Positions 1 through 64,000 of a DNA stretch of 64,000 nt are shown in pieces. This DNA is from Desulfurivibrio dismutans. Lineage in GTDB: Bacteria; Desulfobacterota; Desulfobulbia; Desulfobulbales; Desulfurivibrionaceae. A model generated the notes under the pieces. The model did not search any database. It worked only from the letters and a program-made list of their open reading frames with translations, and was not told the origin of the DNA. Location of the stretch: positions 248,001 to 312,000 of the forward strand of contig NZ_JARGDQ010000003.1 of assembly GCF_029210385.1 (NCBI RefSeq). The letters run 5' to 3'. A program made the position numbers and the translations under genes. The stretch's first letter is position 1. Each line of letters opens with the position of its first letter.

Positions 1-62
1 ATGGGAATATCGGCGCCTTCCGTTCCGCCTGTCATCAGTTCCGCCTGCGTCGCCGTGGTCAT
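1..62 (-). CDS. atpI: ATP synthase subunit I (atpI), N-terminal fragment cut by the window edge
   Basis: Only the first 20 codons are visible, beginning MTTATQAELM and continuing to the window edge. The ATG overlaps the TGA of the upstream atpZ gene in an ATGA junction, which implies translational coupling. The fragment is too short for domain recognition. The name rests on context: in many Desulfobacterota a small AtpZ protein is followed by subunit I and then atpB. Subunit I is a small membrane protein thought to help assemble the c-ring of F1Fo ATP synthase. Placement is inference; the reading frame and overlap are seen directly. Confidence 0.5.
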   Translation of the reverse strand, partial: MTTATQAELMTGGTEGADIP

Positions 63-283
63 AAATCCTTTCTCTGGCTTAGCACATAAAGATTTTTGAA
101 GGCGGCCGCAATACCGAAGGCCAGAAAGATCAGGGTCAGCCAGGGGGCTGTACGCCCTTCAAAAACCTTGTGGTCGAGAAAATAGCCGATCCCCAGACCG
201 ATGAAGATCGAAAAGACCATGGTCAGCCCGATGGTCCCGAAAATGGTCAGCAACTTCCATACTTCCTGTCGTTCGCCAGCCAT
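59..283 (-). CDS. atpZ: AtpZ/AtpI-family F1Fo ATP synthase accessory protein
   Basis: A 74-residue protein with two predicted membrane helices (about residues 10-34 and 47-66) joined by a short loop that contains the family-typical GYFLDHK stretch after a glycine-rich helix (GLGIGYFLD). AtpZ proteins sit at the head of ATP synthase operons and have been linked to Mg2+ handling or to c-ring assembly with AtpI. The start is preceded by AAGG eight bases upstream. The gene is first in its transcription unit, with a candidate promoter about 70 bases upstream, and is coupled to the next gene by a 4-bp overlap. Family assignment is firm; the exact role is not. Confidence 0.85.
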   Translation of the reverse strand: MAGERQEVWKLLTIFGTIGLTMVFSIFIGLGIGYFLDHKVFEGRTAPWLTLIFLAFGIAAAFKNLYVLSQRKDL

Positions 284-351
284 TTACCCAACCTTAGTGA
301 CGCACCATGGACGATAATGAATCACCCCTCATAAAAACGTAAAGTGCTTCG

Positions 352-380
352 TATCTAGCAAGGCCGCCAGCTAAAGTCAA
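352..380 (-). promoter_or_regulatory. Candidate sigma70-type promoter for the atpZ-atpI operon
   Basis: On the minus strand a TTGACT -35 box is followed after 17 bases by TAGATA, about 70 bases upstream of the atpZ start. The -35 box matches consensus at five of six positions, the -10 box at only three. The rest of the 164-base gap between hemL and atpZ shows no other feature. Confidence 0.4.
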
Positions 381-447
381 CGGCTTTTTTAGCAACGAGG
401 CAAAAAGCTGGGGCGCCGCCCTTTCCCGAGCCGCCCCCCGCAAGGTA

Positions 448-1743
448 TCAGGCCCCGGCCAGTTGCTTGAATGACCACTCGGTTTTTTCCAGCGCCAGGG
501 CCAGGTCGGCTTCACTCTGGGCGGCCGAAATGAAGGCCGCCTCAAACTGAGCCGGGGCCAGCCAGATGCCCTGACCGCGCATGTTGCGATAATGGGCGGC
601 ATAACGTTCGGTGTCGGCCCGGATGGCGGAAGCATGGTCGGTCACCGGACCCGGGGTGAAGAAGGTGGTCATCATGGAACCCACCCGGTTGAGGGTGGTC
701 TGGCCCGGCAGGTATTTGTCGGCCAGGTCGGACAGGCCGGCGGCAAAACCGGCGGCCTTGGTCTCCAACTGCTGATAAAAGCCGGGACGACCGAGCTCCC
801 GCAGGGTGGCGGCGCCGGCGGCCATGGCCAGGGGATTGCCCGACAGGGTGCCAGCCTGATATACCGGGCCGTCCGGGGCAATGTGGTCCATGATATCTTT
901 TTTGCCGCCATAGGCTCCCACCGGCAAACCGCCACCGATGATCTTGCCCAGGCAGGTCAGGTCGGGCCTGACCCCGTAAAACTCCTGGGCTCCGCCCAGG
1001 GAAAGCCGGAACCCGGTGATTACCTCGTCGAAAATCAAGACAATCCCCAGTTCGGTGGTAAGCTTACGCAGGGTTTCGAGAAAACCGGGGGTCGGCGGCA
1101 CTACACCCATGTTGCCGGCCACCGGCTCGACGATGACGCAGGCGATATCCAGCTTATCATCCCGCAGGGTTTTTTCCATAATCTCAGGATCGTTATATGG
1201 AATGGAGATGGTGTTTTTGACAATATCCTCGGGCACTCCCGGGCTGCCGGGAATCCCCAGGGTAACCACACCGCTGCCGGCCTTGATCAGAAAACTGTCG
1301 GCATGGCCATGGTAGCAGCCGTCAAACTTTATCACCTTGCTGCGCCCGGTGTAACCACGGGCCAGGCGCACGGCACTCATGGTGGCTTCGGTGCCGGAAC
1401 TGACAAAGCGCACTTTCTCCACCGCCGGCAGGGCCGAGGCGACCAGTTCGGCCAGTTCGATCTCCTTTGAGGTGGGCGCCCCGAAGCTGGTGCCGCTGTC
1501 CAAAGTTTCCTTAATGGCCGCCACCACCACCGGGTGGTTGTGCCCCAGGATCATCGGCCCCCAGGAACAGACAAAATCCACATATTCGTTGCCGTCGGCG
1601 TCGTAAACCTTGGCACCGGCGGCCCGCTCAATGAAAATCGGCTCACAGCCCACCGATTTACAGGCCCGCACCGGGCTGTTAACCCCGCCGGGAATATGCT
1701 GACAAGCCTTGGCGAACAGTTCCTGAGAGCGCTGGGTCTTCAT
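448..1743 (-). CDS. hemL: Glutamate-1-semialdehyde 2,1-aminomutase
   Basis: HemL converts glutamate-1-semialdehyde to 5-aminolevulinate with PLP, the last step of the C5 route to tetrapyrroles (heme, siroheme, cobalamin). The 431-residue length is normal for the family. Visible landmarks are the N-terminal RSQELFAKACQHIPGGVNSPVR signature region, the SSGTEATMSAVRLARG PLP phosphate-binding segment (about residue 115), FDEVITGFR (about 238) and the PLP lysine in LGKIIGGGLPVG (about 266). The start has an AAGGAGA ribosome site. A link to the corrinoid cluster 43 kb away through tetrapyrrole supply is only contextual. A palindromic repeat lies upstream. Confidence 0.97.
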   Translation of the reverse strand: MKTQRSQELFAKACQHIPGGVNSPVRACKSVGCEPIFIERAAGAKVYDADGNEYVDFVCSWGPMILGHNHPVVVAAIKETLDSGTSFGAPTSKEIELAELVASALPAVEKVRFVSSGTEATMSAVRLARGYTGRSKVIKFDGCYHGHADSFLIKAGSGVVTLGIPGSPGVPEDIVKNTISIPYNDPEIMEKTLRDDKLDIACVIVEPVAGNMGVVPPTPGFLETLRKLTTELGIVLIFDEVITGFRLSLGGAQEFYGVRPDLTCLGKIIGGGLPVGAYGGKKDIMDHIAPDGPVYQAGTLSGNPLAMAAGAATLRELGRPGFYQQLETKAAGFAAGLSDLADKYLPGQTTLNRVGSMMTTFFTPGPVTDHASAIRADTERYAAHYRNMRGQGIWLAPAQFEAAFISAAQSEADLALALEKTEWSFKQLAGA

Positions 1744-1810
1744 TTTTTCTCCTTTTTACCGATCTTCTCTTTTGTAAAGTTGCTTGTAACTATCCCACTC
1801 ATTCTGGCAC

Positions 1811-1919
1811 GTAACTGAACGGCCGTGCCCCAAGTTGCGGTGAGCCAAGTCGGCGTAGCGTGCATCGGGTACTCAAGTCGACCTGATCGCCGCTTTCGGG
1901 GGTGCTGCTGGACTGTTAC
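1811..1919 (+). repeat. Intergenic palindromic repeat, copy 1 (forward)
   Basis: A 109-base imperfect palindrome with outer arms GTAAC/GTTAC, between hemL and a small membrane-protein gene. The pairing just inside the outer five bases is poor, so this copy is diverged. It is preceded by a flank (GTAACTATCC ... TTCTGGCAC) shared with copy 6. It ends without a T-tract, so it is not an ordinary terminator. Confidence 0.8.
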
Positions 1920-2026
1920 AGTTGTTTGAGGGTCACCGCCCCAACCGGCGGCGACCAGAAAAACAGTCCCGCCGGTGTCCGGGCCGGACAAAAACTGACG
2001 AAAACTAACACGGCAAGGAGCCGCTG

Positions 2027-2311
2027 TCAAAACATGCCCTCTTCCTCCCGTTTCCTGGCCGCCTCGGCGGCGGCATCCATGGTGCGGTAATGATCGGCGC
2101 TGCGACCGCATTCGGCCAGAACAGCCAGAGAAAAAACCACCTGGACGGCGATCAGCAACACCTGTATCAGGTTAAGGGAAGGCGTGGTGAAGATAAAAAG
2201 CGCGGCCACCAGAAAACCGGTGAAGATGATAATCCGCAACGGCAGTATCAACCACCTGGGCATTCTGGCCACCACCTGCGGAATGGTCGTCTCGGGCATT
2301 TCTCGACGCAT
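2027..2311 (-). CDS. Small two-helix membrane protein, unknown function
   Basis: A 94-residue protein beginning MRREMPETTI. It has two hydrophobic segments (about residues 20-40 and 46-65) separated by a short polar turn, followed by a charged C-terminal tail ending RKREEEGMF. The start was chosen because AAAGGGGGGACAG lies just upstream; an upstream in-frame Met has no such site. I recognise no family. It stands alone, with a palindromic repeat downstream and the divergent chemotaxis-type fusion gene upstream. Nothing in it suggests a catalytic function. Confidence 0.6.
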   Translation of the reverse strand: MRREMPETTIPQVVARMPRWLILPLRIIIFTGFLVAALFIFTTPSLNLIQVLLIAVQVVFSLAVLAECGRSADHYRTMDAAAEAARKREEEGMF

Positions 2312-2469
2312 AACCTGTCCCCCCTTTGCAATGCAAACTGGCGCCCCCGCCACCCAACGACGGGCACGACAACGCTGTCGGCACTATAGCAGGACTACCG
2401 CCGCCTGTGCACCCGAAAATTGTGGCCTTCTCGACCAGCCTGGCTATTTCCCGGGCTCTTTACAAGCTC

Positions 2470-2498
2470 TTGCCGGCTGCTGCGGCTTAGTCTATAGT
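2470..2498 (+). promoter_or_regulatory. Candidate sigma70-type promoter for the REC-SBP-CheW gene
   Basis: TTGCCG and TATAGT are separated by 17 bases, with matches of four and five of six to consensus. Transcription would start near 2505 and leave a leader of about 120 bases. The surrounding gene-free stretch 2312-2627 shows nothing else. Confidence 0.45.
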
Positions 2499-2627
2499 AT
2501 AACCTTGCAGCGCCCGGTTATTAATCATTAAAGTGCTGCACGAAACCTGTAAAACACCAAGGTTAACGTTTACGCCATCGAAACTGACGGACGCCAACCA
2601 CCCACCAGCCTGACGAAAGGAGCAACC

Positions 2628-4565
2628 ATGGCCATCGACACCAGCATTAAGATCCTGCTCGTTGAAGACGCCGGCACCATGCGCAAAATGGAGGCCAAAA
2701 TCCTGGGCCAGGTCGGCTTCAATAATATTGTGGAAGCGGTGGACGGCCAGGACGCCGTGGCCAAGCTGGAAGCCGGGGAAGAGGTCGGCCTGGTAATCAG
2801 CGACTGGTCCATGCCCAACATGGACGGCCTGGAACTGGTGCAATGGCTGCGCGGCCAGGAGAAATTCAATGATATTCCCTTTTTGATGGCCACCGGCCAT
2901 GGCGACAAGGAATACGTGGCCAAGGCCATTGAGGGCGGTGCCAACGGGGTGGTGGCCAAACCCTTCACCCCCGCCGAGTTACAGAGCGCCATCGAGAAGG
3001 CCTTCGGCCTGGAGCAGGAGGAGGCGCCCAAGGTGGACGAAGGCCCCAAAGTATCCAGCGAAGGCAAGGTGCATCTCAAGCTGGCCCATATCCAGATCAC
3101 CGATCATCTGGCCCTGGGGGTGCTCAAGCACTGGATCGACACCGGCCGGGAAACGCCGGTCCACTTTACCCTGGAGACCAAGTGCATGGGCAGCTGGAAC
3201 CCGGTCCAGGGGGCCCTGGAAAGCTCCGAGGTGGACGGCGCCTTTATTCTGGCCCCGGCAGCCATGGATCTGTTCAGCTACGATGTGCCGCTCAAGCTGG
3301 TGCTCTTTGCCCACCGCAACGGCAGCATCTGTGTGCGCAACCGCCAGGGCAAGTACATCAAGCCTTACCAGCAGTTTTTCAAACACAAGACCTTTTACAT
3401 CCCGCACAAGATGTCCATCCACAACATGCTGGCCCATATGTACTTCACCCAGATGGGGCTCAAACCCGGCGTGGCCGGCAAAGAGGCGGTGAACGTGCTG
3501 TTTGACGTGGCCCCGCCGGTGGCCATGCCCCAGTTTTTGAAGGACAACCCCGAAGCCAGCGGCTTCCTGGTGGCCGAACCCATCGGCAGCCGGGCCATTG
3601 CCGCCGGCATTGCCGAAAAGCAGTTTCTCTCCAGCGAGATCTGGGAGCAGCACCCCTGCTGCGTGGTGGTCTTCCGGGATGAGATAATCGACCAATACCC
3701 GGAAGCAGTCCAGGAATTCACCGATCTGGTGGTCAAGGCCGGCCGCTCCATCAAACAGGATATCGACCAGTCGGCCCAGATCGCGGTCCACTTTCTCGAC
3801 CCGGAAAAAAGCATCGGCCTGGAACCGGCCCTGCTCAAAAATGTGCTCTCCGACCCCGCCGGCATCGTATACGACGATCTCTACCCGGTTAAGGAAGATC
3901 TGGAGACCATCCAGGATTACATGGTCAACAAAATGGAAATCGGTCGGACCATCGACCTCAATACCTTCATCGATACCCGCTTTGCCGCCAAGGCTTGCGG
4001 CAGTGATGCCGACCGCTCCGCCGCCCGGGAAGGCGGCCAGCGCAGCGGGGCCCTGAAACTGGAAGAGTTTAAAGAAAAACAGCAGCTCACCAGCCGCGAA
4101 GGCAAATACCTGGTCTTCAGCCTGGGCAGTGAACGGTACGGTATCGGCATCCTGGATGTCAAAGAGATCATCGGCCTGATGGAAATTCACGAATTGCCCC
4201 ACATGCCGTCCTTTTTCAAGGGAGTTATCAACCTGCGCGACCGGGTGATCCCGGTGATGGATCTGCGCCTTAAATTCGGCATGGAATCGGCTGCCTACAA
4301 CGAACGGACCTGCATCATCATCGTGGAGATCTCCGGGGTACGCGGCTCCACCCTGACCGGCATCATTGTCGATTCAGTCTCCGAGGTGGTCAACGTCAAA
4401 GACGACCAGGTGGAAGACGCCCCCTCCTTCGGCACCGGAGTGGATCAGAACATGATCCTGGGCATGGCCAAGCTCAAGGAAGGGGTGACCATCCTGCTGG
4501 ATATCGACCGCCTGATGCACACCCAGGAAGTGGTGGAACTGGGCGCCGTCGAGGAGATGTTTTAA
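2628..4565 (+). CDS. Receiver / NMT1-SsuA-like binding domain / CheW fusion protein
   Basis: A 645-residue cytoplasmic protein in three parts. Residues about 7-125 are a response-regulator receiver with phospho-acceptor Asp59 (VISDWSMPN) and a conserved Lys in VAKPF. Residues about 145-445 resemble periplasmic binding proteins of the nitrate/sulfonate/NMT1 type but carry no signal peptide. Residues about 485-640 form a CheW domain (GKYLVFSLGSERYGIGI ... INLRDRVIPVMDL). The middle domain shares ITDHL, GSW, HRNGS and an IW..H.CCV block with the SBP encoded at 12804-13829, so the two are paralogous. CheW links chemoreceptors to CheA. A cytosolic ligand-sensing coupling protein is inferred. No other che gene is present in the window. 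Confidence 0.85.
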   Translation: MAIDTSIKILLVEDAGTMRKMEAKILGQVGFNNIVEAVDGQDAVAKLEAGEEVGLVISDWSMPNMDGLELVQWLRGQEKFNDIPFLMATGHGDKEYVAKAIEGGANGVVAKPFTPAELQSAIEKAFGLEQEEAPKVDEGPKVSSEGKVHLKLAHIQITDHLALGVLKHWIDTGRETPVHFTLETKCMGSWNPVQGALESSEVDGAFILAPAAMDLFSYDVPLKLVLFAHRNGSICVRNRQGKYIKPYQQFFKHKTFYIPHKMSIHNMLAHMYFTQMGLKPGVAGKEAVNVLFDVAPPVAMPQFLKDNPEASGFLVAEPIGSRAIAAGIAEKQFLSSEIWEQHPCCVVVFRDEIIDQYPEAVQEFTDLVVKAGRSIKQDIDQSAQIAVHFLDPEKSIGLEPALLKNVLSDPAGIVYDDLYPVKEDLETIQDYMVNKMEIGRTIDLNTFIDTRFAAKACGSDADRSAAREGGQRSGALKLEEFKEKQQLTSREGKYLVFSLGSERYGIGILDVKEIIGLMEIHELPHMPSFFKGVINLRDRVIPVMDLRLKFGMESAAYNERTCIIIVEISGVRGSTLTGIIVDSVSEVVNVKDDQVEDAPSFGTGVDQNMILGMAKLKEGVTILLDIDRLMHTQEVVELGAVEEMF

Positions 4566-4573
4566 CCGGGTGG

Positions 4574-5605
4574 CTAATGCTGGTAGGAAAAACTGAAGGC
4601 GGTGAAAAAATCGGGCGATGGCTGGCCCTCAAACTCCCGCCCCCGTGCGATATTGGTCAGGGCGAACTTGACCTTACGGTAAGAGATGACCAGGCCGTAC
4701 TGCAGGTCAAAGACCACCGTTTTGCGGGAAACCCGGTGACTGCTGCGAAAGGTATTGCCATCCAGAAATATGTTACGCCCCACCAGCCGTATCTCACCAC
4801 CGGCAAAGAAATATCCCTGCACCTTTGAGGTTTTGACAAAATAACCGGCCCCCGGCAGGCTGGGGCGGATTCGGGGCGGCCCGTTATCATTACCCAAACC
4901 TTTACCCAGGCGCCAGGTCAGGCCTCCGGCCAGGTGGGTGGCCACAGTCCCCAAGGCCAGGCCGGCGTGAGGAACAAGATCCACACCCGCCCGACCAGAC
5001 TCCGCCAGTGAATAACGCCATTGCCGGTCCCAATACAGATTAACGGTGAATTCATTGCGCAGCTGATGGTCCCACCCTTCGGGCCGGTCAGCGGAGATGA
5101 CTTCGGAATGCCACCAGGTCTGCACGTCCCGGGCTCGAGCCCATGGTCCGACCACCCCCAACTGGAGTTCAAAGGAACCGACCATGCCGGTACCCGGTTC
5201 CTCCCCGGAAACCACCCGCACCGCCCCCAACCCCAAATAAAGATAACCGGCATAGGGGCGCTCATCCGTCTGCAGATGGCTGACGCTAATATCAGACGGA
5301 GTATAAATATTCTGCCCGATGGCAATACTGGAACGCCATAATTCCTGGTCGGTATCAAGGGAGAACCACGGCATCAACTCGGCGGTTCGGCTGACCCAGT
5401 CATCTCTGCTTTTTTCGGAATAATAAGAAAAACGACTGCCATGGGTAAAGTGGCGATCGGCGTTGTGCAGCACGTCGTTTTCCATCACCACGGTAAAAAT
5501 ACCGGAGTTTTCCGCATGAGCCAGTCGCCCTCCCCAAAACGCCAGCAAAAGAGCAACAACGGCGAGCAGCAAAGCCGCCTGTAATTGTTTATGTTGTTTT
5601 GCCAT
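4574..5605 (-). CDS. LpxR-family outer-membrane lipid A deacylase-like protein (DUF2219)
   Basis: A 343-residue protein with an N-terminal signal peptide (QAALLLAVVALLLAFWGG then AHA before the mature part) followed by a beta-rich sequence typical of a 12-strand barrel. The family motif MENDVLHNADRHFTHGSR near the mature N-terminus and the WWHSEV...GWDHQLRNE region correspond to the parts of LpxR carrying active-site Asn/Asp and His residues. LpxR removes the 3'-linked acyloxyacyl chain of lipid A. Substrate here is inferred from family only. The internal Met was chosen because AGGA precedes it and a signal peptide follows. It converges on the upstream fusion gene with eight bases between stops and no terminator. 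Confidence 0.8.
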   Translation of the reverse strand: MAKQHKQLQAALLLAVVALLLAFWGGRLAHAENSGIFTVVMENDVLHNADRHFTHGSRFSYYSEKSRDDWVSRTAELMPWFSLDTDQELWRSSIAIGQNIYTPSDISVSHLQTDERPYAGYLYLGLGAVRVVSGEEPGTGMVGSFELQLGVVGPWARARDVQTWWHSEVISADRPEGWDHQLRNEFTVNLYWDRQWRYSLAESGRAGVDLVPHAGLALGTVATHLAGGLTWRLGKGLGNDNGPPRIRPSLPGAGYFVKTSKVQGYFFAGGEIRLVGRNIFLDGNTFRSSHRVSRKTVVFDLQYGLVISYRKVKFALTNIARGREFEGQPSPDFFTAFSFSYQH

Positions 5606-5779
5606 CAAAAATCCTGGTTGGGCGCCATTTATCCGGTTAATAAATATCCACTGGCCAGGTTGCTTCTGAGTAAAAAATACCCAAAAAAGCAAAGTAAATC
5701 CCGGCGCCAGTTGTCAACGCCACCCCATGCCAGAAAACTGTTTCGCATTAACAGCGAGATGAAAATACTTTTGTGCACT

Positions 5780-5795
5780 TGGCACGCTTATTGAA
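5780..5795 (+). promoter_or_regulatory. Candidate sigma54 (-24/-12) promoter
   Basis: TGGCACG, four bases, then TTGAA. This matches the sigma54 consensus TGGCACG-N4-TTGCW except that the -12 GC reads GA. It lies about 68 bases upstream of the Spy/ZraP-like gene. Related periplasmic zinc-stress genes are sigma54-controlled in enterobacteria, which fits, but the -12 mismatch lowers confidence. Confidence 0.4.
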
Positions 5796-5862
5796 ACAAA
5801 GAAGGGCAACGGCAAATAAAGATTTACCCCTAACACTTAACCAACAAAAAAGGAGAACGATC

Positions 5863-6273
5863 ATGAAAAAGACCATTTTAGCCATGGCAATGGTGGTGGC
5901 CCTGGGCTTCACCGGCTACCAACTGGCTGACGCCCGTCCGGGCGCTGGTTACGGCCCGGGAGGCTACGGGCTGGTGGCGGCCCAAGGCACTCTTGACGAA
6001 GAGACCCTGCAGGCCCGGGAGGCTTTTTACGAAGCAACCCGGGAGTTGCGCCGGACCATGCAGACCAAGCAGGCCCAACTGCAGGCGGCCATCAACGCCG
6101 GGGATGAGTCCCGCGCCCAGGCCCTCAGCGAAGAAGTCTTCGACCTGCGCAGCCAGATGCACGACCAGGCCCGGGAGGCCGGTATTGCCCGTAGCGGCCG
6201 GTTCGGCACCTGTGGCGGCCCAGCCCTGGGCATTGGCGGCCGCGGCGGTCGGGGAGCCGGTCCCCGCTCTTGA
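5863..6273 (+). CDS. Spy/CpxP/ZraP-like periplasmic stress protein
   Basis: A 136-residue protein with a Sec signal peptide (MKKTILAMAMVVALGF, cleavage likely after ADA). A glycine-rich segment is followed by a long charged helix pair rich in Gln, Arg and Glu (about residues 45-110: LDEETLQAREAFYEATRELR ... QAQLQAAINAGDE ... EEVFDLRSQMHDQAREAG) and a Gly/Arg tail. That arrangement is characteristic of the LTXXQ/ZraP group of periplasmic chaperone-like metal or envelope-stress proteins. The start has AGGAGAACGATC upstream; longer in-frame starts lack both ribosome site and signal peptide. A strong terminator follows, so it is monocistronic. Confidence 0.75.
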   Translation: MKKTILAMAMVVALGFTGYQLADARPGAGYGPGGYGLVAAQGTLDEETLQAREAFYEATRELRRTMQTKQAQLQAAINAGDESRAQALSEEVFDLRSQMHDQAREAGIARSGRFGTCGGPALGIGGRGGRGAGPRS

Positions 6274-6298
6274 TTTCCCCCGCCAGTTATGGTTTGCT

Positions 6299-6348
6299 GA
6301 CGGCGGAACGCCTCCTTTAAAGGGAGGCGGTTCCGCCGTCTTTTTTTT
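6299..6348 (+). terminator. Rho-independent terminator after the Spy/ZraP-like gene
   Basis: A GACGGCGGAAC / GTTCCGCCGTC stem with an inner GCCTCC / GGGAGGC stem and a TTTAAA loop, followed by eight T residues. It separates this gene from the hydrolase downstream. Confidence 0.92.
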
Positions 6349-6375
6349 GCGCATCTCCCGGGAGGTAAAACCACC

Positions 6376-7113
6376 ATGCGCCTTGATGCGGACAAGGACC
6401 TGCAGCCGGCCGTGGTACTGGTCCACGGGATCTGGATGACCGGCCTGGAGATGGGCCTGCTGGCCCGGCGTCTGCGGGCCGGCGGCTTTGTCTGCTACCG
6501 TTTCCCCTACTCTTCCCTCCGCCGACCGCCAGGATACAATGCCGACACCCTGGCGGATTTCGTCGGCCAACTGGCCCCGCACCACCCTGTGGTACATCTG
6601 CTGGGCCACAGCCTGGGCGGCCGGATCATCGAGCTCACCCTTGGCCGCCATCTCCTGCCGGCTCCAGGTCGGGTACTGACCCTGGGCACCCCCTTTGCCG
6701 GCAGCCATATCGCCCGCCGCCTGGCCCGGCAACCCTGGAGTAAAGTGCTGCTGGGCGCCGCAGCCCCCCTCCTGCTGACCGCCGTCCCCCGCTGGCAGCA
6801 CCAGCGGCCGCTGGGGGTTATAGCCGGCGATCAAGGCCTGGGAATCGGCCTGTTTTTCCAGGGCATGCCCAAACCCCACGACGGCACCGTGGCCTTGGAA
6901 GAAACCGTCATCAAAGGGGCAACCGCCCGCTTCACGGTGCATACCGCCCATCTGCCGATGCTCTTCAACCGAGAAGTAGCCGCTCTGGCGGCAGCCTTTC
7001 TCCAGACCGGCGCCTTTATCACCAAGCCGCTAAAAAAACGGGCCACTGTGGTGGAACCGGCCCCCGGCGCCGCCACCCCCTGCCGCCGCACCTCTCTGTT
7101 CAACCTGAAGTAA
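6376..7113 (+). CDS. Alpha/beta-hydrolase (lipase/esterase-like)
   Basis: A 245-residue alpha/beta-hydrolase. The oxyanion region VVLVHGIWM is near residue 12, the nucleophile elbow GHSLGG has its Ser near residue 77, and a late conserved His (HTAHLPM) near residue 192 completes a plausible triad. Similar proteins are annotated as triacylglycerol lipase or permease-like esterases. No signal peptide is visible, so a cytoplasmic location is likely. The ribosome site GGGAGG lies just upstream. It is isolated by the terminator before it and converges on the ferredoxin gene. The substrate cannot be told from the sequence. Confidence 0.8.
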   Translation: MRLDADKDLQPAVVLVHGIWMTGLEMGLLARRLRAGGFVCYRFPYSSLRRPPGYNADTLADFVGQLAPHHPVVHLLGHSLGGRIIELTLGRHLLPAPGRVLTLGTPFAGSHIARRLARQPWSKVLLGAAAPLLLTAVPRWQHQRPLGVIAGDQGLGIGLFFQGMPKPHDGTVALEETVIKGATARFTVHTAHLPMLFNREVAALAAAFLQTGAFITKPLKKRATVVEPAPGAATPCRRTSLFNLK

Positions 7114-7135
7114 GCGGTCGCGGGGCACCGCACCA

Positions 7136-7327
7136 CTAGTCAACGCTGATGCAGGCTACCGGACAGGCCGTCACGGCTTCTTCAACGCAGGCCACTTCCC
7201 CACCGGCACCTTCCAAAACGTAGGCCTTGACGGCCTCCCGGTCAAAGCCGAAAACCTCAGGGCACAGTTCCACGCAGCTTTCACAACCGATACACTCCTC
7301 CTGATCCAACTCCACTTTTTTGCCCAT
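7136..7327 (-). CDS. Single [4Fe-4S] ferredoxin
   Basis: A 63-residue acidic ferredoxin. It has a CIGCESCVELCP motif (CxxCxxCxxxCP) and a distant CPVACI that supplies the fourth ligand, so one [4Fe-4S] cluster is expected rather than two. This resembles ferredoxin I of sulfate reducers, a low-potential carrier for pyruvate oxidation and other anaerobic redox enzymes. The start was taken at MGKKVELDQ because GGGGAGAAAAGAA precedes it; upstream extension is out of character. It is transcribed divergently from htpG. Confidence 0.93.
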   Translation of the reverse strand: MGKKVELDQEECIGCESCVELCPEVFGFDREAVKAYVLEGAGGEVACVEEAVTACPVACISVD

Positions 7328-7509
7328 TTCTTTTCTCCCCGTGTTTTTTAGCTGGCCCCACCACCGACCATACCGAGTCACATCTTGACAACCGGAGGAT
7401 GATGATTAGCGTAACACCCCGATCATACAGCCCGCGCGACCACCGGGCAAGCTCGTATAACAACGGCGCCCCAAGCAGCCAAGCAACAAAATTGCCAAGG
7501 AGATAAACC

Positions 7510-9420
7510 ATGAGTACCGAGAGCACCGACCCCGCCACCCCAAGTCCCGGCTCCGCCCCCCGGGAAACCCGGGAATTTCAGGCCGAAGTCAAGAAGATGC
7601 TGGATATCGTCATCCACTCGCTCTACACCGAGCGGGAGATTTTTCTTCGCGAGCTGATCAGCAACGCCGCCGACGCCCTGGAAAAGTTTCGCCACCAGAA
7701 GCTGGCCAGCCAGGGCGAGAAGATCTTCGACGACCACCTGCCGCTCGAGATCAAGCTCAAGGTGGACAAAGACCATAATACCCTGACCATCACCGATACC
7801 GGCATCGGCATGGACCGCGGCGAGCTGGAGCACAACCTGGGCACCATCGCCCATTCCGGTTCCCGCACCTTCCTGGCCAACCTGGCGGAAAACCAGCGCC
7901 AGGACACCCAGCTCATCGGCCAGTTCGGGGTGGGCTTCTACGCCGCCTTCATGGTGGCCGACAAGGTCCGAGTGCAGTCCCGCAGTTTTCGGCCCGACGA
8001 CGCCGGCCACGAATGGGTCTCCGACGGCACTGGCACCTACACCATCGGCCCCTGCCCCGGCATCCGGCGCGGCACCCGGATCATCCTGGACCTCAAGGAG
8101 GACGCCAAGGAGTTTGCCGATGAAGAGCGAATCAAGCAGATCATCCGCCGTTACTCCAGCTTCGTCCCCTTCCCCATTAAGGTGGCCGAGGAGGCGGTGA
8201 ACACCGTCCAGGCCATCTGGACCCGCGGCAAAAGCGAGATCAAGGAGGAGGAGTACCAGGAGTTTTACAAATATATCGCCAACGCCTTCGACGAACCCCT
8301 GACCCGGCTGCACTTCAGCGCCGATGCGCCGCTGGCGGTCAAGGCCCTGCTCTTTTTCCCCCGGGAAAATATCGAGCGGATGGGCTTCGGCCGGCTGGAC
8401 CCCGGGGTCAACCTCTACTGCCAGCGGGTGCTCATTGAGCAACACAGCAAGAACATTCTGCCGGAGTGGCTGCGCTTTGTCAAAGGGGTCATCGACAGCG
8501 AGGACCTGCCGCTCAATATCTCCCGCCAGGCCCTGCAGGACAGCGCCTTGGTGGCCAAGATCAACCGGGTGATCACCAAGCGGGTGCTCAAACACCTGGC
8601 CGAACTGGCCAAAAACGAGCCGGAGACCTATGAAAAATTCTGGCACTCCTTTGGCATGTTTCTGAAAGAAGGGGCCATCTCCGATTTCAATTACCGTAAG
8701 GAACTGGCCGGGCTGCTGCGCTTTGAGTCGTCCAGGACCGAGCCGGGCAAGCTGACCTCGCTGGCGGATTATGTTTCCCGCATGGCCGCCGAGCAGAAGG
8801 ATATTTATTACATCAGCGGCCCCAGCCGCGAGGCGGTGGAAACCGGCCCCTATCTCGAGGCCTTCAAGCGCCGGGATATCGAGGTGCTCTACACCATGGA
8901 CCCGATGGATGATTTCGCTTTGAATCACATCGGCGAATTCGAGGAGCGCAAGCTGGTCTCCGCCGACCGCGACGACCTGGACCTGGGGGAAGCCGGCCAG
9001 CAGGAGGAAGAAAAAGCGGAGGAAGGCAAGGAAACCCTGGCCCCGGAAGAGGCCAAGGAACTGACGGCCTGGATCAAGGAGGTGCTGGGCGACAAGGTAA
9101 AAGAGGTCAAGGAGTCCAAGCGGCTCACCGACAGCCCGGCCATGGTGGTCAACCCCGACGGCTTTCTGACCAGCAGCATGGAGCGGGTGATGCGGGCCTC
9201 GGGCCAGAACCTGCCCGACTTCGGCGGTAAAAACCTGGAGATCAACCCCGGCCACGGCTTAATTGGCGGCTTAAACCGCCTGCGGCAAAGCGACGAGCCC
9301 CTGGCCAAACAAATCACCGAGCAGATCTTCGATAACGCCATGATCCAGGCCGGCCTGCTCAGCGAACCCCGGACCATGGTCAACCGCAACTACGAGATTT
9401 TAACCCGCCTGGTAAAATAG
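7510..9420 (+). CDS. htpG: Chaperone protein HtpG (Hsp90)
   Basis: A 636-residue bacterial Hsp90 of normal length. The N-terminal GHKL ATPase domain shows ELISNAADALEK (N-box Asn), TITDTGIGM, and the lid region GTIAHSGS...GQFGVGFYAAFMV. The middle and dimerisation domains follow, and a charged linker (QEEEKAEEGKETLAPEEAKE) lies near residue 500. HtpG is a cytosolic ATP-dependent chaperone. The start is preceded by AAGGAGATAAACC. A TTGACA lies about 125 bases upstream, but its -10 partner is weak and no sigma32 or CIRCE element is evident. A strong terminator follows. Confidence 0.98.
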   Translation: MSTESTDPATPSPGSAPRETREFQAEVKKMLDIVIHSLYTEREIFLRELISNAADALEKFRHQKLASQGEKIFDDHLPLEIKLKVDKDHNTLTITDTGIGMDRGELEHNLGTIAHSGSRTFLANLAENQRQDTQLIGQFGVGFYAAFMVADKVRVQSRSFRPDDAGHEWVSDGTGTYTIGPCPGIRRGTRIILDLKEDAKEFADEERIKQIIRRYSSFVPFPIKVAEEAVNTVQAIWTRGKSEIKEEEYQEFYKYIANAFDEPLTRLHFSADAPLAVKALLFFPRENIERMGFGRLDPGVNLYCQRVLIEQHSKNILPEWLRFVKGVIDSEDLPLNISRQALQDSALVAKINRVITKRVLKHLAELAKNEPETYEKFWHSFGMFLKEGAISDFNYRKELAGLLRFESSRTEPGKLTSLADYVSRMAAEQKDIYYISGPSREAVETGPYLEAFKRRDIEVLYTMDPMDDFALNHIGEFEERKLVSADRDDLDLGEAGQQEEEKAEEGKETLAPEEAKELTAWIKEVLGDKVKEVKESKRLTDSPAMVVNPDGFLTSSMERVMRASGQNLPDFGGKNLEINPGHGLIGGLNRLRQSDEPLAKQITEQIFDNAMIQAGLLSEPRTMVNRNYEILTRLVK

Positions 9421-9445
9421 CGTATTAAAAAACCGAACCAAACGC

Positions 9446-9486
9446 GGCCCCTTGCCCAGCCATCCTGTGCAAGGGGCCTTTTTTTT
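9446..9486 (+). terminator. Rho-independent terminator of htpG
   Basis: A GGCCCCTTGC / GCAAGGGGCC perfect ten-base stem with a 13-base loop, followed by eight T residues. Confidence 0.93.
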
Positions 9487-9521
9487 GCAAGCAACCCCGC
9501 TCAACAAGTTCCCGGACCCGG

Positions 9522-11159
9522 CTACAGGCGCAGTACCGGCTCACCCTGCCACAGTTCCGCCCGCAAAACGTTTATCGCTTCGTCGGCCAGGTAATCGTCG
9601 AAGTTCATTCTTTTATCGATGATGCCGTTGGGGGTGATTTCGATGATCCGGTTGGCGGTGGTGGCCACCAGATGATGGTCGTGGGAGGCGAAGAGGATTA
9701 TTTCCGGGAAGGCGATCAGCCCGTTGTTGAGGGCGGTGATGGATTCCAGATCCAGGTGGTTGGTGGGTTCGTCCAGGATCAGGGCATTGGCCCCGCTGAG
9801 CATCATCCGGGCCAGCATGCAGCGGACCTTCTCGCCGCCGGAGAGGACGCTGGTTTTTTTCAGGGCCTCCTCGCCGGAAAACAGCAGCTTGCCCAGAAAA
9901 CCCCGGGCGAAACTTTCCCCCTCATTAGGCGGGGTGTACTGGCTCAGCCACTCCACCAGGGTCAGGTCCTTGGCGAAATAGGCGTTGTTGTCCTTGGGGA
10001 AGTAGGAGGTGGACATGGTCACCCCCCAGCGGAATTCGCCCCGATCCGGACTTAATTCCCCGGTCAGGATCTGAAAGAGGGTGGTCTTGGTCAGGGTGTT
10101 GGCCCCGATGAAGGCGATCTTGTCGCCCTTGTGGACGGTCAGGCTGAAATCGTTGAGTACCGTCACCCCTTCCAGCTCCTTGCCCAGCCCCTTGATCTCC
10201 AAAATGATATCGCCGCAGGGCCGCTCCGGCTTGAAGAGCACGAAGGGGTATTTGCGCGAGGAGGTCGGCATGTCCTCGATGGTCAGCTTGTCCAGCAGCT
10301 TTTTGCGGGAGGTGGCCTGCTTGGCCTTGGAGGCGTTGGAGGAAAAACGCTGGATGAATTCGGTCAGCTCCTTGGCCTTGGCGGTGGTCTTGCGGTTTTC
10401 GTCCTGTTTCTGCTTGAGAAAGAGCTGGCTGGCCTGATACCAGAAGTCGTAGTTGCCCACGTAAGTCCGGATTTCGCCGAAATCGATATCGGCGATGTGG
10501 GTACAGACCTGGTTGAGAAAATGGCGGTCATGGGAAACGATGATCACCGTGTTCTGGAAGCGGAAGAGGAAATCCTCGAGCCAGGTGACGGACTTGAGGT
10601 CCAGGTGGTTGGTGGGCTCGTCCAGCAGCAGGACATCGGGGTTGCCGAACAGGGCCTGGGCCAGCAGGACCCGGACCTTGTCGCCGTCTTCCAGTTCCTT
10701 CATCTTGCGGTCCCGGAACGCTTCGGGGATTCCCAGCCCCTTGAGCAGCACCCCCACCTCCGCTTCCACCTCGTAGCCGTTCATTTCGGCAAACTCGGCC
10801 TCAATCTCACCGGCCAGGATGCCGTCGGCTTCCGACATTTCGGCCTGGGCGTAAAGGGTTTCCCGCCGACTCATCAACTCGAAGAGCCGGGCATGGCCCA
10901 TGACCACAGTGTTGAACACCGTTTCTTCATCGAAGGCGAAATGGTCCTGGCGTAGGACCGCAATCCGCTCCCTGGGGCCGACGATGACCTCGCCCTTGTC
11001 CGGCTCCTTCTCCCCGGCCAGAATTTTGAGAAAGGTCGATTTGCCCGCCCCGTTGGCCCCGATCAGCCCGTAACAGTTGCCGGGAGTGAACTTGATATTG
11101 ACGTCTTTAAAGATAACCCGCTTGCCGTAAGCAAGGGTAATATTGGCAGTGCTGATCAT
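9522..11159 (-). CDS. ABC-F family ATPase (YbiT/YkpA type)
   Basis: A 545-residue protein with two ABC domains and no membrane segments. Domain 1 has a good Walker A (GLIGANGAGKST) and Walker B (LLLDEPTNHLDL). Domain 2 has LSGGEKVR and LILDEPTNHLDL, but its Walker A reads GANTLTKTT, lacking the usual glycine before lysine; I recall similarly altered sequences in the YkpA/YbiT subgroup. The Asn/Ser-rich linker SSNASKAKQATSRKK is typical. ABC-F proteins act on ribosomes, not in transport. The start is taken where homologous sequence begins, and its ATG overlaps the TGA of the transporter ATPase gene upstream, so it is the last cistron of that operon. Confidence 0.9.
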   Translation of the reverse strand: MISTANITLAYGKRVIFKDVNIKFTPGNCYGLIGANGAGKSTFLKILAGEKEPDKGEVIVGPRERIAVLRQDHFAFDEETVFNTVVMGHARLFELMSRRETLYAQAEMSEADGILAGEIEAEFAEMNGYEVEAEVGVLLKGLGIPEAFRDRKMKELEDGDKVRVLLAQALFGNPDVLLLDEPTNHLDLKSVTWLEDFLFRFQNTVIIVSHDRHFLNQVCTHIADIDFGEIRTYVGNYDFWYQASQLFLKQKQDENRKTTAKAKELTEFIQRFSSNASKAKQATSRKKLLDKLTIEDMPTSSRKYPFVLFKPERPCGDIILEIKGLGKELEGVTVLNDFSLTVHKGDKIAFIGANTLTKTTLFQILTGELSPDRGEFRWGVTMSTSYFPKDNNAYFAKDLTLVEWLSQYTPPNEGESFARGFLGKLLFSGEEALKKTSVLSGGEKVRCMLARMMLSGANALILDEPTNHLDLESITALNNGLIAFPEIILFASHDHHLVATTANRIIEITPNGIIDKRMNFDDYLADEAINVLRAELWQGEPVLRL

Positions 11160-11941
11160 GCTGGTTCCTTGGGGTTTGATGTCATAATGCCTTCTACCAA
11201 AGCGCGGTGGATGGCCTCGCGGGCTTGGGCGGCTTCGGGGCTGAGCAGGTTGCGGGGGCGGGGCTGGTTGATGGTGATGATTTCCTTGATGCGGCCCGGG
11301 CGGGGGGTCATCACCGCCACCCGGTCGGCCAGCAGCAGGGCCTCGTTGAAGTCGTGGGTGACGAAGATGATGGTCATCTCCTTTTCCCGCCACAGGCGGA
11401 TCAACTCCGCCTGCATCTTGTGGCGGGTCATGGCGTCCAGGGCGCCGAAGGGTTCGTCCATGAACAGCACCTGGGGCTCCACCGCCAGGGCGCGGGCCAG
11501 AGCCACCCGCTGCTGCATACCGCCGGAGAGTTCCCGGGGGTAGCGGTCCACCGCCTCGTTGAGGCCCACCAGGGCGATCAGCTCCAGGGCCAGCCGACGC
11601 CGCCGGGCCGCCGGCACCCGGGCCAGTTCCAGGCCGAGTTCCACGTTGCCGCGCACCGTGCGCCAGGGAAAGAGCCCGTACTCCTGCTGGATCATCACCG
11701 CCTCGGGGCCGGGCATCCGCACCGGGCAACCATCCAGGCTGATACTCCCGGCGGTGGGGGTATCGAAACCGGCCAGCAGGTTGAGCAGGGTGGTTTTGCC
11801 GCAGCCGTTGGGCCCCAGCAGACAGAGCAGCTCCCCCTGGTAAACGTTGAGCTCCAGCCCGGCCATGGCCTCCACCTCCTCGGCCCCCAGCCGCCGCCGG
11901 AAACGCTTGCCCACCCCGCTGGCTTCAATTTTCACCTTCAC
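11156..11941 (-). CDS. ABC transporter ATP-binding protein, nitrate/sulfonate/taurine type
   Basis: A 261-residue ATPase with Walker A GPNGCGKTT (about residue 43), Q-loop region IQQEYGLFPWRTV, signature LSGGMQQRVALARAL and Walker B VLFMDEPFGALD. It is close to the SsuB/TauB/NrtD group by length and motifs. It energises the permease encoded just upstream, with which it overlaps by four bases, and overlaps the ABC-F gene downstream in the same way. The imported substrate is not evident; the family covers nitrate, sulfonates, taurine, bicarbonate and pyrimidine precursors. Confidence 0.93.
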   Translation of the reverse strand: MKVKIEASGVGKRFRRRLGAEEVEAMAGLELNVYQGELLCLLGPNGCGKTTLLNLLAGFDTPTAGSISLDGCPVRMPGPEAVMIQQEYGLFPWRTVRGNVELGLELARVPAARRRRLALELIALVGLNEAVDRYPRELSGGMQQRVALARALAVEPQVLFMDEPFGALDAMTRHKMQAELIRLWREKEMTIIFVTHDFNEALLLADRVAVMTPRPGRIKEIITINQPRPRNLLSPEAAQAREAIHRALVEGIMTSNPKEPA

Positions 11942-12807
11942 CAGCGGCTCCTTACTCGTCTTTCCGTCCAGCTCATCAACCGGTCCAGGCTGAGACCCAG
12001 CAAGCCCACCAGCAGCATGCCGGCAATCACCTGGTCGGTGCGCAGGAAGTTGCGGGCGTCGATGATAAAATAGCCCAGGCCCGACTGGGCCCCCAGCATC
12101 TCACCGGCCACCAAATGAATCCAGCCCACCCCCAGGGCAATGTGCAGCCCCACGGTAATATAGGGAAAGGCGGCGGGGATCACCACCTTGTGCAGCAGGT
12201 CCCACTCGGAGCTGCCGAAGTTGCGGGCCACCCGAATATAGACCCGGTCAACGCCGCGCACGGCGGCGATGGTGGCCAGCAGCATGGGGAAAAAACTGGC
12301 GATAAAGATAATGAAGATGGCCGGCAGATCACCGATCTTGAACCACAGCACGGCCAGGGGAAACCAGGCCACCGGCGAAATCGGCCGCAGCACCTGGATC
12401 AGCGGGTCGAAGGCCTGGTGCAGGCGGGAATACCAGCCGAAAACCAGGCCCAGCGGCAGGGCCACCAGGGCCGCCAGCAGGTAACCGACGCCGAAGCGAT
12501 AAAGACTGACCGCCACATGCTCCAGCAGCATGCCGCTGCGGGCCACCTCCAGCAGGGCCAGCAGCACCGCCGCCGGCCCCGGCAGCAGGTAGTCGCTGCC
12601 GTACCAGGCCGCCGCCGCCTGCCACAGCAGCAGAAAAGCGCCCAGGGCCAGCAGGGGAAAAAACAGCCGCTCGCCGGGCAGGCAGGGAACCCAGGTGACC
12701 CGGCGCCGCCGGGAGCTGGGTTTGCTCAGGCACCGGGCCGGTGTGCGCTCGGCGGCAGATGCCGGCGCCGGCTTTTCCGGCGGCGCTTGGGGTTTGGCAG
12801 ACATCAA
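11938..12807 (-). CDS. ABC transporter permease, nitrate/sulfonate/taurine type
   Basis: A 289-residue BPD_transp_1 permease. An unusually Pro/Ala/Arg-rich cytoplasmic N-terminus of about 45 residues precedes the first helix (FFPLLALGAFLLLWQAAAAW). The cytoplasmic coupling loop is visible as RNFGSSEWDLLHKVVIPAAFPYITVGL (EAA-like motif, about residue 195). About six membrane helices are expected. It overlaps both neighbours by four bases, supporting a single complex with the SBP and ATPase. Confidence 0.92.
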   Translation of the reverse strand: MMSAKPQAPPEKPAPASAAERTPARCLSKPSSRRRRVTWVPCLPGERLFFPLLALGAFLLLWQAAAAWYGSDYLLPGPAAVLLALLEVARSGMLLEHVAVSLYRFGVGYLLAALVALPLGLVFGWYSRLHQAFDPLIQVLRPISPVAWFPLAVLWFKIGDLPAIFIIFIASFFPMLLATIAAVRGVDRVYIRVARNFGSSEWDLLHKVVIPAAFPYITVGLHIALGVGWIHLVAGEMLGAQSGLGYFIIDARNFLRTDQVIAGMLLVGLLGLSLDRLMSWTERRVRSRW

Positions 12808-13829
12808 GGATTGGCCTCCACCGCCGCTCGAGCAAAGGCCGGTTCCAGGTAGGTAGCAATATCAACTTCCCGCCGGCTCAGGCCGGAGCGCAGCATCAAC
12901 TCCTGGGTGGCGGCAAAATCAGCCTGGCGGGGCATGAGATCATGGTAGGTAACCCGGTCCGGCGGACGGGTCAGCACGTGTTCAATAACCTCCGGCCGCT
13001 GGCCCAGGTAAGGGACCGACAACTCCGCCGCCCGGCGGCGGTTGGCCTCGATGAAACGGCCGGTGGCGGTGAGCCCGGCGGCCAGTTCCGCCACCGCTTC
13101 GGGGTTTTTATCGATAAACTCCTGTCGCATATTGAGCACGCAGCAGATGTGATCCGGCCAGATATCCTTGGACAAAATCAACACCCGTCCCACCTGCTGG
13201 AGCTCCGCCTGGCCGCCGAAGGGTTCGGCCACGATAAAGCCGTCGATGCGGCCGCCGGCCAGGGCCTGGACCATCTCCGGCGGCGCCATATCGAGATAAC
13301 GCACGCTCTCTGGCGGCAGCCCGCGCTCGGCCAGCAGCCGACGCAGCAACAGGTAGTGGGTGGAAAGACGGCTGGGGATGGCGATGGTCTTACCGGCCAG
13401 GTCACCAACCTCGGCCACCCGGTCGCCGGCGGCCACGGTGAGCACGCTGCCGTTGCGGTGGCCAAGCAGCACCGCTTGCACCGGGCTGCCCTGGCCGCGC
13501 AGGGTCAGGCCCAGGGGGGTGAGCAGGAAGGCGGCATCGATGGCCCCGGCTCGCAAGGCCTCGGCGGCCTCCGGCCAGGAGCCGAACTTCACCGGCTCGA
13601 TGGCCAGGTGGACAAAATCGTAATGGGCGTGGGCAATCAGCAGCAGGTGGTCGGTGATGGGCAGGTAGCCCAGCTTCAGGGGCACCCGGCCGGCAGCCTC
13701 CCGGGCCGACCGCTCACCGCAGCCCGTCAATAGCAGCCCCGAGCTCAGGCCCAGGCCGCCGACCACCATGGCCCCCAGGCCCAGCCGGGTAAATTGTCGT
13801 CGATTGATCCGCCGCATCCGCATCCTCAT
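12804..13829 (-). CDS. Tat-exported lipoprotein substrate-binding protein, NrtA/SsuA/NMT1 type
   Basis: A 341-residue binding protein. The N-terminus carries a twin-arginine motif (NRRQFTRLG), a hydrophobic stretch and a lipobox (LLTGC), implying Tat export followed by lipidation. The mature part shows LGYLPITDHL, GSW, DAAFLL, GHRNGS and IWPDHICCV, typical of nitrate/sulfonate/NMT1-like SBPs and shared with the middle domain of the fusion protein at 2628-4565. Several Met codons occur at the start (MRMRM); the first was kept but the exact start is uncertain. It heads the operon; an 85-base gap separates it from the antiporter operon upstream. Confidence 0.9.
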   Translation of the reverse strand: MRMRMRRINRRQFTRLGLGAMVVGGLGLSSGLLLTGCGERSAREAAGRVPLKLGYLPITDHLLLIAHAHYDFVHLAIEPVKFGSWPEAAEALRAGAIDAAFLLTPLGLTLRGQGSPVQAVLLGHRNGSVLTVAAGDRVAEVGDLAGKTIAIPSRLSTHYLLLRRLLAERGLPPESVRYLDMAPPEMVQALAGGRIDGFIVAEPFGGQAELQQVGRVLILSKDIWPDHICCVLNMRQEFIDKNPEAVAELAAGLTATGRFIEANRRRAAELSVPYLGQRPEVIEHVLTRPPDRVTYHDLMPRQADFAATQELMLRSGLSRREVDIATYLEPAFARAAVEANP

Positions 13830-13914
13830 GATAACCGTGGACCGGCTATACTACCCGGCGCGAACCAAAATTAAAAGAGTTACCGGGCCGGCGGGGTGCT
13901 GCCATGCACCGTTT

Positions 13915-15705
13915 TCAGGTGACCCAAAAGAGGAGCGCCATCAGCACCGCCACAGTGAAGATGGCGGTGGAGGCGATGGTAAACAGGGAGCGGCTGAAGG
14001 TTTCCAGGAAGCGCTGTTCAGCGCCGTCGGGGCCGTCGATTTTGGCCCCGGTCAACTGCCACAGGGGTTTGACCACCAGCAAGCAGAGGCGGGCCGGGCC
14101 GTCGATGAAGAAACGGTTGAGGCGGCGGGGCACTTCTTCGGCCAGGGTGGCCTGGCCCCAATTATTGATCTTGGTCATCCCCTTCTGCATGGCCAGCAGA
14201 AAGAGCCGGCCGCCCAGCCGGTAGAACCAGTCCATATCCAGGCTGAGCTTGGCCTTGGGGGCCATCTTACTGACAAAGAGGTAGAAGCCGACCCCGGTGA
14301 AGAGCAGGATCTGGATCACCTCCGCCAAATGGTAAGCGGTATAGGGGTTGAAGGGCGCCTCATAGGGCAGCATGTTGTACAGATAAGGGGTATAAACCCC
14401 AATCAGCAGACAGAGGAAGGCGGCAACGCCCATGGCCAGCTGCATGTGCAGGGGCGGGTCGGCAGCCTTGTTCCAGGTTTCCTCGGAACACTTGTTCTCG
14501 CCGAACCAGACCACGTAAGGGATCTTGATGCCCACCGAGAGAAAGGTGCCCACCGAGGCCAGCAGCATCAGGTAGGCCGCCCAGTAATGGGAGGCGTCGA
14601 AGGAGCCGGCCACCACCATACTTTTGCTGACATAACCACTGAGCAGCGGAAAACCGGAAATCGACAGCCCGCCGATCACCGTAAAAAACAGGGCCATGGG
14701 CATCTTTTTGTACAGCCCGCCCAGCTCGGTGGCCTTGCTCTTGCCGGTCATGTACAGTACCGAACCGACCCCCATGAACAACAGGGCCTTATAAAGGATA
14801 TGGGCAAAGGCATGGGCGATGGCACCGTTGAGCGCCAAAGCCGTACCGACCCCCACCCCGGCCACCATGAAGCCCACCTGGCTGATGATATGGTAGGAAA
14901 GCAGCCGCCGCACGTCATTGCTGAGCAGGGCGTAGATAACCCCATAGAGGGTCATGATAACCCCCAGCACAATCAGAATCTCCATGCCGGCAAACCCCCG
15001 GCACAGGGCGTAAACCGCCGTCTTGGTGGTAAAGGCGCACATGAACACCGCGCCGCTGACCGTAGCCCGGCTGTAGGCATCGGGCAGCCAGGCGTGCAGC
15101 GGCGGCACGGCGGCGTTGAGGATCACCCCGATCATGATCAGCCAGACCGGCAGGGTGGGGTTGACCACGTCGAACTGATTAAAGCTCAGGTCCCCGGTGG
15201 CCTGGTAATGCAGCACGATACCGGCCAGCAGGGCCAGACCGCCGGCGGTATGGACCAGCAGGTAGCGGTAACCGGCGGCCAGAGCGCCGGGGGTGCCCCG
15301 GAACCAGACCAGGAAGGTGGAGGAAAAGGCCATCACCTCCCAGAAGAGGAAGAGCACCAGCAGGTCACCGGCAAAAATAACCCCCAGCGAACCGGCCACG
15401 TACAACCAGGCCGACATATGCTCGTAATCGTTTTCGACATGCAGGCCGTAAAGGGTGCCGATGATGCACATCAGGGTCATGATGTAGGCAAAGACCAGGC
15501 TGAGCTGGTCCACCCGGCCGAAGGTCAACTCCCAGTTGAGGAAGGGAAAGACCCCGAAGACCCCCTGCTCCATCTGCAGCACGGCGGCAAAGGCCAGTAC
15601 CGGCACCAGCAGCAAAAAGGGCTTGCGCGCCACCCCCTTCACCATGGGCAGCACCAGGGCCCCGATAATCAGCACCAGCGCTGGATGAAACCAAAATTCC
15701 GTCAC
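13915..15705 (-). CDS. Mrp/NuoL-like antiporter subunit (third large subunit)
   Basis: A 596-residue polytopic membrane protein of the ND5/MrpA-D family. The core motif HAWLPDAYSRATVSGAVF is followed by FTTKTAVYAL, retaining the transmembrane lysine of antiporter-like subunits. A long C-terminal part contains an amphipathic stretch (MQKGMTKINNWGQATLAEEV) and a last helix (IFTVAVLMALLFWV), reminiscent of NuoL. It would translocate H+ or Na+ within the Mrp complex. It is the last gene of the operon, 60 bases after the small membrane protein. Canonical Mrp complexes have two such subunits; this operon has three. Confidence 0.88.
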   Translation of the reverse strand: MTEFWFHPALVLIIGALVLPMVKGVARKPFLLLVPVLAFAAVLQMEQGVFGVFPFLNWELTFGRVDQLSLVFAYIMTLMCIIGTLYGLHVENDYEHMSAWLYVAGSLGVIFAGDLLVLFLFWEVMAFSSTFLVWFRGTPGALAAGYRYLLVHTAGGLALLAGIVLHYQATGDLSFNQFDVVNPTLPVWLIMIGVILNAAVPPLHAWLPDAYSRATVSGAVFMCAFTTKTAVYALCRGFAGMEILIVLGVIMTLYGVIYALLSNDVRRLLSYHIISQVGFMVAGVGVGTALALNGAIAHAFAHILYKALLFMGVGSVLYMTGKSKATELGGLYKKMPMALFFTVIGGLSISGFPLLSGYVSKSMVVAGSFDASHYWAAYLMLLASVGTFLSVGIKIPYVVWFGENKCSEETWNKAADPPLHMQLAMGVAAFLCLLIGVYTPYLYNMLPYEAPFNPYTAYHLAEVIQILLFTGVGFYLFVSKMAPKAKLSLDMDWFYRLGGRLFLLAMQKGMTKINNWGQATLAEEVPRRLNRFFIDGPARLCLLVVKPLWQLTGAKIDGPDGAEQRFLETFSRSLFTIASTAIFTVAVLMALLFWVT

Positions 15706-15765
15706 AACAGGCTCCTCAACTAAAAAGATTATCTAAGAGTAACTATCCAGCTCATGCGGGAGGTC

Positions 15766-16020
15766 TTACCGGTCGTAGTAATCTTCACGGGTCAGCAGCC
15801 CCAGGGCGCCCAGACCCTTGGCCACGACAATCAGTAGCACACAGCCGATCAGGCCAAAGAGCGACCAGAAGCCGGGCAGATGCTCAAGGGCGATATGGGC
15901 GTAGCTCTTATCCAGCAGCAGGGCGTCCCAGAGCAGCACCCCGGCCACCACCAGGAGGCAGAAACGGCGCACCAGCAGGGGCCGCTCCCGCAGATAATCG
16001 ATCATTCGGACCAGCATCAT
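15766..16020 (-). CDS. Small membrane protein of the Mrp operon, unknown function
   Basis: An 84-residue protein with two hydrophobic segments (about residues 17-36 and 49-72) and a charged C-terminus ending REDYYDR. Its ATG overlaps the TGA of the preceding antiporter subunit gene (ATGA), so translation is coupled. It matches none of the standard Mrp subunits that I recognise; a structural or assembly role between two large antiporter subunits is inferred from position alone. A GTAACTATCCAGCTCAT fragment resembling the flank of repeat copies 1 and 6 lies in the gap after it. Confidence 0.7.
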   Translation of the reverse strand: MMLVRMIDYLRERPLLVRRFCLLVVAGVLLWDALLLDKSYAHIALEHLPGFWSLFGLIGCVLLIVVAKGLGALGLLTREDYYDR

Positions 16021-17501
16021 GGCATCACCATTCTCACAAACTGCATCATCAACTCGGGATATATCCCGATAAAGAGCGAAATAGCGGCGGCGAGTACAAT
16101 GGGGGCCACCATAATCAGCGGCGCCTCCCTGACTCCCGTCGGCAGCACTTCACCGGCCGGCGGTTTACCGAAAAAGGCTTGATAGACCACCGGCGCAAAA
16201 TAGGCCACATTGAGCATGGTGGAGGCCAGCAGCACCATGATAATGGCGATCTGGCCGGCATCGAGAGCCCCCACCAGCAGGTACCATTTGCTGACAAAGC
16301 CCCCCACCGGCGGCGCCCCGATCATGGAGAGCGAAGCCACGGCAAAGGCCCCGAAGGTAAAGGGCATCACCCGCCCCAGGCCGCCCAGCTCGGAGATATT
16401 TTTCTTGTGGGTGGCCACGTAGATGGCCCCGGCGCAGAAAAATAGGGTGATCTTGGCAAAGGCGTGGTTGACGATGTGAATCAGCCCGCCCTGTATCGCC
16501 ATCGGCGAGAGCAGCGCCACCCCCAGCACGATGTAGCTGAGCTGGCTCACCGTGGAGTAAGCCAGCCGGGCCTTGAGGTTGTCCTTGGTCAGGGCGATGA
16601 TGGAGGCGGTGACGATGGTAAAGGAGACGATGTAGGCAGTGATTACCCCCAGGCTCAACTCGTCCATCAGGTCGATGCCGAAGACATAGAGCATCACCCG
16701 GGTGGTGCAGAAAACCCCGACCTTGACCACCGCCACCGCGTGCAGCAGGGCCGAAACCGGGGTGGGGGCCACCATGGCGCCGGGCAACCAGGCGTGCATG
16801 GGCATGATCCCGTTTTTGGCAAAGCCGAAGAGGCAGGCAAAGAACAGAATCACCACCAGGGTGGTGCCGGTGCCGTCGGGGATGATCCCGGCATGGATGC
16901 CGTCGGCAAAATCCAGGGTGCCGGCAATGGCGAAAATAACGATCATCGCCGGCAGCACCAGGCCAACCGAACCGCCCAGCAGAAAGGCCAGGTACTTGCG
17001 GGCCCCGCCCAGGGCATCCCGGTCCTGGTGATGGGCCACCAGCGGGTAGGTGGAGAGCGAAAGCATCTCGTAGAAGATGTACATGGTGAGCAGGTTGGCG
17101 GAAAAGGCCACCCCGATGGCGGCACACAGCGACAGGGCGAAGCAGACCATGAAGCGGGTCTGGGCATGCTCGTTGAGCCCCCGCATGTAACCGATGGTGT
17201 AGGTGGCGGCAATAATCCAGAGAAAGGAGGAAACCAAGGCAAACACCATGCCGAAGCTGTCCACCCGCAGGGCGATGGAAAGCTCGGGCAGCACCCGGAT
17301 CAGCTCCACCTCCACCACATTGCCGGCCAGCACCCAGCCGGCCAGGGCAAAGACCATGGCAAACTTAATGCCGGCGGCCAGGAAGGTCCAGAACTCACGC
17401 AGGTTGGGCCGGCTACCGCTGATGGCGATCAGGGGCACGGCGGCCAGCGAGGCGCAGAGGGCGATCACCGGGGCTATTTGATAAAATGAGGGTGAAAACA
17501 T
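16017..17501 (-). CDS. Mrp/NuoM-like antiporter subunit
   Basis: A 494-residue proton-translocating NADH-quinone oxidoreductase M/N-like protein with about 14 helices. The signature HAWLPGAMVAPTPVSALLHA is followed by VAVVKVGVF with the conserved transmembrane lysine, and MYIFYEMLSLSTYPL carries the conserved Glu in helix 5 (about residue 145). It forms one of three antiporter modules in this operon. It overlaps the 84-residue gene downstream by four bases and follows the MrpD-like gene after 38 bases. Confidence 0.9.
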   Translation of the reverse strand: MFSPSFYQIAPVIALCASLAAVPLIAISGSRPNLREFWTFLAAGIKFAMVFALAGWVLAGNVVEVELIRVLPELSIALRVDSFGMVFALVSSFLWIIAATYTIGYMRGLNEHAQTRFMVCFALSLCAAIGVAFSANLLTMYIFYEMLSLSTYPLVAHHQDRDALGGARKYLAFLLGGSVGLVLPAMIVIFAIAGTLDFADGIHAGIIPDGTGTTLVVILFFACLFGFAKNGIMPMHAWLPGAMVAPTPVSALLHAVAVVKVGVFCTTRVMLYVFGIDLMDELSLGVITAYIVSFTIVTASIIALTKDNLKARLAYSTVSQLSYIVLGVALLSPMAIQGGLIHIVNHAFAKITLFFCAGAIYVATHKKNISELGGLGRVMPFTFGAFAVASLSMIGAPPVGGFVSKWYLLVGALDAGQIAIIMVLLASTMLNVAYFAPVVYQAFFGKPPAGEVLPTGVREAPLIMVAPIVLAAAISLFIGIYPELMMQFVRMVMP

Positions 17502-17539
17502 CTTAAGCTGTGGTTACCTCGCAGTTCAGCAAACCGCCG

Positions 17540-19090
17540 TTAAAAACCGGCCGGGATTGACCAGCCGATGAAATAGTTGACCACTTCCTTGGTGTAAAGC
17601 CCCAGAATGATCAGGCTGGCGGCGGTAATGACCATGGGAATCAACATGCTCAAGGGTGCCTCCTGGCGGGCCACCGCCGGGAGGGCTCCATGGCCGTCAT
17701 GGCCGTCATGGCTGCCGTGGCCGTGGCCGCCGCCGGGTTCCTGCTCCAGAGCTTTCAGGTCGCCGAAAAAGGCGATCTCCAGCATCTTGAAAAACATCAC
17801 CGCCGCCACCAGGCTGGCGATCAGCAGGGCCGCCACAAAGACCCAGGCGCCGGCCTGGGCCGCCCCCTGGATCAGGTAGAACTTGGAGAAAAAGCCGCAG
17901 GTGGGCGGAATACCGATAATCGACGCCGCCCCGATCACCAGCACCACGGCGGTAATGGGCATCCGCTTGAATATCCCCTGCATGGCCGCCAGGGAAGTTT
18001 GACCGGTGCGGTAAATCACCGCCCCCACCGCCATAAAGAGGCACAGGGTCATCAGGCCGTCGGCCAGGATATGGTAAACCGCGCCGGTGTAGCCGGCGGC
18101 GTTGGCCACCCAGGCCCCGCCGGTCATGTAGCCGATCTCGGCCACCACGATATAGGTCAGCATCATCCGCAGATCACGCTGGGCCAGGGCGGTGATCATG
18201 CCGATTACCGCCGCCGCCGAAGCAAGATAAATAACCACCTGGCTCCAGGCGATGGAGTCGAAGATATAGTCGACAGAAAAAACGGTGAACATAATCCGCA
18301 GCATGATATAGACGCTGACCTTGGTCATCAGCGGGGCGATCAGGCAGGCGGTGGTAATGCCGGCCTTACTGTAAGCGTTGGGCAGCCAGGCATGCAGGGG
18401 GAACAGGGCCATCTTGATCCAGACCCCCAGGATCATCAGGGAAAAGCCAATCTTGATGCTCACCGAGTCCTGCAACTCCGGCCGGCTAATAATCTCGGCC
18501 AGGTCCAGCATGTTGAGCGACCCGGTCATGATGTAGAGATAGCCGATCCCCAGGAGATAGAAACAGGCCCCGATGGTGCCGACAATCAAATACTTGAAAG
18601 TTGCGTAATAGGCCGGTCCCCGCCCCCGGGCCAGCAGGCCGTAGCTGGAAAGGGCGGAGATTTCCAGCAGGACGTAAAGGTTGAACACGTCGCCGCTGGC
18701 GGTCATACCCAGCAGGCCGGTGACCAGCAGGGCAAACAGAGCATAGTAATGATTCAGCCGGTCGGGATTGTCCTCGGCGGCGGTACGCAGCGAGTAAATG
18801 GCGGTGAGCAGGGCGCAGGCGGAGACCAGCACCAGCACCAGCCCGCTTAGGTGGTCAATCACCAGCTCGATGCCCATGGGCGGCGGCCAGTCACCCATGC
18901 GGTAATGGATCGCCTGGTTGTCCGTCACCACTTGCCCCAAAGCCAGCAGGGAAAAGAGCAGGGAGCCGGCCATGCCGCAGAGCAACAGGCCATAGGCCAC
19001 CCGCGGCCCCAGTGAACCGGCCAGGGTCAGCACCAGAGAGACAAAGAGAGGGACTATAATGATAAGGGCCGGAGCCTGGTCGATCATCAT
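17540..19090 (-). CDS. mrpD: Na+/H+ antiporter subunit MrpD/MnhD
   Basis: A 516-residue polytopic protein closest to MrpD. FNLYVLLEISALSSYGLLA carries the helix-5 Glu, and HAWLPNAYSKAGITTACLIAPLMTKVSVY carries the helix-7/8 lysine region. A His/Gly-rich loop (EPGGGHGHGSHDGHDGHG, about residue 455) near the C-terminus is unusual and could bind metal. MrpD contributes an ion channel to the multi-subunit cation/proton antiporter. It overlaps mrpC by four bases. Confidence 0.92.
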   Translation of the reverse strand: MMIDQAPALIIIVPLFVSLVLTLAGSLGPRVAYGLLLCGMAGSLLFSLLALGQVVTDNQAIHYRMGDWPPPMGIELVIDHLSGLVLVLVSACALLTAIYSLRTAAEDNPDRLNHYYALFALLVTGLLGMTASGDVFNLYVLLEISALSSYGLLARGRGPAYYATFKYLIVGTIGACFYLLGIGYLYIMTGSLNMLDLAEIISRPELQDSVSIKIGFSLMILGVWIKMALFPLHAWLPNAYSKAGITTACLIAPLMTKVSVYIMLRIMFTVFSVDYIFDSIAWSQVVIYLASAAAVIGMITALAQRDLRMMLTYIVVAEIGYMTGGAWVANAAGYTGAVYHILADGLMTLCLFMAVGAVIYRTGQTSLAAMQGIFKRMPITAVVLVIGAASIIGIPPTCGFFSKFYLIQGAAQAGAWVFVAALLIASLVAAVMFFKMLEIAFFGDLKALEQEPGGGHGHGSHDGHDGHGALPAVARQEAPLSMLIPMVITAASLIILGLYTKEVVNYFIGWSIPAGF

Positions 19091-19476
19091 CGGCGCTGAT
19101 CCTCCAGGATTTCATCCTCTTCAATGGTACCGTGTACCCGCTGGATCTTCTGCAGAATGGCCAAGGCCACACCCAGGGTCGCCACCCCCACCACGATGGC
19201 GGTGAGAATCAGGACATGGGGCAACGGGTTGGCGTAGGCAGTGGCATCCAGCAGGGGCAGCTTGTCCGGCCCGAACTCGATGATGGGCACCGTAGCCCCC
19301 CGCTTGGCTCCGATGGAAACAAAAAAGAGCAGGATGGCGGTCTGAAAGATAACCATGCCGATGATCTTCTTCATCAGGTTGTTCTTGGCAATCATCCCGT
19401 ACAAGCCGATAAAGAGCAGCACCAGGGAAGCCCAGTAGTTGTACTTGCCGATTATGAAATGAAATATTTCGTCCAT
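19087..19476 (-). CDS. mrpC: Na+/H+ antiporter subunit MrpC/MnhC (NuoK-like)
   Basis: A 129-residue protein with three membrane helices in the NuoK/MrpC pattern: YWASLVLLFIGLYGMIAKNNLMKKIIGMVIFQTAILLFF, then the loop, then PLPHVLILTAIVVGVATLGVALAI. The PLPHVLILTAIVVG segment is diagnostic of the family. A charged tail (EEDEILEDQRR) follows. It sits between the MbhE-MnhB fusion gene (4-base gap) and mrpD (4-base overlap). Confidence 0.94.
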   Translation of the reverse strand: MDEIFHFIIGKYNYWASLVLLFIGLYGMIAKNNLMKKIIGMVIFQTAILLFFVSIGAKRGATVPIIEFGPDKLPLLDATAYANPLPHVLILTAIVVGVATLGVALAILQKIQRVHGTIEEDEILEDQRR

Positions 19477-19480
19477 TTAC

Positions 19481-20230
19481 CTATAAGCCTTCATCAAGAT
19501 CGCCGCCTGATGCCAGATCGTAATAGAGGGACATCATTACCGAAAAGACGGTTATGCCAACCCCCACTTCCACCAACAGGATGCCGTGGGAACGGGCCAT
19601 GACCTCGCTGACCCCGAGAATGCCGGCCAGTCCGGCATAGCCCAGGAAATTCCAGCCCATGGCCAGGCAGATGGCCCCCACCCCGGCGTAGAGCAAAACC
19701 CCACCGGCCACGCAGAACAGTACCGCCTGCTCCTTAAAGCGGTCGATGGTGAATTGCAGGTTGTAGCAAAGCGCCAGCAGAATAAAGCTGGCCCCGAAAA
19801 TAACCCCGCCCTGGAAGCCGCCGCCGGGGCTGTAGTGCCCGTGGCCCACCACGTAGAGGGCGAAGATCTGCATCACCGGGATGATCAACTGGGCCGCCCC
19901 CCTGAGCACCGTGTCCCGCCCCTCGCGGACCGGTCGATGCTGCACCATCTTACTCCGCTGGCGCGGGGTACGGCGCAGCACCACCAGCACGATGAGGGCG
20001 GCGGCAAAGACCACCACCGCCTCGAACATGGTGTCGTAACTCCGGTAGTCGGCCAGCACCACGGTGACGATGTTGGGGGTGGCGGTCTCGCCGTAGCCCT
20101 GTTCGAGAAAGTCCGGCGACAGATGGGTGCTGGCCGGCGAGGACGGATCGGCCCAGTTGGGCAGATCCACCGCAGCAGCCAGCATGATCAGGGCGCAGAT
20201 CGCCAGGATGACCAGGGTAAGACGCTTCAA
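19481..20230 (-). CDS. mrpB: MbhE-like / MrpB (MnhB) fusion subunit, TTG start
   Basis: A 249-residue membrane protein. The N-terminal part (about residues 1-90, one helix, a periplasmic-type loop, then TMFEAVVVFAAALIVLVVLRR) resembles the C-terminal MbhE segment of MrpA. The C-terminal part is MnhB (LIIPVMQIFALYVVGHGHYSPGGGFQGGVIFGASF). The start is a TTG overlapping the TGA of the upstream gene (TTGA) with GGAGGA eight bases before it; the longer in-frame extension merely shadows the neighbouring gene. This carries part of what is MrpA in classical operons. Confidence 0.88.
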   Translation of the reverse strand: MKRLTLVILAICALIMLAAAVDLPNWADPSSPASTHLSPDFLEQGYGETATPNIVTVVLADYRSYDTMFEAVVVFAAALIVLVVLRRTPRQRSKMVQHRPVREGRDTVLRGAAQLIIPVMQIFALYVVGHGHYSPGGGFQGGVIFGASFILLALCYNLQFTIDRFKEQAVLFCVAGGVLLYAGVGAICLAMGWNFLGYAGLAGILGVSEVMARSHGILLVEVGVGITVFSVMMSLYYDLASGGDLDEGL

Positions 20231-20490
20231 TCCTTGCTCCTCCGCTTGATATACTGGGCGGTGGCCAGGATGAGCACCGTACTGATACCCGCTCCCACCG
20301 CCGCCTCGGTAAAGGCCACGTCCACCGCCAGCATCTCGGTCCACATCAGGCAGATCAAGAAGCTGTAAGCGCCGGTGACCACCGCGCAGCTGACCAGATC
20401 CTTCAGCGACAGGGCGGCGATGGCACAAATCACCATCATCAGCAAAATCAGCAGATCAAACTGCCAGAGCAGGCTTGCATCCCAGGTCAT
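20227..20490 (-). CDS. MbhD/DUF4040 subunit (MrpA C-terminal module as a separate protein)
   Basis: An 87-residue protein with three hydrophobic segments beginning MTWDASLLWQFDLLILLMMVICAIAAL and ending in TEAAVGAGISTVLILATAQYIKRR, the hallmark of DUF4040/MbhD, which forms part of the proton path in Mbh/Mrp complexes. The ATG start has AGAGGAA upstream; a GTG ten codons earlier lacks this. Its stop overlaps the TTG start of the next gene. Confidence 0.87.
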   Translation of the reverse strand: MTWDASLLWQFDLLILLMMVICAIAALSLKDLVSCAVVTGAYSFLICLMWTEMLAVDVAFTEAAVGAGISTVLILATAQYIKRRSKD

Positions 20491-20554
20491 TACAGGTTCC
20501 TCTACCAGTGCGGCGCTCACACGGGTTTAACCCCGGGCGCCGCCTTACTTAAAC

Positions 20555-20932
20555 TTAAATCTGCCGGTCTTCCCGGCGCCGCTCCGGCCCGGGGTAGGGT
20601 TCGCCGTCGGCCGACGGCTTACGCTTGGTCCAGTAAGGGACCTTGGCCTCGTAACCCGCGTCGATGATGGCGTGGGTGGCGGTGGGGCTGGCCAAAAAAA
20701 CAAAAAATACGATCAACGACAGCTTGACTGCGGTCAGCAGCGCCTCGCCACTGAAGTCCTGCAGGTAATAAATAATCAGGCCGGCCAGCAGCAGGGCGGT
20801 AGAAAGGGTGTCTCCCTTACCCGCAGCGTGGACCCTGGTGTAAAAGTCCGGAAATCGCAGCAGGCCGACCGTGGTGGCAAAAAAGAGCATGAAACCGCTG
20901 ACCATCAAAAAAATCACCACGGCATTAAGCAT
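20555..20932 (-). CDS. mrpG: Na+/H+ antiporter subunit MrpG/MnhG
   Basis: A 125-residue protein with three helices. The family signature LLRFPDFYTRVHAAGKGDTLSTALLLAGL occupies residues about 24-52 and the ASPTATHAI motif sits near residue 82. The polar C-terminal tail (about 30 residues, GEPYPGPERRREDRQI) is longer than usual. The start has GGAGG upstream and overlaps mrpF by eight bases. A 64-base gap follows before the DUF4040 gene. Confidence 0.94.
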   Translation of the reverse strand: MLNAVVIFLMVSGFMLFFATTVGLLRFPDFYTRVHAAGKGDTLSTALLLAGLIIYYLQDFSGEALLTAVKLSLIVFFVFLASPTATHAIIDAGYEAKVPYWTKRKPSADGEPYPGPERRREDRQI

Positions 20933-21281
20933 GGGAACCCTCCTTGCCGGCCGGCGGATTTTCCGCCGTGGGCGGGGCCGAAGGCGCGGTCTTGGCCTCC
21001 TCGGCATCGGCTGCGGCGGGCTGGCTCTGGCGCTGGTAAAAACGGGCCGCGGCGATGGTGGTGATAAAGTTAAGCAGGGCGTAAGCCAGGGCAATATCGA
21101 TGAACATCTCCACCCGGCCGTCCAGGATGCCGACAATGATGATCAGCACCACGGTCTTGATGCCGATGACATTGACCCCCAGAATCCGGTCGATCACCGT
21201 GGGACCGGCCACCACCCGGAAGAGGCTCATGAGCATCAACAGCAGCAGCGCCACCCCGATGCTGATCAGAAACTGTTCCAT
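20925..21281 (-). CDS. mrpF: Na+/H+ antiporter subunit MrpF/MnhF
   Basis: A 118-residue protein with three helices and the MrpF core RVVAGPTVIDRILGVNVIGIKTVVLIIIVG (about residues 22-51), then DIALAYALLNFITTIAAARF. The C-terminal 30 residues are Ala/Pro-rich and extend beyond typical MrpF (about 90 residues). The ATG is one base after the mrpE stop codon, and the gene overlaps mrpG by eight bases. Confidence 0.94.
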   Translation of the reverse strand: MEQFLISIGVALLLLMLMSLFRVVAGPTVIDRILGVNVIGIKTVVLIIIVGILDGRVEMFIDIALAYALLNFITTIAAARFYQRQSQPAAADAEEAKTAPSAPPTAENPPAGKEGSHA

Positions 21282-21282
21282 C

Positions 21283-21792
21283 TCAGCGCGAGCCTCCCTC
21301 AAATACCCAGGCCACCCAACGCTCCATCTCGCCGGGTCCATCCCCGGCCCCGGCCAAGTCACCGGCCGACTGGGCGGTAATGGCGTGGACGTAGAAAGTG
21401 TCATCCTGGATGCGGATGGTCACCGTCCCCGGAGTCAGGGTGATGGAGTTGGCCAGCACAAAGCGGGCAAAGTCGGTTTTCAGCACGGTCTTGAAGCTGA
21501 CTACGTGCGGGTCCATGATCTCCCGGGCCTGGGGCGAAAGGGCCAGCCCGGCAATATGGATATTGGCGATCACGATCTGCCAGGAAAGCCAGACCACGTA
21601 ACGCAGAAAACGGCCGATTTCCACCATCAGGCCGCCAAACTTCTTGGTATGCCCGGAAAAGAGCAGGTCATGGGACAACCAGGTGACCAGGCCACTGGAG
21701 AGCAAGCCCATGGTCAGGTGAAAAAGGTCGAACTTTCCGGACATCACAATCCAGAAAGCAAACATCACGCAGAAGGTAATGATGGCAGACAT
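21283..21792 (-). CDS. mrpE: Na+/H+ antiporter subunit MrpE/MnhE
   Basis: A 169-residue MrpE. N-terminal helices (IITFCVMFAFWIVMSGKFDLFHLTMGLLSSGLVTWL) precede the conserved LANSITLTPGTVTIRI motif (about residue 113) and a soluble C-terminal domain. MrpE is required for stable, active Mrp complexes. It follows the DUF4440 gene by eight bases and precedes mrpF with almost no gap. Confidence 0.94.
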   Translation of the reverse strand: MSAIITFCVMFAFWIVMSGKFDLFHLTMGLLSSGLVTWLSHDLLFSGHTKKFGGLMVEIGRFLRYVVWLSWQIVIANIHIAGLALSPQAREIMDPHVVSFKTVLKTDFARFVLANSITLTPGTVTIRIQDDTFYVHAITAQSAGDLAGAGDGPGEMERWVAWVFEGGSR

Positions 21793-21800
21793 AATGCGGC

Positions 21801-22184
21801 CTACTTCTCCGGCATCAGGGATGAATGATGTTCAATGATCTGCCAGCGATCCCCCTGCCGGCGATAGGCGAAGGTGAAGCGGGCGGTGGCGGCAAAAGGC
21901 TCTTCCCCGGCAGGGGTGAAGTTGAAGGTATAGATCCCGGAGTTGAAGGCGATATCATTGTAGATGCGGATATTGCTTTCGTTGATCTCGCCCTTGGGGT
22001 TCTTGGCCAGGAAGTGGACGAAATAATCCCGGATCTCGGCATGGTTGTGACGCACCTTATTCGACACGGTGGGCAACAGAATACCGTCGAGGGCATAAAG
22101 CTCGGTGACCTTGTCGGGATCACCGCTTTGAAGGGCCCGGTTCCACTCGTCGAACAGGGCGGCGATTTCCTCTTGCTGTTTCAT
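21801..22184 (-). CDS. SnoaL-like / DUF4440 (SgcJ/EcaC-type) cystatin-fold protein
   Basis: A 127-residue cytosolic protein of the NTF2-like fold. Sequence features are the N-terminal EIAALFDEWNRALQSGDPDKVTELYA, LLPTVSNKVRHNHAEIRDYFVHFL and the C-terminal RWQIIEHHSSLMPE, typical of the CaMKII-association/SgcJ group. Such domains often oligomerise and bind small ligands; no catalytic role is assured. It is the first gene of the antiporter operon, eight bases ahead of mrpE, which suggests but does not prove a regulatory or accessory part in ion homeostasis. Confidence 0.78.
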   Translation of the reverse strand: MKQQEEIAALFDEWNRALQSGDPDKVTELYALDGILLPTVSNKVRHNHAEIRDYFVHFLAKNPKGEINESNIRIYNDIAFNSGIYTFNFTPAGEEPFAATARFTFAYRRQGDRWQIIEHHSSLMPEK

Positions 22185-22207
22185 GGCGCACCTCTTTGGT
22201 TTTTTAG

Positions 22208-22237
22208 GGGGACGTTCATACGATTATGAACGTCCCC
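22208..22237. repeat. REP-like hairpin
   Basis: A perfect 12-base inverted repeat GGGGACGTTCAT / ATGAACGTCCCC with a six-base loop. On the minus strand it is headed by GTAG, the tetranucleotide head reported for REP sequences linked to RAYT transposases. No T-tract follows on either strand, so it is not a classical terminator. It lies between the DASS gene and the DUF4440 gene. Confidence 0.65.
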
Positions 22238-22304
22238 TACGTTTGTCATTCGTTACTACTCATCCTAAGATGAAACCACCGTCTTGCCGCCTGATACCTG
22301 CAAA

Positions 22305-23834
22305 TCAGGGAGCCACCGCCTCCGGGGCGATGGTAATGGGCATGCCCATCAGCGGCCAGATCAGAATCACCGCCAGCCCCACCACCGCCATCAGCAGGAT
22401 GGAAGCGGGGATGCCGTAGGCAAAGAACTCACCGCTGGTGAACTGTTTGGAGTTGTAGGCGATGGCGTTGGGGGCCGCGCCCACCAGTAGCATGAAAGGC
22501 ATGCCGGCGGTTACCAGGGCGGCAAAAACAATGACCTCGGGGGCCACCCCAAGGTAAGGCGCCACCACCAGGGCCACCGGCACCGAAATGGCGATGGCGG
22601 CCACGTTCATGATGAAGTTGCTGATCACCATGACAAAGAAGGCGATACCCAGAATAAAGACAATGGAAGGGGCATTCTGGAAAAAGCTCAGCCAGTTGAT
22701 GGCCAGCCATTCCGCCGCTCCGGTCTGCCACAGACAAAAGCCCATGCTCATGGCGCCGGCAAAGAGCAGAATGATGTTCCAGGGCACCGCTTCCAGATCG
22801 TTGAGGTCAAGAATCTTTAAAACGAAGAAAAGGATGGTGGAAACCAGCAGGATCGCCGCCTTGTTGAAAGGCTCCAAGGCAGGCACAAATGATTGCAGCG
22901 AGAGGAAGGCGATAACCCCCAGAACAATGATCCCCGCCAGTTTTTCATCCCGGCTCAGGGGCCCCATGGCGGCGTTGAGCTCCCGGGCCTTTTCTCGCAG
23001 CCCCGGAATCACCGCCTTCTCCGGCTTGAAGAAGATCATGAAAAAGCCCCAGAGCAGGAAGACCATCAGCCAGCCCACCGGTGCCATATAAAGGGTCAAT
23101 TCAAAGAAGCTGATCTCGCGCCCTACAATCTCGGAGAAAAAACCCAAAGCCACGATACCCCGGGCCGCGCCCAGCAGGGTGATGATACTGCCGGCCCCGG
23201 CCACAAAGGCCATGCCGATAAACAGCCCCTTGCCGAACTTGGTGGGCCGATCACCCTCACCATAAAGGGCGTAGATGGAGAGCAGCAGCGGGTACATGGT
23301 GGCCGCCACCGCGGTGTGGGCCATGAGATGGGTAAGCAGCGCGGTGACCACGAAACAGCCCAGGTAGATCATGCTGGTGCGCTCACCGACAATATCCAGC
23401 ATCTTGTAGGCCATCCGTTTGGTGATCCCCACCTTGGTAAAAACCGCGCCGATGATGAGGGAGCCGAAGATGAAGAGCACCGAGGGATCCATGAAATCCT
23501 TGAAGGCGTCACTGGCCGGGCGAATGAAAAACAGCGCCTGCACCACCCCGATGGTGATCCCGGTCACCCCGATGGGCAGCACCTCGAAAACCCACCAGAT
23601 GCCGGCCAGCAGAAAGAGTCCCAAGGCCGCTTTGCCTTGCGGCGACAACACGAATTCCTTGCCCATGGGATCAACGGCGGCGGGCCAGGGAGGAGAAAAA
23701 TAAACCAAGAGGAATATTCCGATCCCCAGGAACATAAAGAACAACTGAAACAGGTTGAAGCGACTGGGCTGCTCCGCCAGGCCAACCTTTTCGTCGGCAC
23801 CACTGTTTTGCGTGTTTTGCGCTGTGTCAGACAT
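22305..23834 (-). CDS. DASS/SLC13-family Na+-coupled anion symporter
   Basis: A 509-residue polytopic protein of the divalent anion:Na+ symporter family. The early GIWWVFEVLPIGVTGITI, the mid SNFIMNVAAIAISVPVAL and the late LLVGAAPNAIAYNSKQF (in the place of TPPNAIA) match the family pattern. The first SNT-type motif, which binds Na+ and substrate, reads AHTAVAATMYPLL here, so the substrate may not be a standard C4-dicarboxylate; sulfate or another anion is possible. The internal Met start follows GGGAGAGGG. It lies downstream of the CBS-domain gene with a palindromic repeat between them, probably in one unit. Confidence 0.88.
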   Translation of the reverse strand: MSDTAQNTQNSGADEKVGLAEQPSRFNLFQLFFMFLGIGIFLLVYFSPPWPAAVDPMGKEFVLSPQGKAALGLFLLAGIWWVFEVLPIGVTGITIGVVQALFFIRPASDAFKDFMDPSVLFIFGSLIIGAVFTKVGITKRMAYKMLDIVGERTSMIYLGCFVVTALLTHLMAHTAVAATMYPLLLSIYALYGEGDRPTKFGKGLFIGMAFVAGAGSIITLLGAARGIVALGFFSEIVGREISFFELTLYMAPVGWLMVFLLWGFFMIFFKPEKAVIPGLREKARELNAAMGPLSRDEKLAGIIVLGVIAFLSLQSFVPALEPFNKAAILLVSTILFFVLKILDLNDLEAVPWNIILLFAGAMSMGFCLWQTGAAEWLAINWLSFFQNAPSIVFILGIAFFVMVISNFIMNVAAIAISVPVALVVAPYLGVAPEVIVFAALVTAGMPFMLLVGAAPNAIAYNSKQFTSGEFFAYGIPASILLMAVVGLAVILIWPLMGMPITIAPEAVAP

Positions 23835-23950
23835 GATACTCACACCCTCTCCCTTGCCGACGGTCACCCCGGCAAGCCAAAACTTAATAATATAAAAAAC
23901 TCAAACGTTTAAATCAGACTAAACAAACCTATAAACCTGCGTTATCAAGC

Positions 23951-24059
23951 CGTAAACGTTCAGCAGTGCCGCAGGTTGCGGCAAGCGGACCGGCGCCGCG
24001 TACACTAGTACGCAAGCCGGGCCGATCGCCGCAAGATGCTGTATTGCTGAGCGTTTACG
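23951..24059 (+). repeat. Intergenic palindromic repeat, copy 2 (forward)
   Basis: A 109-base palindrome with outer arms CGTAAACG / CGTTTACG. The TAA stop codon of the CBS-domain gene falls inside its right arm. It separates that gene from the DASS transporter gene. Confidence 0.9.
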
Positions 24060-24600
24060 CGTCGATATCGCAGCGCTTGGCCACGGCATTGAAAATTTCC
24101 TCCAGGCGAATCACCCCGGTTACCGTTACCCCATCCTCGGAAATCACCGGCAACACTGTTTCATTCTGGGTCAGCATGATGGACAGCGCCTTCAAGGCCG
24201 ACTCGTTTTCCTTCACCGCCGGCGGCAGCGGGCTCATGAATTCCTTGATGTTATGCCCGAAACGAACATTGCAACCGTTGAAAAAGGAATCTCCCCAAAG
24301 AATGGCCAAATTGGGAAATTCGCCGGGGGTGCCCTGATAGACTTGAACCGCCTGGGCCAGGTTGGAGTCCAGCCCTCGCAGGATGCTCTGGATGCTGACC
24401 CGACCCACCAGCTTGTGCTCGGCGCTGATCACCAGCAGCTCGGAATAGCGCATCCGCTCGTAATCACCGCAGGTGAATTCCTTGAGCACCTTCACTGCCT
24501 GGCTCAGGCTTCGATCTTCCTGGACATGGGGAAAGCGCTTCATCGGAATAGCCAAGCCTTTCACCAGAAATTGTTCCTTACCCTCTGACTCCGCGGCCAT
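24055..24600 (-). CDS. CBS-domain protein
   Basis: A 181-residue soluble protein with two CBS-type repeats. The first (about residues 15-75) reads IPMKRFPHVQEDRSLSQAVKVL ... SELLVISAEHKLVGRVSIQSILRG. The second (about 118-178) reads FMSPLPPAVKENESALKALSIM ... VLPVISEDGVTVTGVIRLEEIF. A 40-residue insert lies between them. CBS pairs bind adenosyl nucleotides and regulate attached or partner proteins. Position upstream of the DASS gene suggests control of transport or metabolism of the same ion. The start has AAGGGGGG. The stop lies in a palindromic repeat. Confidence 0.83.
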   Translation of the reverse strand: MAAESEGKEQFLVKGLAIPMKRFPHVQEDRSLSQAVKVLKEFTCGDYERMRYSELLVISAEHKLVGRVSIQSILRGLDSNLAQAVQVYQGTPGEFPNLAILWGDSFFNGCNVRFGHNIKEFMSPLPPAVKENESALKALSIMLTQNETVLPVISEDGVTVTGVIRLEEIFNAVAKRCDIDA

Positions 24601-24649
24601 GACAGCCCCCCTTAGCAGTTGAAAATGAAAATGTAGAATAATAAGCAAT

Positions 24650-24684
24650 AAAAAACGCCGTCATCGGAAAGGTGTGATGAGGCG
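24650..24684 (-). terminator. Terminator/attenuator-like hairpin 50 bases before the CBS gene
   Basis: On the minus strand, CGCC-TCATC pairs with GATGA-CGGCG with one bulge and a ten-base loop, followed by six T residues. It could end read-through from the response regulator gene or act as an attenuator in the CBS-gene leader. A GTG-started 66-codon frame overlaps it but has no convincing ribosome site. Confidence 0.6.
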
Positions 24685-24842
24685 CCTGATGCGTGATGTT
24701 GCGATGGACTGCGTTGCCCCCTCCAGGCAACACTCAGGATGGTCGCCAAAAAAATGACACACAACATCCAGTGCAATCTACCAACCCATAAGCATCGACG
24801 ACGATGGCTCACCGGGTGAAGCTGACGGGCGGTATGGGGCTG

Positions 24843-24872
24843 TTCTTAATGCTCCCCGCAAACGGCTGTCAA
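24843..24872 (-). promoter_or_regulatory. Candidate promoter upstream of the CBS-domain gene
   Basis: A perfect TTGACA on the minus strand is followed 17-18 bases later by TTAAGA/TAAGAA, a weak -10 box. Transcription would begin near 24836 and give a leader of about 235 bases containing the terminator-like hairpin. The rest of the gene-free stretch 24601-25076 shows only a small AGCGGCG-CGA-CGCCGCT hairpin (24937-24953). Confidence 0.35.
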
Positions 24873-25076
24873 GAGGTTTTTTCCGATAATCTTTCCTGGG
24901 ATCAGTTTTTTTAACGCCGGCAGGAGAGGCCTAAGGGTAGCGGCGCGACGCCGCTAAAGAATGAGAAAACATGTGGTTGCCCTGCAACAAAGGGTACCCT
25001 TGGGAAGGGTTAAAAGGTGACTAAAAATTTTGTTAAAAAAATCGTAACCGAAAACTTACTCATGGGGGGCGCCCAC

Positions 25077-25460
25077 TCAGCTTCGCACCCCGGCTTCGGC
25101 ATGGGCAATATGGATTTTTTCCACCAGTCCGCTAAGTTCCACCGGCTTCAGGCAATATTCACTGGCCCCGGCGGCAATTCCCTGCATGCCGGCGGTGATC
25201 GAGGCATGGCCGCTGAGCATGATCACCCCGGTGGTCGGCCACTGTTTTTTTATTCGGGCCAAGCAGTCAAGCCCGTCAACATCGGGCAGCATCACATCCA
25301 GGATCACCACCTGGGCCGGCTGCCGGGCCATGGCCGCCAGCGCTTCATGGCAATCGGCGGCGGCGCGCACGCCGAAACCGCGGAAGCGCAGGCGCTGGGC
25401 TAAAGTTTCGCGGAAATCCAGTTCATCATCGACGACCAGCAATTGCAACGGTTCAAACAT
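25077..25460 (-). CDS. Single-domain response regulator
   Basis: A 127-residue receiver with no output domain. Acidic pocket VVDDELDF, phospho-acceptor Asp in VVILDVMLPDVDG (near residue 55), LSGHASI and the C-terminal Lys in YCLKPVE are all present. It overlaps the upstream PEP-synthase-like gene by eight bases, so the two are translated together and probably work together. The partner kinase is not obvious; a complete kinase lies 7 kb away in the same island. Confidence 0.92.
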   Translation of the reverse strand: MFEPLQLLVVDDELDFRETLAQRLRFRGFGVRAAADCHEALAAMARQPAQVVILDVMLPDVDGLDCLARIKKQWPTTGVIMLSGHASITAGMQGIAAGASEYCLKPVELSGLVEKIHIAHAEAGVRS

Positions 25461-28188
25461 TTTTCACCTTCGTCGGAGTAAGCAGCGACTCCAGGTCACG
25501 GTTTATTTTTTGCCGGTAATGGGCCACCATGGCCGGATCCTCCATAACCATGTCGATCTGCCGGGTGTGGATCAGCAGATAACCCAGTACCTTAAGGCGC
25601 TCCAGCAGAAAAGGCGCCTCCATCTTTTCCAGCCGGGCGGTCAGGGCGTCTTCCTTGCGGGAGACCCGGAAATCGTAACGGCCCAGCACCTCCCCGATCA
25701 GCTCCAGCCGCAGCAGGCGCCGACGGTCGTCGGCGGCCCCGCCTTTGAACTGGAAGCTGACGTAGTTTTCGGTGAGCAAATCGGAGATGTGGCTTTCCAC
25801 CAGGGCGAAGTGATAACCCAGGCGGATACTCATGTTGCAGAAATTGCGGGAAATCAAAAAATAGCTCCGGGCACTGAGGTTGGAGCGCACCGCCGGTTCC
25901 AAATCCGGGTTCATGGTGGAACGGAAGAGGATGGCACCAAAGCCGCGCAGGTTCACCGGCGGCGGTCCCTGCCAGGGGAAAGCGGTCATGCCCCGCCACA
26001 GGGCCAGCATGGGGGCGGAAACGATATGCTCCAGGCGGATGAAGGATTCCTGAGGGTCGTGCGCCGGGGCAAAACCGTCCTCCAGGTCAATCACCCACCA
26101 GGTAAAGGGGGACTGATCCACCAGTTGCTTGGCCGCTCCGGTGGCAAAGCCCTGGCGATCGCCGAAGGCAAACATCTCCGCCACCGCCTTTTCGTGGCAG
26201 TAGCGGGTGATATCATGGAGGGTGCGGCAATTTTCGGGCCGAAAGAAGGGCGAGGCGGGATCAATCAGGTTCAGCGGCGTAACCAGGGCGGCGACCTGGC
26301 TCAGCACCTGATGCACCGGACTGCCGACCATCAACTTGGGCGGCGGCACCGCCCGGGACAGCAAATCCTCCCGCCGGCCGGCATGGACCCGCAATCCGGT
26401 GGCATCCACCGTCACCTCCTGGCCGGGGGCCAGTTCGGCCATGGCTCCGGCCAGGCCGAAAATGGCCGGCACCCCGAACTCCCGCGCCACGGTGGCCAGG
26501 TGGGCCGCGCTCTCTCCGGTTTCACTGATAATCGCCGCCGCTCGCGGCAGCACCACAGCCCATTCCGGCAGGGGATGAGCCACCAGCAACACCGCTTGCC
26601 GGGGAAATTGCAACAGATCCTCATCCCGCCGCACCGCAAACACCGATCCTGCCGCCACCCCGGAAACTACACAGCTCCCACCCCGCAGCAGTAAATCGGA
26701 CGTCGGCGGCGTAGTGCTCCCGGCCCGCCAATCGTTGGTCTCAGCGGCCTCATTTACCGCCTGATCCGGCGGCCGGGATTCATCCCCGGCTTTCGCACCC
26801 CGGCTGTTCGCCGGCGCCGTTTCGCCGCCGGTGCCACTCAAACCCGCGCCCCCCAAAGGGCGAGACTGCAGCAGGTAAACCCGGCCATCATGCCCCAGCG
26901 ACCATTCGATATCCTGGGGGGCGCCAAAGTGCGCCTCCAGCCGGAGGGCAATGGCGGCCATTTCACTCAGTTGCGCCGAGGTCAGCAACTCGCCCACCGG
27001 CGCTTCCCCTATATCGGGTGAATTGAACTTCCCGTCGGTTTCGAGCGATCCGTTGTCGGCGGTGGGCAACACCTTGATGGTGGGTTCATTGTCGGCGTCC
27101 GTCGGGGCCGCCTCCAGGGACGCCCCCCGCGCCACCCGGAAATGCCGGGAGGCCGCCCGACCGCTGACCACCTGGTCGGCCAGCCCCGGCGCGGCGGTGA
27201 TCTCCACCCAGTCGCCGCGCAAATCCGCCGGCGGCCGGCTATACATCACCCCGCTGACCACTCCGTCCACCATGGCCAGGCAGCCGACACACATGATCAC
27301 ATCCTGGTGCCTGAAGCCGCGCTGCAGGCGGTAAATCATGGCCTGGGGCCGATACTTGCCGGCCACGATCTCCTTGTAGGCGGTAAGCAGGGAAGCAGCA
27401 TCAACCTGCAAACGGGTGCGATACATGCCGGCAAAGGAACTGCGGCTGCTGTCCTCACCCAAGGCGCTAGAGCGCATGGCCACCAGGATTTCTTGTTTTT
27501 CCTCACCGGCCAGGCGAGCATGGTGTTCCAGAATCTGCTCTTCCAGATCGGCGGGCAAAGGGGCCGCGACAATCAGGCGTTCGATGGCGGCGCTGGCCGC
27601 GTAAACATCAGCCAGGCGATCGGAATTAAGGGAGGTTAGACGGCGGTTGATTTCCACCTGCAGGTTGCTGGCGGCAAAGAAGTGGCGGGTGGCAGCGGCG
27701 GTAATAACAAAGCCTTCGGGGGTGGGCAGGCCGATGCGGTTACGGATCTCGCCCAGGTTGGCCATTTTCTCCCCGGCCTCATCGGCCCGATGCCGGTCCA
27801 GTTGGGCCAGCGGCAGGATAAAATCACGCCCGGCCAGTTCGGGCTCTCGGGTCATGATCTCTTCCAGTTCGCCGGTAATCCCCTGAAACGGCGGCCGCAG
27901 CCGCCCGTAGTGCTCACCCCCCAGGGACTCCAGCAGATGGATCATCTTGAGCACATTGGCCCCCAGGGCGGTGCAGTGCCCGCGGACAAAGGCCATACTG
28001 AAGGGCCGGCCGCCGGCCAGAGCCTGGTCGATTTCAGCCATCAGCTCCAGGGCATTATTGTTGGCCGTCAGCAAAGAACGAAAGTTCCGATACTGACGAC
28101 GGAAAGCCACCTTCAGCTCCTCCCCGGACAGCACCGGTCGCCTCTCTTCCAACCCCAGCCATTCCTTAAGGCGCCAAAAAAGGCTCAT
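25453..28188 (-). CDS. PEP-synthase-like protein with swivelling phosphohistidine domain, non-TIM C-terminus
   Basis: A 911-residue protein. Residues about 1-130 are a helical N-terminal region. Residues about 140-460 match the PPDK/PEP-synthase nucleotide-binding domain (NLGEIRNRIGLPTPEGFVIT, SSALGEDSSRSSFAGMYRT, EWSLGHDGRVYLLQSRPL). Residues about 520-600 form the mobile phosphohistidine domain (GESAAHLATVAREFGVPA with the His in register). The C-terminal 300 residues do not look like the PEP/pyruvate TIM barrel. True PEP synthase activity is therefore doubtful; phosphotransfer signalling or an unknown phosphoryl transfer is inferred. It is coupled to a receiver gene. A low-complexity linker occurs near residues 460-500. 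Confidence 0.78.
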   Translation of the reverse strand: MSLFWRLKEWLGLEERRPVLSGEELKVAFRRQYRNFRSLLTANNNALELMAEIDQALAGGRPFSMAFVRGHCTALGANVLKMIHLLESLGGEHYGRLRPPFQGITGELEEIMTREPELAGRDFILPLAQLDRHRADEAGEKMANLGEIRNRIGLPTPEGFVITAAATRHFFAASNLQVEINRRLTSLNSDRLADVYAASAAIERLIVAAPLPADLEEQILEHHARLAGEEKQEILVAMRSSALGEDSSRSSFAGMYRTRLQVDAASLLTAYKEIVAGKYRPQAMIYRLQRGFRHQDVIMCVGCLAMVDGVVSGVMYSRPPADLRGDWVEITAAPGLADQVVSGRAASRHFRVARGASLEAAPTDADNEPTIKVLPTADNGSLETDGKFNSPDIGEAPVGELLTSAQLSEMAAIALRLEAHFGAPQDIEWSLGHDGRVYLLQSRPLGGAGLSGTGGETAPANSRGAKAGDESRPPDQAVNEAAETNDWRAGSTTPPTSDLLLRGGSCVVSGVAAGSVFAVRRDEDLLQFPRQAVLLVAHPLPEWAVVLPRAAAIISETGESAAHLATVAREFGVPAIFGLAGAMAELAPGQEVTVDATGLRVHAGRREDLLSRAVPPPKLMVGSPVHQVLSQVAALVTPLNLIDPASPFFRPENCRTLHDITRYCHEKAVAEMFAFGDRQGFATGAAKQLVDQSPFTWWVIDLEDGFAPAHDPQESFIRLEHIVSAPMLALWRGMTAFPWQGPPPVNLRGFGAILFRSTMNPDLEPAVRSNLSARSYFLISRNFCNMSIRLGYHFALVESHISDLLTENYVSFQFKGGAADDRRRLLRLELIGEVLGRYDFRVSRKEDALTARLEKMEAPFLLERLKVLGYLLIHTRQIDMVMEDPAMVAHYRQKINRDLESLLTPTKVKNV

Positions 28189-28331
28189 GGGTTTCCTTCA
28201 ATCGCAAATAAACCGTAGTAAGGGTAACGACATGGTCGGGTTGACGCTCATTCTCGGCCGGCCGACCACAAAAATCTCTTATCTAAATTCTACAACAAAA
28301 TACCAGCAAACAAAAACCCCCCACAACAAGC

Positions 28332-28441
28332 GGAAAACGCGTCGCAGTGCCGCAGGTTGCGGCAAGCGGACCGGCGCCGCGTACCCCAGGTACGCAAGCC
28401 GGTCCGATCGCCCCAAGATGCGGTGCTGCGGCGCGTTTTCC
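28332..28441 (+). repeat. Intergenic palindromic repeat, copy 3 (forward)
   Basis: A 110-base palindrome with outer arms GGAAAACGCG / CGCGTTTTCC, different from the GTAAACG arms of other copies but fully paired. It lies three bases from the stop of the 228-residue membrane protein gene and upstream of the PEP-synthase-like gene. Confidence 0.9.
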
Positions 28442-28444
28442 AGG

Positions 28445-29131
28445 TTAGTGCTCGAGTTTGATGCCCCATCCCTCGAACATGAAGAGGATGGCAAACCCGA
28501 ACCACAGGGTATAAAAGACATACCCGGCCAGGGAGAGCACCACCGTCCCCGCCTTATTACGGATGGGTTCGGCCTCGATCTGGTAGTAGTTATAGGCCGG
28601 TTCCACGCCGCGGGTCATGGCATCGTAAAAGACCTTGGCCTCGGCGAACTTGTGTTGCCGGTTAAGGTCATCCTGGCCGGTCTTCAGGGCATTCCACCAA
28701 TCATACACCACCAGGCGCTCATGGATGCCGTATTTGGCGACAATGGCGGCCCCGTCGTTGTGGTACATCCGGTCGGCATCCTCCAGGATGCCTACCAGCA
28801 GCCGGCCCATATCGCCGGTGACCTGCAGGGTGGTGCCTTCCTGCTCCACCCGGGCACCGAGCATTTCAAAGTTTTTGGCCGTCCGCAACGCCTGATTCTG
28901 ATCCTTGGCGGCCACGGCGAAGGTGATCTCCCGGCCTTGGTAGGCACCCGCCCGCTCCTGGGCGCCGGGGATGTAGTAAGCTGAATTCTTGGAAATCGAA
29001 TTGTACAGGTTATCCATGTAATCCAGCAGGTTGGTGCCGGCAAAGACCGGCGACATGAGAACGACGAAAACACCCCAGAAACCGATAAACAGCACCAGTC
29101 CCAGGCTGAATTCCTTTTTGTTGGCAATCAT
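28445..29131 (-). CDS. Membrane-anchored protein next to the TSUP exporter, unknown function
   Basis: A 228-residue protein with an N-terminal helix (SLGLVLFIGFWGVFVVLMSPVFAG), a soluble middle of about 165 residues and a C-terminal helix (VVLSLAGYVFYTLWFGFAILFMF). The middle would be periplasmic if both termini are cytosolic. Its sequence (YMDNLYNSISKNSAYYIPGAQ, FEMLGARVEQEGTTLQVTGDMG) matches no family I can name. It follows the TauE/SafE gene after 13 bases, so a role in the same transport or signalling process is inferred. Confidence 0.7.
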   Translation of the reverse strand: MIANKKEFSLGLVLFIGFWGVFVVLMSPVFAGTNLLDYMDNLYNSISKNSAYYIPGAQERAGAYQGREITFAVAAKDQNQALRTAKNFEMLGARVEQEGTTLQVTGDMGRLLVGILEDADRMYHNDGAAIVAKYGIHERLVVYDWWNALKTGQDDLNRQHKFAEAKVFYDAMTRGVEPAYNYYQIEAEPIRNKAGTVVLSLAGYVFYTLWFGFAILFMFEGWGIKLEH

Positions 29132-29144
29132 TTTACTTCCCTCC

Positions 29145-30452
29145 TTAAACCTGCTGATTGGAATGGTTGGTCAAGGGTCCGGTTTTCAGGGCCTTGATGT
29201 TGACCACAAAGGTGCCGATAACCCAAACCGAAAAGATGGTAATCACGACAAAAAACAGATATATCCCGATCTGCTCCAGGATATAGCCGGTCCGGGCGGT
29301 GATATCGAGATACCCCAAGGCTGCCAGCTTGCTGGGCAGGGCAAAGGCCCGGTTAACAAAACCGGAGAGCACTGCCACCGCGTAAAAGCCACGAATAGTG
29401 GTACCCGGCACCACCTTGGTGACTACCGAGCCGATCTGGATGCCGATCAGGGAACCCAGCAGCATGCCCATGGCCAGGGTGTAGAAGATGAAGCCGTAAA
29501 TGGCGTACTGCCCCAGGCCGGCGTAACCGGCGGTGAAGATGATCTGGAAGATGTCGGTACCCACGGTGGTGGAAGAGGACACCCCCAGGATGTAAACAAA
29601 GATCGGGAAGGTGAGAAAACCGCCCCCCACCCCCATGATGGCGGCGGCCAGACCCACCACGACGCCGCTGATGACCAGAAACAGGGCCGAAATCTTACGC
29701 CCCCCGGGTACCACCCCTTGATCGAAGGTGATCATGGGCGGAATATTGACCCGCTGAATTTTTTCGCTCAGGGCGGTCATGCTTTCGGTATCCTTTTGCG
29801 CCTGCCCCTCGGCGGTGGCCAGGGTGGCAGCCTTGCGCGACTGCAGAAAGTCGGTCAGCGCGTAGAGGCCCAAAAAGCCCAGCATGAAGACGTACACCGT
29901 GGTGATGAAGGCATCACTGAGTACCGGATTAAGTTCATACAGGGTCCGGTTGATCAGCCCACCCACGGTGGCGCCGCCGATGGCGCCGATGAGGAAGGTC
30001 ACCGCCAGGGCCACCGAGATGTTGCCCAGCTTGCGATGGAGCACACTGCCCATGATCGCCTTGGCGAAGATGTGGAACAGGTCGGTGCCCACCGCCATGA
30101 TTCCCTTGACCCCGGCGCTCATCAGGGCCGGAGCGATGATGAAACCGCCACCGGCGCCGATGCAGCCGGTGATCAGCCCCGCCCCCAGGCCGACGCCGAT
30201 GGAGGCGAAGAAGATGGTGGGGGTGTAAAAGGCCGGAGAATAGGCCATTTTGCCGCCGAGAATATCCGGCAACGAGGCCATCAGTTCATCGGCCCAGGCC
30301 ACACCACCCAGAATGATGGGCAGCAGCAGCAAACCCAGAAGCAACAGCCGCCGGCGATCACCCAGAATCCGGTCGGACATTGACTTTTCCCACTGGGCAT
30401 GGGCCCTGGCGCCGGCCATCATGAACTGACCGACTTGTTTGAATGCACTCAT
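29145..30452 (-). CDS. TSUP (TauE/SafE) family sulfite/organosulfur exporter-like protein
   Basis: A 435-residue polytopic protein. After a cytosolic N-terminus and a helix near residues 40-57, the TSUP core begins with GVGLGAGLITGCIGAGGGFIIAPALMSAGVKG, with a second related half at LAAAIMGVGGGFLTFPIFVYILGVSSSTTVGTD. TSUP proteins move sulfite, sulfoacetate, taurine-derived anions and other acids. The substrate here is unknown, although sulfur oxyanions fit a sulfur-metabolising host. The start at MSAFKQVGQ follows AAGGAGGG. A TetR-type operator candidate lies 77 bases upstream. Confidence 0.88.
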   Translation of the reverse strand: MSAFKQVGQFMMAGARAHAQWEKSMSDRILGDRRRLLLLGLLLLPIILGGVAWADELMASLPDILGGKMAYSPAFYTPTIFFASIGVGLGAGLITGCIGAGGGFIIAPALMSAGVKGIMAVGTDLFHIFAKAIMGSVLHRKLGNISVALAVTFLIGAIGGATVGGLINRTLYELNPVLSDAFITTVYVFMLGFLGLYALTDFLQSRKAATLATAEGQAQKDTESMTALSEKIQRVNIPPMITFDQGVVPGGRKISALFLVISGVVVGLAAAIMGVGGGFLTFPIFVYILGVSSSTTVGTDIFQIIFTAGYAGLGQYAIYGFIFYTLAMGMLLGSLIGIQIGSVVTKVVPGTTIRGFYAVAVLSGFVNRAFALPSKLAALGYLDITARTGYILEQIGIYLFFVVITIFSVWVIGTFVVNIKALKTGPLTNHSNQQV

Positions 30453-30528
30453 GGTTAACAACCCTCCTTGAATTATGGTTACTGCGTTTAACTTGCGGGC
30501 TTGGCGCCGGGAGCAACCAGCAAAAATC

Positions 30529-30550
30529 AAACTGATTGGTCAGTCAGTTT
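30529..30550. promoter_or_regulatory. Candidate TetR operator upstream of the TSUP gene
   Basis: A 22-base imperfect palindrome with arms AAACTGA / TCAGTTT. Its core CTGA-N4-TCAGTCA recurs twice upstream of the tetR gene near 36.3 kb. Position 77 bases before the TSUP start is suitable for repression or activation. Confidence 0.55.
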
Positions 30551-30615
30551 TTTCTGGTCGCTAAAAAAAAGCGCCAACCGCACCTGTACTGTGCCAATTT
30601 TAGTGCTAATCCCTT

Positions 30616-31044
30616 TTACCAGGCTTTACTGCCGATAATTTCCTTAACCTGCTTTTCACTGGCCGCCGTGACCAACACCATCTTCCGGTCGCCGGCTTCC
30701 TTGATTTTCCTGGTCAACTCTTCGATATCCGCCGGTTTTTCCAGCAGATCCATGGCCCCCATCTTCATCGCCTGCACCCCCTTCTCCACCGTGGCCTTGC
30801 CGGTGAGCAAAATCACCTGGAGCTGGGGGTTGCGCTTCTTAATTTCCTCCAACGCCGCCAGCCCGTCCATGCCCGGCATCTGCAGGTCCAGGACAATGGC
30901 GTCGTAAGAATCCACATCCTCGCGCTGCAGGGCCTCAGCGGCGGAAGTGGCGGTACTCACCTCCATCTGCCGGGAGCGCATCCGGGCTGCCAGGGTTTCC
31001 ACAAACTCCGCCTCATCATCAATTAATAAAATTTTTTCTGCCAT
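30616..31044 (-). CDS. Single-domain response regulator
   Basis: A 142-residue receiver. LIDDEAEF supplies the acidic pocket, AIVLDLQMPGMDG the phospho-acceptor Asp (near residue 53), LLTGKAT the switch Thr and LEKPADIEEL the Lys. A short C-terminal extension of about 20 residues (MVLVTAASEKQVKEIIGSKAW) follows the receiver. There is no output domain. It is downstream of a truncated kinase gene in the same orientation, which suggests a phosphorelay. Confidence 0.92.
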   Translation of the reverse strand: MAEKILLIDDEAEFVETLAARMRSRQMEVSTATSAAEALQREDVDSYDAIVLDLQMPGMDGLAALEEIKKRNPQLQVILLTGKATVEKGVQAMKMGAMDLLEKPADIEELTRKIKEAGDRKMVLVTAASEKQVKEIIGSKAW

Positions 31045-31118
31045 GACCTGTCCTCCTTAGTAAGGGCTCGTTATCCTTATGGCATGATTGGGTATACACC
31101 GCTGCGGCCACCGCGCAA

Positions 31119-31838
31119 TCACGGCAGCAGCAGCACGAAACGCTGTTCTTCCGGGTTCAACTCAAACTCCGCCGCAAGTTGCGCCAGCAGCTCAAGTTCC
31201 GCCGGGCCGGGAAATTCCGGGGCACCCGAACCGACCACCTCGCCCGCCTGCCAACTCAACTCCAGGTGACCGCCGGGGACGGTTTTAGCGGCTCCGTGAA
31301 TCCCGGGGGTTCCGGGGGCATCGGCGGTTCCAGCGGTCTCGCACCGAGCCGACACCACCAGTTGCAGACGGGCGCCGGGGCCAGTCGCCGCCAGTACCGA
31401 TTCCAGCCCCCGCCATAAAAAATGCAGCAAGCGAAAACGGCTGGCCTGCACCGTCACCTCCTGCTCCGGCACAACAACCTGTAAGGTGGCGGACCGGCCG
31501 GCCAGCAGCCGAGTGGCCAGTTCAGCCAGCAGTCGGCATGACTCGCCCAACTCCACACCCTCCGACTCCCGGTCCACACTATGGGCAAAGCGGTTAAGAC
31601 GGCGAACAATCCCATCGGCCCGCCGCACCTGCCGGTCGATGGCCCCGGTCGCCTCCCGGACCTGCTCGGGCGGCAACTGTTGCTCCTCGGCCAGCGCCCG
31701 GGCGGCGTGGTCGCCTAACAGACCGGCGGTTTCCTTGATAATGGCCAGCACGTTTTTAATTTCATGGCTGACGGCCGCGCTTACCTCGCCGCAAAAACGC
31801 ACACCAGCCATGCTCCTGCCCGCCTGTTCAGCCGCCAT
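31119..31838 (-). CDS. HisKA-containing protein with degenerate or missing kinase ATPase domain
   Basis: A 239-residue protein. The H-box VSAAVSHEIKNVLAIIKETAGLL (His near residue 24) is close in sequence to that of the complete kinase encoded at 32279-34045. The following about 150 residues occupy the place of HATPase_c but show no recognisable N-box, DxGxG or GTGLGL motif. It may be a phosphotransfer or phosphatase partner rather than a kinase. The start was set at the ATG preceded by GGAGGAGAAAG, not at an upstream GTG. Receiver genes flank it on both sides. Confidence 0.7.
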   Translation of the reverse strand: MAAEQAGRSMAGVRFCGEVSAAVSHEIKNVLAIIKETAGLLGDHAARALAEEQQLPPEQVREATGAIDRQVRRADGIVRRLNRFAHSVDRESEGVELGESCRLLAELATRLLAGRSATLQVVVPEQEVTVQASRFRLLHFLWRGLESVLAATGPGARLQLVVSARCETAGTADAPGTPGIHGAAKTVPGGHLELSWQAGEVVGSGAPEFPGPAELELLAQLAAEFELNPEEQRFVLLLP

Positions 31839-31920
31839 CTTTCTCCTCCGTTGCGCCACCAGCCGCTCTCCGGCAATCAGTTCAACAACTGTAACCGTTG
31901 CAGCTCGTTAAACCAGCAGA

Positions 31921-32298
31921 TTAGTGACCCTGGTGAGAGGTTGCCAGCAACTCACTGATCCGGCCAAGCAATTGATTGATATCCACCGGTTTAAGCAGAA
32001 AATAGTCCGCGTGTCCAGCTTCCCCGATACCGCTTTCGAAAGTGCTGAGTGAACCATGTCCACTCATGAAAATGAATCGCAAACCGGGAAAGCCCGCCAC
32101 CAATTGCTTTTTCAATTCGACACCGCTGATGCCCGGCATTTTGAGGTCGATCACCGCCACATCATAGGTTTGCCGGTGGGCCAGTTCCAGGGCCTGCCGG
32201 CCGGAGGTCGCCCAGTCGGCGGTTATCCCGCGCAGCTGCAACCTTTCGGCCAGAGCCGAGACCAGTTCCTCCTCGTCGTCAACCAGTAAAATCCGCAT
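31921..32298 (-). CDS. Single-domain response regulator
   Basis: A 125-residue receiver beginning MRILLVDDEEELV, with phospho-acceptor Asp in VAVIDLKMPGISG (near residue 51), MSGHGSL and LLKPVDINQL. It overlaps the 3' end of the complete histidine kinase gene by 20 bases and has AGGAACACC as ribosome site, so it is the likely cognate receiver of that kinase. Confidence 0.93.
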   Translation of the reverse strand: MRILLVDDEEELVSALAERLQLRGITADWATSGRQALELAHRQTYDVAVIDLKMPGISGVELKKQLVAGFPGLRFIFMSGHGSLSTFESGIGEAGHADYFLLKPVDINQLLGRISELLATSHQGH

Positions 32299-34045
32299 GG
32301 TGTTCCTCGCCGGTTTCGGCATTTTCTTTGCTCCGCAAAGGCAGGGTGATGAAAAATCTGGTGCCGGCGCCGGCCATGCTTTCCACCCGGATCCGGCCCT
32401 GCAGCTCGCGCACCAGGCCGTATGTGACGAACAGCCCCAGGCCGGTGCCTTCCTCCTTGCTCTTGGTGGAGAAAAATGGTTCAAAAACCTTCTTCAAATC
32501 CGCTTCGGCGATTCCGCAACCGTCATCGGTGACGGTGATCAGCAGATGCTCGGGATCCGGGCGGCTGCCGGTGATATAGAGATGTCCCCCATCCTCCATG
32601 GCGGCAAAGGCATTGCCCACCAGGTTGAGAAAAACCTGCTGCAGCTTGTTGCGGTCGCTGCTCAGGGCGGGCAGTTCCGAGTCAATTTCCACCCCGACGA
32701 TGATATTGCGGTGGGCCGCCTCTTTACCGTGAAACTCCAGGACCTCCCGCACCACCTCAGCCAGCTCGACCTGTTCCAGTTTAATCTCGCCGGGCCGGGC
32801 AAAACCCAGCAGGCGCCGTGTAATACCGGAGCAGCGGGCCACCGCCCGATGAATCGATTCCAGTTGGCTCAGCAGTTTCTCCTTGGGCGGCGGTTCTTTC
32901 CCGGCCCGGGTCAACAGGTCGGCCAGCAGGCCGGCCTTTTCATTGATGATGGCCAGGGGGTTGTTGATCTCATGGGCCACCCCGGCGGCCAGCCGCCCCA
33001 GGGAAGCCAGCTTGTTGGCCCGGGCCGCCTCACGCAAGGCGGTGGCCCGTTCCCGATCGGCCCGGTAGATATCCCCCACCAGGTTGGTGGCCACCCCCAG
33101 GGTCACCAGCACAATCAGCAACACCGCGCCGGCCAGAAAAAGAACCACCATCACCCTGGTCGAAATCCAAGGTCGCAACAGTTCGGCCTTCTCACCGATA
33201 GCCAGCAGAATAAACGGGGAGCCGGGGATATAGGCATACCCCATGACCAGCTCACGCCCCTGCCGGTCCTGGACCGTAACCACCCGGGTATCTTCGGCAT
33301 AGGGCGGAATCGCCAGGGGAAAGCGGTCCAGCACCTCGCCATGGTTCAGGGTCGGGGTCTGAATAACCCCTTCCAGATTCACCAAAAATGAATCCCCAAA
33401 ACTACTCTCCCGGATGTGGGCCAACTGCTCGTTGAACCAGACGGTATTCAAAGTGGCCCGGAGCACGAAAAAGGAGCCATCCTCCTTTTCCCGTTTCACC
33501 GCGATCACCATGTGCGGCTCTTCCCTGAAACCAAGGTAGACGTCACTAACATGACTGCCGGCGGCCACCACTTCGCGGAACCAGGGCTCGTCACGGTAAT
33601 CCCGGTCTTTAAGGGCGTAAGGTCCGATATAGCGAATCTGCCGCCCGGCGGCATTAAACAATCCCAGATCGGTAAAACCGCCGATGGAACCGCTCAGGTT
33701 GGCCAGAATACCGGCCAGCCGCCGATCATCGTTAAGGTCGGCAAAGCCGTACTCCCGGACCACGAACTGCAGGGCCGCCTGCCGCTCTTCCAGGAAGAAG
33801 GCCACTGTTCGCTTGGTGTTGGAGACCAGCCGATCGGTGCGCAGCACTATCTCGTTTTCGCTGTACTGGCCGGTCACCCGGTAGTCAAACCAGGCCAGGG
33901 CCAGCAGAGGCAGCAGGGCCACGCAGAGCATCAGCACCACCGCCCGTTTCCAGATCCGGCGAAAGTCGAAGTGGGGCCGGTCGTTGTCAGCGCCGCTGGC
34001 GCCCTGGTCCCAAAACAGCGGTTTTTTTAACGGCCACCTGTTCAT
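32279..34045 (-). CDS. Membrane histidine kinase with Cache-type sensor
   Basis: A 588-residue sensor kinase. One helix near residues 35-52 and another near 295-318 bracket a periplasmic dCache-like domain (TDLGLFNAAGRQIRYIGPY, WFREVVAAGSHVSDVYLG, HMVIAVKRE). A short linker leads to HisKA (GVAHEINNPLAIINEKAGLL) and HATPase_c with N-box QQVFLNLVGNAFAAM, DDGCGI and GTGLGLF. All catalytic motifs are present. Cache domains usually sense small organic ligands. Translation is coupled to the next receiver gene by overlap and to the upstream kinase-like fusion gene by a six-base gap. Confidence 0.94.
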   Translation of the reverse strand: MNRWPLKKPLFWDQGASGADNDRPHFDFRRIWKRAVVLMLCVALLPLLALAWFDYRVTGQYSENEIVLRTDRLVSNTKRTVAFFLEERQAALQFVVREYGFADLNDDRRLAGILANLSGSIGGFTDLGLFNAAGRQIRYIGPYALKDRDYRDEPWFREVVAAGSHVSDVYLGFREEPHMVIAVKREKEDGSFFVLRATLNTVWFNEQLAHIRESSFGDSFLVNLEGVIQTPTLNHGEVLDRFPLAIPPYAEDTRVVTVQDRQGRELVMGYAYIPGSPFILLAIGEKAELLRPWISTRVMVVLFLAGAVLLIVLVTLGVATNLVGDIYRADRERATALREAARANKLASLGRLAAGVAHEINNPLAIINEKAGLLADLLTRAGKEPPPKEKLLSQLESIHRAVARCSGITRRLLGFARPGEIKLEQVELAEVVREVLEFHGKEAAHRNIIVGVEIDSELPALSSDRNKLQQVFLNLVGNAFAAMEDGGHLYITGSRPDPEHLLITVTDDGCGIAEADLKKVFEPFFSTKSKEEGTGLGLFVTYGLVRELQGRIRVESMAGAGTRFFITLPLRSKENAETGEEHHADFTG

Positions 34046-34051
34046 TACAAA

Positions 34052-35323
34052 TCAGGCCTTACCGGCATCCCGGCGCGCCTGGACCTTTTGGTGAGCCTCC
34101 TGCAGCCGGGCCTCCAGCTCGTCGATATCCACCGGTTTGCGCAAGTAGGCCAAAGCCCCCAGCTCCAGGCAGATCCGCCGGTCGTCCTCGGAGCCGTGGC
34201 CGGTGAGGATGATGACCTCCACTTCGGGGCGAATCTTTTTCACCCGGCGCAGAACCTCAATCCCGTCGATTCCCGGCATTTTCAGATCCAGCACCAGCAC
34301 TTCGGGCTCATCATCAATGAGCATCTCCAGCGCCGACTGGCCGTCGTGGGCGACTGCCGCCCCCACATCGCGGAACAGCAACCGCTCCGACAGGGTCTGG
34401 ACAAACTCCCGCTCGTCATCCACCAGCAGTACTTTGGAAGGAGTGCCACGATGGTGCTTGCGGTAAATTTCCGCCTGGCGATCTTCGGGAACCCGGGGGT
34501 CCACCGCCACGACCACCTCCTCCACCCCCGGCAACTCGCCCAGCACCGCCTGAACCTCATCCTGCAGGCGATTGAACATCAGCACCTTTCTGGTGATCCG
34601 CACGGTGAGCCGTCCCTGCCTGGCCGCCACCTCGCCGTCATGGCCGGCTTCCACCAAGGCTACCCCGGCTTGAGCGGCCAGCTGGAAATCCGCCAGGGCC
34701 TGCCGGGATTCGTCGGTGGGCTGCACCGCCGACCGCTGCAGCTGTCGGCTGATAAGCGCCGCCGCCTCCTCTGCCCCGGTTTCCGCCATGGGTAGCAGCA
34801 TATCGTATAACTCCGCCGCCCAGGGGTCTTCATAGCCCCGCAGGGCTTGGACCCAATGGGCTTTGGCGGTATCGGCGGCGGTGATTCGCCGCCGGGCCTC
34901 GGTTTCCGCCAGGTTTTCGACCGCCATGGCTTGCTGGAGGCGAAAAGGCAACTCGGCGATCAGGCAGACCCTTAAATAGTGACTGATCTCCCGAGGCAGC
35001 AGGTGCACCACATTGCCGGCCAGCAGCAGCTGGGGTTGCGCCAATTGCTCGGCCAGGGCCCGCCGTAGCCAGGCCAAAGCCCCTCCCTTTTCATGGGTGA
35101 ATTTCTCAAAGACCGAATCCCTGGGTGAAAACGCCCGCTCGATGGCGCCAGGCGACATCCCCGATAACCGGGCGGCTTCCGCCACCAGCGCCTGGCCGTC
35201 GACGACCCGGTAACCGGTGTCCTGCTGCAGGGCCGCCACCACCTCGGCGCCCCGGCAATAATCGCCACTGAACACCGCCAGTCCGACTCCGGCCGCCTTT
35301 TGCTCTTTGGCATCATCGCGCAT
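34052..35323 (-). CDS. Cytidylate-kinase-like domain / receiver fusion
   Basis: A 423-residue protein. The first about 200 residues resemble the cytidylate-kinase-like family (GYRVVDGQALVAEAARLSGMSPGAIERAF, then KGGALAWLRRALAEQ, then ITAADTAKAHWV), but the N-terminal P-loop position reads FSGDYCRGAEV, without a GK[ST], so nucleotide kinase activity is doubtful. A small alpha/beta segment follows (RLTVRITRKVLMF ... GVEEVVVAVDP). The C-terminal 130 residues are a complete receiver (VLLVDDEREF, VLVLDLKMPGIDG, LTGHGSE, LRKPVDIDEL). ATG was preferred over an upstream TTG. It heads the kinase/receiver gene run. Confidence 0.8.
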   Translation of the reverse strand: MRDDAKEQKAAGVGLAVFSGDYCRGAEVVAALQQDTGYRVVDGQALVAEAARLSGMSPGAIERAFSPRDSVFEKFTHEKGGALAWLRRALAEQLAQPQLLLAGNVVHLLPREISHYLRVCLIAELPFRLQQAMAVENLAETEARRRITAADTAKAHWVQALRGYEDPWAAELYDMLLPMAETGAEEAAALISRQLQRSAVQPTDESRQALADFQLAAQAGVALVEAGHDGEVAARQGRLTVRITRKVLMFNRLQDEVQAVLGELPGVEEVVVAVDPRVPEDRQAEIYRKHHRGTPSKVLLVDDEREFVQTLSERLLFRDVGAAVAHDGQSALEMLIDDEPEVLVLDLKMPGIDGIEVLRRVKKIRPEVEVIILTGHGSEDDRRICLELGALAYLRKPVDIDELEARLQEAHQKVQARRDAGKA

Positions 35324-35419
35324 ATTCTTTTCACCCAAGCAAAATATTAACCCGCCGGCCTGATTCAGTTAGCTAACGAAAGCGTTGACCAGGACCAATA
35401 ACTACTGACATAACCTGCA

Positions 35420-35528
35420 GTAAACGAACAGCCGTGCCGCAGGTTCGGGCAAGCAGCCCGGCGCGGCGTACCCCCTTGTACGTAAGCCTGGCTGATCGTC
35501 TGAAGATGCGGTGCGGCTGTTCGTTTAC
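35420..35528 (+). repeat. Intergenic palindromic repeat, copy 4 (forward)
   Basis: A 109-base palindrome with perfectly paired 15-base outer arms GTAAACGAACAGCCG / CGGCTGTTCGTTTAC. The TAA stop of the tetR gene lies inside the right arm. Confidence 0.92.
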
Positions 35529-36136
35529 CGGCTCAGCATGCGATGGACCGAGTCCAACAACTCGTCGTACAGCGACCCCGGCTGGTAGAGGCGGTAAGTG
35601 CCGATCCGCACTAGCCCGTCGACCATGGTAAAGATGATCATTGCCGTCTTGTGGGCCGGCAGCTCACGAACAGAACCGTCTTCCTGGCCACGGCGGATGG
35701 CCTGCTCGAAGGTGCCGGCGAAAAAATCGTAAATATCTTCAAGGTGCCGCCGGCAATTGGGGTTTTCCTCGGCCAGCTTGTAGGGATAATGCCGGTGCAA
35801 CAACAAAAAACGCTCTTCCATCCGCGCCGCCAGATGCAAATAAAACTCCACCAGTCCTTTCACCATGGCCAGCCCGTCGACAAACTCCTGCCCGGCCAGA
35901 AACTCACGGCTTTCCTGGATCAGTTGCTCTTTGAACTTCTCCAGCACCGCGACAAAAAGATCTTCCTTGGTCTTATAGTGATAAAAAACCGTACCGTCGG
36001 CCACCCCGATCATCCTGGCGATGTCGCCAATGGCGGTTTCCCGGAAACCCTTCTCGGCAAAAAAAACGGTGGCCATTTCTAAAATGGCCTCCTTGCGAGT
36101 GGGCCCGCTTTTTCTGGTATTGCGCGTCCTTACCAT
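35525..36136 (-). CDS. TetR/AcrR-family transcriptional regulator
   Basis: A 203-residue regulator. The N-terminal helix-turn-helix is clear (AILEMATVFFAEKGFRETAIGDIARMIGVADGTVFYHYKTKEDLF, residues about 18-62), followed by an all-helical ligand/dimer domain. Length and pattern match FadR/AcrR-type regulators. Two operator candidates flank its promoter region and a third lies upstream of the TSUP gene, so autoregulation and control of that gene are inferred. The stop codon lies in a palindromic repeat. Confidence 0.93.
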   Translation of the reverse strand: MVRTRNTRKSGPTRKEAILEMATVFFAEKGFRETAIGDIARMIGVADGTVFYHYKTKEDLFVAVLEKFKEQLIQESREFLAGQEFVDGLAMVKGLVEFYLHLAARMEERFLLLHRHYPYKLAEENPNCRRHLEDIYDFFAGTFEQAIRRGQEDGSVRELPAHKTAMIIFTMVDGLVRIGTYRLYQPGSLYDELLDSVHRMLSR

Positions 36137-36261
36137 CTTTACCCTATACGCTGAACGTCACCTTACACGCCATGCAACCACCACAATTTCACGACCACCA
36201 CCGAACAGTAAGCCGTCAACCGGCAAACCGGCCGCGACCAATGTCGCCGACCGCCCTAAAC

Positions 36262-36283
36262 AACCTGAGCAATCAGTCAGTAA
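36262..36283. promoter_or_regulatory. Candidate TetR operator, promoter-proximal
   Basis: Contains CTGA-N4-TCAGTCAGT, the same core as the sites at 30529 and 36335. It lies about 130 bases upstream of the tetR start codon, just downstream of the predicted transcription start. Confidence 0.5.
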
Positions 36284-36334
36284 CGGTTTGCTAAGTAACG
36301 AATTACACCCGGCGCCAACGGTTGTCAATATTTT

Positions 36335-36354
36335 TTTGACTGACGAATCAGTTT
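36335..36354. promoter_or_regulatory. Candidate TetR operator, upstream of the -35 box
   Basis: TGACTGACGAATCAGTTT matches the complement of the site at 30529 in 17 of 18 bases. A perfect TTGACA (-35, minus strand, 36323-36328) follows immediately. Possible -10 boxes (TGTAAT at 15-base or TAATTC at 17-base spacing) are weak. The site overlaps the stop codon of the SDR gene. Confidence 0.55.
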
Positions 36355-37528
36355 AGCTTTCTTTCCGGGGCGCTTCTGAATCCCCCAACATCGGTTCACC
36401 CACCTCCTCATCCAACTCGTTCAACAGGCGCTGTGGCTCCTGAGCGAACTTTTCCCCTCGCTGACGGCAGGCGAAAAAATCCTGGTTGTAGGGAGTAATC
36501 AGGTTGAGGGCCTCCCAGCGGGAGAGATAGTACTCCAACAGGTGGGGCAGTTCGGTGAACACCGTGGCTTGCGGTTTGGGGTCGACAAAGCTGGAGGCCC
36601 GCAGCCGCCGGGATGAGAGGGTCTGGGTCTGATAAAAGCTTTCCATGAACAACAGTTCCGCCGGCATCCGGGCCTCGATGCCGATGCGCCCCAGCAGCCG
36701 GGTGATGCCGCGCATCATGCCGGCGCCGAAGCGGGCCAGGGGGTATGGGAGGTAAATCTCCCGCGGTCTTTTAAGTTCCAGGTAAGACTTGATGGTGATG
36801 ATCAACTCGCTCAAAGATACCGGCAGGGGATCAACAAAGTGCCAGGTCTTGCCGCCGAACTCTTCCCGGTGGCGCAGCAGGTGATGAACAAAGGGAGGCA
36901 CTTTTTTGGCGTTGGAGTAGGAGTGGGTCGCCTGCCGGTTGGTAAAGAGCAGGGGCATGGTCTGGTCGGCGATGGAAAAAAGCAGCCGGTGGAACCCCTG
37001 GACCTTGTGATCATGGGCGCCGTAAACCACCGCCAGGCGGATATTGGTATAATCCAGACCGTACTTTTGGTGCAACTCGGCCAGGGCCAGTTCGGCCAGC
37101 AGTTTGGACTTGGGGTAGTTGGGCAAATCCGCGGTCAGCTCCAGGCGATCATCTTCGGTCAGATTTTCGCCGGGCGGCAGCACCGCCGCCGAACTGAAAT
37201 GAATGTATGGGACCCCCAGCTCCAGGGCCGCCCGGGCCAGATACAGGGTGCCCAGGTAGTTGGTCTCGTAAGCCAGCAGCGGGCTGGAATCAAGGGCGGT
37301 AATGGCGCAGTTGATGATAAATTCGGGCCGAAAGCGCCGGACCCAGGCACGGATATCCTCGGGGTCGCGCAGGGAAAGCTGTTTGCTGTTGGGGGCCAGC
37401 AATTCGAATTCGCAGTCGGCCTGCTTTTTAAAATAGTGCAGAATGCCGCCGCCGATCAGGCCGGAACCGCCCACCAGCAGGCCGGTTTTGATCACGCTGC
37501 CCAGGCAGGTAAATTCCCCCCGTCCCAT
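36353..37528 (-). CDS. NAD-dependent epimerase/dehydratase-like SDR protein
   Basis: A 391-residue extended SDR. The N-terminal Rossmann motif VGGSGLIGGGIL and the active-site YPKSK (YxxxK) with an upstream SSAAV are visible. The last about 70 residues (SRWEALNLITPYNQDFFACRQ ...) exceed the usual fold. The family uses NAD(P) to modify nucleotide sugars or related substrates; the substrate is not evident. The start follows GGGGGTGAGC; an upstream Met is less likely. It precedes tetR on the same strand with 216 bases between, including the operators. Confidence 0.82.
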   Translation of the reverse strand: MGRGEFTCLGSVIKTGLLVGGSGLIGGGILHYFKKQADCEFELLAPNSKQLSLRDPEDIRAWVRRFRPEFIINCAITALDSSPLLAYETNYLGTLYLARAALELGVPYIHFSSAAVLPPGENLTEDDRLELTADLPNYPKSKLLAELALAELHQKYGLDYTNIRLAVVYGAHDHKVQGFHRLLFSIADQTMPLLFTNRQATHSYSNAKKVPPFVHHLLRHREEFGGKTWHFVDPLPVSLSELIITIKSYLELKRPREIYLPYPLARFGAGMMRGITRLLGRIGIEARMPAELLFMESFYQTQTLSSRRLRASSFVDPKPQATVFTELPHLLEYYLSRWEALNLITPYNQDFFACRQRGEKFAQEPQRLLNELDEEVGEPMLGDSEAPRKES

Positions 37529-37732
37529 GCTCACCCCCAGCACCAGTAATTTTGACTGCCTCGCCCACAACGACAACCATGCTCTCCTTCACACGACTGA
37601 CCGAGCGTTCATCATCATAAGTCGATGACTGCCCGGATGTCAACGCCAACGCCTGCCCCGGCAGGGCAAGGTCAGAGCCGCAGACCCACCTTTACCCTCG
37701 CCCAAAACCTGGAGCTGTGTTAAAAAAACCTC

Positions 37733-39148
37733 ATGCCGACCATCAAGCGCCAGGACCTGCCCCAACTGCTCGAAAAAATCGCCGCCGGCGAAATCGCCCC
37801 GGTTTATCTACTGGTGGGCGAGCGTTTTCTCTGCCGGGAAGCGGCGGCGGCCCTTGAACATGCCCTGCTGCCCGATGAACAACAACGGCCCAACCAGCTC
37901 ACGGTCATCGACGGGGAACGAGAAGAGCCGGGCAAAACCCTGGCCCGACTTCGCACCTACAGCCTGTTCGGCGGCCGCCAGTTAACCAAGGTGGTGGACA
38001 CCCGCCTGTTCTACTCCAAAACAATGGCCAAAACCCTGTGGGAAAAGGCCGAGGCCGCCCGAGCGGGGCAAGACGCCAAAGAAACATCTCGCCGGCTCAA
38101 GGCCATGCTCTCCCTGGCGGGGCTGCCGCCGGCGGCCTGGCACCGCGACCAACTGACCGACCTCAGCGCCAGCCAGTGGCAGAAACTGTTTGGCTTTGCC
38201 AAGCCGGCGGAGATCGCCTGGGCCGGCGATTATCTGGATGCCAACGACGATCTGGCCCCCGCGCCGGGCAAAGGCGAGGCCGGTGAGGAACTGCAGGCGG
38301 CCCTGGAAGGCGGCCTGCCGCCGAACAAGATTCTGCTGCTGCTGGCCGAAACCGCCGATAAACGCAAAAAACTGTACAAATACCTGGAAAAACACGCCGT
38401 CATCATCGACCTTGGGGTCGACACCGGCGGCAACGCCGCCGCCCGCAAGGAACAGGCCACCCTGCTCAAAAATCTGGTCTTGGAAACGCTGGCACCCTTC
38501 GATAAAAAGATGCGACCCGACGCCCTGGAGCTGCTGCTGGAAAGGGTGGGCTTTCACCCGGTGGCGGTGGTCATGGAAACGGAAAAACTGGCCCTTTATG
38601 CCGACGACCGGAATACGATCAGTCGCCGTGAAGTGGAAGAGATGGTGGGCCGCACCCGGGAGGAGGCGATTTTTGAGTTGAGCGAGGCCTTCACCAATGG
38701 CGATCTGGCCCAAAGTGTCATCGTATTGGGCCGTCTGCAGCAGGGCGGCATGCACGCTCTGGCCATCCTCGGCGGCCTGCGCAACCATGTCCGCAAGCTG
38801 CTGCTGGCCAGAGCCGTCCAGGACCAGGCCGGCCGCCCCTGCAACCCGGGCCTGGCTTATCCAGCCTTTCAAAAAAGTTACCTGCCCCAGGTCAAGGCCG
38901 CCTGGGAAAGCCAGGCCGAACAGCACCCAACTCCCGAGGCCTTTGCCTGGCCGCCTGCCTTTCCCGGGCACCCATACGCCCTCTACCAGCTTTTTCTGCA
39001 GGCCGGCAAACTTTCCGCCCGGCAGCTCCGGGCCCTGCTTAGGGCCCTGCTGGAGGCCGAGCACCGACTGAAGGGATCCGGCCTGCCGGAAAATGCCGTA
39101 TTAAGCGCCCTGCTTTTTGCTTCCCGCCAACCGACCGCCGCCCGCTAA
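37733..39148 (+). CDS. holA: DNA polymerase III delta subunit
   Basis: A 471-residue clamp-loader delta subunit. The N-terminus PVYLLVGERFLCREAAAAL and the later regions DALELLLERVGFHPVAVVMETEKLALY and EAIFELSEAFTNGDLAQSVIVL...ALAILGGLRNHVRKLL match HolA. Delta opens the beta sliding clamp. The protein is about 120 residues longer than typical HolA (about 340); the excess lies around residues 90-190, between the first strands and the ILLLLAETADKRKKLYKYLE segment, and near the C-terminus. The ribosome site is weak. It is transcribed divergently from the SDR gene. Confidence 0.92.
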   Translation: MPTIKRQDLPQLLEKIAAGEIAPVYLLVGERFLCREAAAALEHALLPDEQQRPNQLTVIDGEREEPGKTLARLRTYSLFGGRQLTKVVDTRLFYSKTMAKTLWEKAEAARAGQDAKETSRRLKAMLSLAGLPPAAWHRDQLTDLSASQWQKLFGFAKPAEIAWAGDYLDANDDLAPAPGKGEAGEELQAALEGGLPPNKILLLLAETADKRKKLYKYLEKHAVIIDLGVDTGGNAAARKEQATLLKNLVLETLAPFDKKMRPDALELLLERVGFHPVAVVMETEKLALYADDRNTISRREVEEMVGRTREEAIFELSEAFTNGDLAQSVIVLGRLQQGGMHALAILGGLRNHVRKLLLARAVQDQAGRPCNPGLAYPAFQKSYLPQVKAAWESQAEQHPTPEAFAWPPAFPGHPYALYQLFLQAGKLSARQLRALLRALLEAEHRLKGSGLPENAVLSALLFASRQPTAAR

Positions 39149-39300
39149 ACCCGCTGGTCCTGCCGACAGCGGTTGCATTTTCGCGGTAAATGATTAACAT
39201 AAAATTCGATGGTGAACATTCTTGCCGAAGGCGAGGATTTTTATGCCGCCAAAATTTAACCAATATATCCCCCGCGCTACTAAAGGAACGGCAAACGCAG

Positions 39301-39618
39301 ATGAGTAACATGTCCCAGGGTCAAACCGATTTCGATGCTGTCACCAGGGAAGACCAGGAGTTACGCCAGCCACCCCGCTACCGGGTGCTGCTGCACAACG
39401 ACGATTATACCACCATGGACTTCGTGGTGACCATACTGGAAACGGTGTTCAAACACGACACCGATACCGCCCATCGCATTATGATGAACATCCATAAAGA
39501 GGGAGTTGGCGTGGCCGGGGTTTACACCCGGGACGTGGCCGAGACCAAGACCGCCATGGTCCACAACCTGGCCCGCAAGCACGAATACCCCCTCAAGTGC
39601 TCCCTTGAAAAGGAGTAA
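39301..39618 (+). CDS. clpS: ATP-dependent Clp protease adaptor ClpS
   Basis: A 105-residue ClpS. The substrate-pocket LLHNDDYTTMDFVV (Asn-Asp pair), IMMNIHKEGVGVAGVYTRDVAETK and LKCSLEKE at the C-terminus are all standard. ClpS delivers N-degron substrates to ClpAP. The variable N-terminal tail fits the family. An upstream in-frame ATG exists but has no homology support. clpA follows after a palindromic repeat. Confidence 0.96.
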   Translation: MSNMSQGQTDFDAVTREDQELRQPPRYRVLLHNDDYTTMDFVVTILETVFKHDTDTAHRIMMNIHKEGVGVAGVYTRDVAETKTAMVHNLARKHEYPLKCSLEKE

Positions 39619-39621
39619 CCC

Positions 39622-39732
39622 GGCAAACGCTCAGCAGCACCGCACCTTGCGATGATCGGCCCGATTTGTGTAACTTGGGGTACACAGCTCCGGGCCGCTT
39701 GCCGCAGCCTACGGCACAGCTGAGCGTTTACC
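39622..39732 (-). repeat. Intergenic palindromic repeat, copy 5 (reverse)
   Basis: A 111-base palindrome between clpS and clpA with arms GGCAAACGCTCAGC / GCTGAGCGTTTACC. The inner arms identify the reverse orientation. It starts three bases after the clpS stop. Confidence 0.88.
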
Positions 39733-39793
39733 ATCCGCTTAGGTCAACCAAGTTGCGGGGTTATCCGTAACCATAAAATCAAGAGATTGAGCC

Positions 39794-42094
39794 ATGATTA
39801 ACGATAAATTGGAAATGGCCCTGGTCCGGGCCATCCGGGAAGCCAAGGTCCGCAAGCATGAACATGTCACCGTGGAGCATATCCTTTACGGCCTGCTCCA
39901 TGACGACCTGGCGGCGGACATTCTGACCGCCTGCGGCGGCGACATCACCCTGATGAAGGAAAAGCTGGAGGATTTTTTCACCTCCAGCCTACCCAGCGTG
40001 CCCGGAGGCATCGGCCACGACCCGATTCAGACCATCGGCTTCAACCGGGTTCTGCAGCGGGCCATCGCCCATGTCCAGAGTTGCGGCAAAAAAGAGGTGG
40101 ACGGCGGCGATGTACTGGCCGCCATTTTCTCGGAACCGGAATCCTACGCCGTTTATTTTCTCAACCTGGAAGGCATCAAAAAGCTGGACGTGGTGGAATA
40201 CATCTCCCATGGTCACCCGGACGGCCTACCAGGACCGGCCATGGCCCCCCGCGGCCCGGGCGCCGATGAACAGGCGGACCAAACCCAGGCCAAACCGGCG
40301 GACAAAAACGCCGAAGCCCTGGAGCAATACACCGTCAACTTCAGCCAGCGGGCCGCAAAGGGCCTGATCGACCCCCTGATCGGCCGCGACAGCGAGTTGA
40401 AAAGAATCATGCAGACCCTATGCCGGCGGCGTAAGAACAACCCACTGCTGGTGGGCGAACCAGGAGTTGGCAAGACTGCCCTGGCCGAAGGGTTGGCCCT
40501 GCGAATCTACCAGAGTCGGCAAAACCGGCAGCAGGATCAGGCGACCTGCGGGTTGGTGCCGGATCTGCTTAAAGGGGTGGAAATCCGCCTGCTGGACATG
40601 GGGGGCCTGCTCTCCGGCACCAAATACCGGGGGGATTTTGAGCAGCGCCTGAAAGCGGTGATCAACGCCGTGGAACAGAACCCCGACATCATCCTCTTCA
40701 TCGACGAAATCCACACCATCGTCGGGGCCGGGGCCACCAGCGGCGGCAGCATGGACGCCTCCAACCTGCTCAAACCCGCCCTGCAATCCGGCAGCCTGCG
40801 TTGTATCGGTGCTACCACTTACGAAGAATACAAAAACCACCTGGAAAAAGACCGAGCCTTATCACGCCGTTTCCAAAAAATCGACGTAGCCGAACCTTCG
40901 GTGCCAGACACCGTAGCCATTCTCCAGGGGCTGCGGCCCCATTACGAGAAACATCACCAGATCAAATATTCCGCCACCGCTCTGAAGGCCGCCGCCGAAC
41001 TGGCTGATCGCTACATCAACGAGCGCTTTCTGCCCGATAAGGCCATCGACGTGCTGGACGAAGTCGGGGCCGCCTTCCGCCTGCGCCGGGGGTGCAAGAA
41101 ACGCCGCAGTGTAACGGTGCGCGACGTGGAAGAGGTGGTTTCCCGGCTGGCCCGGGTGCCGGCCAAAAGCGCCTCCGGGGCCGATATCGAGCACCTGCGC
41201 CTGCTGGAGACCATGCTGAAAAGCCAGATATTCGGCCAGGATCAGGCCATCAGCGCTTTAACCAGCGCCGTCAAGCGCTCCCGGGCCGGCATCAAGCGGC
41301 CCGAAGGCCCCACCGGCGCCTTCCTCTTTGCCGGCCCCACCGGCGTGGGCAAGACCGAGCTGGCCCGCCAACTGGCGGCCAACCTTTCCATCCATTTCGA
41401 ACGTTTCGACATGAGCGAGTACATGGAAAAACACGCGGTTTCCCGGCTCATCGGCTCACCTCCCGGTTATGTCGGTTTCGACCAGGGCGGCCTGCTCACC
41501 GAGGCGATCCGCAAACATCCCCACAGCGTTCTGCTCTTCGACGAACTGGAAAAGGCCCATCCCGACATCTTCAGCATTCTGCTGCAGGTCATGGATCATG
41601 CCTCGCTCACCGACAACTCCGGGCGCAAAGCCGATTTCCGCAACGTAATCCTGATCATGACCACCAACGCCGGAGCACGGGAACTGGCCGAACGGCCCAT
41701 CGGCTTCACCGGCGACAGCCAGGGCCGGGACGGCAAGGCCCTGAAAAATCTTTTTGCCCCGGAATTCCGCAACCGGCTGGACAGTATCATCACTTTCAAC
41801 CCGCTGGACACCTCTTTGATGGAACAAATCGTCGAAAAAATGGTCCTGGAATTGCAGGAACGGCTGGCCGAGAAAAAGGTGACCATCAGCCTCACCCCGG
41901 CGGCCCGCACCTGGCTGGCCCAGCGAGGCTATGACCCCGAGTACGGGGCCCGGCCCCTGCGCCGGCTGATCCTGAAGGAAATCGGCGATACCCTCACCGA
42001 AGAAATCCTGTTCGGTCAGTTGCGCAAGGGCGGCGAGGTCAAAGTAACCATTAAGGGCAAAAAACCAGCCTTCGACTACTCCCCGGAGGCTTGA
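39794..42094 (+). CDS. clpA: ATP-dependent Clp protease ATP-binding subunit ClpA
   Basis: A 766-residue ClpA. The N-domain (LVRAIREAKVRKHEHVTVEHILYGLL) precedes two AAA+ modules. D1 has Walker A GEPGVGKTALAEG (about residue 222) and Walker B LFIDEIHTIVG. D2 has GPTGVGKTELARQL (about 515) and LLFDELEKAHPD. The C-terminal D2-small domain with YGARPLRRLI follows. ClpA unfolds substrates for ClpP, with ClpS encoded just upstream. Confidence 0.98.
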   Translation: MINDKLEMALVRAIREAKVRKHEHVTVEHILYGLLHDDLAADILTACGGDITLMKEKLEDFFTSSLPSVPGGIGHDPIQTIGFNRVLQRAIAHVQSCGKKEVDGGDVLAAIFSEPESYAVYFLNLEGIKKLDVVEYISHGHPDGLPGPAMAPRGPGADEQADQTQAKPADKNAEALEQYTVNFSQRAAKGLIDPLIGRDSELKRIMQTLCRRRKNNPLLVGEPGVGKTALAEGLALRIYQSRQNRQQDQATCGLVPDLLKGVEIRLLDMGGLLSGTKYRGDFEQRLKAVINAVEQNPDIILFIDEIHTIVGAGATSGGSMDASNLLKPALQSGSLRCIGATTYEEYKNHLEKDRALSRRFQKIDVAEPSVPDTVAILQGLRPHYEKHHQIKYSATALKAAAELADRYINERFLPDKAIDVLDEVGAAFRLRRGCKKRRSVTVRDVEEVVSRLARVPAKSASGADIEHLRLLETMLKSQIFGQDQAISALTSAVKRSRAGIKRPEGPTGAFLFAGPTGVGKTELARQLAANLSIHFERFDMSEYMEKHAVSRLIGSPPGYVGFDQGGLLTEAIRKHPHSVLLFDELEKAHPDIFSILLQVMDHASLTDNSGRKADFRNVILIMTTNAGARELAERPIGFTGDSQGRDGKALKNLFAPEFRNRLDSIITFNPLDTSLMEQIVEKMVLELQERLAEKKVTISLTPAARTWLAQRGYDPEYGARPLRRLILKEIGDTLTEEILFGQLRKGGEVKVTIKGKKPAFDYSPEA

Positions 42095-42210
42095 GTGGTC
42101 CCTCCCCGGCTCCCAGGCTGCTCTTGCCCGTTGACAAAAGCAGTTTTTTCGGTAAGGTAACCCGCTGGTGGCACCGGTCATCTCCGGCGACTGGGCTGCC
42201 GTTTTGGGCC

Positions 42211-42249
42211 ATGACCCAACCTTTGGCGGGTCATTCAGCTTATTATAAT
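42211..42249 (+). promoter_or_regulatory. Candidate promoter with overlapping inverted repeat before the lipoprotein gene
   Basis: A perfect TATAAT -10 (42244-42249) lies 23 bases before the start codon. The -35 region (TTTGGC, 16-base spacing) is weak and sits within the inverted repeat ATGACCC-N10-GGGTCAT (42211-42234), a possible operator. Confidence 0.4.
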
Positions 42250-42271
42250 CCTCAAAGAACAGGAAATTACC

Positions 42272-42805
42272 ATGAAGCTACTCTCCACCCGCAATACCTT
42301 GTTAGCCACCGCCTGCAGCCTCACCCTCCTTTTGGCCGCCTGCGGCGACAGCCAGCAACCGCAAGCTCCTGAGCCCGCCGCGGAAGACCGCAGCTTCACC
42401 CAGGCCATGGAAGATGCTCATGCCGGCCTGATGGACGAAATGCCCATGGGCAGCGAGAAGGCCGTGACCCCTTTTGCTGATTTGAATGTGGCCAAGGCCA
42501 GCGGCGATAACGCCTACACCGTCGCCGAACTCTTCGCCCAGAGCGAGAGCCTGAACGGCCAGACCGTGCGGGTTAAGGCACAAGTGGTAAAATTCTCTCC
42601 GGCCATCATGGATCGGAACTTTATCCACCTCCAGGACGGAACCGGCTCGGAAGCCAACCGCACTCACAACCTGGTGGCCACCTCCCAGGAAACCGTGGAG
42701 GTTGGTGCAGTTGTCACCGTCGAAGGCGTACTGTCGTCCAACAAAGACTTCGGCGCCGGCTACACCTATCAGGTGATTTTGGAAGACTCCACCGTTATTG
42801 AATAA
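42272..42805 (+). CDS. Lipoprotein with OB-fold-like C-terminal domain
   Basis: A 177-residue predicted lipoprotein. The signal peptide ends in a lipobox LLAAC (Cys24). After a Gln/Pro/Ala-rich spacer, residues about 80-177 (YTVAELFAQSESLNGQTVRVKAQVVKFSPAIMDRNFIHLQDGTG ... VTVEGVLSSNKDFGAGYTYQVILED) match bacterial OB-fold domains of the YgiW/NrfJ-like kind. Function is unknown. The panE-type gene starts on the base after its stop codon, so the two are co-transcribed. Confidence 0.78.
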   Translation: MKLLSTRNTLLATACSLTLLLAACGDSQQPQAPEPAAEDRSFTQAMEDAHAGLMDEMPMGSEKAVTPFADLNVAKASGDNAYTVAELFAQSESLNGQTVRVKAQVVKFSPAIMDRNFIHLQDGTGSEANRTHNLVATSQETVEVGAVVTVEGVLSSNKDFGAGYTYQVILEDSTVIE

Positions 42806-43756
42806 ATGAAACTGGTGGTGGTCGGGCCCGGCGCCCTGGGTTGCCTGCTGGCGGCCCGCCTGCACTTGGCGGGCACCTGCCATGTACAACTGCTCGACCA
42901 CCGCCCCCAGCGGGCCGCCGCCCTGAACCGTCAAGGAATCATCCTTGAGGAGCCGGGGGCGGCCCCCTCCCCACCTCTGCCGATTCCCGTCACCACCGAT
43001 CCCGGCGGCATCATTCATGCCGACACCGCTGTGTTCTGCGTTAAATCCTTCACCCTGCCCCAAGCCCTGGCCTCCGCCAAACCTTTTGCCACCCCCAAGA
43101 CCATCTTTATTGCTTTTGCCAACGGCATTGGCCACCTGGAAGAGATGCGCCGACTCAGCGATTGCTGCCTTCCGGTCCTGGGTATTTGCACCGCCGGTGC
43201 CACCCTGCTGGCCCCCGGCCGGGTGCGCGTCGGCGGCCAAGGCAGTCTGACCCTGGGTTATGCCGTTAACCCAGCCACCCCAGCCGGCCCAGCCGGCCCA
43301 AACGGGGCCGCCCCCCTGCTCCCAATCGCTCAGGCCTTCCGCCAGGCAGGTTTCGACACCCGGTTGAGCAACGATATTGACCGGGAACTCTGGTACAAAC
43401 TGCTGGTCAATGTCGGCATCAACGCTCTGACTGTGCTCCACGACTGCCCCAACGGCCGCCTGTTGGAAATTCCCGCCGCCCGCCGGCTAATGGCCCAAGC
43501 CGTAAGTGAGGCCGCCGCCGTGGCCGAGGCCAGCGGCATTTCCCTGAACATCGAACCGCTGGCCATGGTTGAAGAGGTCTGTCGCCGTACCGCCACCAAT
43601 ATCTCTTCCATGCTCCAGGATATTCGCCACCACCGCCCCACCGAGATCATGGCCATCAACGGCGAAATCGTTCGCCGGGCCAACATCCTGGGAATGACCG
43701 CACCGGCCAACGAAGAGCTGACCATAACGGTAAAACAGCGTCATCCCAGCCAGTAG
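42806..43756 (+). CDS. panE: 2-Dehydropantoate 2-reductase-like protein
   Basis: A 316-residue ketopantoate reductase-type protein. The N-terminal GPGALGCLLAARL NADP-binding motif, the conserved Lys in FCVKSF (near residue 73), and WYKLLVNVGINALTVL (catalytic Lys/Asn region near residue 195) all fit. PanE makes pantoate for coenzyme A. Family members with other 2-keto-acid substrates exist, so the exact role is probable, not certain. It begins directly after the TAA of the lipoprotein gene. Confidence 0.85.
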   Translation: MKLVVVGPGALGCLLAARLHLAGTCHVQLLDHRPQRAAALNRQGIILEEPGAAPSPPLPIPVTTDPGGIIHADTAVFCVKSFTLPQALASAKPFATPKTIFIAFANGIGHLEEMRRLSDCCLPVLGICTAGATLLAPGRVRVGGQGSLTLGYAVNPATPAGPAGPNGAAPLLPIAQAFRQAGFDTRLSNDIDRELWYKLLVNVGINALTVLHDCPNGRLLEIPAARRLMAQAVSEAAAVAEASGISLNIEPLAMVEEVCRRTATNISSMLQDIRHHRPTEIMAINGEIVRRANILGMTAPANEELTITVKQRHPSQ

Positions 43757-43800
43757 AAAAATCCTCCTCTCCTCCCCACACAATTCCTTTTTACGGGCAG

Positions 43801-43865
43801 ATATATTCCGCAATATATATGAACAACAAAAAGTTATTGCACAAAAACATTTTTTACAATAGTAT
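43801..43865 (+). promoter_or_regulatory. AT-rich control region with inverted repeat and candidate promoter before marR
   Basis: ATATATT-CCGC-AATATAT is a perfect inverted repeat (43801-43818). It is followed by TTGCAC (43837-43842), 17 bases and TAGTAT (43860-43865). The region is much more AT-rich than its surroundings. It and a palindromic repeat occupy the gene-free stretch 43757-44105 ahead of the MarR gene. Confidence 0.45.
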
Positions 43866-43969
43866 ATATCGCAAGTTGAAAACGGCAGCGTTTCAACCGC
43901 CGTCCCAGCGACGGCTTGGTCAGTATCCGGACCAAATAAATCATGTAACTATCCATCTCTTTCTGGCAC

Positions 43970-44078
43970 GTAGCTGTTTAACAGTGCCCCAGGTTGCGGT
44001 AAGCCAGGTCAGCGTAGCGTACGTCAGGTACTCAAGCCGACCTGATCGCCACAAAATGGGGTGCTGCTGGACAGCTAC
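43970..44078 (+). repeat. Intergenic palindromic repeat, copy 6 (forward)
   Basis: A 109-base palindrome with arms GTAGCTGT / ACAGCTAC. It shares an additional upstream flank of about 25 bases (GTAACTATCC ... TTCTGGCAC) with copy 1, marking a subfamily. Confidence 0.88.
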
Positions 44079-44105
44079 TAAACTATTTAACAAAGCGAGA
44101 TCATC

Positions 44106-44666
44106 ATGACGATGACGCAAAGTTTTGCCATAGCCGCCGAAGCCGGCGGCAGTTTCGGCGGCCCGGCCGCCACCGAGAGCGACGACAACTTTCAACGCGA
44201 GGCCCGCGTCCGCAAAGTGCTCAGCGATTTGCGAGTGGTCTTCCGGGCTATTCAGTCCTACTCCAAAATGGTGGAGCGCCAGTGCCAGGTCAGCGCCACC
44301 ATGCTCTGGGTGCTGCGGGAAATCGCAGCCGCCGGCGAACTCAAGATCTCCGAGGTGGCCCGCATTCTCTCCATCCACCAGTCCACCGCCAGCAACCTGT
44401 TGGACAAGCTGGAGCGCCGGGGCCTGGTACGCCGTCAACGCGGCAGCCGCCAGGAAGATCAGCGGGTAGTACTGGTAACCTTGACCTCCACCGGCCTGGA
44501 CCTGCTGGATCAGGCCGGCACCCTGCATCACGGCCCGCTGACCGAGGCCTTGGACCAGATGGCCGCCGAAGACCTGGTACTGCTGAACCAGAGCCTGGAC
44601 AAACTGGTCCAGGCCATTCCCGCCGGCAAACTGGATCACGGCCTGATGCCGCCCATCACCGAATGA
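44106..44666 (+). CDS. MarR-family transcriptional regulator
   Basis: A 186-residue winged-helix protein. The core reads LWVLREIAAAGELKISEVARILSIHQSTASNLLDKLERRGLVRRQRGSRQEDQRVVLVTLTSTG (residues about 63-126), with the wing DQR motif. A 40-residue N-terminal extension precedes the domain. It stands just upstream of the methyl-group gene cluster on the same strand and is a candidate regulator of it or of itself. An AT-rich inverted repeat upstream is a possible operator. Confidence 0.92.
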   Translation: MTMTQSFAIAAEAGGSFGGPAATESDDNFQREARVRKVLSDLRVVFRAIQSYSKMVERQCQVSATMLWVLREIAAAGELKISEVARILSIHQSTASNLLDKLERRGLVRRQRGSRQEDQRVVLVTLTSTGLDLLDQAGTLHHGPLTEALDQMAAEDLVLLNQSLDKLVQAIPAGKLDHGLMPPITE

Positions 44667-44768
44667 CATTCAGCGTGCCCCAGCGGCACGACAAAACTAA
44701 ACGGCCCGGTTCACCACAACCAAACGTTAAGACGAAGTTGCATACTTAAACCAGTGAAATAAAACCAC

Positions 44769-45557
44769 ATGCTAATCGCCCCGGGCATCGAACATACCAT
44801 CCCGTCTTCCTCCGCCGCCGCCGGCGGCAAGGACCACGGCATAACCGCGCCACCACCGGTCGGCCAACTCTGGCGTGACCGACCTGGTTTTGACCGCGAC
44901 TTTGTCGAACGCCTGTTGGGCCGCCGCCGGCGGCGCGGCTTAAGCGGTCCCACCGCCCGGCGGCTGGCGGCCCTGGAACCGGAGTTGCCGGAACTGCTGG
45001 ACCCGCAGGTGATTTACACCACCCTGCCCCCGACCGTCACTCCCCGGGGCAGCATCACCCTGAACCATTCAAGTTCAAGAAGCGCGGGAGCCGGCCTGGA
45101 ACTGACCAACCCCAAGATGATCGGCGCCCTGCAAAAGGCCGCTAAAGCGGTCTGCTTAATCGCCACCGTGGGGCCGGAGTTGGACCGGCGGGTGGCAGAG
45201 TTGCAAGGTGAGGGCCGGCTGGCCGACGCGGCAATACTGGACGCCTTGGGCTCCGGCGCCGTGGAATGGCTGGCCGACCGATTTTTGACCCATATCGTAA
45301 AAGAGCACGACGGCCTGGTGGCCGGCCCCCGCTTCAGCCCCGGCTACTGCGACTGGCCGCTTAATGACCAGCCCGGGCTTTTTTCACTGCTGGACCACCG
45401 GCAGATCGGAGTGGAATTGGATGCCTCCTGCCTGATGCAGCCGCGCAAGTCCATCTCCGCCCTGTTCGGACTGTACGAAACCGCCGCCGCCCCGGCCGAC
45501 CGCGACCTGATTCCCTGTCGGCGCTGCCCGAAACGCGACTGCATCGCCCGGCGCTAA
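44769..45557 (+). CDS. Methionine synthase activation-domain protein (AdoMet-binding, stand-alone)
   Basis: A 262-residue protein resembling the AdoMet-binding reactivation domain of cobalamin-dependent methionine synthase. The AdoMet motif RFSPGYCDWP (RxxxGY) is near residue 180, preceded by ATVGPELDRRVAEL and DALGSGAVEWLAD. A Cys motif (CRRCPKRDC) at the C-terminus is absent from MetH and could hold a metal centre. In MetH this domain allows reductive methylation of cob(II)alamin. Here it probably reactivates the corrinoid protein encoded at 50066-50749. It opens the methyl cluster. Substrate protein is inferred from context. Confidence 0.85.
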   Translation: MLIAPGIEHTIPSSSAAAGGKDHGITAPPPVGQLWRDRPGFDRDFVERLLGRRRRRGLSGPTARRLAALEPELPELLDPQVIYTTLPPTVTPRGSITLNHSSSRSAGAGLELTNPKMIGALQKAAKAVCLIATVGPELDRRVAELQGEGRLADAAILDALGSGAVEWLADRFLTHIVKEHDGLVAGPRFSPGYCDWPLNDQPGLFSLLDHRQIGVELDASCLMQPRKSISALFGLYETAAAPADRDLIPCRRCPKRDCIARR

Positions 45558-45639
45558 GGCCCGTTGGCCGCCGGGCGGTTACCGGCTGGAAAATTATAAA
45601 AAAACAGGCAACAGAAAACTTTAAGGAGAGAGCAACCGT

Positions 45640-47106
45640 ATGAAAGTAAGAAAAGGCATTGAAGGCGGCCGCTACCAGCCGCTGACCCAGGAAGACATCA
45701 AGCGCATCCACCAGGCCGCCATGCAGGTTTTTGAAGAGATCGGGGTGCAGGTCAACTTCCCCGCCGCCCTTGAGCTTTTTGCCGAAGCCGGCGCCCAGGT
45801 GGACCGGGAAACCAATATCGTCAAGATGCCCGGCAGTCTGGTGGAAAAGATCATCGGCCAGGCCCCGTCGGTGATCAACCTCTGCGGCCGCGACCCGGAA
45901 GGCGAACACGACTGCGAGATCGGCGGCACCAAGGTTTACATGGGCACCGGCGGCACCGCCCTCAATGTCCAGGAGCCGGGCAGCGACGAGATTCGCCGCT
46001 CCCAGACCAAAGACATCATGAACATGGCCCGCATGGTGGAGCAGTTGGATAATATCCATTTCTACATGCTCAACGTCTACCCCGGTGACGTGACGGTGGA
46101 AGACGTGGACGTCAACCGTTTCGGCGCCGCCCTAAACCGCACCCAAAAGCACATCATGGGCGGGGTTTACACCGTGGAGGGAGTGCGCAACGTCATCAAG
46201 ATGGCGGAGATGATCGCCGGAAGCCCCGAGGCCTTGAGGGAGCGGCCCTTTATCTCCATGGTCACCTGCCCCATCAGTCCCTTCAAACTGGATGAATCTT
46301 ACGGCGAGCTGACCATGGAAGCGGCCCGCAACCGGATCCCGGTGGTGGTGCCCACCGAACCGCTGTGCGGCGCCACCGCGCCGGTGACTTTAGCCGCCAA
46401 CCTGGTGGTCCAGACGGTGGATTCCCTGGCCGGGGTAATGCTGGCCCAGCTCACCAACCCCGGCGCCCCCTGCCTGTTCGGCTGCATCTCGTCCATCACC
46501 GATCTTCGCGACCTCAAATACCTGGCCGGGGCGGTGGAAATGGGCCTGATGAACGCCGGGGCGGCCCAGATGGCCCAGTACTACAAGCTGCCCTTCTACG
46601 CCACCGCCGGCATGACCGACTCCAAGGTGGTGGACGCCCAGGCCGGTTACGAATCCGCCATGACCAGCGTGATGGTGGCCCTGGCCGGCGCCAACTTCAT
46701 CCATGACGCCGCCGGCTTCATCGAGTTCTGCCTCACCGCCTCCTACGACAAGCTGGTGGTGGACAACGAGATCCTGGGCATGACCATGCGGGCGGTGGAA
46801 GGCATCCGGGTAGATGACGAGACCATCGCCATGGCCGAGCTGAAAAAGGCCGGCCCCGGCGGCCAGTTCGTCACCGCCCGCCATACCCGCCGCTTAATGC
46901 GGACCGAGCACTACAGCCCGGAACTGAGCGACCGGGACAACCGGGGGCCGTGGCAACAGGCCGGCGCCCAAGACACCCGGCAGCGGGCCACCGCCCGCAG
47001 CAGAGAGATCCTCGACGCGCCACTCAAGTCGATACTGCCCGAGGATGTCCGCCAGCGGATCAAAACCGAAATCCCGGGGCTGCAGCCCTTTTTGATGGAG
47101 GACTAG
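45640..47106 (+). CDS. MttB-family (non-pyrrolysine) methylamine:corrinoid methyltransferase, copy A
   Basis: A 488-residue trimethylamine methyltransferase-superfamily protein. It begins with YQPLTQEDIKRIHQAAMQVFEEIGVQV and contains the central IGGTKVYMGTGGTALNV and the C-terminal LPEDVRQRIKTEIPGL, all typical. There is no internal amber codon, so it is of the MtgB-like, non-pyrrolysine group, members of which demethylate glycine betaine, proline betaine, carnitine and similar compounds. It would transfer a methyl group to the corrinoid protein of this cluster. The start follows AAGGAGAGAGCAACC. The stop is TAG, next to a palindromic repeat. It is a paralog of copy B. Confidence 0.92.
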   Translation: MKVRKGIEGGRYQPLTQEDIKRIHQAAMQVFEEIGVQVNFPAALELFAEAGAQVDRETNIVKMPGSLVEKIIGQAPSVINLCGRDPEGEHDCEIGGTKVYMGTGGTALNVQEPGSDEIRRSQTKDIMNMARMVEQLDNIHFYMLNVYPGDVTVEDVDVNRFGAALNRTQKHIMGGVYTVEGVRNVIKMAEMIAGSPEALRERPFISMVTCPISPFKLDESYGELTMEAARNRIPVVVPTEPLCGATAPVTLAANLVVQTVDSLAGVMLAQLTNPGAPCLFGCISSITDLRDLKYLAGAVEMGLMNAGAAQMAQYYKLPFYATAGMTDSKVVDAQAGYESAMTSVMVALAGANFIHDAAGFIEFCLTASYDKLVVDNEILGMTMRAVEGIRVDDETIAMAELKKAGPGGQFVTARHTRRLMRTEHYSPELSDRDNRGPWQQAGAQDTRQRATARSREILDAPLKSILPEDVRQRIKTEIPGLQPFLMED

Positions 47107-47216
47107 CGTAATCGTCCAGCAGCACCACATCTTGCGGCGATCGGCCCGGCTTACGTACCCGGGGTACGCAGCGCCGGGCCGCTTGCCACAACCTGCAGCA
47201 CTGCTGAACGATTACG
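47107..47216 (-). repeat. Intergenic palindromic repeat, copy 7 (reverse)
   Basis: A 110-base palindrome with arms CGTAATCG / CGATTACG, directly after the stop codon of MttB copy A. The inner arms mark the reverse orientation. Confidence 0.92.
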
Positions 47217-47280
47217 GAAACCGAACCAGGCTGAAATCACAAAATTCGCAACCCTTAAAAAGAACTACCAAGGACGGAAA

Positions 47281-48072
47281 ATGATCACCATAGCCGAAAA
47301 GATCAACGCCACCATCCCCTCCACCCGCCGGATCATCGAGGAACGGGACGCGGCGGCCCTGCTGGAGCTGGCCGAGAAACAGGCCGCCGCCGGGGCCGAC
47401 TACATTGACATCAACGTCGGCACCGGGCACGGCAGCGGCGCCGACGAGGTGGAGGCCATGACCTGGGCGGTGACCACCATCCAGGAGAAGATCGACACCC
47501 CGCTGTGCATCGACAGCGCCGACGCGGCAGTGCTGGAGGCGGGACTCACCGCCCGCCAAGGCAAGCCGGCCCTGATCAACTCCACCAAGGCCACCGAGGA
47601 AAACATGGCCACCGTGGTGCCTTTAGCGGCCCGTTTCAAGCTGCCCCTGGTGGGCCTGGCCATGGACGACAAGGGCATTCCCACTTCCGCCGAGGCCCGG
47701 CTGGCCGCCTGCAAGTATATCGCCGATTACTGCGCCCAGCGGGGGGTGCCGGAAGAAGACCTCTTTTTCGATCCCCTGGTGGTGCCGGTGAGCACCGATA
47801 TCACCCAGGGCCGGGTCACCCTTGACACCATCGCCGCCATCAAGAAGGAGCTGCCCAAGGCCAAGACGGTGATGGCGGTTTCCAACATCTCATTCGGCCT
47901 GCCCCAGCGCAAACGGCTCAACAGCGCCTTTTTGCAGATGGCGGTGGCCTACGGCCTGGACGGCGGCATCCTCAACGTCCTGGATCAGGAGTTGATGGGC
48001 GCCATCCGCGCCGCCGAAGTACTGGTAGGCAAGGATAAGCGGTGCCGCAAATACGCCCGTTTCTTCCGGTAA
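47281..48072 (+). CDS. Pterin-binding (DHPS-like) methyl-THF:corrinoid methyltransferase
   Basis: A 263-residue TIM-barrel protein of the pterin-binding family. GADYIDINVGTGHG (residues about 39-52), CIDSADAAVLEAGL (pterin pocket) and INSTKATEENM, with the C-terminal VSNISFGLPQRKRLN, match AcsE/MtgA-type methyltransferases rather than true dihydropteroate synthase. It would move a methyl group between tetrahydrofolate and the corrinoid protein. The direction is not set by sequence. It matches the pterin module of MetH in role. Confidence 0.92.
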   Translation: MITIAEKINATIPSTRRIIEERDAAALLELAEKQAAAGADYIDINVGTGHGSGADEVEAMTWAVTTIQEKIDTPLCIDSADAAVLEAGLTARQGKPALINSTKATEENMATVVPLAARFKLPLVGLAMDDKGIPTSAEARLAACKYIADYCAQRGVPEEDLFFDPLVVPVSTDITQGRVTLDTIAAIKKELPKAKTVMAVSNISFGLPQRKRLNSAFLQMAVAYGLDGGILNVLDQELMGAIRAAEVLVGKDKRCRKYARFFR

Positions 48073-48123
48073 GAAGAGAAACAGGGTGCCCAGTACAAGA
48101 CGCAAGCCGCTTACAGCCTGGAC

Positions 48124-48255
48124 GGGATCCGCGAAAACCGGTAGCGGCGGGTTCGGTGGCGGCCGGGCGCATGGACGCGCAGGAGGCCGCCGCCGCCTCG
48201 GAGGCGGGCAGGGATGCCCGCCAAGAATGAGCCGCTACCGGTTTTCGCAGACCCC
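48124..48255. repeat. Large single hairpin with perfect 18-base inverted arms
   Basis: GCGAAAACCGGTAGCGGC (48131-48148) is repeated exactly in inverse at 48231-48248. Flanking bases pair partly, and the interior contains a smaller GGCGGGCA-GGGA-TGCCCGCC hairpin (48204-48223). It is unlike the 12-copy family and has one copy here. It fills most of the 264-base gap between the pterin methyltransferase and MttB copy B genes. Confidence 0.85.
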
Positions 48256-48336
48256 ACCCCCGGGCCACAACCGAAACTTACGGCGCCGACAATTTTGAGC
48301 CGCTGAAACATTGAACAAAACAAAAGGTAAAGACCA

Positions 48337-49875
48337 ATGACTGAACCTGATACATTTCGTCAAGGAACCGTGGTTAAGCCCTATGAGCGGCTTAATGCCG
48401 AGCAGATTGACCTGCTGGACGCCGCCTCCATGAAGATCCTGGAAGAGACCGGGATCTGGTGCTACAACATGCGGGCCGCCGAGCTGTTTGCCGCCAACGG
48501 CGCCCGGGTGGAAGACGAACCCGGCGCCGGAGCGCCCTGCAAGCGGGTTTACTTCCCGCCGGCGATGGTGCGTAAGTATATCGCCATGGCCCCCAGCAAG
48601 GTGGTCTTAGGCGCCCGTGACCCCAAAAACCGGCTGGTGCTGGACGCCGAGGTGCCGCGGGTTTACTTCGGCTCCGGCTCGGAGACCAATGTCTGGCTGG
48701 AGACCGAACTGGAGGAGTTTCAATCCACCACCGATCCCGCCCGCAAGCTCACCGCGCCGCGCTATACCGAAAAGCGCGGCGATGCCCAACTGCTGGCCCG
48801 GGCCGCCCGGCTGGGAGAGCAGTTGGACCACCTGGATTTCTTCATCCGGCCGGTCAACGTCCAGGACAGCGACATCAGCGAAGATGACCACGACGTCAAC
48901 AAGTTCTTCGCCTGTCTTAACAATATCACCAAACATGTCCAGGCCGGGCTGACCACCCAAAAGAGCCTGGACAAGGTGCTCAAGATGGCCGAGATCATCG
49001 CCGGCGGCCACGAGGAGTTGCGGCAAAACCCGGTGGTCTCCTTCATCGCCTGTGTCTTCAAAAGCCCCCTGCAGATGGTGGAAGACACCACCGCCAAGGT
49101 CTTCGACATGGTGGAGGCCGGCATGCCGCTGGTGATTTCCTCCTCGCCCCAGGGCGGTTCCTCGGCCCCCATCCAGGAGGCCGGCATGGTGGCCCAGATC
49201 AACGCCGAGATCCTGGCCGGGGTCATGCTCACCCAGTTGATCAAGCCCGGCGCCCCAGTGCTTTACGGCAGCGTGGCGGTAAGGGCCCGGCTGGACGACC
49301 TGCACGACCTTTACGGCTGCCCGGAGTTCAACCAGTACAACAACGACACCGCCCAGATGGCCCGCCACTACAAGATCCCCTGCTATTCCTCCTCCGGGGT
49401 GGGCAACGCCTCGACCCCCGGCATGCAGGCCTCCTTTGAAAAGGTCTTCACCCACCTTTACATGGGGCTTACCGGCGCCCAGTACATCCATTATTCCTTC
49501 GGCCTGCTGGACCGCACCAACACCTTCTGCCCCCTGCAGGCGGTGCTGGACAACGAGCAGGTGGGCCTGGTCAAGCACTGCCTGCGGCCGCCCAAGGTGG
49601 ACCAGGAGAACATCGACGAGGTGCTGAAGATGATCACCAAGGTGATGAAGTCCAGCCATCGGCTCTTTACCCGCCACACCCGCAAGGCCACCCACGCCGG
49701 CGAGATCTCCGAGCCTTACAAATTCGGGGCCAAAGAGCACCAAGACGGGGTGATCCCCCGAGCGGTGGCGGAACTGGCCAAGGTCGAGGCCCGACCGGGC
49801 AAGCATCTGCCCGCCGAGGTTCAGGCCAGAATCCGCGCCGAGGTGCCGGGCATAGTGGATAGACTTTTCACGTAA
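48337..49875 (+). CDS. MttB-family methyltransferase, copy B
   Basis: A 512-residue paralog of copy A in the trimethylamine methyltransferase superfamily. N-terminal LNAEQIDLLDAASMKILEETGIW, central VPRVYFGSGSETNVWL and C-terminal LPAEVQARIRAEVPGIVDRL are characteristic. Central and active-site regions differ from copy A (for example SSSPQGGSSAPIQEAGM against VPTEPLCGATAPVTLAAN), so a different methylated substrate, or a heteromeric partner role, is plausible. There is no internal amber codon. Its TAA stop lies in a palindromic repeat. Confidence 0.92.
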   Translation: MTEPDTFRQGTVVKPYERLNAEQIDLLDAASMKILEETGIWCYNMRAAELFAANGARVEDEPGAGAPCKRVYFPPAMVRKYIAMAPSKVVLGARDPKNRLVLDAEVPRVYFGSGSETNVWLETELEEFQSTTDPARKLTAPRYTEKRGDAQLLARAARLGEQLDHLDFFIRPVNVQDSDISEDDHDVNKFFACLNNITKHVQAGLTTQKSLDKVLKMAEIIAGGHEELRQNPVVSFIACVFKSPLQMVEDTTAKVFDMVEAGMPLVISSSPQGGSSAPIQEAGMVAQINAEILAGVMLTQLIKPGAPVLYGSVAVRARLDDLHDLYGCPEFNQYNNDTAQMARHYKIPCYSSSGVGNASTPGMQASFEKVFTHLYMGLTGAQYIHYSFGLLDRTNTFCPLQAVLDNEQVGLVKHCLRPPKVDQENIDEVLKMITKVMKSSHRLFTRHTRKATHAGEISEPYKFGAKEHQDGVIPRAVAELAKVEARPGKHLPAEVQARIRAEVPGIVDRLFT

Positions 49876-49979
49876 TCGTCCAGCAGCACCGCCTCTTCGA
49901 GCGATCAGCCAAGCTTGCGTACAGGGGTACGCGGCGCTTGGCTGCTTGCCCGAAGAGGCGGCACTGCTGAACGATTACG
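49871..49979 (-). repeat. Intergenic palindromic repeat, copy 8 (reverse)
   Basis: A 109-base palindrome with arms CGTAATCG / CGATTACG, like copy 7. The TAA stop of MttB copy B is part of its left arm. Confidence 0.92.
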
Positions 49980-50065
49980 ATCAAAAAATAATGGCAGAGC
50001 AACAAGCTTCTGCCGGGAAAGTTAACCAAAGTTTAGCAACGCCAAAACAAGGAGAAAGAGACGAC

Positions 50066-50749
50066 ATGGAAAAACAAGAACTGCTGGAAAAAATTGCCTT
50101 TAACGTGGTGCAGGGCCGGATCGAAGCCGAGGACGAAGGTTTTGACGAGGGCCTGGAAGATCAGCCGGCGGTGACCGAACTGGTCAACCAGGCGCTGGAA
50201 CAGGGCATCTCCCCTTCCGAGATCCTGGTGGACGGGCTCACCGATTCCATGACCGTGGTGGGAGAAAAGTTCGAAAAGGGCGAGTACCTGATCCCGGACA
50301 TGCTGGCCGCCGCCGAGGCGGTGGGCGCCGGCATGGACATCCTCACCCCGCACCTGCTCAAGGACGGGGTGGAGAGCAAGGGCCGCTTCGTGATCGCCAC
50401 CGTCATTGGTGATTTGCATGATATCGGCAAGAACATCGTCAGCATCATGATCAAGGGCGCCGGCTACGACGTCATCGATCTGGGGGTTGACGTGCCCTCC
50501 GACAAGATCGTTGAGGCGGTCAAGGAACACAACGCCCCCTACCTGGGTCTTTCGGCCCTGCTGACCACCACCATGCGCAACATGAAGGAGGTCATCGACA
50601 AGCTCAAGGAAGAGGGCCTGGAGAACACCAAGGTCTGCATCGGCGGCGCCCCCACCTCGCCGGAGTTCGCCAGCGAGATCGGCGCCGACGTCCATTGCGC
50701 CGACGCCTTTGCCGCCATCGACTGGCTGAAAGCGCAGCAGGCCGCGTAA
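50066..50749 (+). CDS. Corrinoid (B12-binding) methyl carrier protein, MttC/MtgC type
   Basis: A 227-residue protein. Residues about 1-95 form the helical cap, and residues about 105-225 the B12-binding Rossmann domain with the axial-ligand motif DLHDIG (His118), then SAL and IGGAPTSPEFASEIGAD. It carries the methyl group between the MttB-type, pterin-type and homocysteine methyltransferases of the cluster. The start was placed at MEKQELLEK because AAGGAGAAAGAGACGAC precedes it; a longer frame would run through the palindromic repeat. It is the only corrinoid protein gene in the window. Confidence 0.95.
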   Translation: MEKQELLEKIAFNVVQGRIEAEDEGFDEGLEDQPAVTELVNQALEQGISPSEILVDGLTDSMTVVGEKFEKGEYLIPDMLAAAEAVGAGMDILTPHLLKDGVESKGRFVIATVIGDLHDIGKNIVSIMIKGAGYDVIDLGVDVPSDKIVEAVKEHNAPYLGLSALLTTTMRNMKEVIDKLKEEGLENTKVCIGGAPTSPEFASEIGADVHCADAFAAIDWLKAQQAA

Positions 50750-50801
50750 ACGCCGACGGTAACCGTTCACCAGGAACCACAAAGTGTTGATTTAACGGAC
50801 T

Positions 50802-50909
50802 GTAAACGTTCAGCAGCGCCCCAGGTTCGGGTAAGCAGCCAAGCGCCGCGTACCCCGTGTACGTAAGCTTGGCTGATCGCCCGAAGATGGGGTGCGGCTG
50901 TTCGTTTAT
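50802..50909 (+). repeat. Intergenic palindromic repeat, copy 9 (forward)
   Basis: A 108-base palindrome whose left arm (GTAAACGTTCAGCAG) resembles copies 2 and 12 and whose right arm (GGCTGTTCGTTTA) resembles copy 4, so the outer stem has mismatches. It may be a hybrid of two variants. Confidence 0.85.
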
Positions 50910-50928
50910 CGCCGACGGAGGTTGATCA

Positions 50929-52191
50929 ATGGCTGAAACCAAGGCATATTCCCAAGCCGCCGGCACCGGCAAGTACGAGAAGGCCACCGGGCTGCTGGGC
51001 AAGTATGATAACGTGCGCCGGTTCTGGGAGGACCAGCTCACCGGAATCATGCTCCGGCCCTATCTCAACGAGCTGACCGACCGCAAGCACAAGCAGTTGA
51101 AGCGGATGCGCATCGCCGACCTGGGCTGCGGCGGCGCCGACGGCTACGACCTGATCACCGGAGTCAATCGCGAGGAACCCGGCATCTACGACTTCATCAC
51201 CGCCGCCGTGACCCCGGAAACCCTGCAGGAGTACGTGGGCTACGACCTCAACGAAAACCTGCTGGAACAGGCCCGGGAGCACTTAAGCGGCAACGGCAAG
51301 GTCCGCTTTGAGCGAGCCGACTTCTCCGACGGCCTCAAGATGCTGGCAAACGAAGCGCCCTTCGACCTCTACATGTCTTCCTACGGCACCATGAGCCACT
51401 TCACCAACGAGCAGTTGGTGAAGATCTTCAGCGATATCTGTCGGCACGCCGAGGACGGCGCCATGATCATCGGCGACTGGCTGGGCCGCTACTCCTACGA
51501 GTGGCAGGACCTGTGGCACCATCCGCCCGATGAAGAGTACTTCATGAACTACCGGATCTCTTACATCTACCCGGAAGAGGAACGGGATCAGGCCGACATC
51601 GCCTCCTTCGACCTGCGGCTGATGACCCGGGAAGAGTGCATCAATATCATCAAGCGGGTGGAAAAGGAGACCGGGGTGACCATCAAGCCCCTGCACTTCT
51701 TCGACCGCTCCATTTTTGTTGGCCGCCACCTGAGCACCGGTGACTACAATCAACACGCTCCGCGCTGGCTGCGGCATCAGACCAACTCGCTGTTCGAGGG
51801 CTACACCCGCACCGATCTTTCCACCCTGATGGTGGACTACGTGCCACGGCCGGGCTTTGATCATCTGAACAATTTTTACGAGCACTTCTTCATGTGCTGC
51901 AACACCTTAATCGAGCACACCATCGCCCTGCTGCGCAACTACAACTGCCGCAAGGGCGAGCTCTGTGAACGGCCGCCGGAGGTGCCGCCCTATTACCCGG
52001 AACCCCTCAAGGACGCCATCCATACCATGCGGGCGGTCATCGAAGGTTCGGGCTGGCTGGACTGGGGCGACCCACGGGCCAACATCATCGAGCCCCACCT
52101 GGGTTACTCCCTGCGCAAGATGGAAATGGACCTGCAGCCGGGCACCGGGGTGGGACATTCTTTAGTGGGTGTTTTTCAGGTAGTTAAGTAA
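50929..52191 (+). CDS. Class I SAM-dependent methyltransferase, substrate unknown
   Basis: A 420-residue protein. Motif I is RIADLGCGGADGYDL (about residues 61-75), motif II VGYDLNENLLEQA, and the acidic motif near FERADFSDGL. A C-terminal extension of about 170 residues (FFDRSIFVGRHLSTGDYNQHAPRWLRHQTNSLFEG ... LGYSLRKMEMDLQPGTG) is not found in minimal methyltransferases and may bind the substrate. I cannot name the family. It is the evident consumer of SAM made by the metK of this cluster. An asparagine-synthetase-like gene follows, so the product may be a methylated amino-acid derivative. That is inference. Confidence 0.8.
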   Translation: MAETKAYSQAAGTGKYEKATGLLGKYDNVRRFWEDQLTGIMLRPYLNELTDRKHKQLKRMRIADLGCGGADGYDLITGVNREEPGIYDFITAAVTPETLQEYVGYDLNENLLEQAREHLSGNGKVRFERADFSDGLKMLANEAPFDLYMSSYGTMSHFTNEQLVKIFSDICRHAEDGAMIIGDWLGRYSYEWQDLWHHPPDEEYFMNYRISYIYPEEERDQADIASFDLRLMTREECINIIKRVEKETGVTIKPLHFFDRSIFVGRHLSTGDYNQHAPRWLRHQTNSLFEGYTRTDLSTLMVDYVPRPGFDHLNNFYEHFFMCCNTLIEHTIALLRNYNCRKGELCERPPEVPPYYPEPLKDAIHTMRAVIEGSGWLDWGDPRANIIEPHLGYSLRKMEMDLQPGTGVGHSLVGVFQVVK

Positions 52192-52212
52192 TTACATCAT
52201 TGTTAGCAGGAG

Positions 52213-52235
52213 GGGACAGATTTTTGATCTGTCCC
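52213..52235. repeat. REP-like hairpin
   Basis: GGGACAGAT-N5-ATCTGTCCC perfect hairpin, adjoining a second one, CCCGGGG-N8-CCCCGGG (52233-52254). It shares the GGGGAC start with the hairpin at 22208. It lies between the SAM methyltransferase and the asparagine-synthetase-like genes. Confidence 0.65.
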
Positions 52236-52297
52236 GGGGATTTCCGGCCCCGGGGAAGCCAAGACTTCTAACACCGGAAAACGAGAGGATAGAAAAA

Positions 52298-53929
52298 ATG
52301 TGTGGAATTGCAGGATGTATCGGCAGCGCCGATGTGGACACCGTCAACCGGATGCTGGATGCCCTGGTGCATCGCGGCCCCAACGACCGGGGCGTGCACG
52401 TCAGCGGCAACATGGCTTTCGGCCATACCCGGCTCTCCATTGTCGACGTCGCCGGGGGACATCAGCCGATCATCAGCACCGACAACAGCTGCGGCATTAT
52501 CGGCAACGGCGAGATCTACAATTTTCGCCGGTTGCGGGAACAACTGGCCCAGGACTTCGAGTTCCGGACCCATTCCGACACCGAGGTAGCCCTGCACCTG
52601 TATCGTAAAAAAGGCCCCGCCTGTGTCAAGGAATTGGACGGCATGTTCGCCTTCTGCGTCTTCACCGAAGACGGCGACTACCTGCTGGCCCGCGACCCGG
52701 TGGGGATCAAGCCGTTGTACTACGCCCACCGCGACGGCAGCCTCTATTTCAGCTCCGAGCTGGGCGCCATGAGCCTGGCCGGGGTGGACGAGGTGCACGA
52801 GTTTCCCGCCGGCCACTATTACACCCCCAAGGAAGGCTTTGTCCGCTATTACCAGGTGCCGGAGGTCAGGGACCACCTGCTTACCGATGCCGATGAGGCA
52901 GCGAGCAGGATCCGCGAAACCTTCAGGGCGTCGGTCAAAAAACGGCTGCTGGCCGACCCGGAGATCCCGGTGGGGGCCTTTTGCAGCGGCGGGCTGGATT
53001 CCAGCCTGATCGCCGCCATCGCCGCCGAGGAGATCCCCAACCTGCACACCTTCGCGGTGGGCATGCGGGATGAAAACGGCCACGACAGCGATGACCTCAC
53101 CGCCGCCCGGCTGGTAGCCAAGCATATCGACTCCACCCACCATGAACTGGTCTTTACCGAGGAAGAGTACTACCAGGCCCTGCCGGCGGTGATCGGCAAG
53201 CTGGAAAGCTACGACCCTTCCCTGGTCCGCTGCGCCGTGCCCTGCTACTTCACCTGCAAGCTGGCGGCCCAGTACGTCACCGTGGTGCTGACCGGCGAGG
53301 GAGCCGACGAGCTGTTTGCCGGCTACCATTATATGAAACACCAGGACATGAGCCGGCTCAACCAGGACTGCCGGCAGCTGATCTCCACCCTGCACAACAT
53401 CAACCTGCAGCGGGCCGACCGCATCGGTATGCTCTTCAACCTGGAGCTGCGGGTTCCCTTCCTGGACACCGCCATGATCGACCTGGCCATGCAGATCCCG
53501 GCGGAGTTGAAGATCCGTGACGTCGACGACGCCCGCATTGAAAAATGGATCCTGCGTCAGGCCTTTGCCGACACCGGTCTGCTGCCGGAAGATATCATCT
53601 GGCGCTACAAGGTGCAGTACACCCAGGGCGCCGGCTGCGAGAGCCTGGGCGAAAAACTGGCCGAGCGGGAGATGAGCGACGAGGAGATGGCGGAAATCAA
53701 GGCCGCCAACCCCCGAGCTGCCATCAACAGCAAGGAAGCCGCCCTTTATTTCAAGATCTTCCGCCGCTACCACCCCCAGGATTCCATCCTCAGCTCCATC
53801 GGCATTTGGGAAGGTTTCAACTTTGCCGAGGAGCGGGCCAGCACCCAGGGTGCCCTGGACAACAAACGCTACCAGGACACCCCGGTTGCACCCGGGAAAA
53901 CCAACGCCCCCGAGGGAGCCACCCAATGA
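52298..53929 (+). CDS. Asparagine synthetase (glutamine-hydrolysing)-like amidotransferase
   Basis: A 543-residue two-domain enzyme. The N-terminal glutaminase domain begins MCGIAGCIG with the catalytic Cys2, and has HRGPNDRG, HTRLSIVD and GNGEIYN. The C-terminal synthetase domain has the PP-loop SGGLDSSLIAAIAA (about residue 230) and GEGADELFAGYHYM. Length and motifs match AsnB. AsnB adenylates aspartate and amidates it with glutamine-derived ammonia; homologs in biosynthetic clusters act on other carboxylates. Its place among methyl-transfer genes suggests it may not be housekeeping. It overlaps the next gene by four bases. Confidence 0.88.
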   Translation: MCGIAGCIGSADVDTVNRMLDALVHRGPNDRGVHVSGNMAFGHTRLSIVDVAGGHQPIISTDNSCGIIGNGEIYNFRRLREQLAQDFEFRTHSDTEVALHLYRKKGPACVKELDGMFAFCVFTEDGDYLLARDPVGIKPLYYAHRDGSLYFSSELGAMSLAGVDEVHEFPAGHYYTPKEGFVRYYQVPEVRDHLLTDADEAASRIRETFRASVKKRLLADPEIPVGAFCSGGLDSSLIAAIAAEEIPNLHTFAVGMRDENGHDSDDLTAARLVAKHIDSTHHELVFTEEEYYQALPAVIGKLESYDPSLVRCAVPCYFTCKLAAQYVTVVLTGEGADELFAGYHYMKHQDMSRLNQDCRQLISTLHNINLQRADRIGMLFNLELRVPFLDTAMIDLAMQIPAELKIRDVDDARIEKWILRQAFADTGLLPEDIIWRYKVQYTQGAGCESLGEKLAEREMSDEEMAEIKAANPRAAINSKEAALYFKIFRRYHPQDSILSSIGIWEGFNFAEERASTQGALDNKRYQDTPVAPGKTNAPEGATQ

Positions 53930-55836
53930 AACCCGACTTTCTGGAATATATCCGGGAACGGGTGCTGCTGGCCGACGGCGCCCTGGGCAGCTATCTGTAC
54001 GCCAAGGGCATTGAGCTGGGCAAGAACATCGAACGGCTCAACCTGGCGGACCCGGACCTGGTTTACTCGGTCCACGAAGAATATATCCGGGCCGGCAGCC
54101 GGCTCATTGAAACCAACACCTTCGGCGCCAACCGGCTCAAACTGGAAAACGCCGGGCTCGAGGGCAAGGCCCGGCAGATCAACCTGGCCGGGGCCGAACT
54201 GGCGGTGCGGGCCGGCAGCGGCGAGGTTTACGTGGCCGGCTCGGTGGGTCCCAGCGGCGCCGACTTCCCCTTGGACGACGAAGACGGGCCGGAAAGCGAG
54301 GCGGTGCAAGGGGCCTTCCGGGAACAGATCGAGGCCCTGCTGGAAGGCGGCGTCGACCTGCTGATCCTGGAAACCTTCAGCCACCTGGACGAACTGCTGC
54401 TGGCCCTGAAGGTTGCCCGCCAACTGGCCGGCAACAAGCCGATCATCGCCAATATGGTCTACCCCAAGCAGGGCTGCACCGCCGCCGGGATGGACGCCAT
54501 GGAATGCGGCCGGGCGGCCCTGGCCGCCGGGGCCGACGTGGTGGGCTCCAACTGCGGCCGCGGCGCCCGGGCCATGCTGACGGCCATGGAACGGCTGAGC
54601 AATTTGGGCGAGGAGGTGCCCCTGGCCGCCTTCCCCAACGCCGGTTTCCCGGAAATCGTCAACCACCGCCTGATCTACCCCGCCGAACCGCCCTACATGG
54701 CGCAGCTGGTCCGCGAGATGGTCAAGCTCGGGGCCCGGGTGGTGGGCGGCTGCTGCGGCACCACCCCCGCCCATATCCAGGAGTTCGGCAAGCACCTGCG
54801 CCTCAAGCGCCGCCCCCTGACCCAGGTGGCCGGCGACAAGCCCGCCGCCGGGCCGGAAGTACCGGGGCCGGCGGCGGGCAAGGCCGGCAGCCTGCTTAAT
54901 CGCCTGCCCACCGACAAGCTGCCGGTGCTGGTGGAGGTGGACCCGCCCACCCATCTGGATATCAGCGGTGTGCTCAGCGGCGCCAAAGAACTGGCCGCCG
55001 CCGGGGCCGATGCCATCACCCTGGGGGAAAACCCCCTGGCGGTGCTGCGGGCCGACAACATCTCGCTGGCCCACAAGATCCGCAGCGAAGTGGGCATTGC
55101 CACCGTGGCCCACGTCACCTGCCGGGACCGCAATGCCCTGGGGCTGCAATCCCAGATCATGGGAGCGCATTTGCTGGGCATCGACAGCATCCTGGCGGTC
55201 ACCGGCGATCCGGCCACCACCGGTGACCAGCCGGCGGCCACCGGAGTTTTCGATGTGCAGTCCTTCGGCCTGATCCGGATGCTCAACCAGTTCAACCAGG
55301 GCCGCAACCCGGCGGGCAAGGCCATGAAGGGGCAGTGCGATTTTTCCATCGGCGCCGCCTTCAGCTACCGGCCCAACAACCCGGACCTGCAGATCCGCCG
55401 CCTGGAACGAAAAGCCGCCCTGGGCGCGGTGTACGCCATGACCCAGCCCTTCTTCAGCGCCGGCGCCGTCGAGGACATGCTGGAGCGCACTCGGCACCTG
55501 GAGATGCTGATCTTCCCCGGCATCTTCCCGTTGATCTCGGCCCGTAACGCTGAATTTCTGCACCACGAGGTGCCGGGAATCAACATCCCCGAAGACCTGC
55601 GACGCAAGCTGGGGCGCTACGAGGCGGTGGAAGACCAGCGCAAGGTGGCCGACGAGTTCACCCGGGAGTTGATCGCCGAGATCTGCCCCATCATCGACGG
55701 TCTGTACCTGATCAGCCCGCTCAACAAGTGGGACGTCACCGCCCGACTGACCCGTGAGGTACGGGAGGCCGGCTGGCAGGGCAGCGGCCGGCTGGCGGAC
55801 TTATTGCGTAAACGGGCCCCGGCTGCGCCGACCTAA
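53926..55836 (+). CDS. Homocysteine S-methyltransferase / methylenetetrahydrofolate reductase fusion
   Basis: A 636-residue bifunctional protein. Residues 1-295 are the Hcy-binding barrel with the zinc Cys triad Cys210 (VGSNC), Cys276 and Cys277 (GGCCGTTP). A Pro/Ala/Gly linker (about 300-325) leads to a MetF-type domain (LVEVDPPTHLDISGVLSGAKEL ... VTCRDRNALGLQSQ ... FSIGAAFSYRP ... TQPFF). The MetF part makes methyl-THF with a reduced flavin. The Hcy part methylates homocysteine. No B12-binding domain is present, so the corrinoid protein encoded upstream could be its methyl donor. The ATG overlaps the asnB-like TGA. Confidence 0.94.
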   Translation: MKPDFLEYIRERVLLADGALGSYLYAKGIELGKNIERLNLADPDLVYSVHEEYIRAGSRLIETNTFGANRLKLENAGLEGKARQINLAGAELAVRAGSGEVYVAGSVGPSGADFPLDDEDGPESEAVQGAFREQIEALLEGGVDLLILETFSHLDELLLALKVARQLAGNKPIIANMVYPKQGCTAAGMDAMECGRAALAAGADVVGSNCGRGARAMLTAMERLSNLGEEVPLAAFPNAGFPEIVNHRLIYPAEPPYMAQLVREMVKLGARVVGGCCGTTPAHIQEFGKHLRLKRRPLTQVAGDKPAAGPEVPGPAAGKAGSLLNRLPTDKLPVLVEVDPPTHLDISGVLSGAKELAAAGADAITLGENPLAVLRADNISLAHKIRSEVGIATVAHVTCRDRNALGLQSQIMGAHLLGIDSILAVTGDPATTGDQPAATGVFDVQSFGLIRMLNQFNQGRNPAGKAMKGQCDFSIGAAFSYRPNNPDLQIRRLERKAALGAVYAMTQPFFSAGAVEDMLERTRHLEMLIFPGIFPLISARNAEFLHHEVPGINIPEDLRRKLGRYEAVEDQRKVADEFTRELIAEICPIIDGLYLISPLNKWDVTARLTREVREAGWQGSGRLADLLRKRAPAAPT

Positions 55837-55925
55837 AATGTTTCATATCTTTCTAAAAAGTTGTACAATTTTTCCCTTAACCAATATCAATACTAACCAA
55901 GCCAAATTATAGACAAGGAGCAACC

Positions 55926-57092
55926 ATGGCAAACTATCTCTTCACCTCCGAATCCGTTTCCGAAGGCCATCCCGACAAAGTGGCCGACCAGGTTTCCGAT
56001 GCCGTCCTGGACGCCATCCTCAGCCAGGATAAGACCTCACGGGTGGCCTGCGAGACCCTGGTGACCACCGGCATGGCCCTGATCGCCGGCGAGATCACCA
56101 CCAACGCGGTGGTGGATTACCCCACCATCGTCCGCGAGACCATCAAGGAGATCGGCTACAACTCTTCCGACATGGGTTTCGACTGGCAGTCTTGCGCCAT
56201 CCTCACCAGCATCGACAAGCAGTCGCCGGATATCGCCCAGGGCGTCGATGAAGGCAAGGGCGTCGACCTGGACCAGGGCGCCGGCGACCAGGGCCTGATG
56301 TTCGGCTACGCCTGCGACGAAACCAAGGTACTGATGCCCATGCCCATCACCTATTCCCACCGCCTGGTCAAGCGCCAGTCGGAGGTACGCAAATCGGGCC
56401 GCCTGCCCTGGCTGCGCCCGGACGCCAAAAGCCAGGTGACCATCGAATATGAGAACGACAAACCCAAACGGGTTGAGGCGGTGGTACTCTCCACCCAACA
56501 CTCACCCGAGGTGGATTACGAAGACCTTAAGGAAGCGGTGATGGAAGAGATCATCAAGCCCATCCTGCCCGCGAACATGGTGGATGACAAGACCAAGTAC
56601 TTCATCAACCCCACCGGCCGTTTCGTTATTGGCGGCCCCGTGGGCGACTGCGGCGTTACCGGCCGCAAGATCATCGTTGATACCTACGGCGGCGTGGGCT
56701 CCCACGGCGGCGGCGCCTTCTCCGGCAAGGACCCCTCCAAGGTAGACCGTTCCTCTTCCTACATGGGCCGTTACGTGGCCAAGAACGTGGTGGCCGCCGG
56801 CCTGGCCTCCCAGTGCGAGGTGCAGGTGGCTTACGCCATCGGCATTTCCCAGCCGGTTTCCGTCAACGTGGTCACCTTCGGCACCGGCAAGATCAGCGAT
56901 GAAGAGATTCGCAAGCTGATCGTCGAGCATTTCGACCTGCGGCCCAAGGCCATTGTCCAGCAACTCGACCTGCTGCGGCCCATCTACCGCAAAACTGCGG
57001 CTTACGGCCACTTCGGCCGCGAGCGCGCCGAGTTCACCTGGGAGCGCACCGACAAGGCCGAGGCGCTGCGCGCCGCCGCCGGCCTCAAATAG
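55926..57092 (+). CDS. metK: S-adenosylmethionine synthetase
   Basis: A 388-residue MetK of standard length. [25 protein letters not shown] at the N-terminus binds [15 protein letters not shown] is the diagnostic central motif (about residue 119), and [16 protein letters not shown] is the second signature (about residue 260). The enzyme makes SAM from methionine and ATP. It follows the homocysteine methyltransferase gene after 89 bases and precedes ahcY, completing the SAM cycle. The ribosome site is AAGGAGCAACC. A TACAAT box lies about 60 bases upstream, without a good -35. Confidence 0.98.
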
Positions 57093-57136
57093 GAAAACGA
57101 ACCCGAATTTTTAACCCTTAATGAAGGAGTTTTATT

Positions 57137-58444
57137 GTGAGTAACAAAGTATTGGAGAGCAACGATTACAAAGTGGCGGACATGAGCCTGGCCGATTGGG
57201 GCAAAAAAGAGGTGATGATCGCCGAGACCGAGATGCCCGGGCTGATGGCCCTGCGCGAGGAATACGGGGCCAGCAAGCCGCTCAAGGGCGCGCGTATCGC
57301 CGGCTGTCTGCACATGACCATCCAGACCGCGGTACTGATGGAGACCCTGACCGCTCTGGGGGCGGAGGTCCGCTGGTCCTCCTGCAACATCTTCTCCACC
57401 CAGGACCAGGCCGCCGCCGCCATGGTGGCCGCCGGTATTCCCACCTTCGCCTGGAAGGGCGAGAACGAGGAAGAGTTCTGGTGGTGCATCGAACAGACCA
57501 TCAAAGGCCCCGACGGCTGGCGGCCCAACATGATCCTGGACGACGGCGGTGACCTGACCCAGATCATGCACGAGAAATACCCCGAGTTGATGAAGGACGT
57601 CAAGGGCATCAGCGAGGAGACCACCACCGGGGTGCATCGCCTCTATGAGATGACCAAGGAAGGCAGCCTGCTGGCCCCGGCCATCAACGTCAACGACTCG
57701 GTGACCAAATCCAAGTTCGACAACCTCTATGGCTGCCGGGAGTCACTGATCGACGGCATCAAGCGGGCCACCGACGTGATGATCGCCGGCAAGATCTGCC
57801 TGGTGGCCGGCTACGGCGACGTGGGCAAGGGCTGCGCCCAGGCCTTCCGAGGCATGGGCGCCACCGTCTGGGTCACCGAGTGCGACCCCATTTGCGCCCT
57901 GCAGGCCTCCATGGAAGGCTTCCGGGTAGTGACCATGGATGATGCCGCCGCCAAAGCCGACATCTTCGTCACCGCCACCGGCAACATCAACGTCATCACC
58001 CGGGCCCACATGGAACAGATGCGCGACCAGGCCATCGTCTGCAACATCGGTCATTTCGACAACGAGATCGATATCGCCGGGATCAAGGATCTGACCTGGG
58101 AGAACATCAAGCCCCAGGTGGATCACGTGATCTTCCCCGACGGCCACCGCATCATCATCCTGGCCGAAGGTCGGCTGGTGAACCTGGGTTGCGCCACCGG
58201 CCATCCCAGCTTCGTGATGAGCAACTCCTTCACCAACCAGGTGCTGGCCCAGATCGAGCTGTGGGAGCGCCACGACCAGTACGAAAGGAAGGTCTACATG
58301 CTGCCCAAGCACCTGGACGAAAAGGTGGCCAAGCTGCACCTGGAGCGGATCGGCGCCAAGCTCACCGAGCTCAGGACGGACCAGGCCAAGTACATCGGCG
58401 TGCCGGTGGACGGGCCGTACAAGCCCGACCATTACCGTTACTAA
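57137..58444 (+). CDS. ahcY: Adenosylhomocysteinase
   Basis: A 435-residue SAH hydrolase with a GTG start and AAGGAG seven bases upstream. [27 protein letters not shown], the NAD-binding [15 protein letters not shown] and [11 protein letters not shown] are family hallmarks, as is the C-terminal KPDHYRY. It splits SAH to adenosine and homocysteine, returning homocysteine to the methyltransferase of the cluster and relieving product inhibition of methyltransferases. Confidence 0.98.
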
Positions 58445-58446
58445 CC

Positions 58447-58556
58447 CGTAAACCTGCCGCCGCACCGCATTTTTGGACGATCGGCCCAGCTTGCGTACCC
58501 GGGGTACGCGGCACCGGGCCGCTTACCCAAATCTGCGGCACGGCGGCAGGTTTGCG
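58447..58556 (-). repeat. Intergenic palindromic repeat, copy 10 (reverse)
   Basis: A 110-base palindrome with arms CGTAAACCTGCCGCCG / CGGCGGCAGGTTTGCG, starting three bases after the ahcY stop. The outer stem differs in sequence from all other copies but pairs almost fully. Confidence 0.92.
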
Positions 58557-58583
58557 TGGCGTGATTGCTTTGCGGTTTATTTT

Positions 58584-58617
58584 GGCGCCTGCGGGGAAAC
58601 CTGCCGGCGCCTTTTTT
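58584..58617 (+). terminator. Rho-independent terminator of the methyl-group cluster
   Basis: A GGCGCC-T-GC / GC-C-GGCGCC stem with a short interior stem around GGGGAAACC, followed by six T residues. It lies just after the repeat that follows ahcY. Confidence 0.8.
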
Positions 58618-58638
58618 GTTGGTGTGATTGGGCCGGCG

Positions 58639-59571
58639 TTAATTGCCGGCTTGCAGAGTTAGATCGCCGGACATTACGGCATGGATGCGGCCTTGGCGGT
58701 CGCGGATTTGCAGAATGCCCTCATGGTCCGGGCCCAGGGCGCGGCCGCGGACTACTTCGCCGGCCGGGGTCAGCCAGTCCAGTTCCCGGCCCAGCAGGGC
58801 ATCGCGTTGGCGCCAGGCGGCGAGGATTGCCGGAAACCGGCCCTGCTCCAGGGCGGCTACCACTTCATCCAGTTCCTTACCGATGGCTTTCAGCAACGCC
58901 CCCCGGTCCCAACTGCGACCCCCGGTCATACGCAGGGAAGTGGCCCGCGCCAGTAACTCGGGCGCCATCTGATCGCTGGTGGTATTAACGTTGAGGCCAA
59001 GGCCGATCACCACCGCCGGGTTGCCGGCTGCGGCCGTCTCCATGGTTGCTCCTTCCATAACCGCCCCCACCTGAGCGGAAGCCGCCCTACCCGGAGCCCC
59101 CGTATCCCTGTCAGATTGGCCCGACCCCGCCGCATCCTCGCCGATCTTGCCCGGACCCGCCGCCAAGCGGCATTCACAGAGGATGCCACCGCATTTCCGA
59201 CCTGCCAGCAGGATATCGTTGGGCCATTTCAGGCCCGGTTGCAGGCCGGTGCTCTTTTCCAGGGCCAGGGCCACTGCCAGACCGGCGGCCAGGGTCAGCT
59301 TAGCCAGGTCGTGGGGTGCCAGGCGGGGCCGATAGAGGAACGAGGCGTAAATCCCCACTCCCGGCGGCGAATGCCAACTTCTCTGCAAGCGCCCCCGGCC
59401 GCCGGTCTGGCGGTCGGCCACCACCACCGCCGACCCACCACCCTGCTCGGCCATCTCCAGAGCCACCCGGTTGGTGGAGTCAGTCACAGCCAGAAAAGTC
59501 AGCGGCCGCCCGGACAGTTCCCTGCCCACCGCCAACTCCCGCCAAACGGGCTCTTCAAGCACATCATTCAT
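58639..59571 (-). CDS. birA: Biotin--[acetyl-CoA-carboxylase] ligase
   Basis: A 310-residue ligase without the N-terminal DNA-binding domain of bifunctional BirA. DSTNRVALEMAEQG, the biotin/ATP loop GGRGRLQRSWHSPPGVGIYAS, KWPNDILLAGRKCGGIL and IGLGLNVN are all present, followed by the C-terminal SH3-like domain. About 40 extra residues (Gly/Ala-rich, from AAGPGKIGEDAAG to TMETAAAG) are inserted between the CGGIL strand and VVIGLG. It biotinylates carboxyl carrier proteins. The start MNDVLEE follows GGAGCGG. It converges on the methyl cluster across a terminator. Confidence 0.93.
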   Translation of the reverse strand: MNDVLEEPVWRELAVGRELSGRPLTFLAVTDSTNRVALEMAEQGGGSAVVVADRQTGGRGRLQRSWHSPPGVGIYASFLYRPRLAPHDLAKLTLAAGLAVALALEKSTGLQPGLKWPNDILLAGRKCGGILCECRLAAGPGKIGEDAAGSGQSDRDTGAPGRAASAQVGAVMEGATMETAAAGNPAVVIGLGLNVNTTSDQMAPELLARATSLRMTGGRSWDRGALLKAIGKELDEVVAALEQGRFPAILAAWRQRDALLGRELDWLTPAGEVVRGRALGPDHEGILQIRDRQGRIHAVMSGDLTLQAGN

Positions 59572-59639
59572 CGACCGCTCCATGGTTGTTGCCGGGGTTG
59601 TTGCCGGCGACATCATCACGACAAAGGTGTCACAAAACC

Positions 59640-59746
59640 GTAATCGCGCCGCCGTGCCGCAGATTGCGGCAAGCAGACCGGCGCCGCGCACATCGGTACG
59701 CCAGCCGGGCTGATCGCCGTAATCTGCGGTGCGGCGGCGCGATTAT
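59640..59746 (+). repeat. Intergenic palindromic repeat, copy 11 (forward)
   Basis: A 107-base palindrome between surE and birA with arms TAATCGCGCCGCCG / CGGCGGCGCGATTA, again a different but paired outer stem. Its right end touches the surE stop codon. Confidence 0.92.
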
Positions 59747-60498
59747 TATGGCTCATTGGTGCCTTGCAGGACTTCCAAGGCCCGGTGGTTGGTCATGTCC
59801 AGGTGGATGGGGGTGATGGAAACGTAGCCCGAGGCCACCGCCTGCACGTCGGTTTCCGGCGCCTTGCTCCAGCGGGGGGTGCCGCCGCCGATCCAGTAGT
59901 GACGGCGTCCCCAGGGGTCGAAGGTTTCCTGGATGGCGTTTTCATAATGCCGCCGGCCCTGGCGGGTGTAGCGCCGACCCTTGATTTCGGCCGCCGGCCG
60001 GTTGGGCACGTTGAGGTTGAACAGAGTATCCGGCGGCAGCCCCTGGTCTAAAATCTCCGCCGCCACCTCCCGGGCCCAGGCCGCCGCCACTGCAAAGAGG
60101 CAGCCTTCGCCGTCGGCCGCCGCCAGCGACACCGCCAGAGAGGGAATGCCCATCATGGTTCCCTCGCGGGCGGCGGAGACGGTGCCCGAGTAGTTGATGT
60201 CATCGCCCAGGTTGGCGCCGGGGTTGATGCCGGAGACCACCAGGTCCGGGCGTTCCTCCAGCAGCTTGTTGACCCCGATCATCACGCAGTCGGCGGGGGT
60301 GCCGTCGACGGCAAAATAACCGGCGGCCAGTTGCCTGATGTGCAGCGGCCGCCGCATGGTCAGCGAATGGCTGACCGCCGAATTGTCCACCTCCGGAGCC
60401 ACCACCACCACCCGCCCCAAGGCCCCCATGGCATCGGCCAGGGCCCGCAGACCGGGGGCGTTGACCCCGTCGTCGTTGCTGATCATAATCAATGGCAT
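59746..60498 (-). CDS. surE: 5'/3'-nucleotidase SurE
   Basis: A 250-residue SurE. The N-terminal ISNDDGVNAPGLRAL carries the metal-binding Asp pair, followed by VVAPEVDNSAVSHSLT, PADCVMIGVN, VSGINPGANLGDDINYSGTV and the C-terminal YVSITPIHLDMTN. SurE dephosphorylates nucleoside 5'- and 3'-monophosphates with a divalent metal. Stand-alone gene upstream of birA, separated from it by a palindromic repeat. Confidence 0.97.
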   Translation of the reverse strand: MPLIMISNDDGVNAPGLRALADAMGALGRVVVVAPEVDNSAVSHSLTMRRPLHIRQLAAGYFAVDGTPADCVMIGVNKLLEERPDLVVSGINPGANLGDDINYSGTVSAAREGTMMGIPSLAVSLAAADGEGCLFAVAAAWAREVAAEILDQGLPPDTLFNLNVPNRPAAEIKGRRYTRQGRRHYENAIQETFDPWGRRHYWIGGGTPRWSKAPETDVQAVASGYVSITPIHLDMTNHRALEVLQGTNEP

Positions 60499-60630
60499 CC
60501 TGGTTCCTTCTCGTTGAGGTTTCCGCCAATTTGGCTATAATAAAACCCAAACGTTGAATTGCAAGCCTATATAGGTGAGGGTAACCTTTCACCACACCCC
60601 AACCAATTGGTCGGTATACCACAAAAAGAG

Positions 60631-60739
60631 GGTAAACGTTCAGCAGTGCCGCAGGTTGGGGCAAGCGGACCGGCGCCGCTTACATCGCTACGCAAGCCGG
60701 GCCGATCGCCCCAAGATGCGGTGCTGCTGGACGTTTGCC
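60631..60739 (+). repeat. Intergenic palindromic repeat, copy 12 (forward)
   Basis: A 109-base palindrome with arms GGTAAACG / CGTTTGCC, ending just before the AAGGAG ribosome site of the tautomerase gene. It is placed so that a hairpin in the mRNA would sit directly 5' of that site. Confidence 0.92.
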
Positions 60740-60753
60740 AAGGAGAAAAAACC

Positions 60754-62984
<2,231 letters not shown>

Positions 62985-63131
62985 TGCCGACCACCGGTGA
63001 CCACCAACCTCCCCTCCCCGGCCGCCCCTTGATCCAGCGGTCATTTCAACCCTTTACGGCGCCGTTCGCCTGGCACCCACAACCACAATGTGTGGTAAGG
63101 TCGAGAACTAAAGAGGTTTGGATTTTTTTAA

Positions 63132-63160
63132 TTGACAACCCGCTCGTTTCTTTCTATTTT
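63132..63160 (+). promoter_or_regulatory. Sigma70-type promoter for the rhodanese lipoprotein gene
   Basis: Perfect TTGACA, 17-base spacer, TATTTT, preceded by a T-rich stretch. Transcription would start near 63167, giving a leader of about 190 bases. One of the best promoter matches in the window. Confidence 0.6.
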
Positions 63161-63166
63161 CGGGAC

Positions 63167-63360
63167 CATTGGTAAAAGAACCTTAACAGTTCCTTTACCG
63201 TTTTTTTTAGCTGTTTGTCGTCAACCACTGAAAAGAACGTTCTTTTTTAAAAAAGGTGTCACCCCATGGCACAGCGCCGCGGGTAAAGATGGGAGCAGTC
63301 CGCTTAACTACGGTTCTCTGCTCCCTAAATCACCAAGCATAAAGAGGAGGAGGTAAAAAG
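63167..63360 (+). promoter_or_regulatory. Candidate structured 5' leader, unclassified
   Basis: The leader contains a 16-base perfect palindrome AAAAGAACGTTCTTTT (near 63231-63246), a GGGAGCAG / CTGCTCCC stem (63291-63298 with 63318-63325) with an inner CCG/CGG, and GGTG (63255) able to pair with CACC (63331), which would close a multi-stem fold. The ribosome site AGGAGGAGG follows. It does not match c-di-GMP, cobalamin, SAM or other riboswitch consensus that I know. With the promoter it accounts for the gene-free stretch 62985-63360. Confidence 0.35.
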
Positions 63361-64000
63361 ATGCAAAGATTGAGGAATCAAGTCGCCCAGCTGGGAGTAT
63401 TACTCCTGGCGGCTTTCCTGCTTACCGCCTGTGGCACGGCCGGCAAAACGGCCACCCCCGAAGCCGCCGGTCCGCAGCATGTCGCCCAGGATCCGCAACT
63501 GCGGATTACCACCGCCGAGGTAATGGCACTTTTTGATGAGGTTTTTGATGGTCAGCCGCTGATCAAAGCCCGGACGGATGCCAACAACCGTTTCCTGATG
63601 GTGGACGCCCGCCCCCTGGGCCGTTACCAGGAAGGTCACATCCCCGGCGCCATCCACATGCCCCCCGGTGAAGTGGCCGCCAACATCGACAAGCTGCCCC
63701 GCGACCGCAAGATCATCTTCTACTGCGGCGGCCTGCACTGCCCCCTGAGCACCCAGGCGGCCAGAATCGCCATGGAGCACGGGCTGACCAACGTCAAGGT
63801 TTATTACGAGGGTGATCCCGCCTGGCTGGCCGCCGGCAATTACCTGATCTCCAAGACCCCCTACGTTTATCACATGGTAACGGCCAAGGCTGATGAGGCC
63901 AACTTCACTCTCATCGATACTCGCCCCACCGACGTGCACCGCAAATCCTTCATCCCCGGTTCTCTTTCCATTCCGATCAACCAGTGGGATCTTAAGCAGA
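63361..64000 (+). CDS. Lipoprotein with two rhodanese-like domains, 3' end cut by the window
   Basis: The first 213 codons are visible, open to the window edge. The N-terminus is a lipoprotein signal (VLLLAAFLLTAC, Cys24). A first rhodanese domain (LMVDARPLGRYQEGHIPGAIHMP) has an active-site loop FYCGGLHCPLS with two cysteines. A second domain begins FTLIDTRPTDVHRKSFIPGSLSIPIN. Rhodanese domains transfer sulfane sulfur or act as sulfur carriers; a periplasmic, membrane-anchored role in sulfur chemistry fits the inferred host. The start has a strong AGGAGGAGG site. Confidence 0.9.
   Translation, partial: MQRLRNQVAQLGVLLLAAFLLTACGTAGKTATPEAAGPQHVAQDPQLRITTAEVMALFDEVFDGQPLIKARTDANNRFLMVDARPLGRYQEGHIPGAIHMPPGEVAANIDKLPRDRKIIFYCGGLHCPLSTQAARIAMEHGLTNVKVYYEGDPAWLAAGNYLISKTPYVYHMVTAKADEANFTLIDTRPTDVHRKSFIPGSLSIPINQWDLKQ

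Follow-up and report, generated by a model that had tools for sequence, protein, structure and literature searches.

A receiver, a solute-binding protein and CheW in one chain

The gene at 2628-4565 of the window, the 64-kb stretch of Desulfurivibrio dismutans DNA analysed here, encodes a 645-residue protein in which a receiver (REC), an NrtA-like solute-binding protein (SBP) domain and a CheW domain follow one another. The features of the gene are as follows.

2618..2622 (+), AGGAG, likely ribosome-binding site, five bases 5' of the ATG (by eye)
2628..4565 (+), coding sequence of the REC - NMT1_2/NrtA-like SBP - CheW fusion, 645 aa; start and length are alike in relatives
2652..2996 (+), receiver domain, CheY-like, aa 9-123 (Pfam)
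2802-2804 (+), codon of the phospho-acceptor Asp59, in the receiver domain
3063..3998 (+), SBP domain, NrtA-type fold with a Cys-Cys/His motif, aa 146-457 (Pfam, fold model and alignment)
3999..4103 (+), linker, aa 458-492 (low model confidence)
4104..4526 (+), CheW domain, aa 493-633 (Pfam)

All three domains score over the Pfam gathering cut-offs (Response_reg, residues 9-123, E 6e-25; NMT1_2, residues 146-382, E 8e-23; CheW, residues 493-633, E 3e-36), as expected from the preliminary description, which had read this gene as a receiver/binding-protein/CheW fusion. The binding-protein fold extends past the Pfam NMT1_2 boundary, to about residue 457. AlphaFold models the whole chain at pLDDT 87 and pTM 0.80, with pLDDT 96 for the SBP domain and 53-55 at residues 461-490 of the linker before CheW, the length of which differs among relatives. 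Because the receiver occupies the N-terminus, the fusion has no signal peptide and its binding-protein domain is cytosolic, as had also been proposed. The protein does not carry the marks of an ABC transport SBP, namely a signal or lipoprotein anchor and a permease and ATPase of its own, there being no ABC genes adjacent to it. A gene for an LpxR family outer membrane protein (4574-5692, -) is convergent with the fusion gene.

Distribution and domain architectures

The middle domain has a match in 21 of the 27 genomes of the window's family (two matches are cut by contig ends), and window-type copies in these genomes are at least 77% identical over this domain. The open reading frames (ORFs) around the family matches share the same start and a similar length, except for L021, L026 and L027, which are cut by a contig end. 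At the level of the order, 39 of 257 genomes match the SBP profile at 1e-20, three of them (G101, G124 and G132) through weak, more distant proteins only; in a phylum draw of 394 genomes, requested at 90% completeness, 22 match at 1e-60. A scan of named genomes returned 58 loci; most of the record titles read Deltaproteobacteria or Desulfo-, and Thiotrichales, Ignavibacteria, Bacteroidetes and Spirochaetes also appear among them. Judged by ORF length, 36 of these loci are of the long type and 17 encode a REC-SBP protein of ~460 residues, a form carried by named isolates (Desulfoluna); the rest comprise L121 (747 residues), L094 (short) and three loci cut by a contig end. Pfam analysis of 41 chosen members recovered the receiver and NMT1_2 in all 41 and CheW in 28, the 13 without CheW being the short ones, and in L121 a C-terminal HATPase_c_2 and STAS pair stands in place of CheW.

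The search across genomes that had been suggested for this architecture therefore finds both REC-SBP-CheW and REC-SBP in other lineages, and the recurrence of the three-domain protein in many genomes shows that it arose neither by chance nor as an assembly fusion. Since 17 of the 58 named-genome relatives have no CheW, the module also appears to work without it. Genome G251 (L132-L136, L153) has seven profile matches: one REC-SBP-CheW, four REC-SBP, one stand-alone-sized protein and one transporter SBP.

Receiver domain

The residue set of response regulators (acidic pair, phospho-Asp, Thr/Ser, Lys) is present in the fusion receiver. All 60 aligned relatives, a set that includes near-duplicates, share D14, D59, T89 and K111; at position 13, 43 of them have E and 17 have D. 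The best receiver match shown in NCBIfam is CheY, though under its cut-off. With the phosphorylation residues kept, the receiver looks able to be phosphorylated, and the identity of D59 throughout the alignment agrees with the initial proposal that Asp59 is the phospho-acceptor position.

Genomic context and linkage to chemotaxis

Besides the fusion itself, CheA, MCP and a second CheW have no match within the window. The preliminary description held that no CheA, MCP or CheY gene is nearby; this stands for CheA and MCP, but four further receiver-like reading frames (stop to stop) lie 20-30 kb from the fusion on the reverse strand (25080-25463, 30619-31056, 31924-32493 and 34055-35368), the first of single-domain size. 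Elsewhere, the genome encodes one CheA, followed by CheW, CheR and CheD (CheR and CheD by eye), eight MCP matches (one partial), FlhA and a CheV-type CheW-REC protein.

Neighborhood analysis covered 68 member loci, counting near-duplicates, with flanks that reach at most 6 kb and are often shorter. It places an MCP, CheA, CheW, CheR or CheB gene within 6 kb at 10 loci, and a same-strand adjacent MCP, CheA or CheR gene within 152 bp at seven (L092, L100, L106, L121, L128, L133 and L134), which amount to about five lineages in the REC-SBP tree. These neighbors were called with profiles built here, several of them confirmed by Pfam. The L133 gene row reads MCP-CheW-CheB-CheR-[REC-SBP], L121 is followed by CheA (with a receiver) and CheW, and the che operon of L128 has an ordinary composition. 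At the remaining 58 of the 68 loci there is no che gene within the flanks covered, and the window gene and its orthologues in L070-L090 have no che neighbor; L138 has an Hpt domain 3.8 kb away.

For seven linked rows among the 48 of the tree, the binomial probability is 5e-6 at a background of 1.4% and 0.003 at 4%, and for five of 48 it is 0.04 at 4%, both background rates being guesses from the number of che genes rather than measurements; shared ancestry also means that the counts are not independent of one another. The tree omits 19 aligned rows picked by eye, of which 18 share 85-100% identity with a row that was retained and the nineteenth, the short L094, shares 62%; the contig-end-truncated L123 and L124 lie outside the alignment.

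Within the order, CheA is encoded in 39 of 39 genomes with the SBP profile versus 164 of 218 without it (Fisher p 6e-5, uncorrected for kinship), and in 36 of 36 after removal of the three weak ones. Six of the 27 family genomes have no match, and five of these six have CheA; chemotaxis thus does not depend on the fusion, which is an accessory rather than a core component.

The CheW domain of a paralogue matches its array

Among the CheW proteins and CheV of its genome, the CheW domain of the window protein is closest to the CheW encoded in the operon of the only CheA match (59% identity), followed by the two other CheWs (55 and 50%) and CheV (25%). A second genome of the same genus, G002 (one contig), carries two fusions: copy B is orthologous to the window gene, with 92% identity, and copy A sits inside a chemotaxis operon, CheW-MCP-MCP-MCP-[fusion]-MCP-CheR-CheB-CheA-REC-CheD (CheD by eye), an arrangement similar to that in G026. 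In the REC-SBP tree, copy A of G002 and G026 groups with the window protein (100/97). The CheW domain of copy A, however, shares 83% identity with the stand-alone CheW that its operon encodes, against 47-52% with four other CheWs, and in the CheW tree it forms a clade with its operon's CheW (100/100). A topology that unites the CheW domains of the two copies was rejected (AU p 8e-28), the groups in this test having been named after the identities had been seen. Copy A was also considered as the sole CheW of its operon, a reading set aside on account of the stand-alone CheW at the operon start.

These relationships indicate that the sensor part was copied, with the CheW part apparently taking on, by replacement or conversion, the type of the adjacent array. 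Such an array-matched exchange would make little sense if the CheW domain did not dock in arrays, and the domain looks like an array-specific plug. Together with the paralogues in che operons, the matched CheW domain supports, from sequence, context and phylogeny, the original picture of a soluble protein of the cytosol connected to a chemosensory array. The exchange of the plug between two arrays of one genome constitutes a natural experiment on the array specificity of coupling proteins.

The binding domain and its cleft

Structurally, the middle domain has the NrtA-type fold. Its nearest solved structure is the S. aureus ABC binding protein 3un6 (Z 38.2), also its top PDB sequence match, followed by NrtA (2g29; Z 36.1, rmsd 2.0, 296 aligned), the CmpC regulatory domain (35.0) and CmpA (34.5). 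In the model the binding fold is intact. Sequence analysis identifies eight residues, W190, H229, H265, E317, W339, H342, C344 and C345, that are invariant in 43 of 43 aligned sequences (37 REC-SBP proteins, four stand-alone copies and two transporter SBPs) and that probably line one pocket. The preliminary description had allowed for loss of the binding cleft; at the sequence level, the cleft motifs are kept.

Conservation is also highest in the binding domain: across 29 long members with near-duplicates removed, the commonest residue has a mean frequency of 0.72 there, versus 0.675 in REC and 0.61 in CheW. This bears on a different view of the protein, as a CheV-like adaptor in which receiver and CheW act, in adaptation or as a phosphate sink, and the SBP domain is a ligand-free rigid spacer or protein dock. 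CheV-type proteins do join CheW and REC, the genome has one, and domain make-up by itself cannot show ligand binding; but against this view stand the high conservation of the SBP domain and the cleft motif that it has in common with exported transporter SBPs, and the existence of REC-SBP proteins without CheW and of an ECF-sigma-SBP fusion fits an input role. We regard the spacer view as quite improbable and favor the SBP domain as the ligand-binding input of the protein.

With respect to the ligand, nitrate was among those first suggested. The nitrate ligands of NrtA given in the available text of PMC13204499 are Trp102, Gln155, His196, Gly240 and Lys269. In a profile alignment to the CmpC domain, W190 and H265 match the Trp and the His, and all 43 aligned sequences have Cys (C345) at the Lys position; which of NrtA's numbered residues these correspond to was deduced, for the Trp, His and Lys, by aligning motifs with CmpC domains. 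Replacement of this Lys by Cys makes nitrate an unlikely ligand, and it was dropped as a candidate on this sequence change.

The Cys pair recurs in transport proteins. All four plasmid records examined, out of 18 (Ruminococcus, Thermomicrobium, Bartonella and Deinococcus), encode ABC SBPs that keep it, three as H-x-C-C and Ruminococcus without the His. Because the motif is kept in exported and cytosolic members alike, it can be argued that the sensor binds something like the transporter cargo. On the Ruminococcus albus plasmid (L148:5800-10538), the CC-motif SBP, permease and ATPase genes are followed by cooS, and on the three other plasmids a similar CC-motif transporter adjoins an acyl-CoA dehydrogenase gene. 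A single ligand could not be read from these neighbors, with CooS in Ruminococcus versus acyl-CoA dehydrogenase in Thermomicrobium, Bartonella and Deinococcus and none in common.

The cleft could also be that of a metal or thiol-reactive sensor, its Cys-Cys/His set binding Zn(II), another soft metal or reactive sulfur species. C344, C345, H229, H265 and H342 are identical in 43 of 43 sequences, and 3un6 is titled 'with zinc bound', although this zinc may stem from crystallisation and 3un6 has no equivalents of H342 and H160. One MCP adjoining each of L100, L106 and the L128 fusion has a CZB zinc domain, whereas the other neighboring MCPs scanned (L130, two more of L128, L133 and L134) have none. 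The ABC proteins of the window, in turn, are weakly similar to the SAO (Sec-assisted organometallic) transporter, under the model cut-offs. A metal or thiol ligand is best treated as a tentative possibility; it is compatible with a cytosolic ligand-binding input, the favored explanation, from which it differs solely in the ligand.

Neighboring genes with sulfur functions were considered as a further guide. Upstream of the REC-SBP-CheW gene in three loci lies a gene for a DsrC-like/cysteine-desulfurase fusion (L096:4097-5527, L098:2706-4274 and L101:4001-5482; the DsrC-like N-terminus and the cysteine-desulfurase-like aminotransferase were identified by Pfam on L096 and L098 only), and 13 of 58 loci, all close relatives, contain a rhodanese-type gene (Pfam on one member). 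A sulfur ligand was not adopted from this context, as these bacteria commonly carry sulfur genes and the rhodanese loci are closely related.

A related ABC transporter in the window

The window also encodes an ABC transporter with an NMT1_2 binding protein.

12804..13829 (-), Tat-type lipoprotein SBP (NMT1_2), possible partner in the same ligand pathway (signal by eye)
11938..12807 (-), ABC permease of the same transporter
11156..11941 (-), ABC ATPase of the same transporter

The lipoprotein SBP of this transporter (11156-13829, -) is 36% identical to the middle domain of the fusion, and the two are the only NMT1_2 matches of the genome. Fusion and transporter are ~8 kb apart in the window and ~7 kb apart in G002; this proximity is confined to one genus and so counts as one event. 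The arrangement fits a ligand shared by the two. An assignment of the ABC system as an SAO transporter was rejected, since none of the three proteins reaches the cut-offs of the SAO models; the taurine and nitrate models score about equal or better for the permease and ATPase, as does SsuA_fam for the SBP. Directly upstream of the lipoprotein SBP gene and on the same strand lies a gene for an Mrp/complex I type antiporter subunit (13915-15705, -), with further membrane subunits beyond it (by eye).

Comparison with known systems

Textbook accounts of chemotaxis usually center on transmembrane receptors as the sensors. A soluble route is represented by CheWS of Treponema denticola, a CheW fused to a CheR-like SAM sensor, called the first characterised CheW-fused chemotaxis sensor by its authors, who in the text available also count 30 further unstudied CheW architectures in Pfam 35 (PMC10653840); REC-SBP-CheW may be among these. 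As described there, CheWS, like the fusion, joins CheW to a soluble cytosolic ligand-binding domain and is present beside an ordinary CheW, and its sensor domain sits below the rings, where it may act on CheA (PMC10653840). By its Pfam domains, with CheW and a soluble ligand-binding domain in one chain, the fusion would belong to the same kind, the CheW-fused cytosolic sensors. Unlike CheWS, with its C-terminal CheR-like SAM domain, the fusion has a middle NrtA-like SBP domain and an N-terminal receiver, and Pfam finds no CheR-like domain in it at E up to 1. Thus, it appears to work like CheWS but is not CheWS. The preliminary description knew of no described function for this architecture: our literature search, at the level of titles and abstracts and among the matches listed, likewise found no publication on REC-SBP-CheW, but the broader kind has been described in CheWS.

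Other relatives share parts of the design. CheV likewise unites CheW and a receiver in one soluble protein, but in the order CheW-REC and with nothing else, which sets it apart from the REC-SBP-CheW fusion. CmpC and NrtC hold a cytosolic, SBP-like regulatory domain. This domain (9uai, 9uak, 8wm7) and NrtA (2g29) have the same fold as the fusion SBP (Z 33-36), but they are joined to an ABC ATPase, or exported, and are 18-20% identical to it by structural alignment; CmpC, unlike the fusion, shows no Cys-Cys in the alignment. Conversely, 3un6 and the plasmid CC-motif SBPs keep the CC motif as in the fusion, but are transport SBPs. AmiC-AmiR and NasS-NasT are similar pairs. In NasS-NasT, as far as the available text of PMC3795266 describes it, a cytosolic NrtA-like sensor without a signal sequence is paired with a receiver-containing output protein. 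That system, however, consists of two proteins, with an RNA-binding ANTAR output and the nitrate residues kept, whereas the fusion is one protein with a CheW output and the Lys changed to Cys. The fusion joins the ideas of CheWS, NasS-NasT and AmiC-AmiR in one chain.

Proposed mechanism

The fusion is likely a soluble chemosensory coupling protein with its own cytosolic input, which would let the cell steer by an internal metabolite or ion. Judging from context, domain identity and the domain swap, the CheW domain would place it in the CheA/CheW/MCP array, where it would dock next to an ordinary CheW. The SBP domain would close on a small cytosolic ligand, probably related, given the shared cleft motif, to what the homologous CC-motif ABC transporters import. 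Its opening and closing may shift the placement of the CheW domain and, as proposed for CheWS, alter CheA activity. Phosphorylation of the CheV receiver is thought to reset or bias the response. In the fusion, phosphorylation of Asp59 by CheA might do the same and provide feedback. The cell would in this way follow the level of an internal metabolite or ion alongside its MCPs. CheWS showed that intracellular input can reach chemotaxis via a soluble domain fused to CheW; the present family would be a second kind, spanning several lineages and built on a well-known bacterial ligand-binding fold, with a receiver for feedback.

The behavior under control might be another one run by such arrays (type IV pili, c-di-GMP or gene regulation) rather than flagellar taxis. 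L121, with HATPase_c_2-STAS instead of CheW beside a CheA that has a receiver, and L132 and L130, which HisKA kinases adjoin, point in this direction. On the other hand, the window genome has FlhA and a single CheA followed by CheW, CheR and CheD, and the L128 che operon is of the ordinary sort, and we consider a non-flagellar output unlikely for the coupling protein proposed here.

Other outputs and related loci

Beyond the REC-SBP-CheW proteins, the CC-type binding domain is found with a different output in the distant relative of G124 (L152:4275-5693, +), in which an ECF-sigma-like region (sigma regions 2 and 4) precedes the SBP; genes for a molybdopterin oxidoreductase, an Fe-S protein and a TM_HPP protein lie downstream. 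It is possible that this protein is a one-component sigma-factor sensor. A broader and rather speculative reading, which we hold to be doubtful, is that these proteins form a set of modular sensors with a Cys-Cys/His pocket, whose outputs are CheW, HATPase-STAS or an ECF sigma, whose CheW plug is exchanged to fit the array, and whose ligand, a soft metal or reduced sulfur, is shared with the CC-motif ABC transporters. If so, sulfur-cycle and other bacteria would steer by their cytoplasmic state.

G101 and G132 (L150:1990-17000 and L151:3-11381) contain large CheA clusters with an ABC transporter and an NMT1_2 SBP without the CC motif, as well as a ParA-like ATPase and a TauE family exporter (Pfam on seven proteins of L150 and two of L151). 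In L097, L105, L110 and L113, SBP-like ORFs lie 63-223 bp upstream of the REC-SBP genes, that of L097 being without a signal peptide (by eye).
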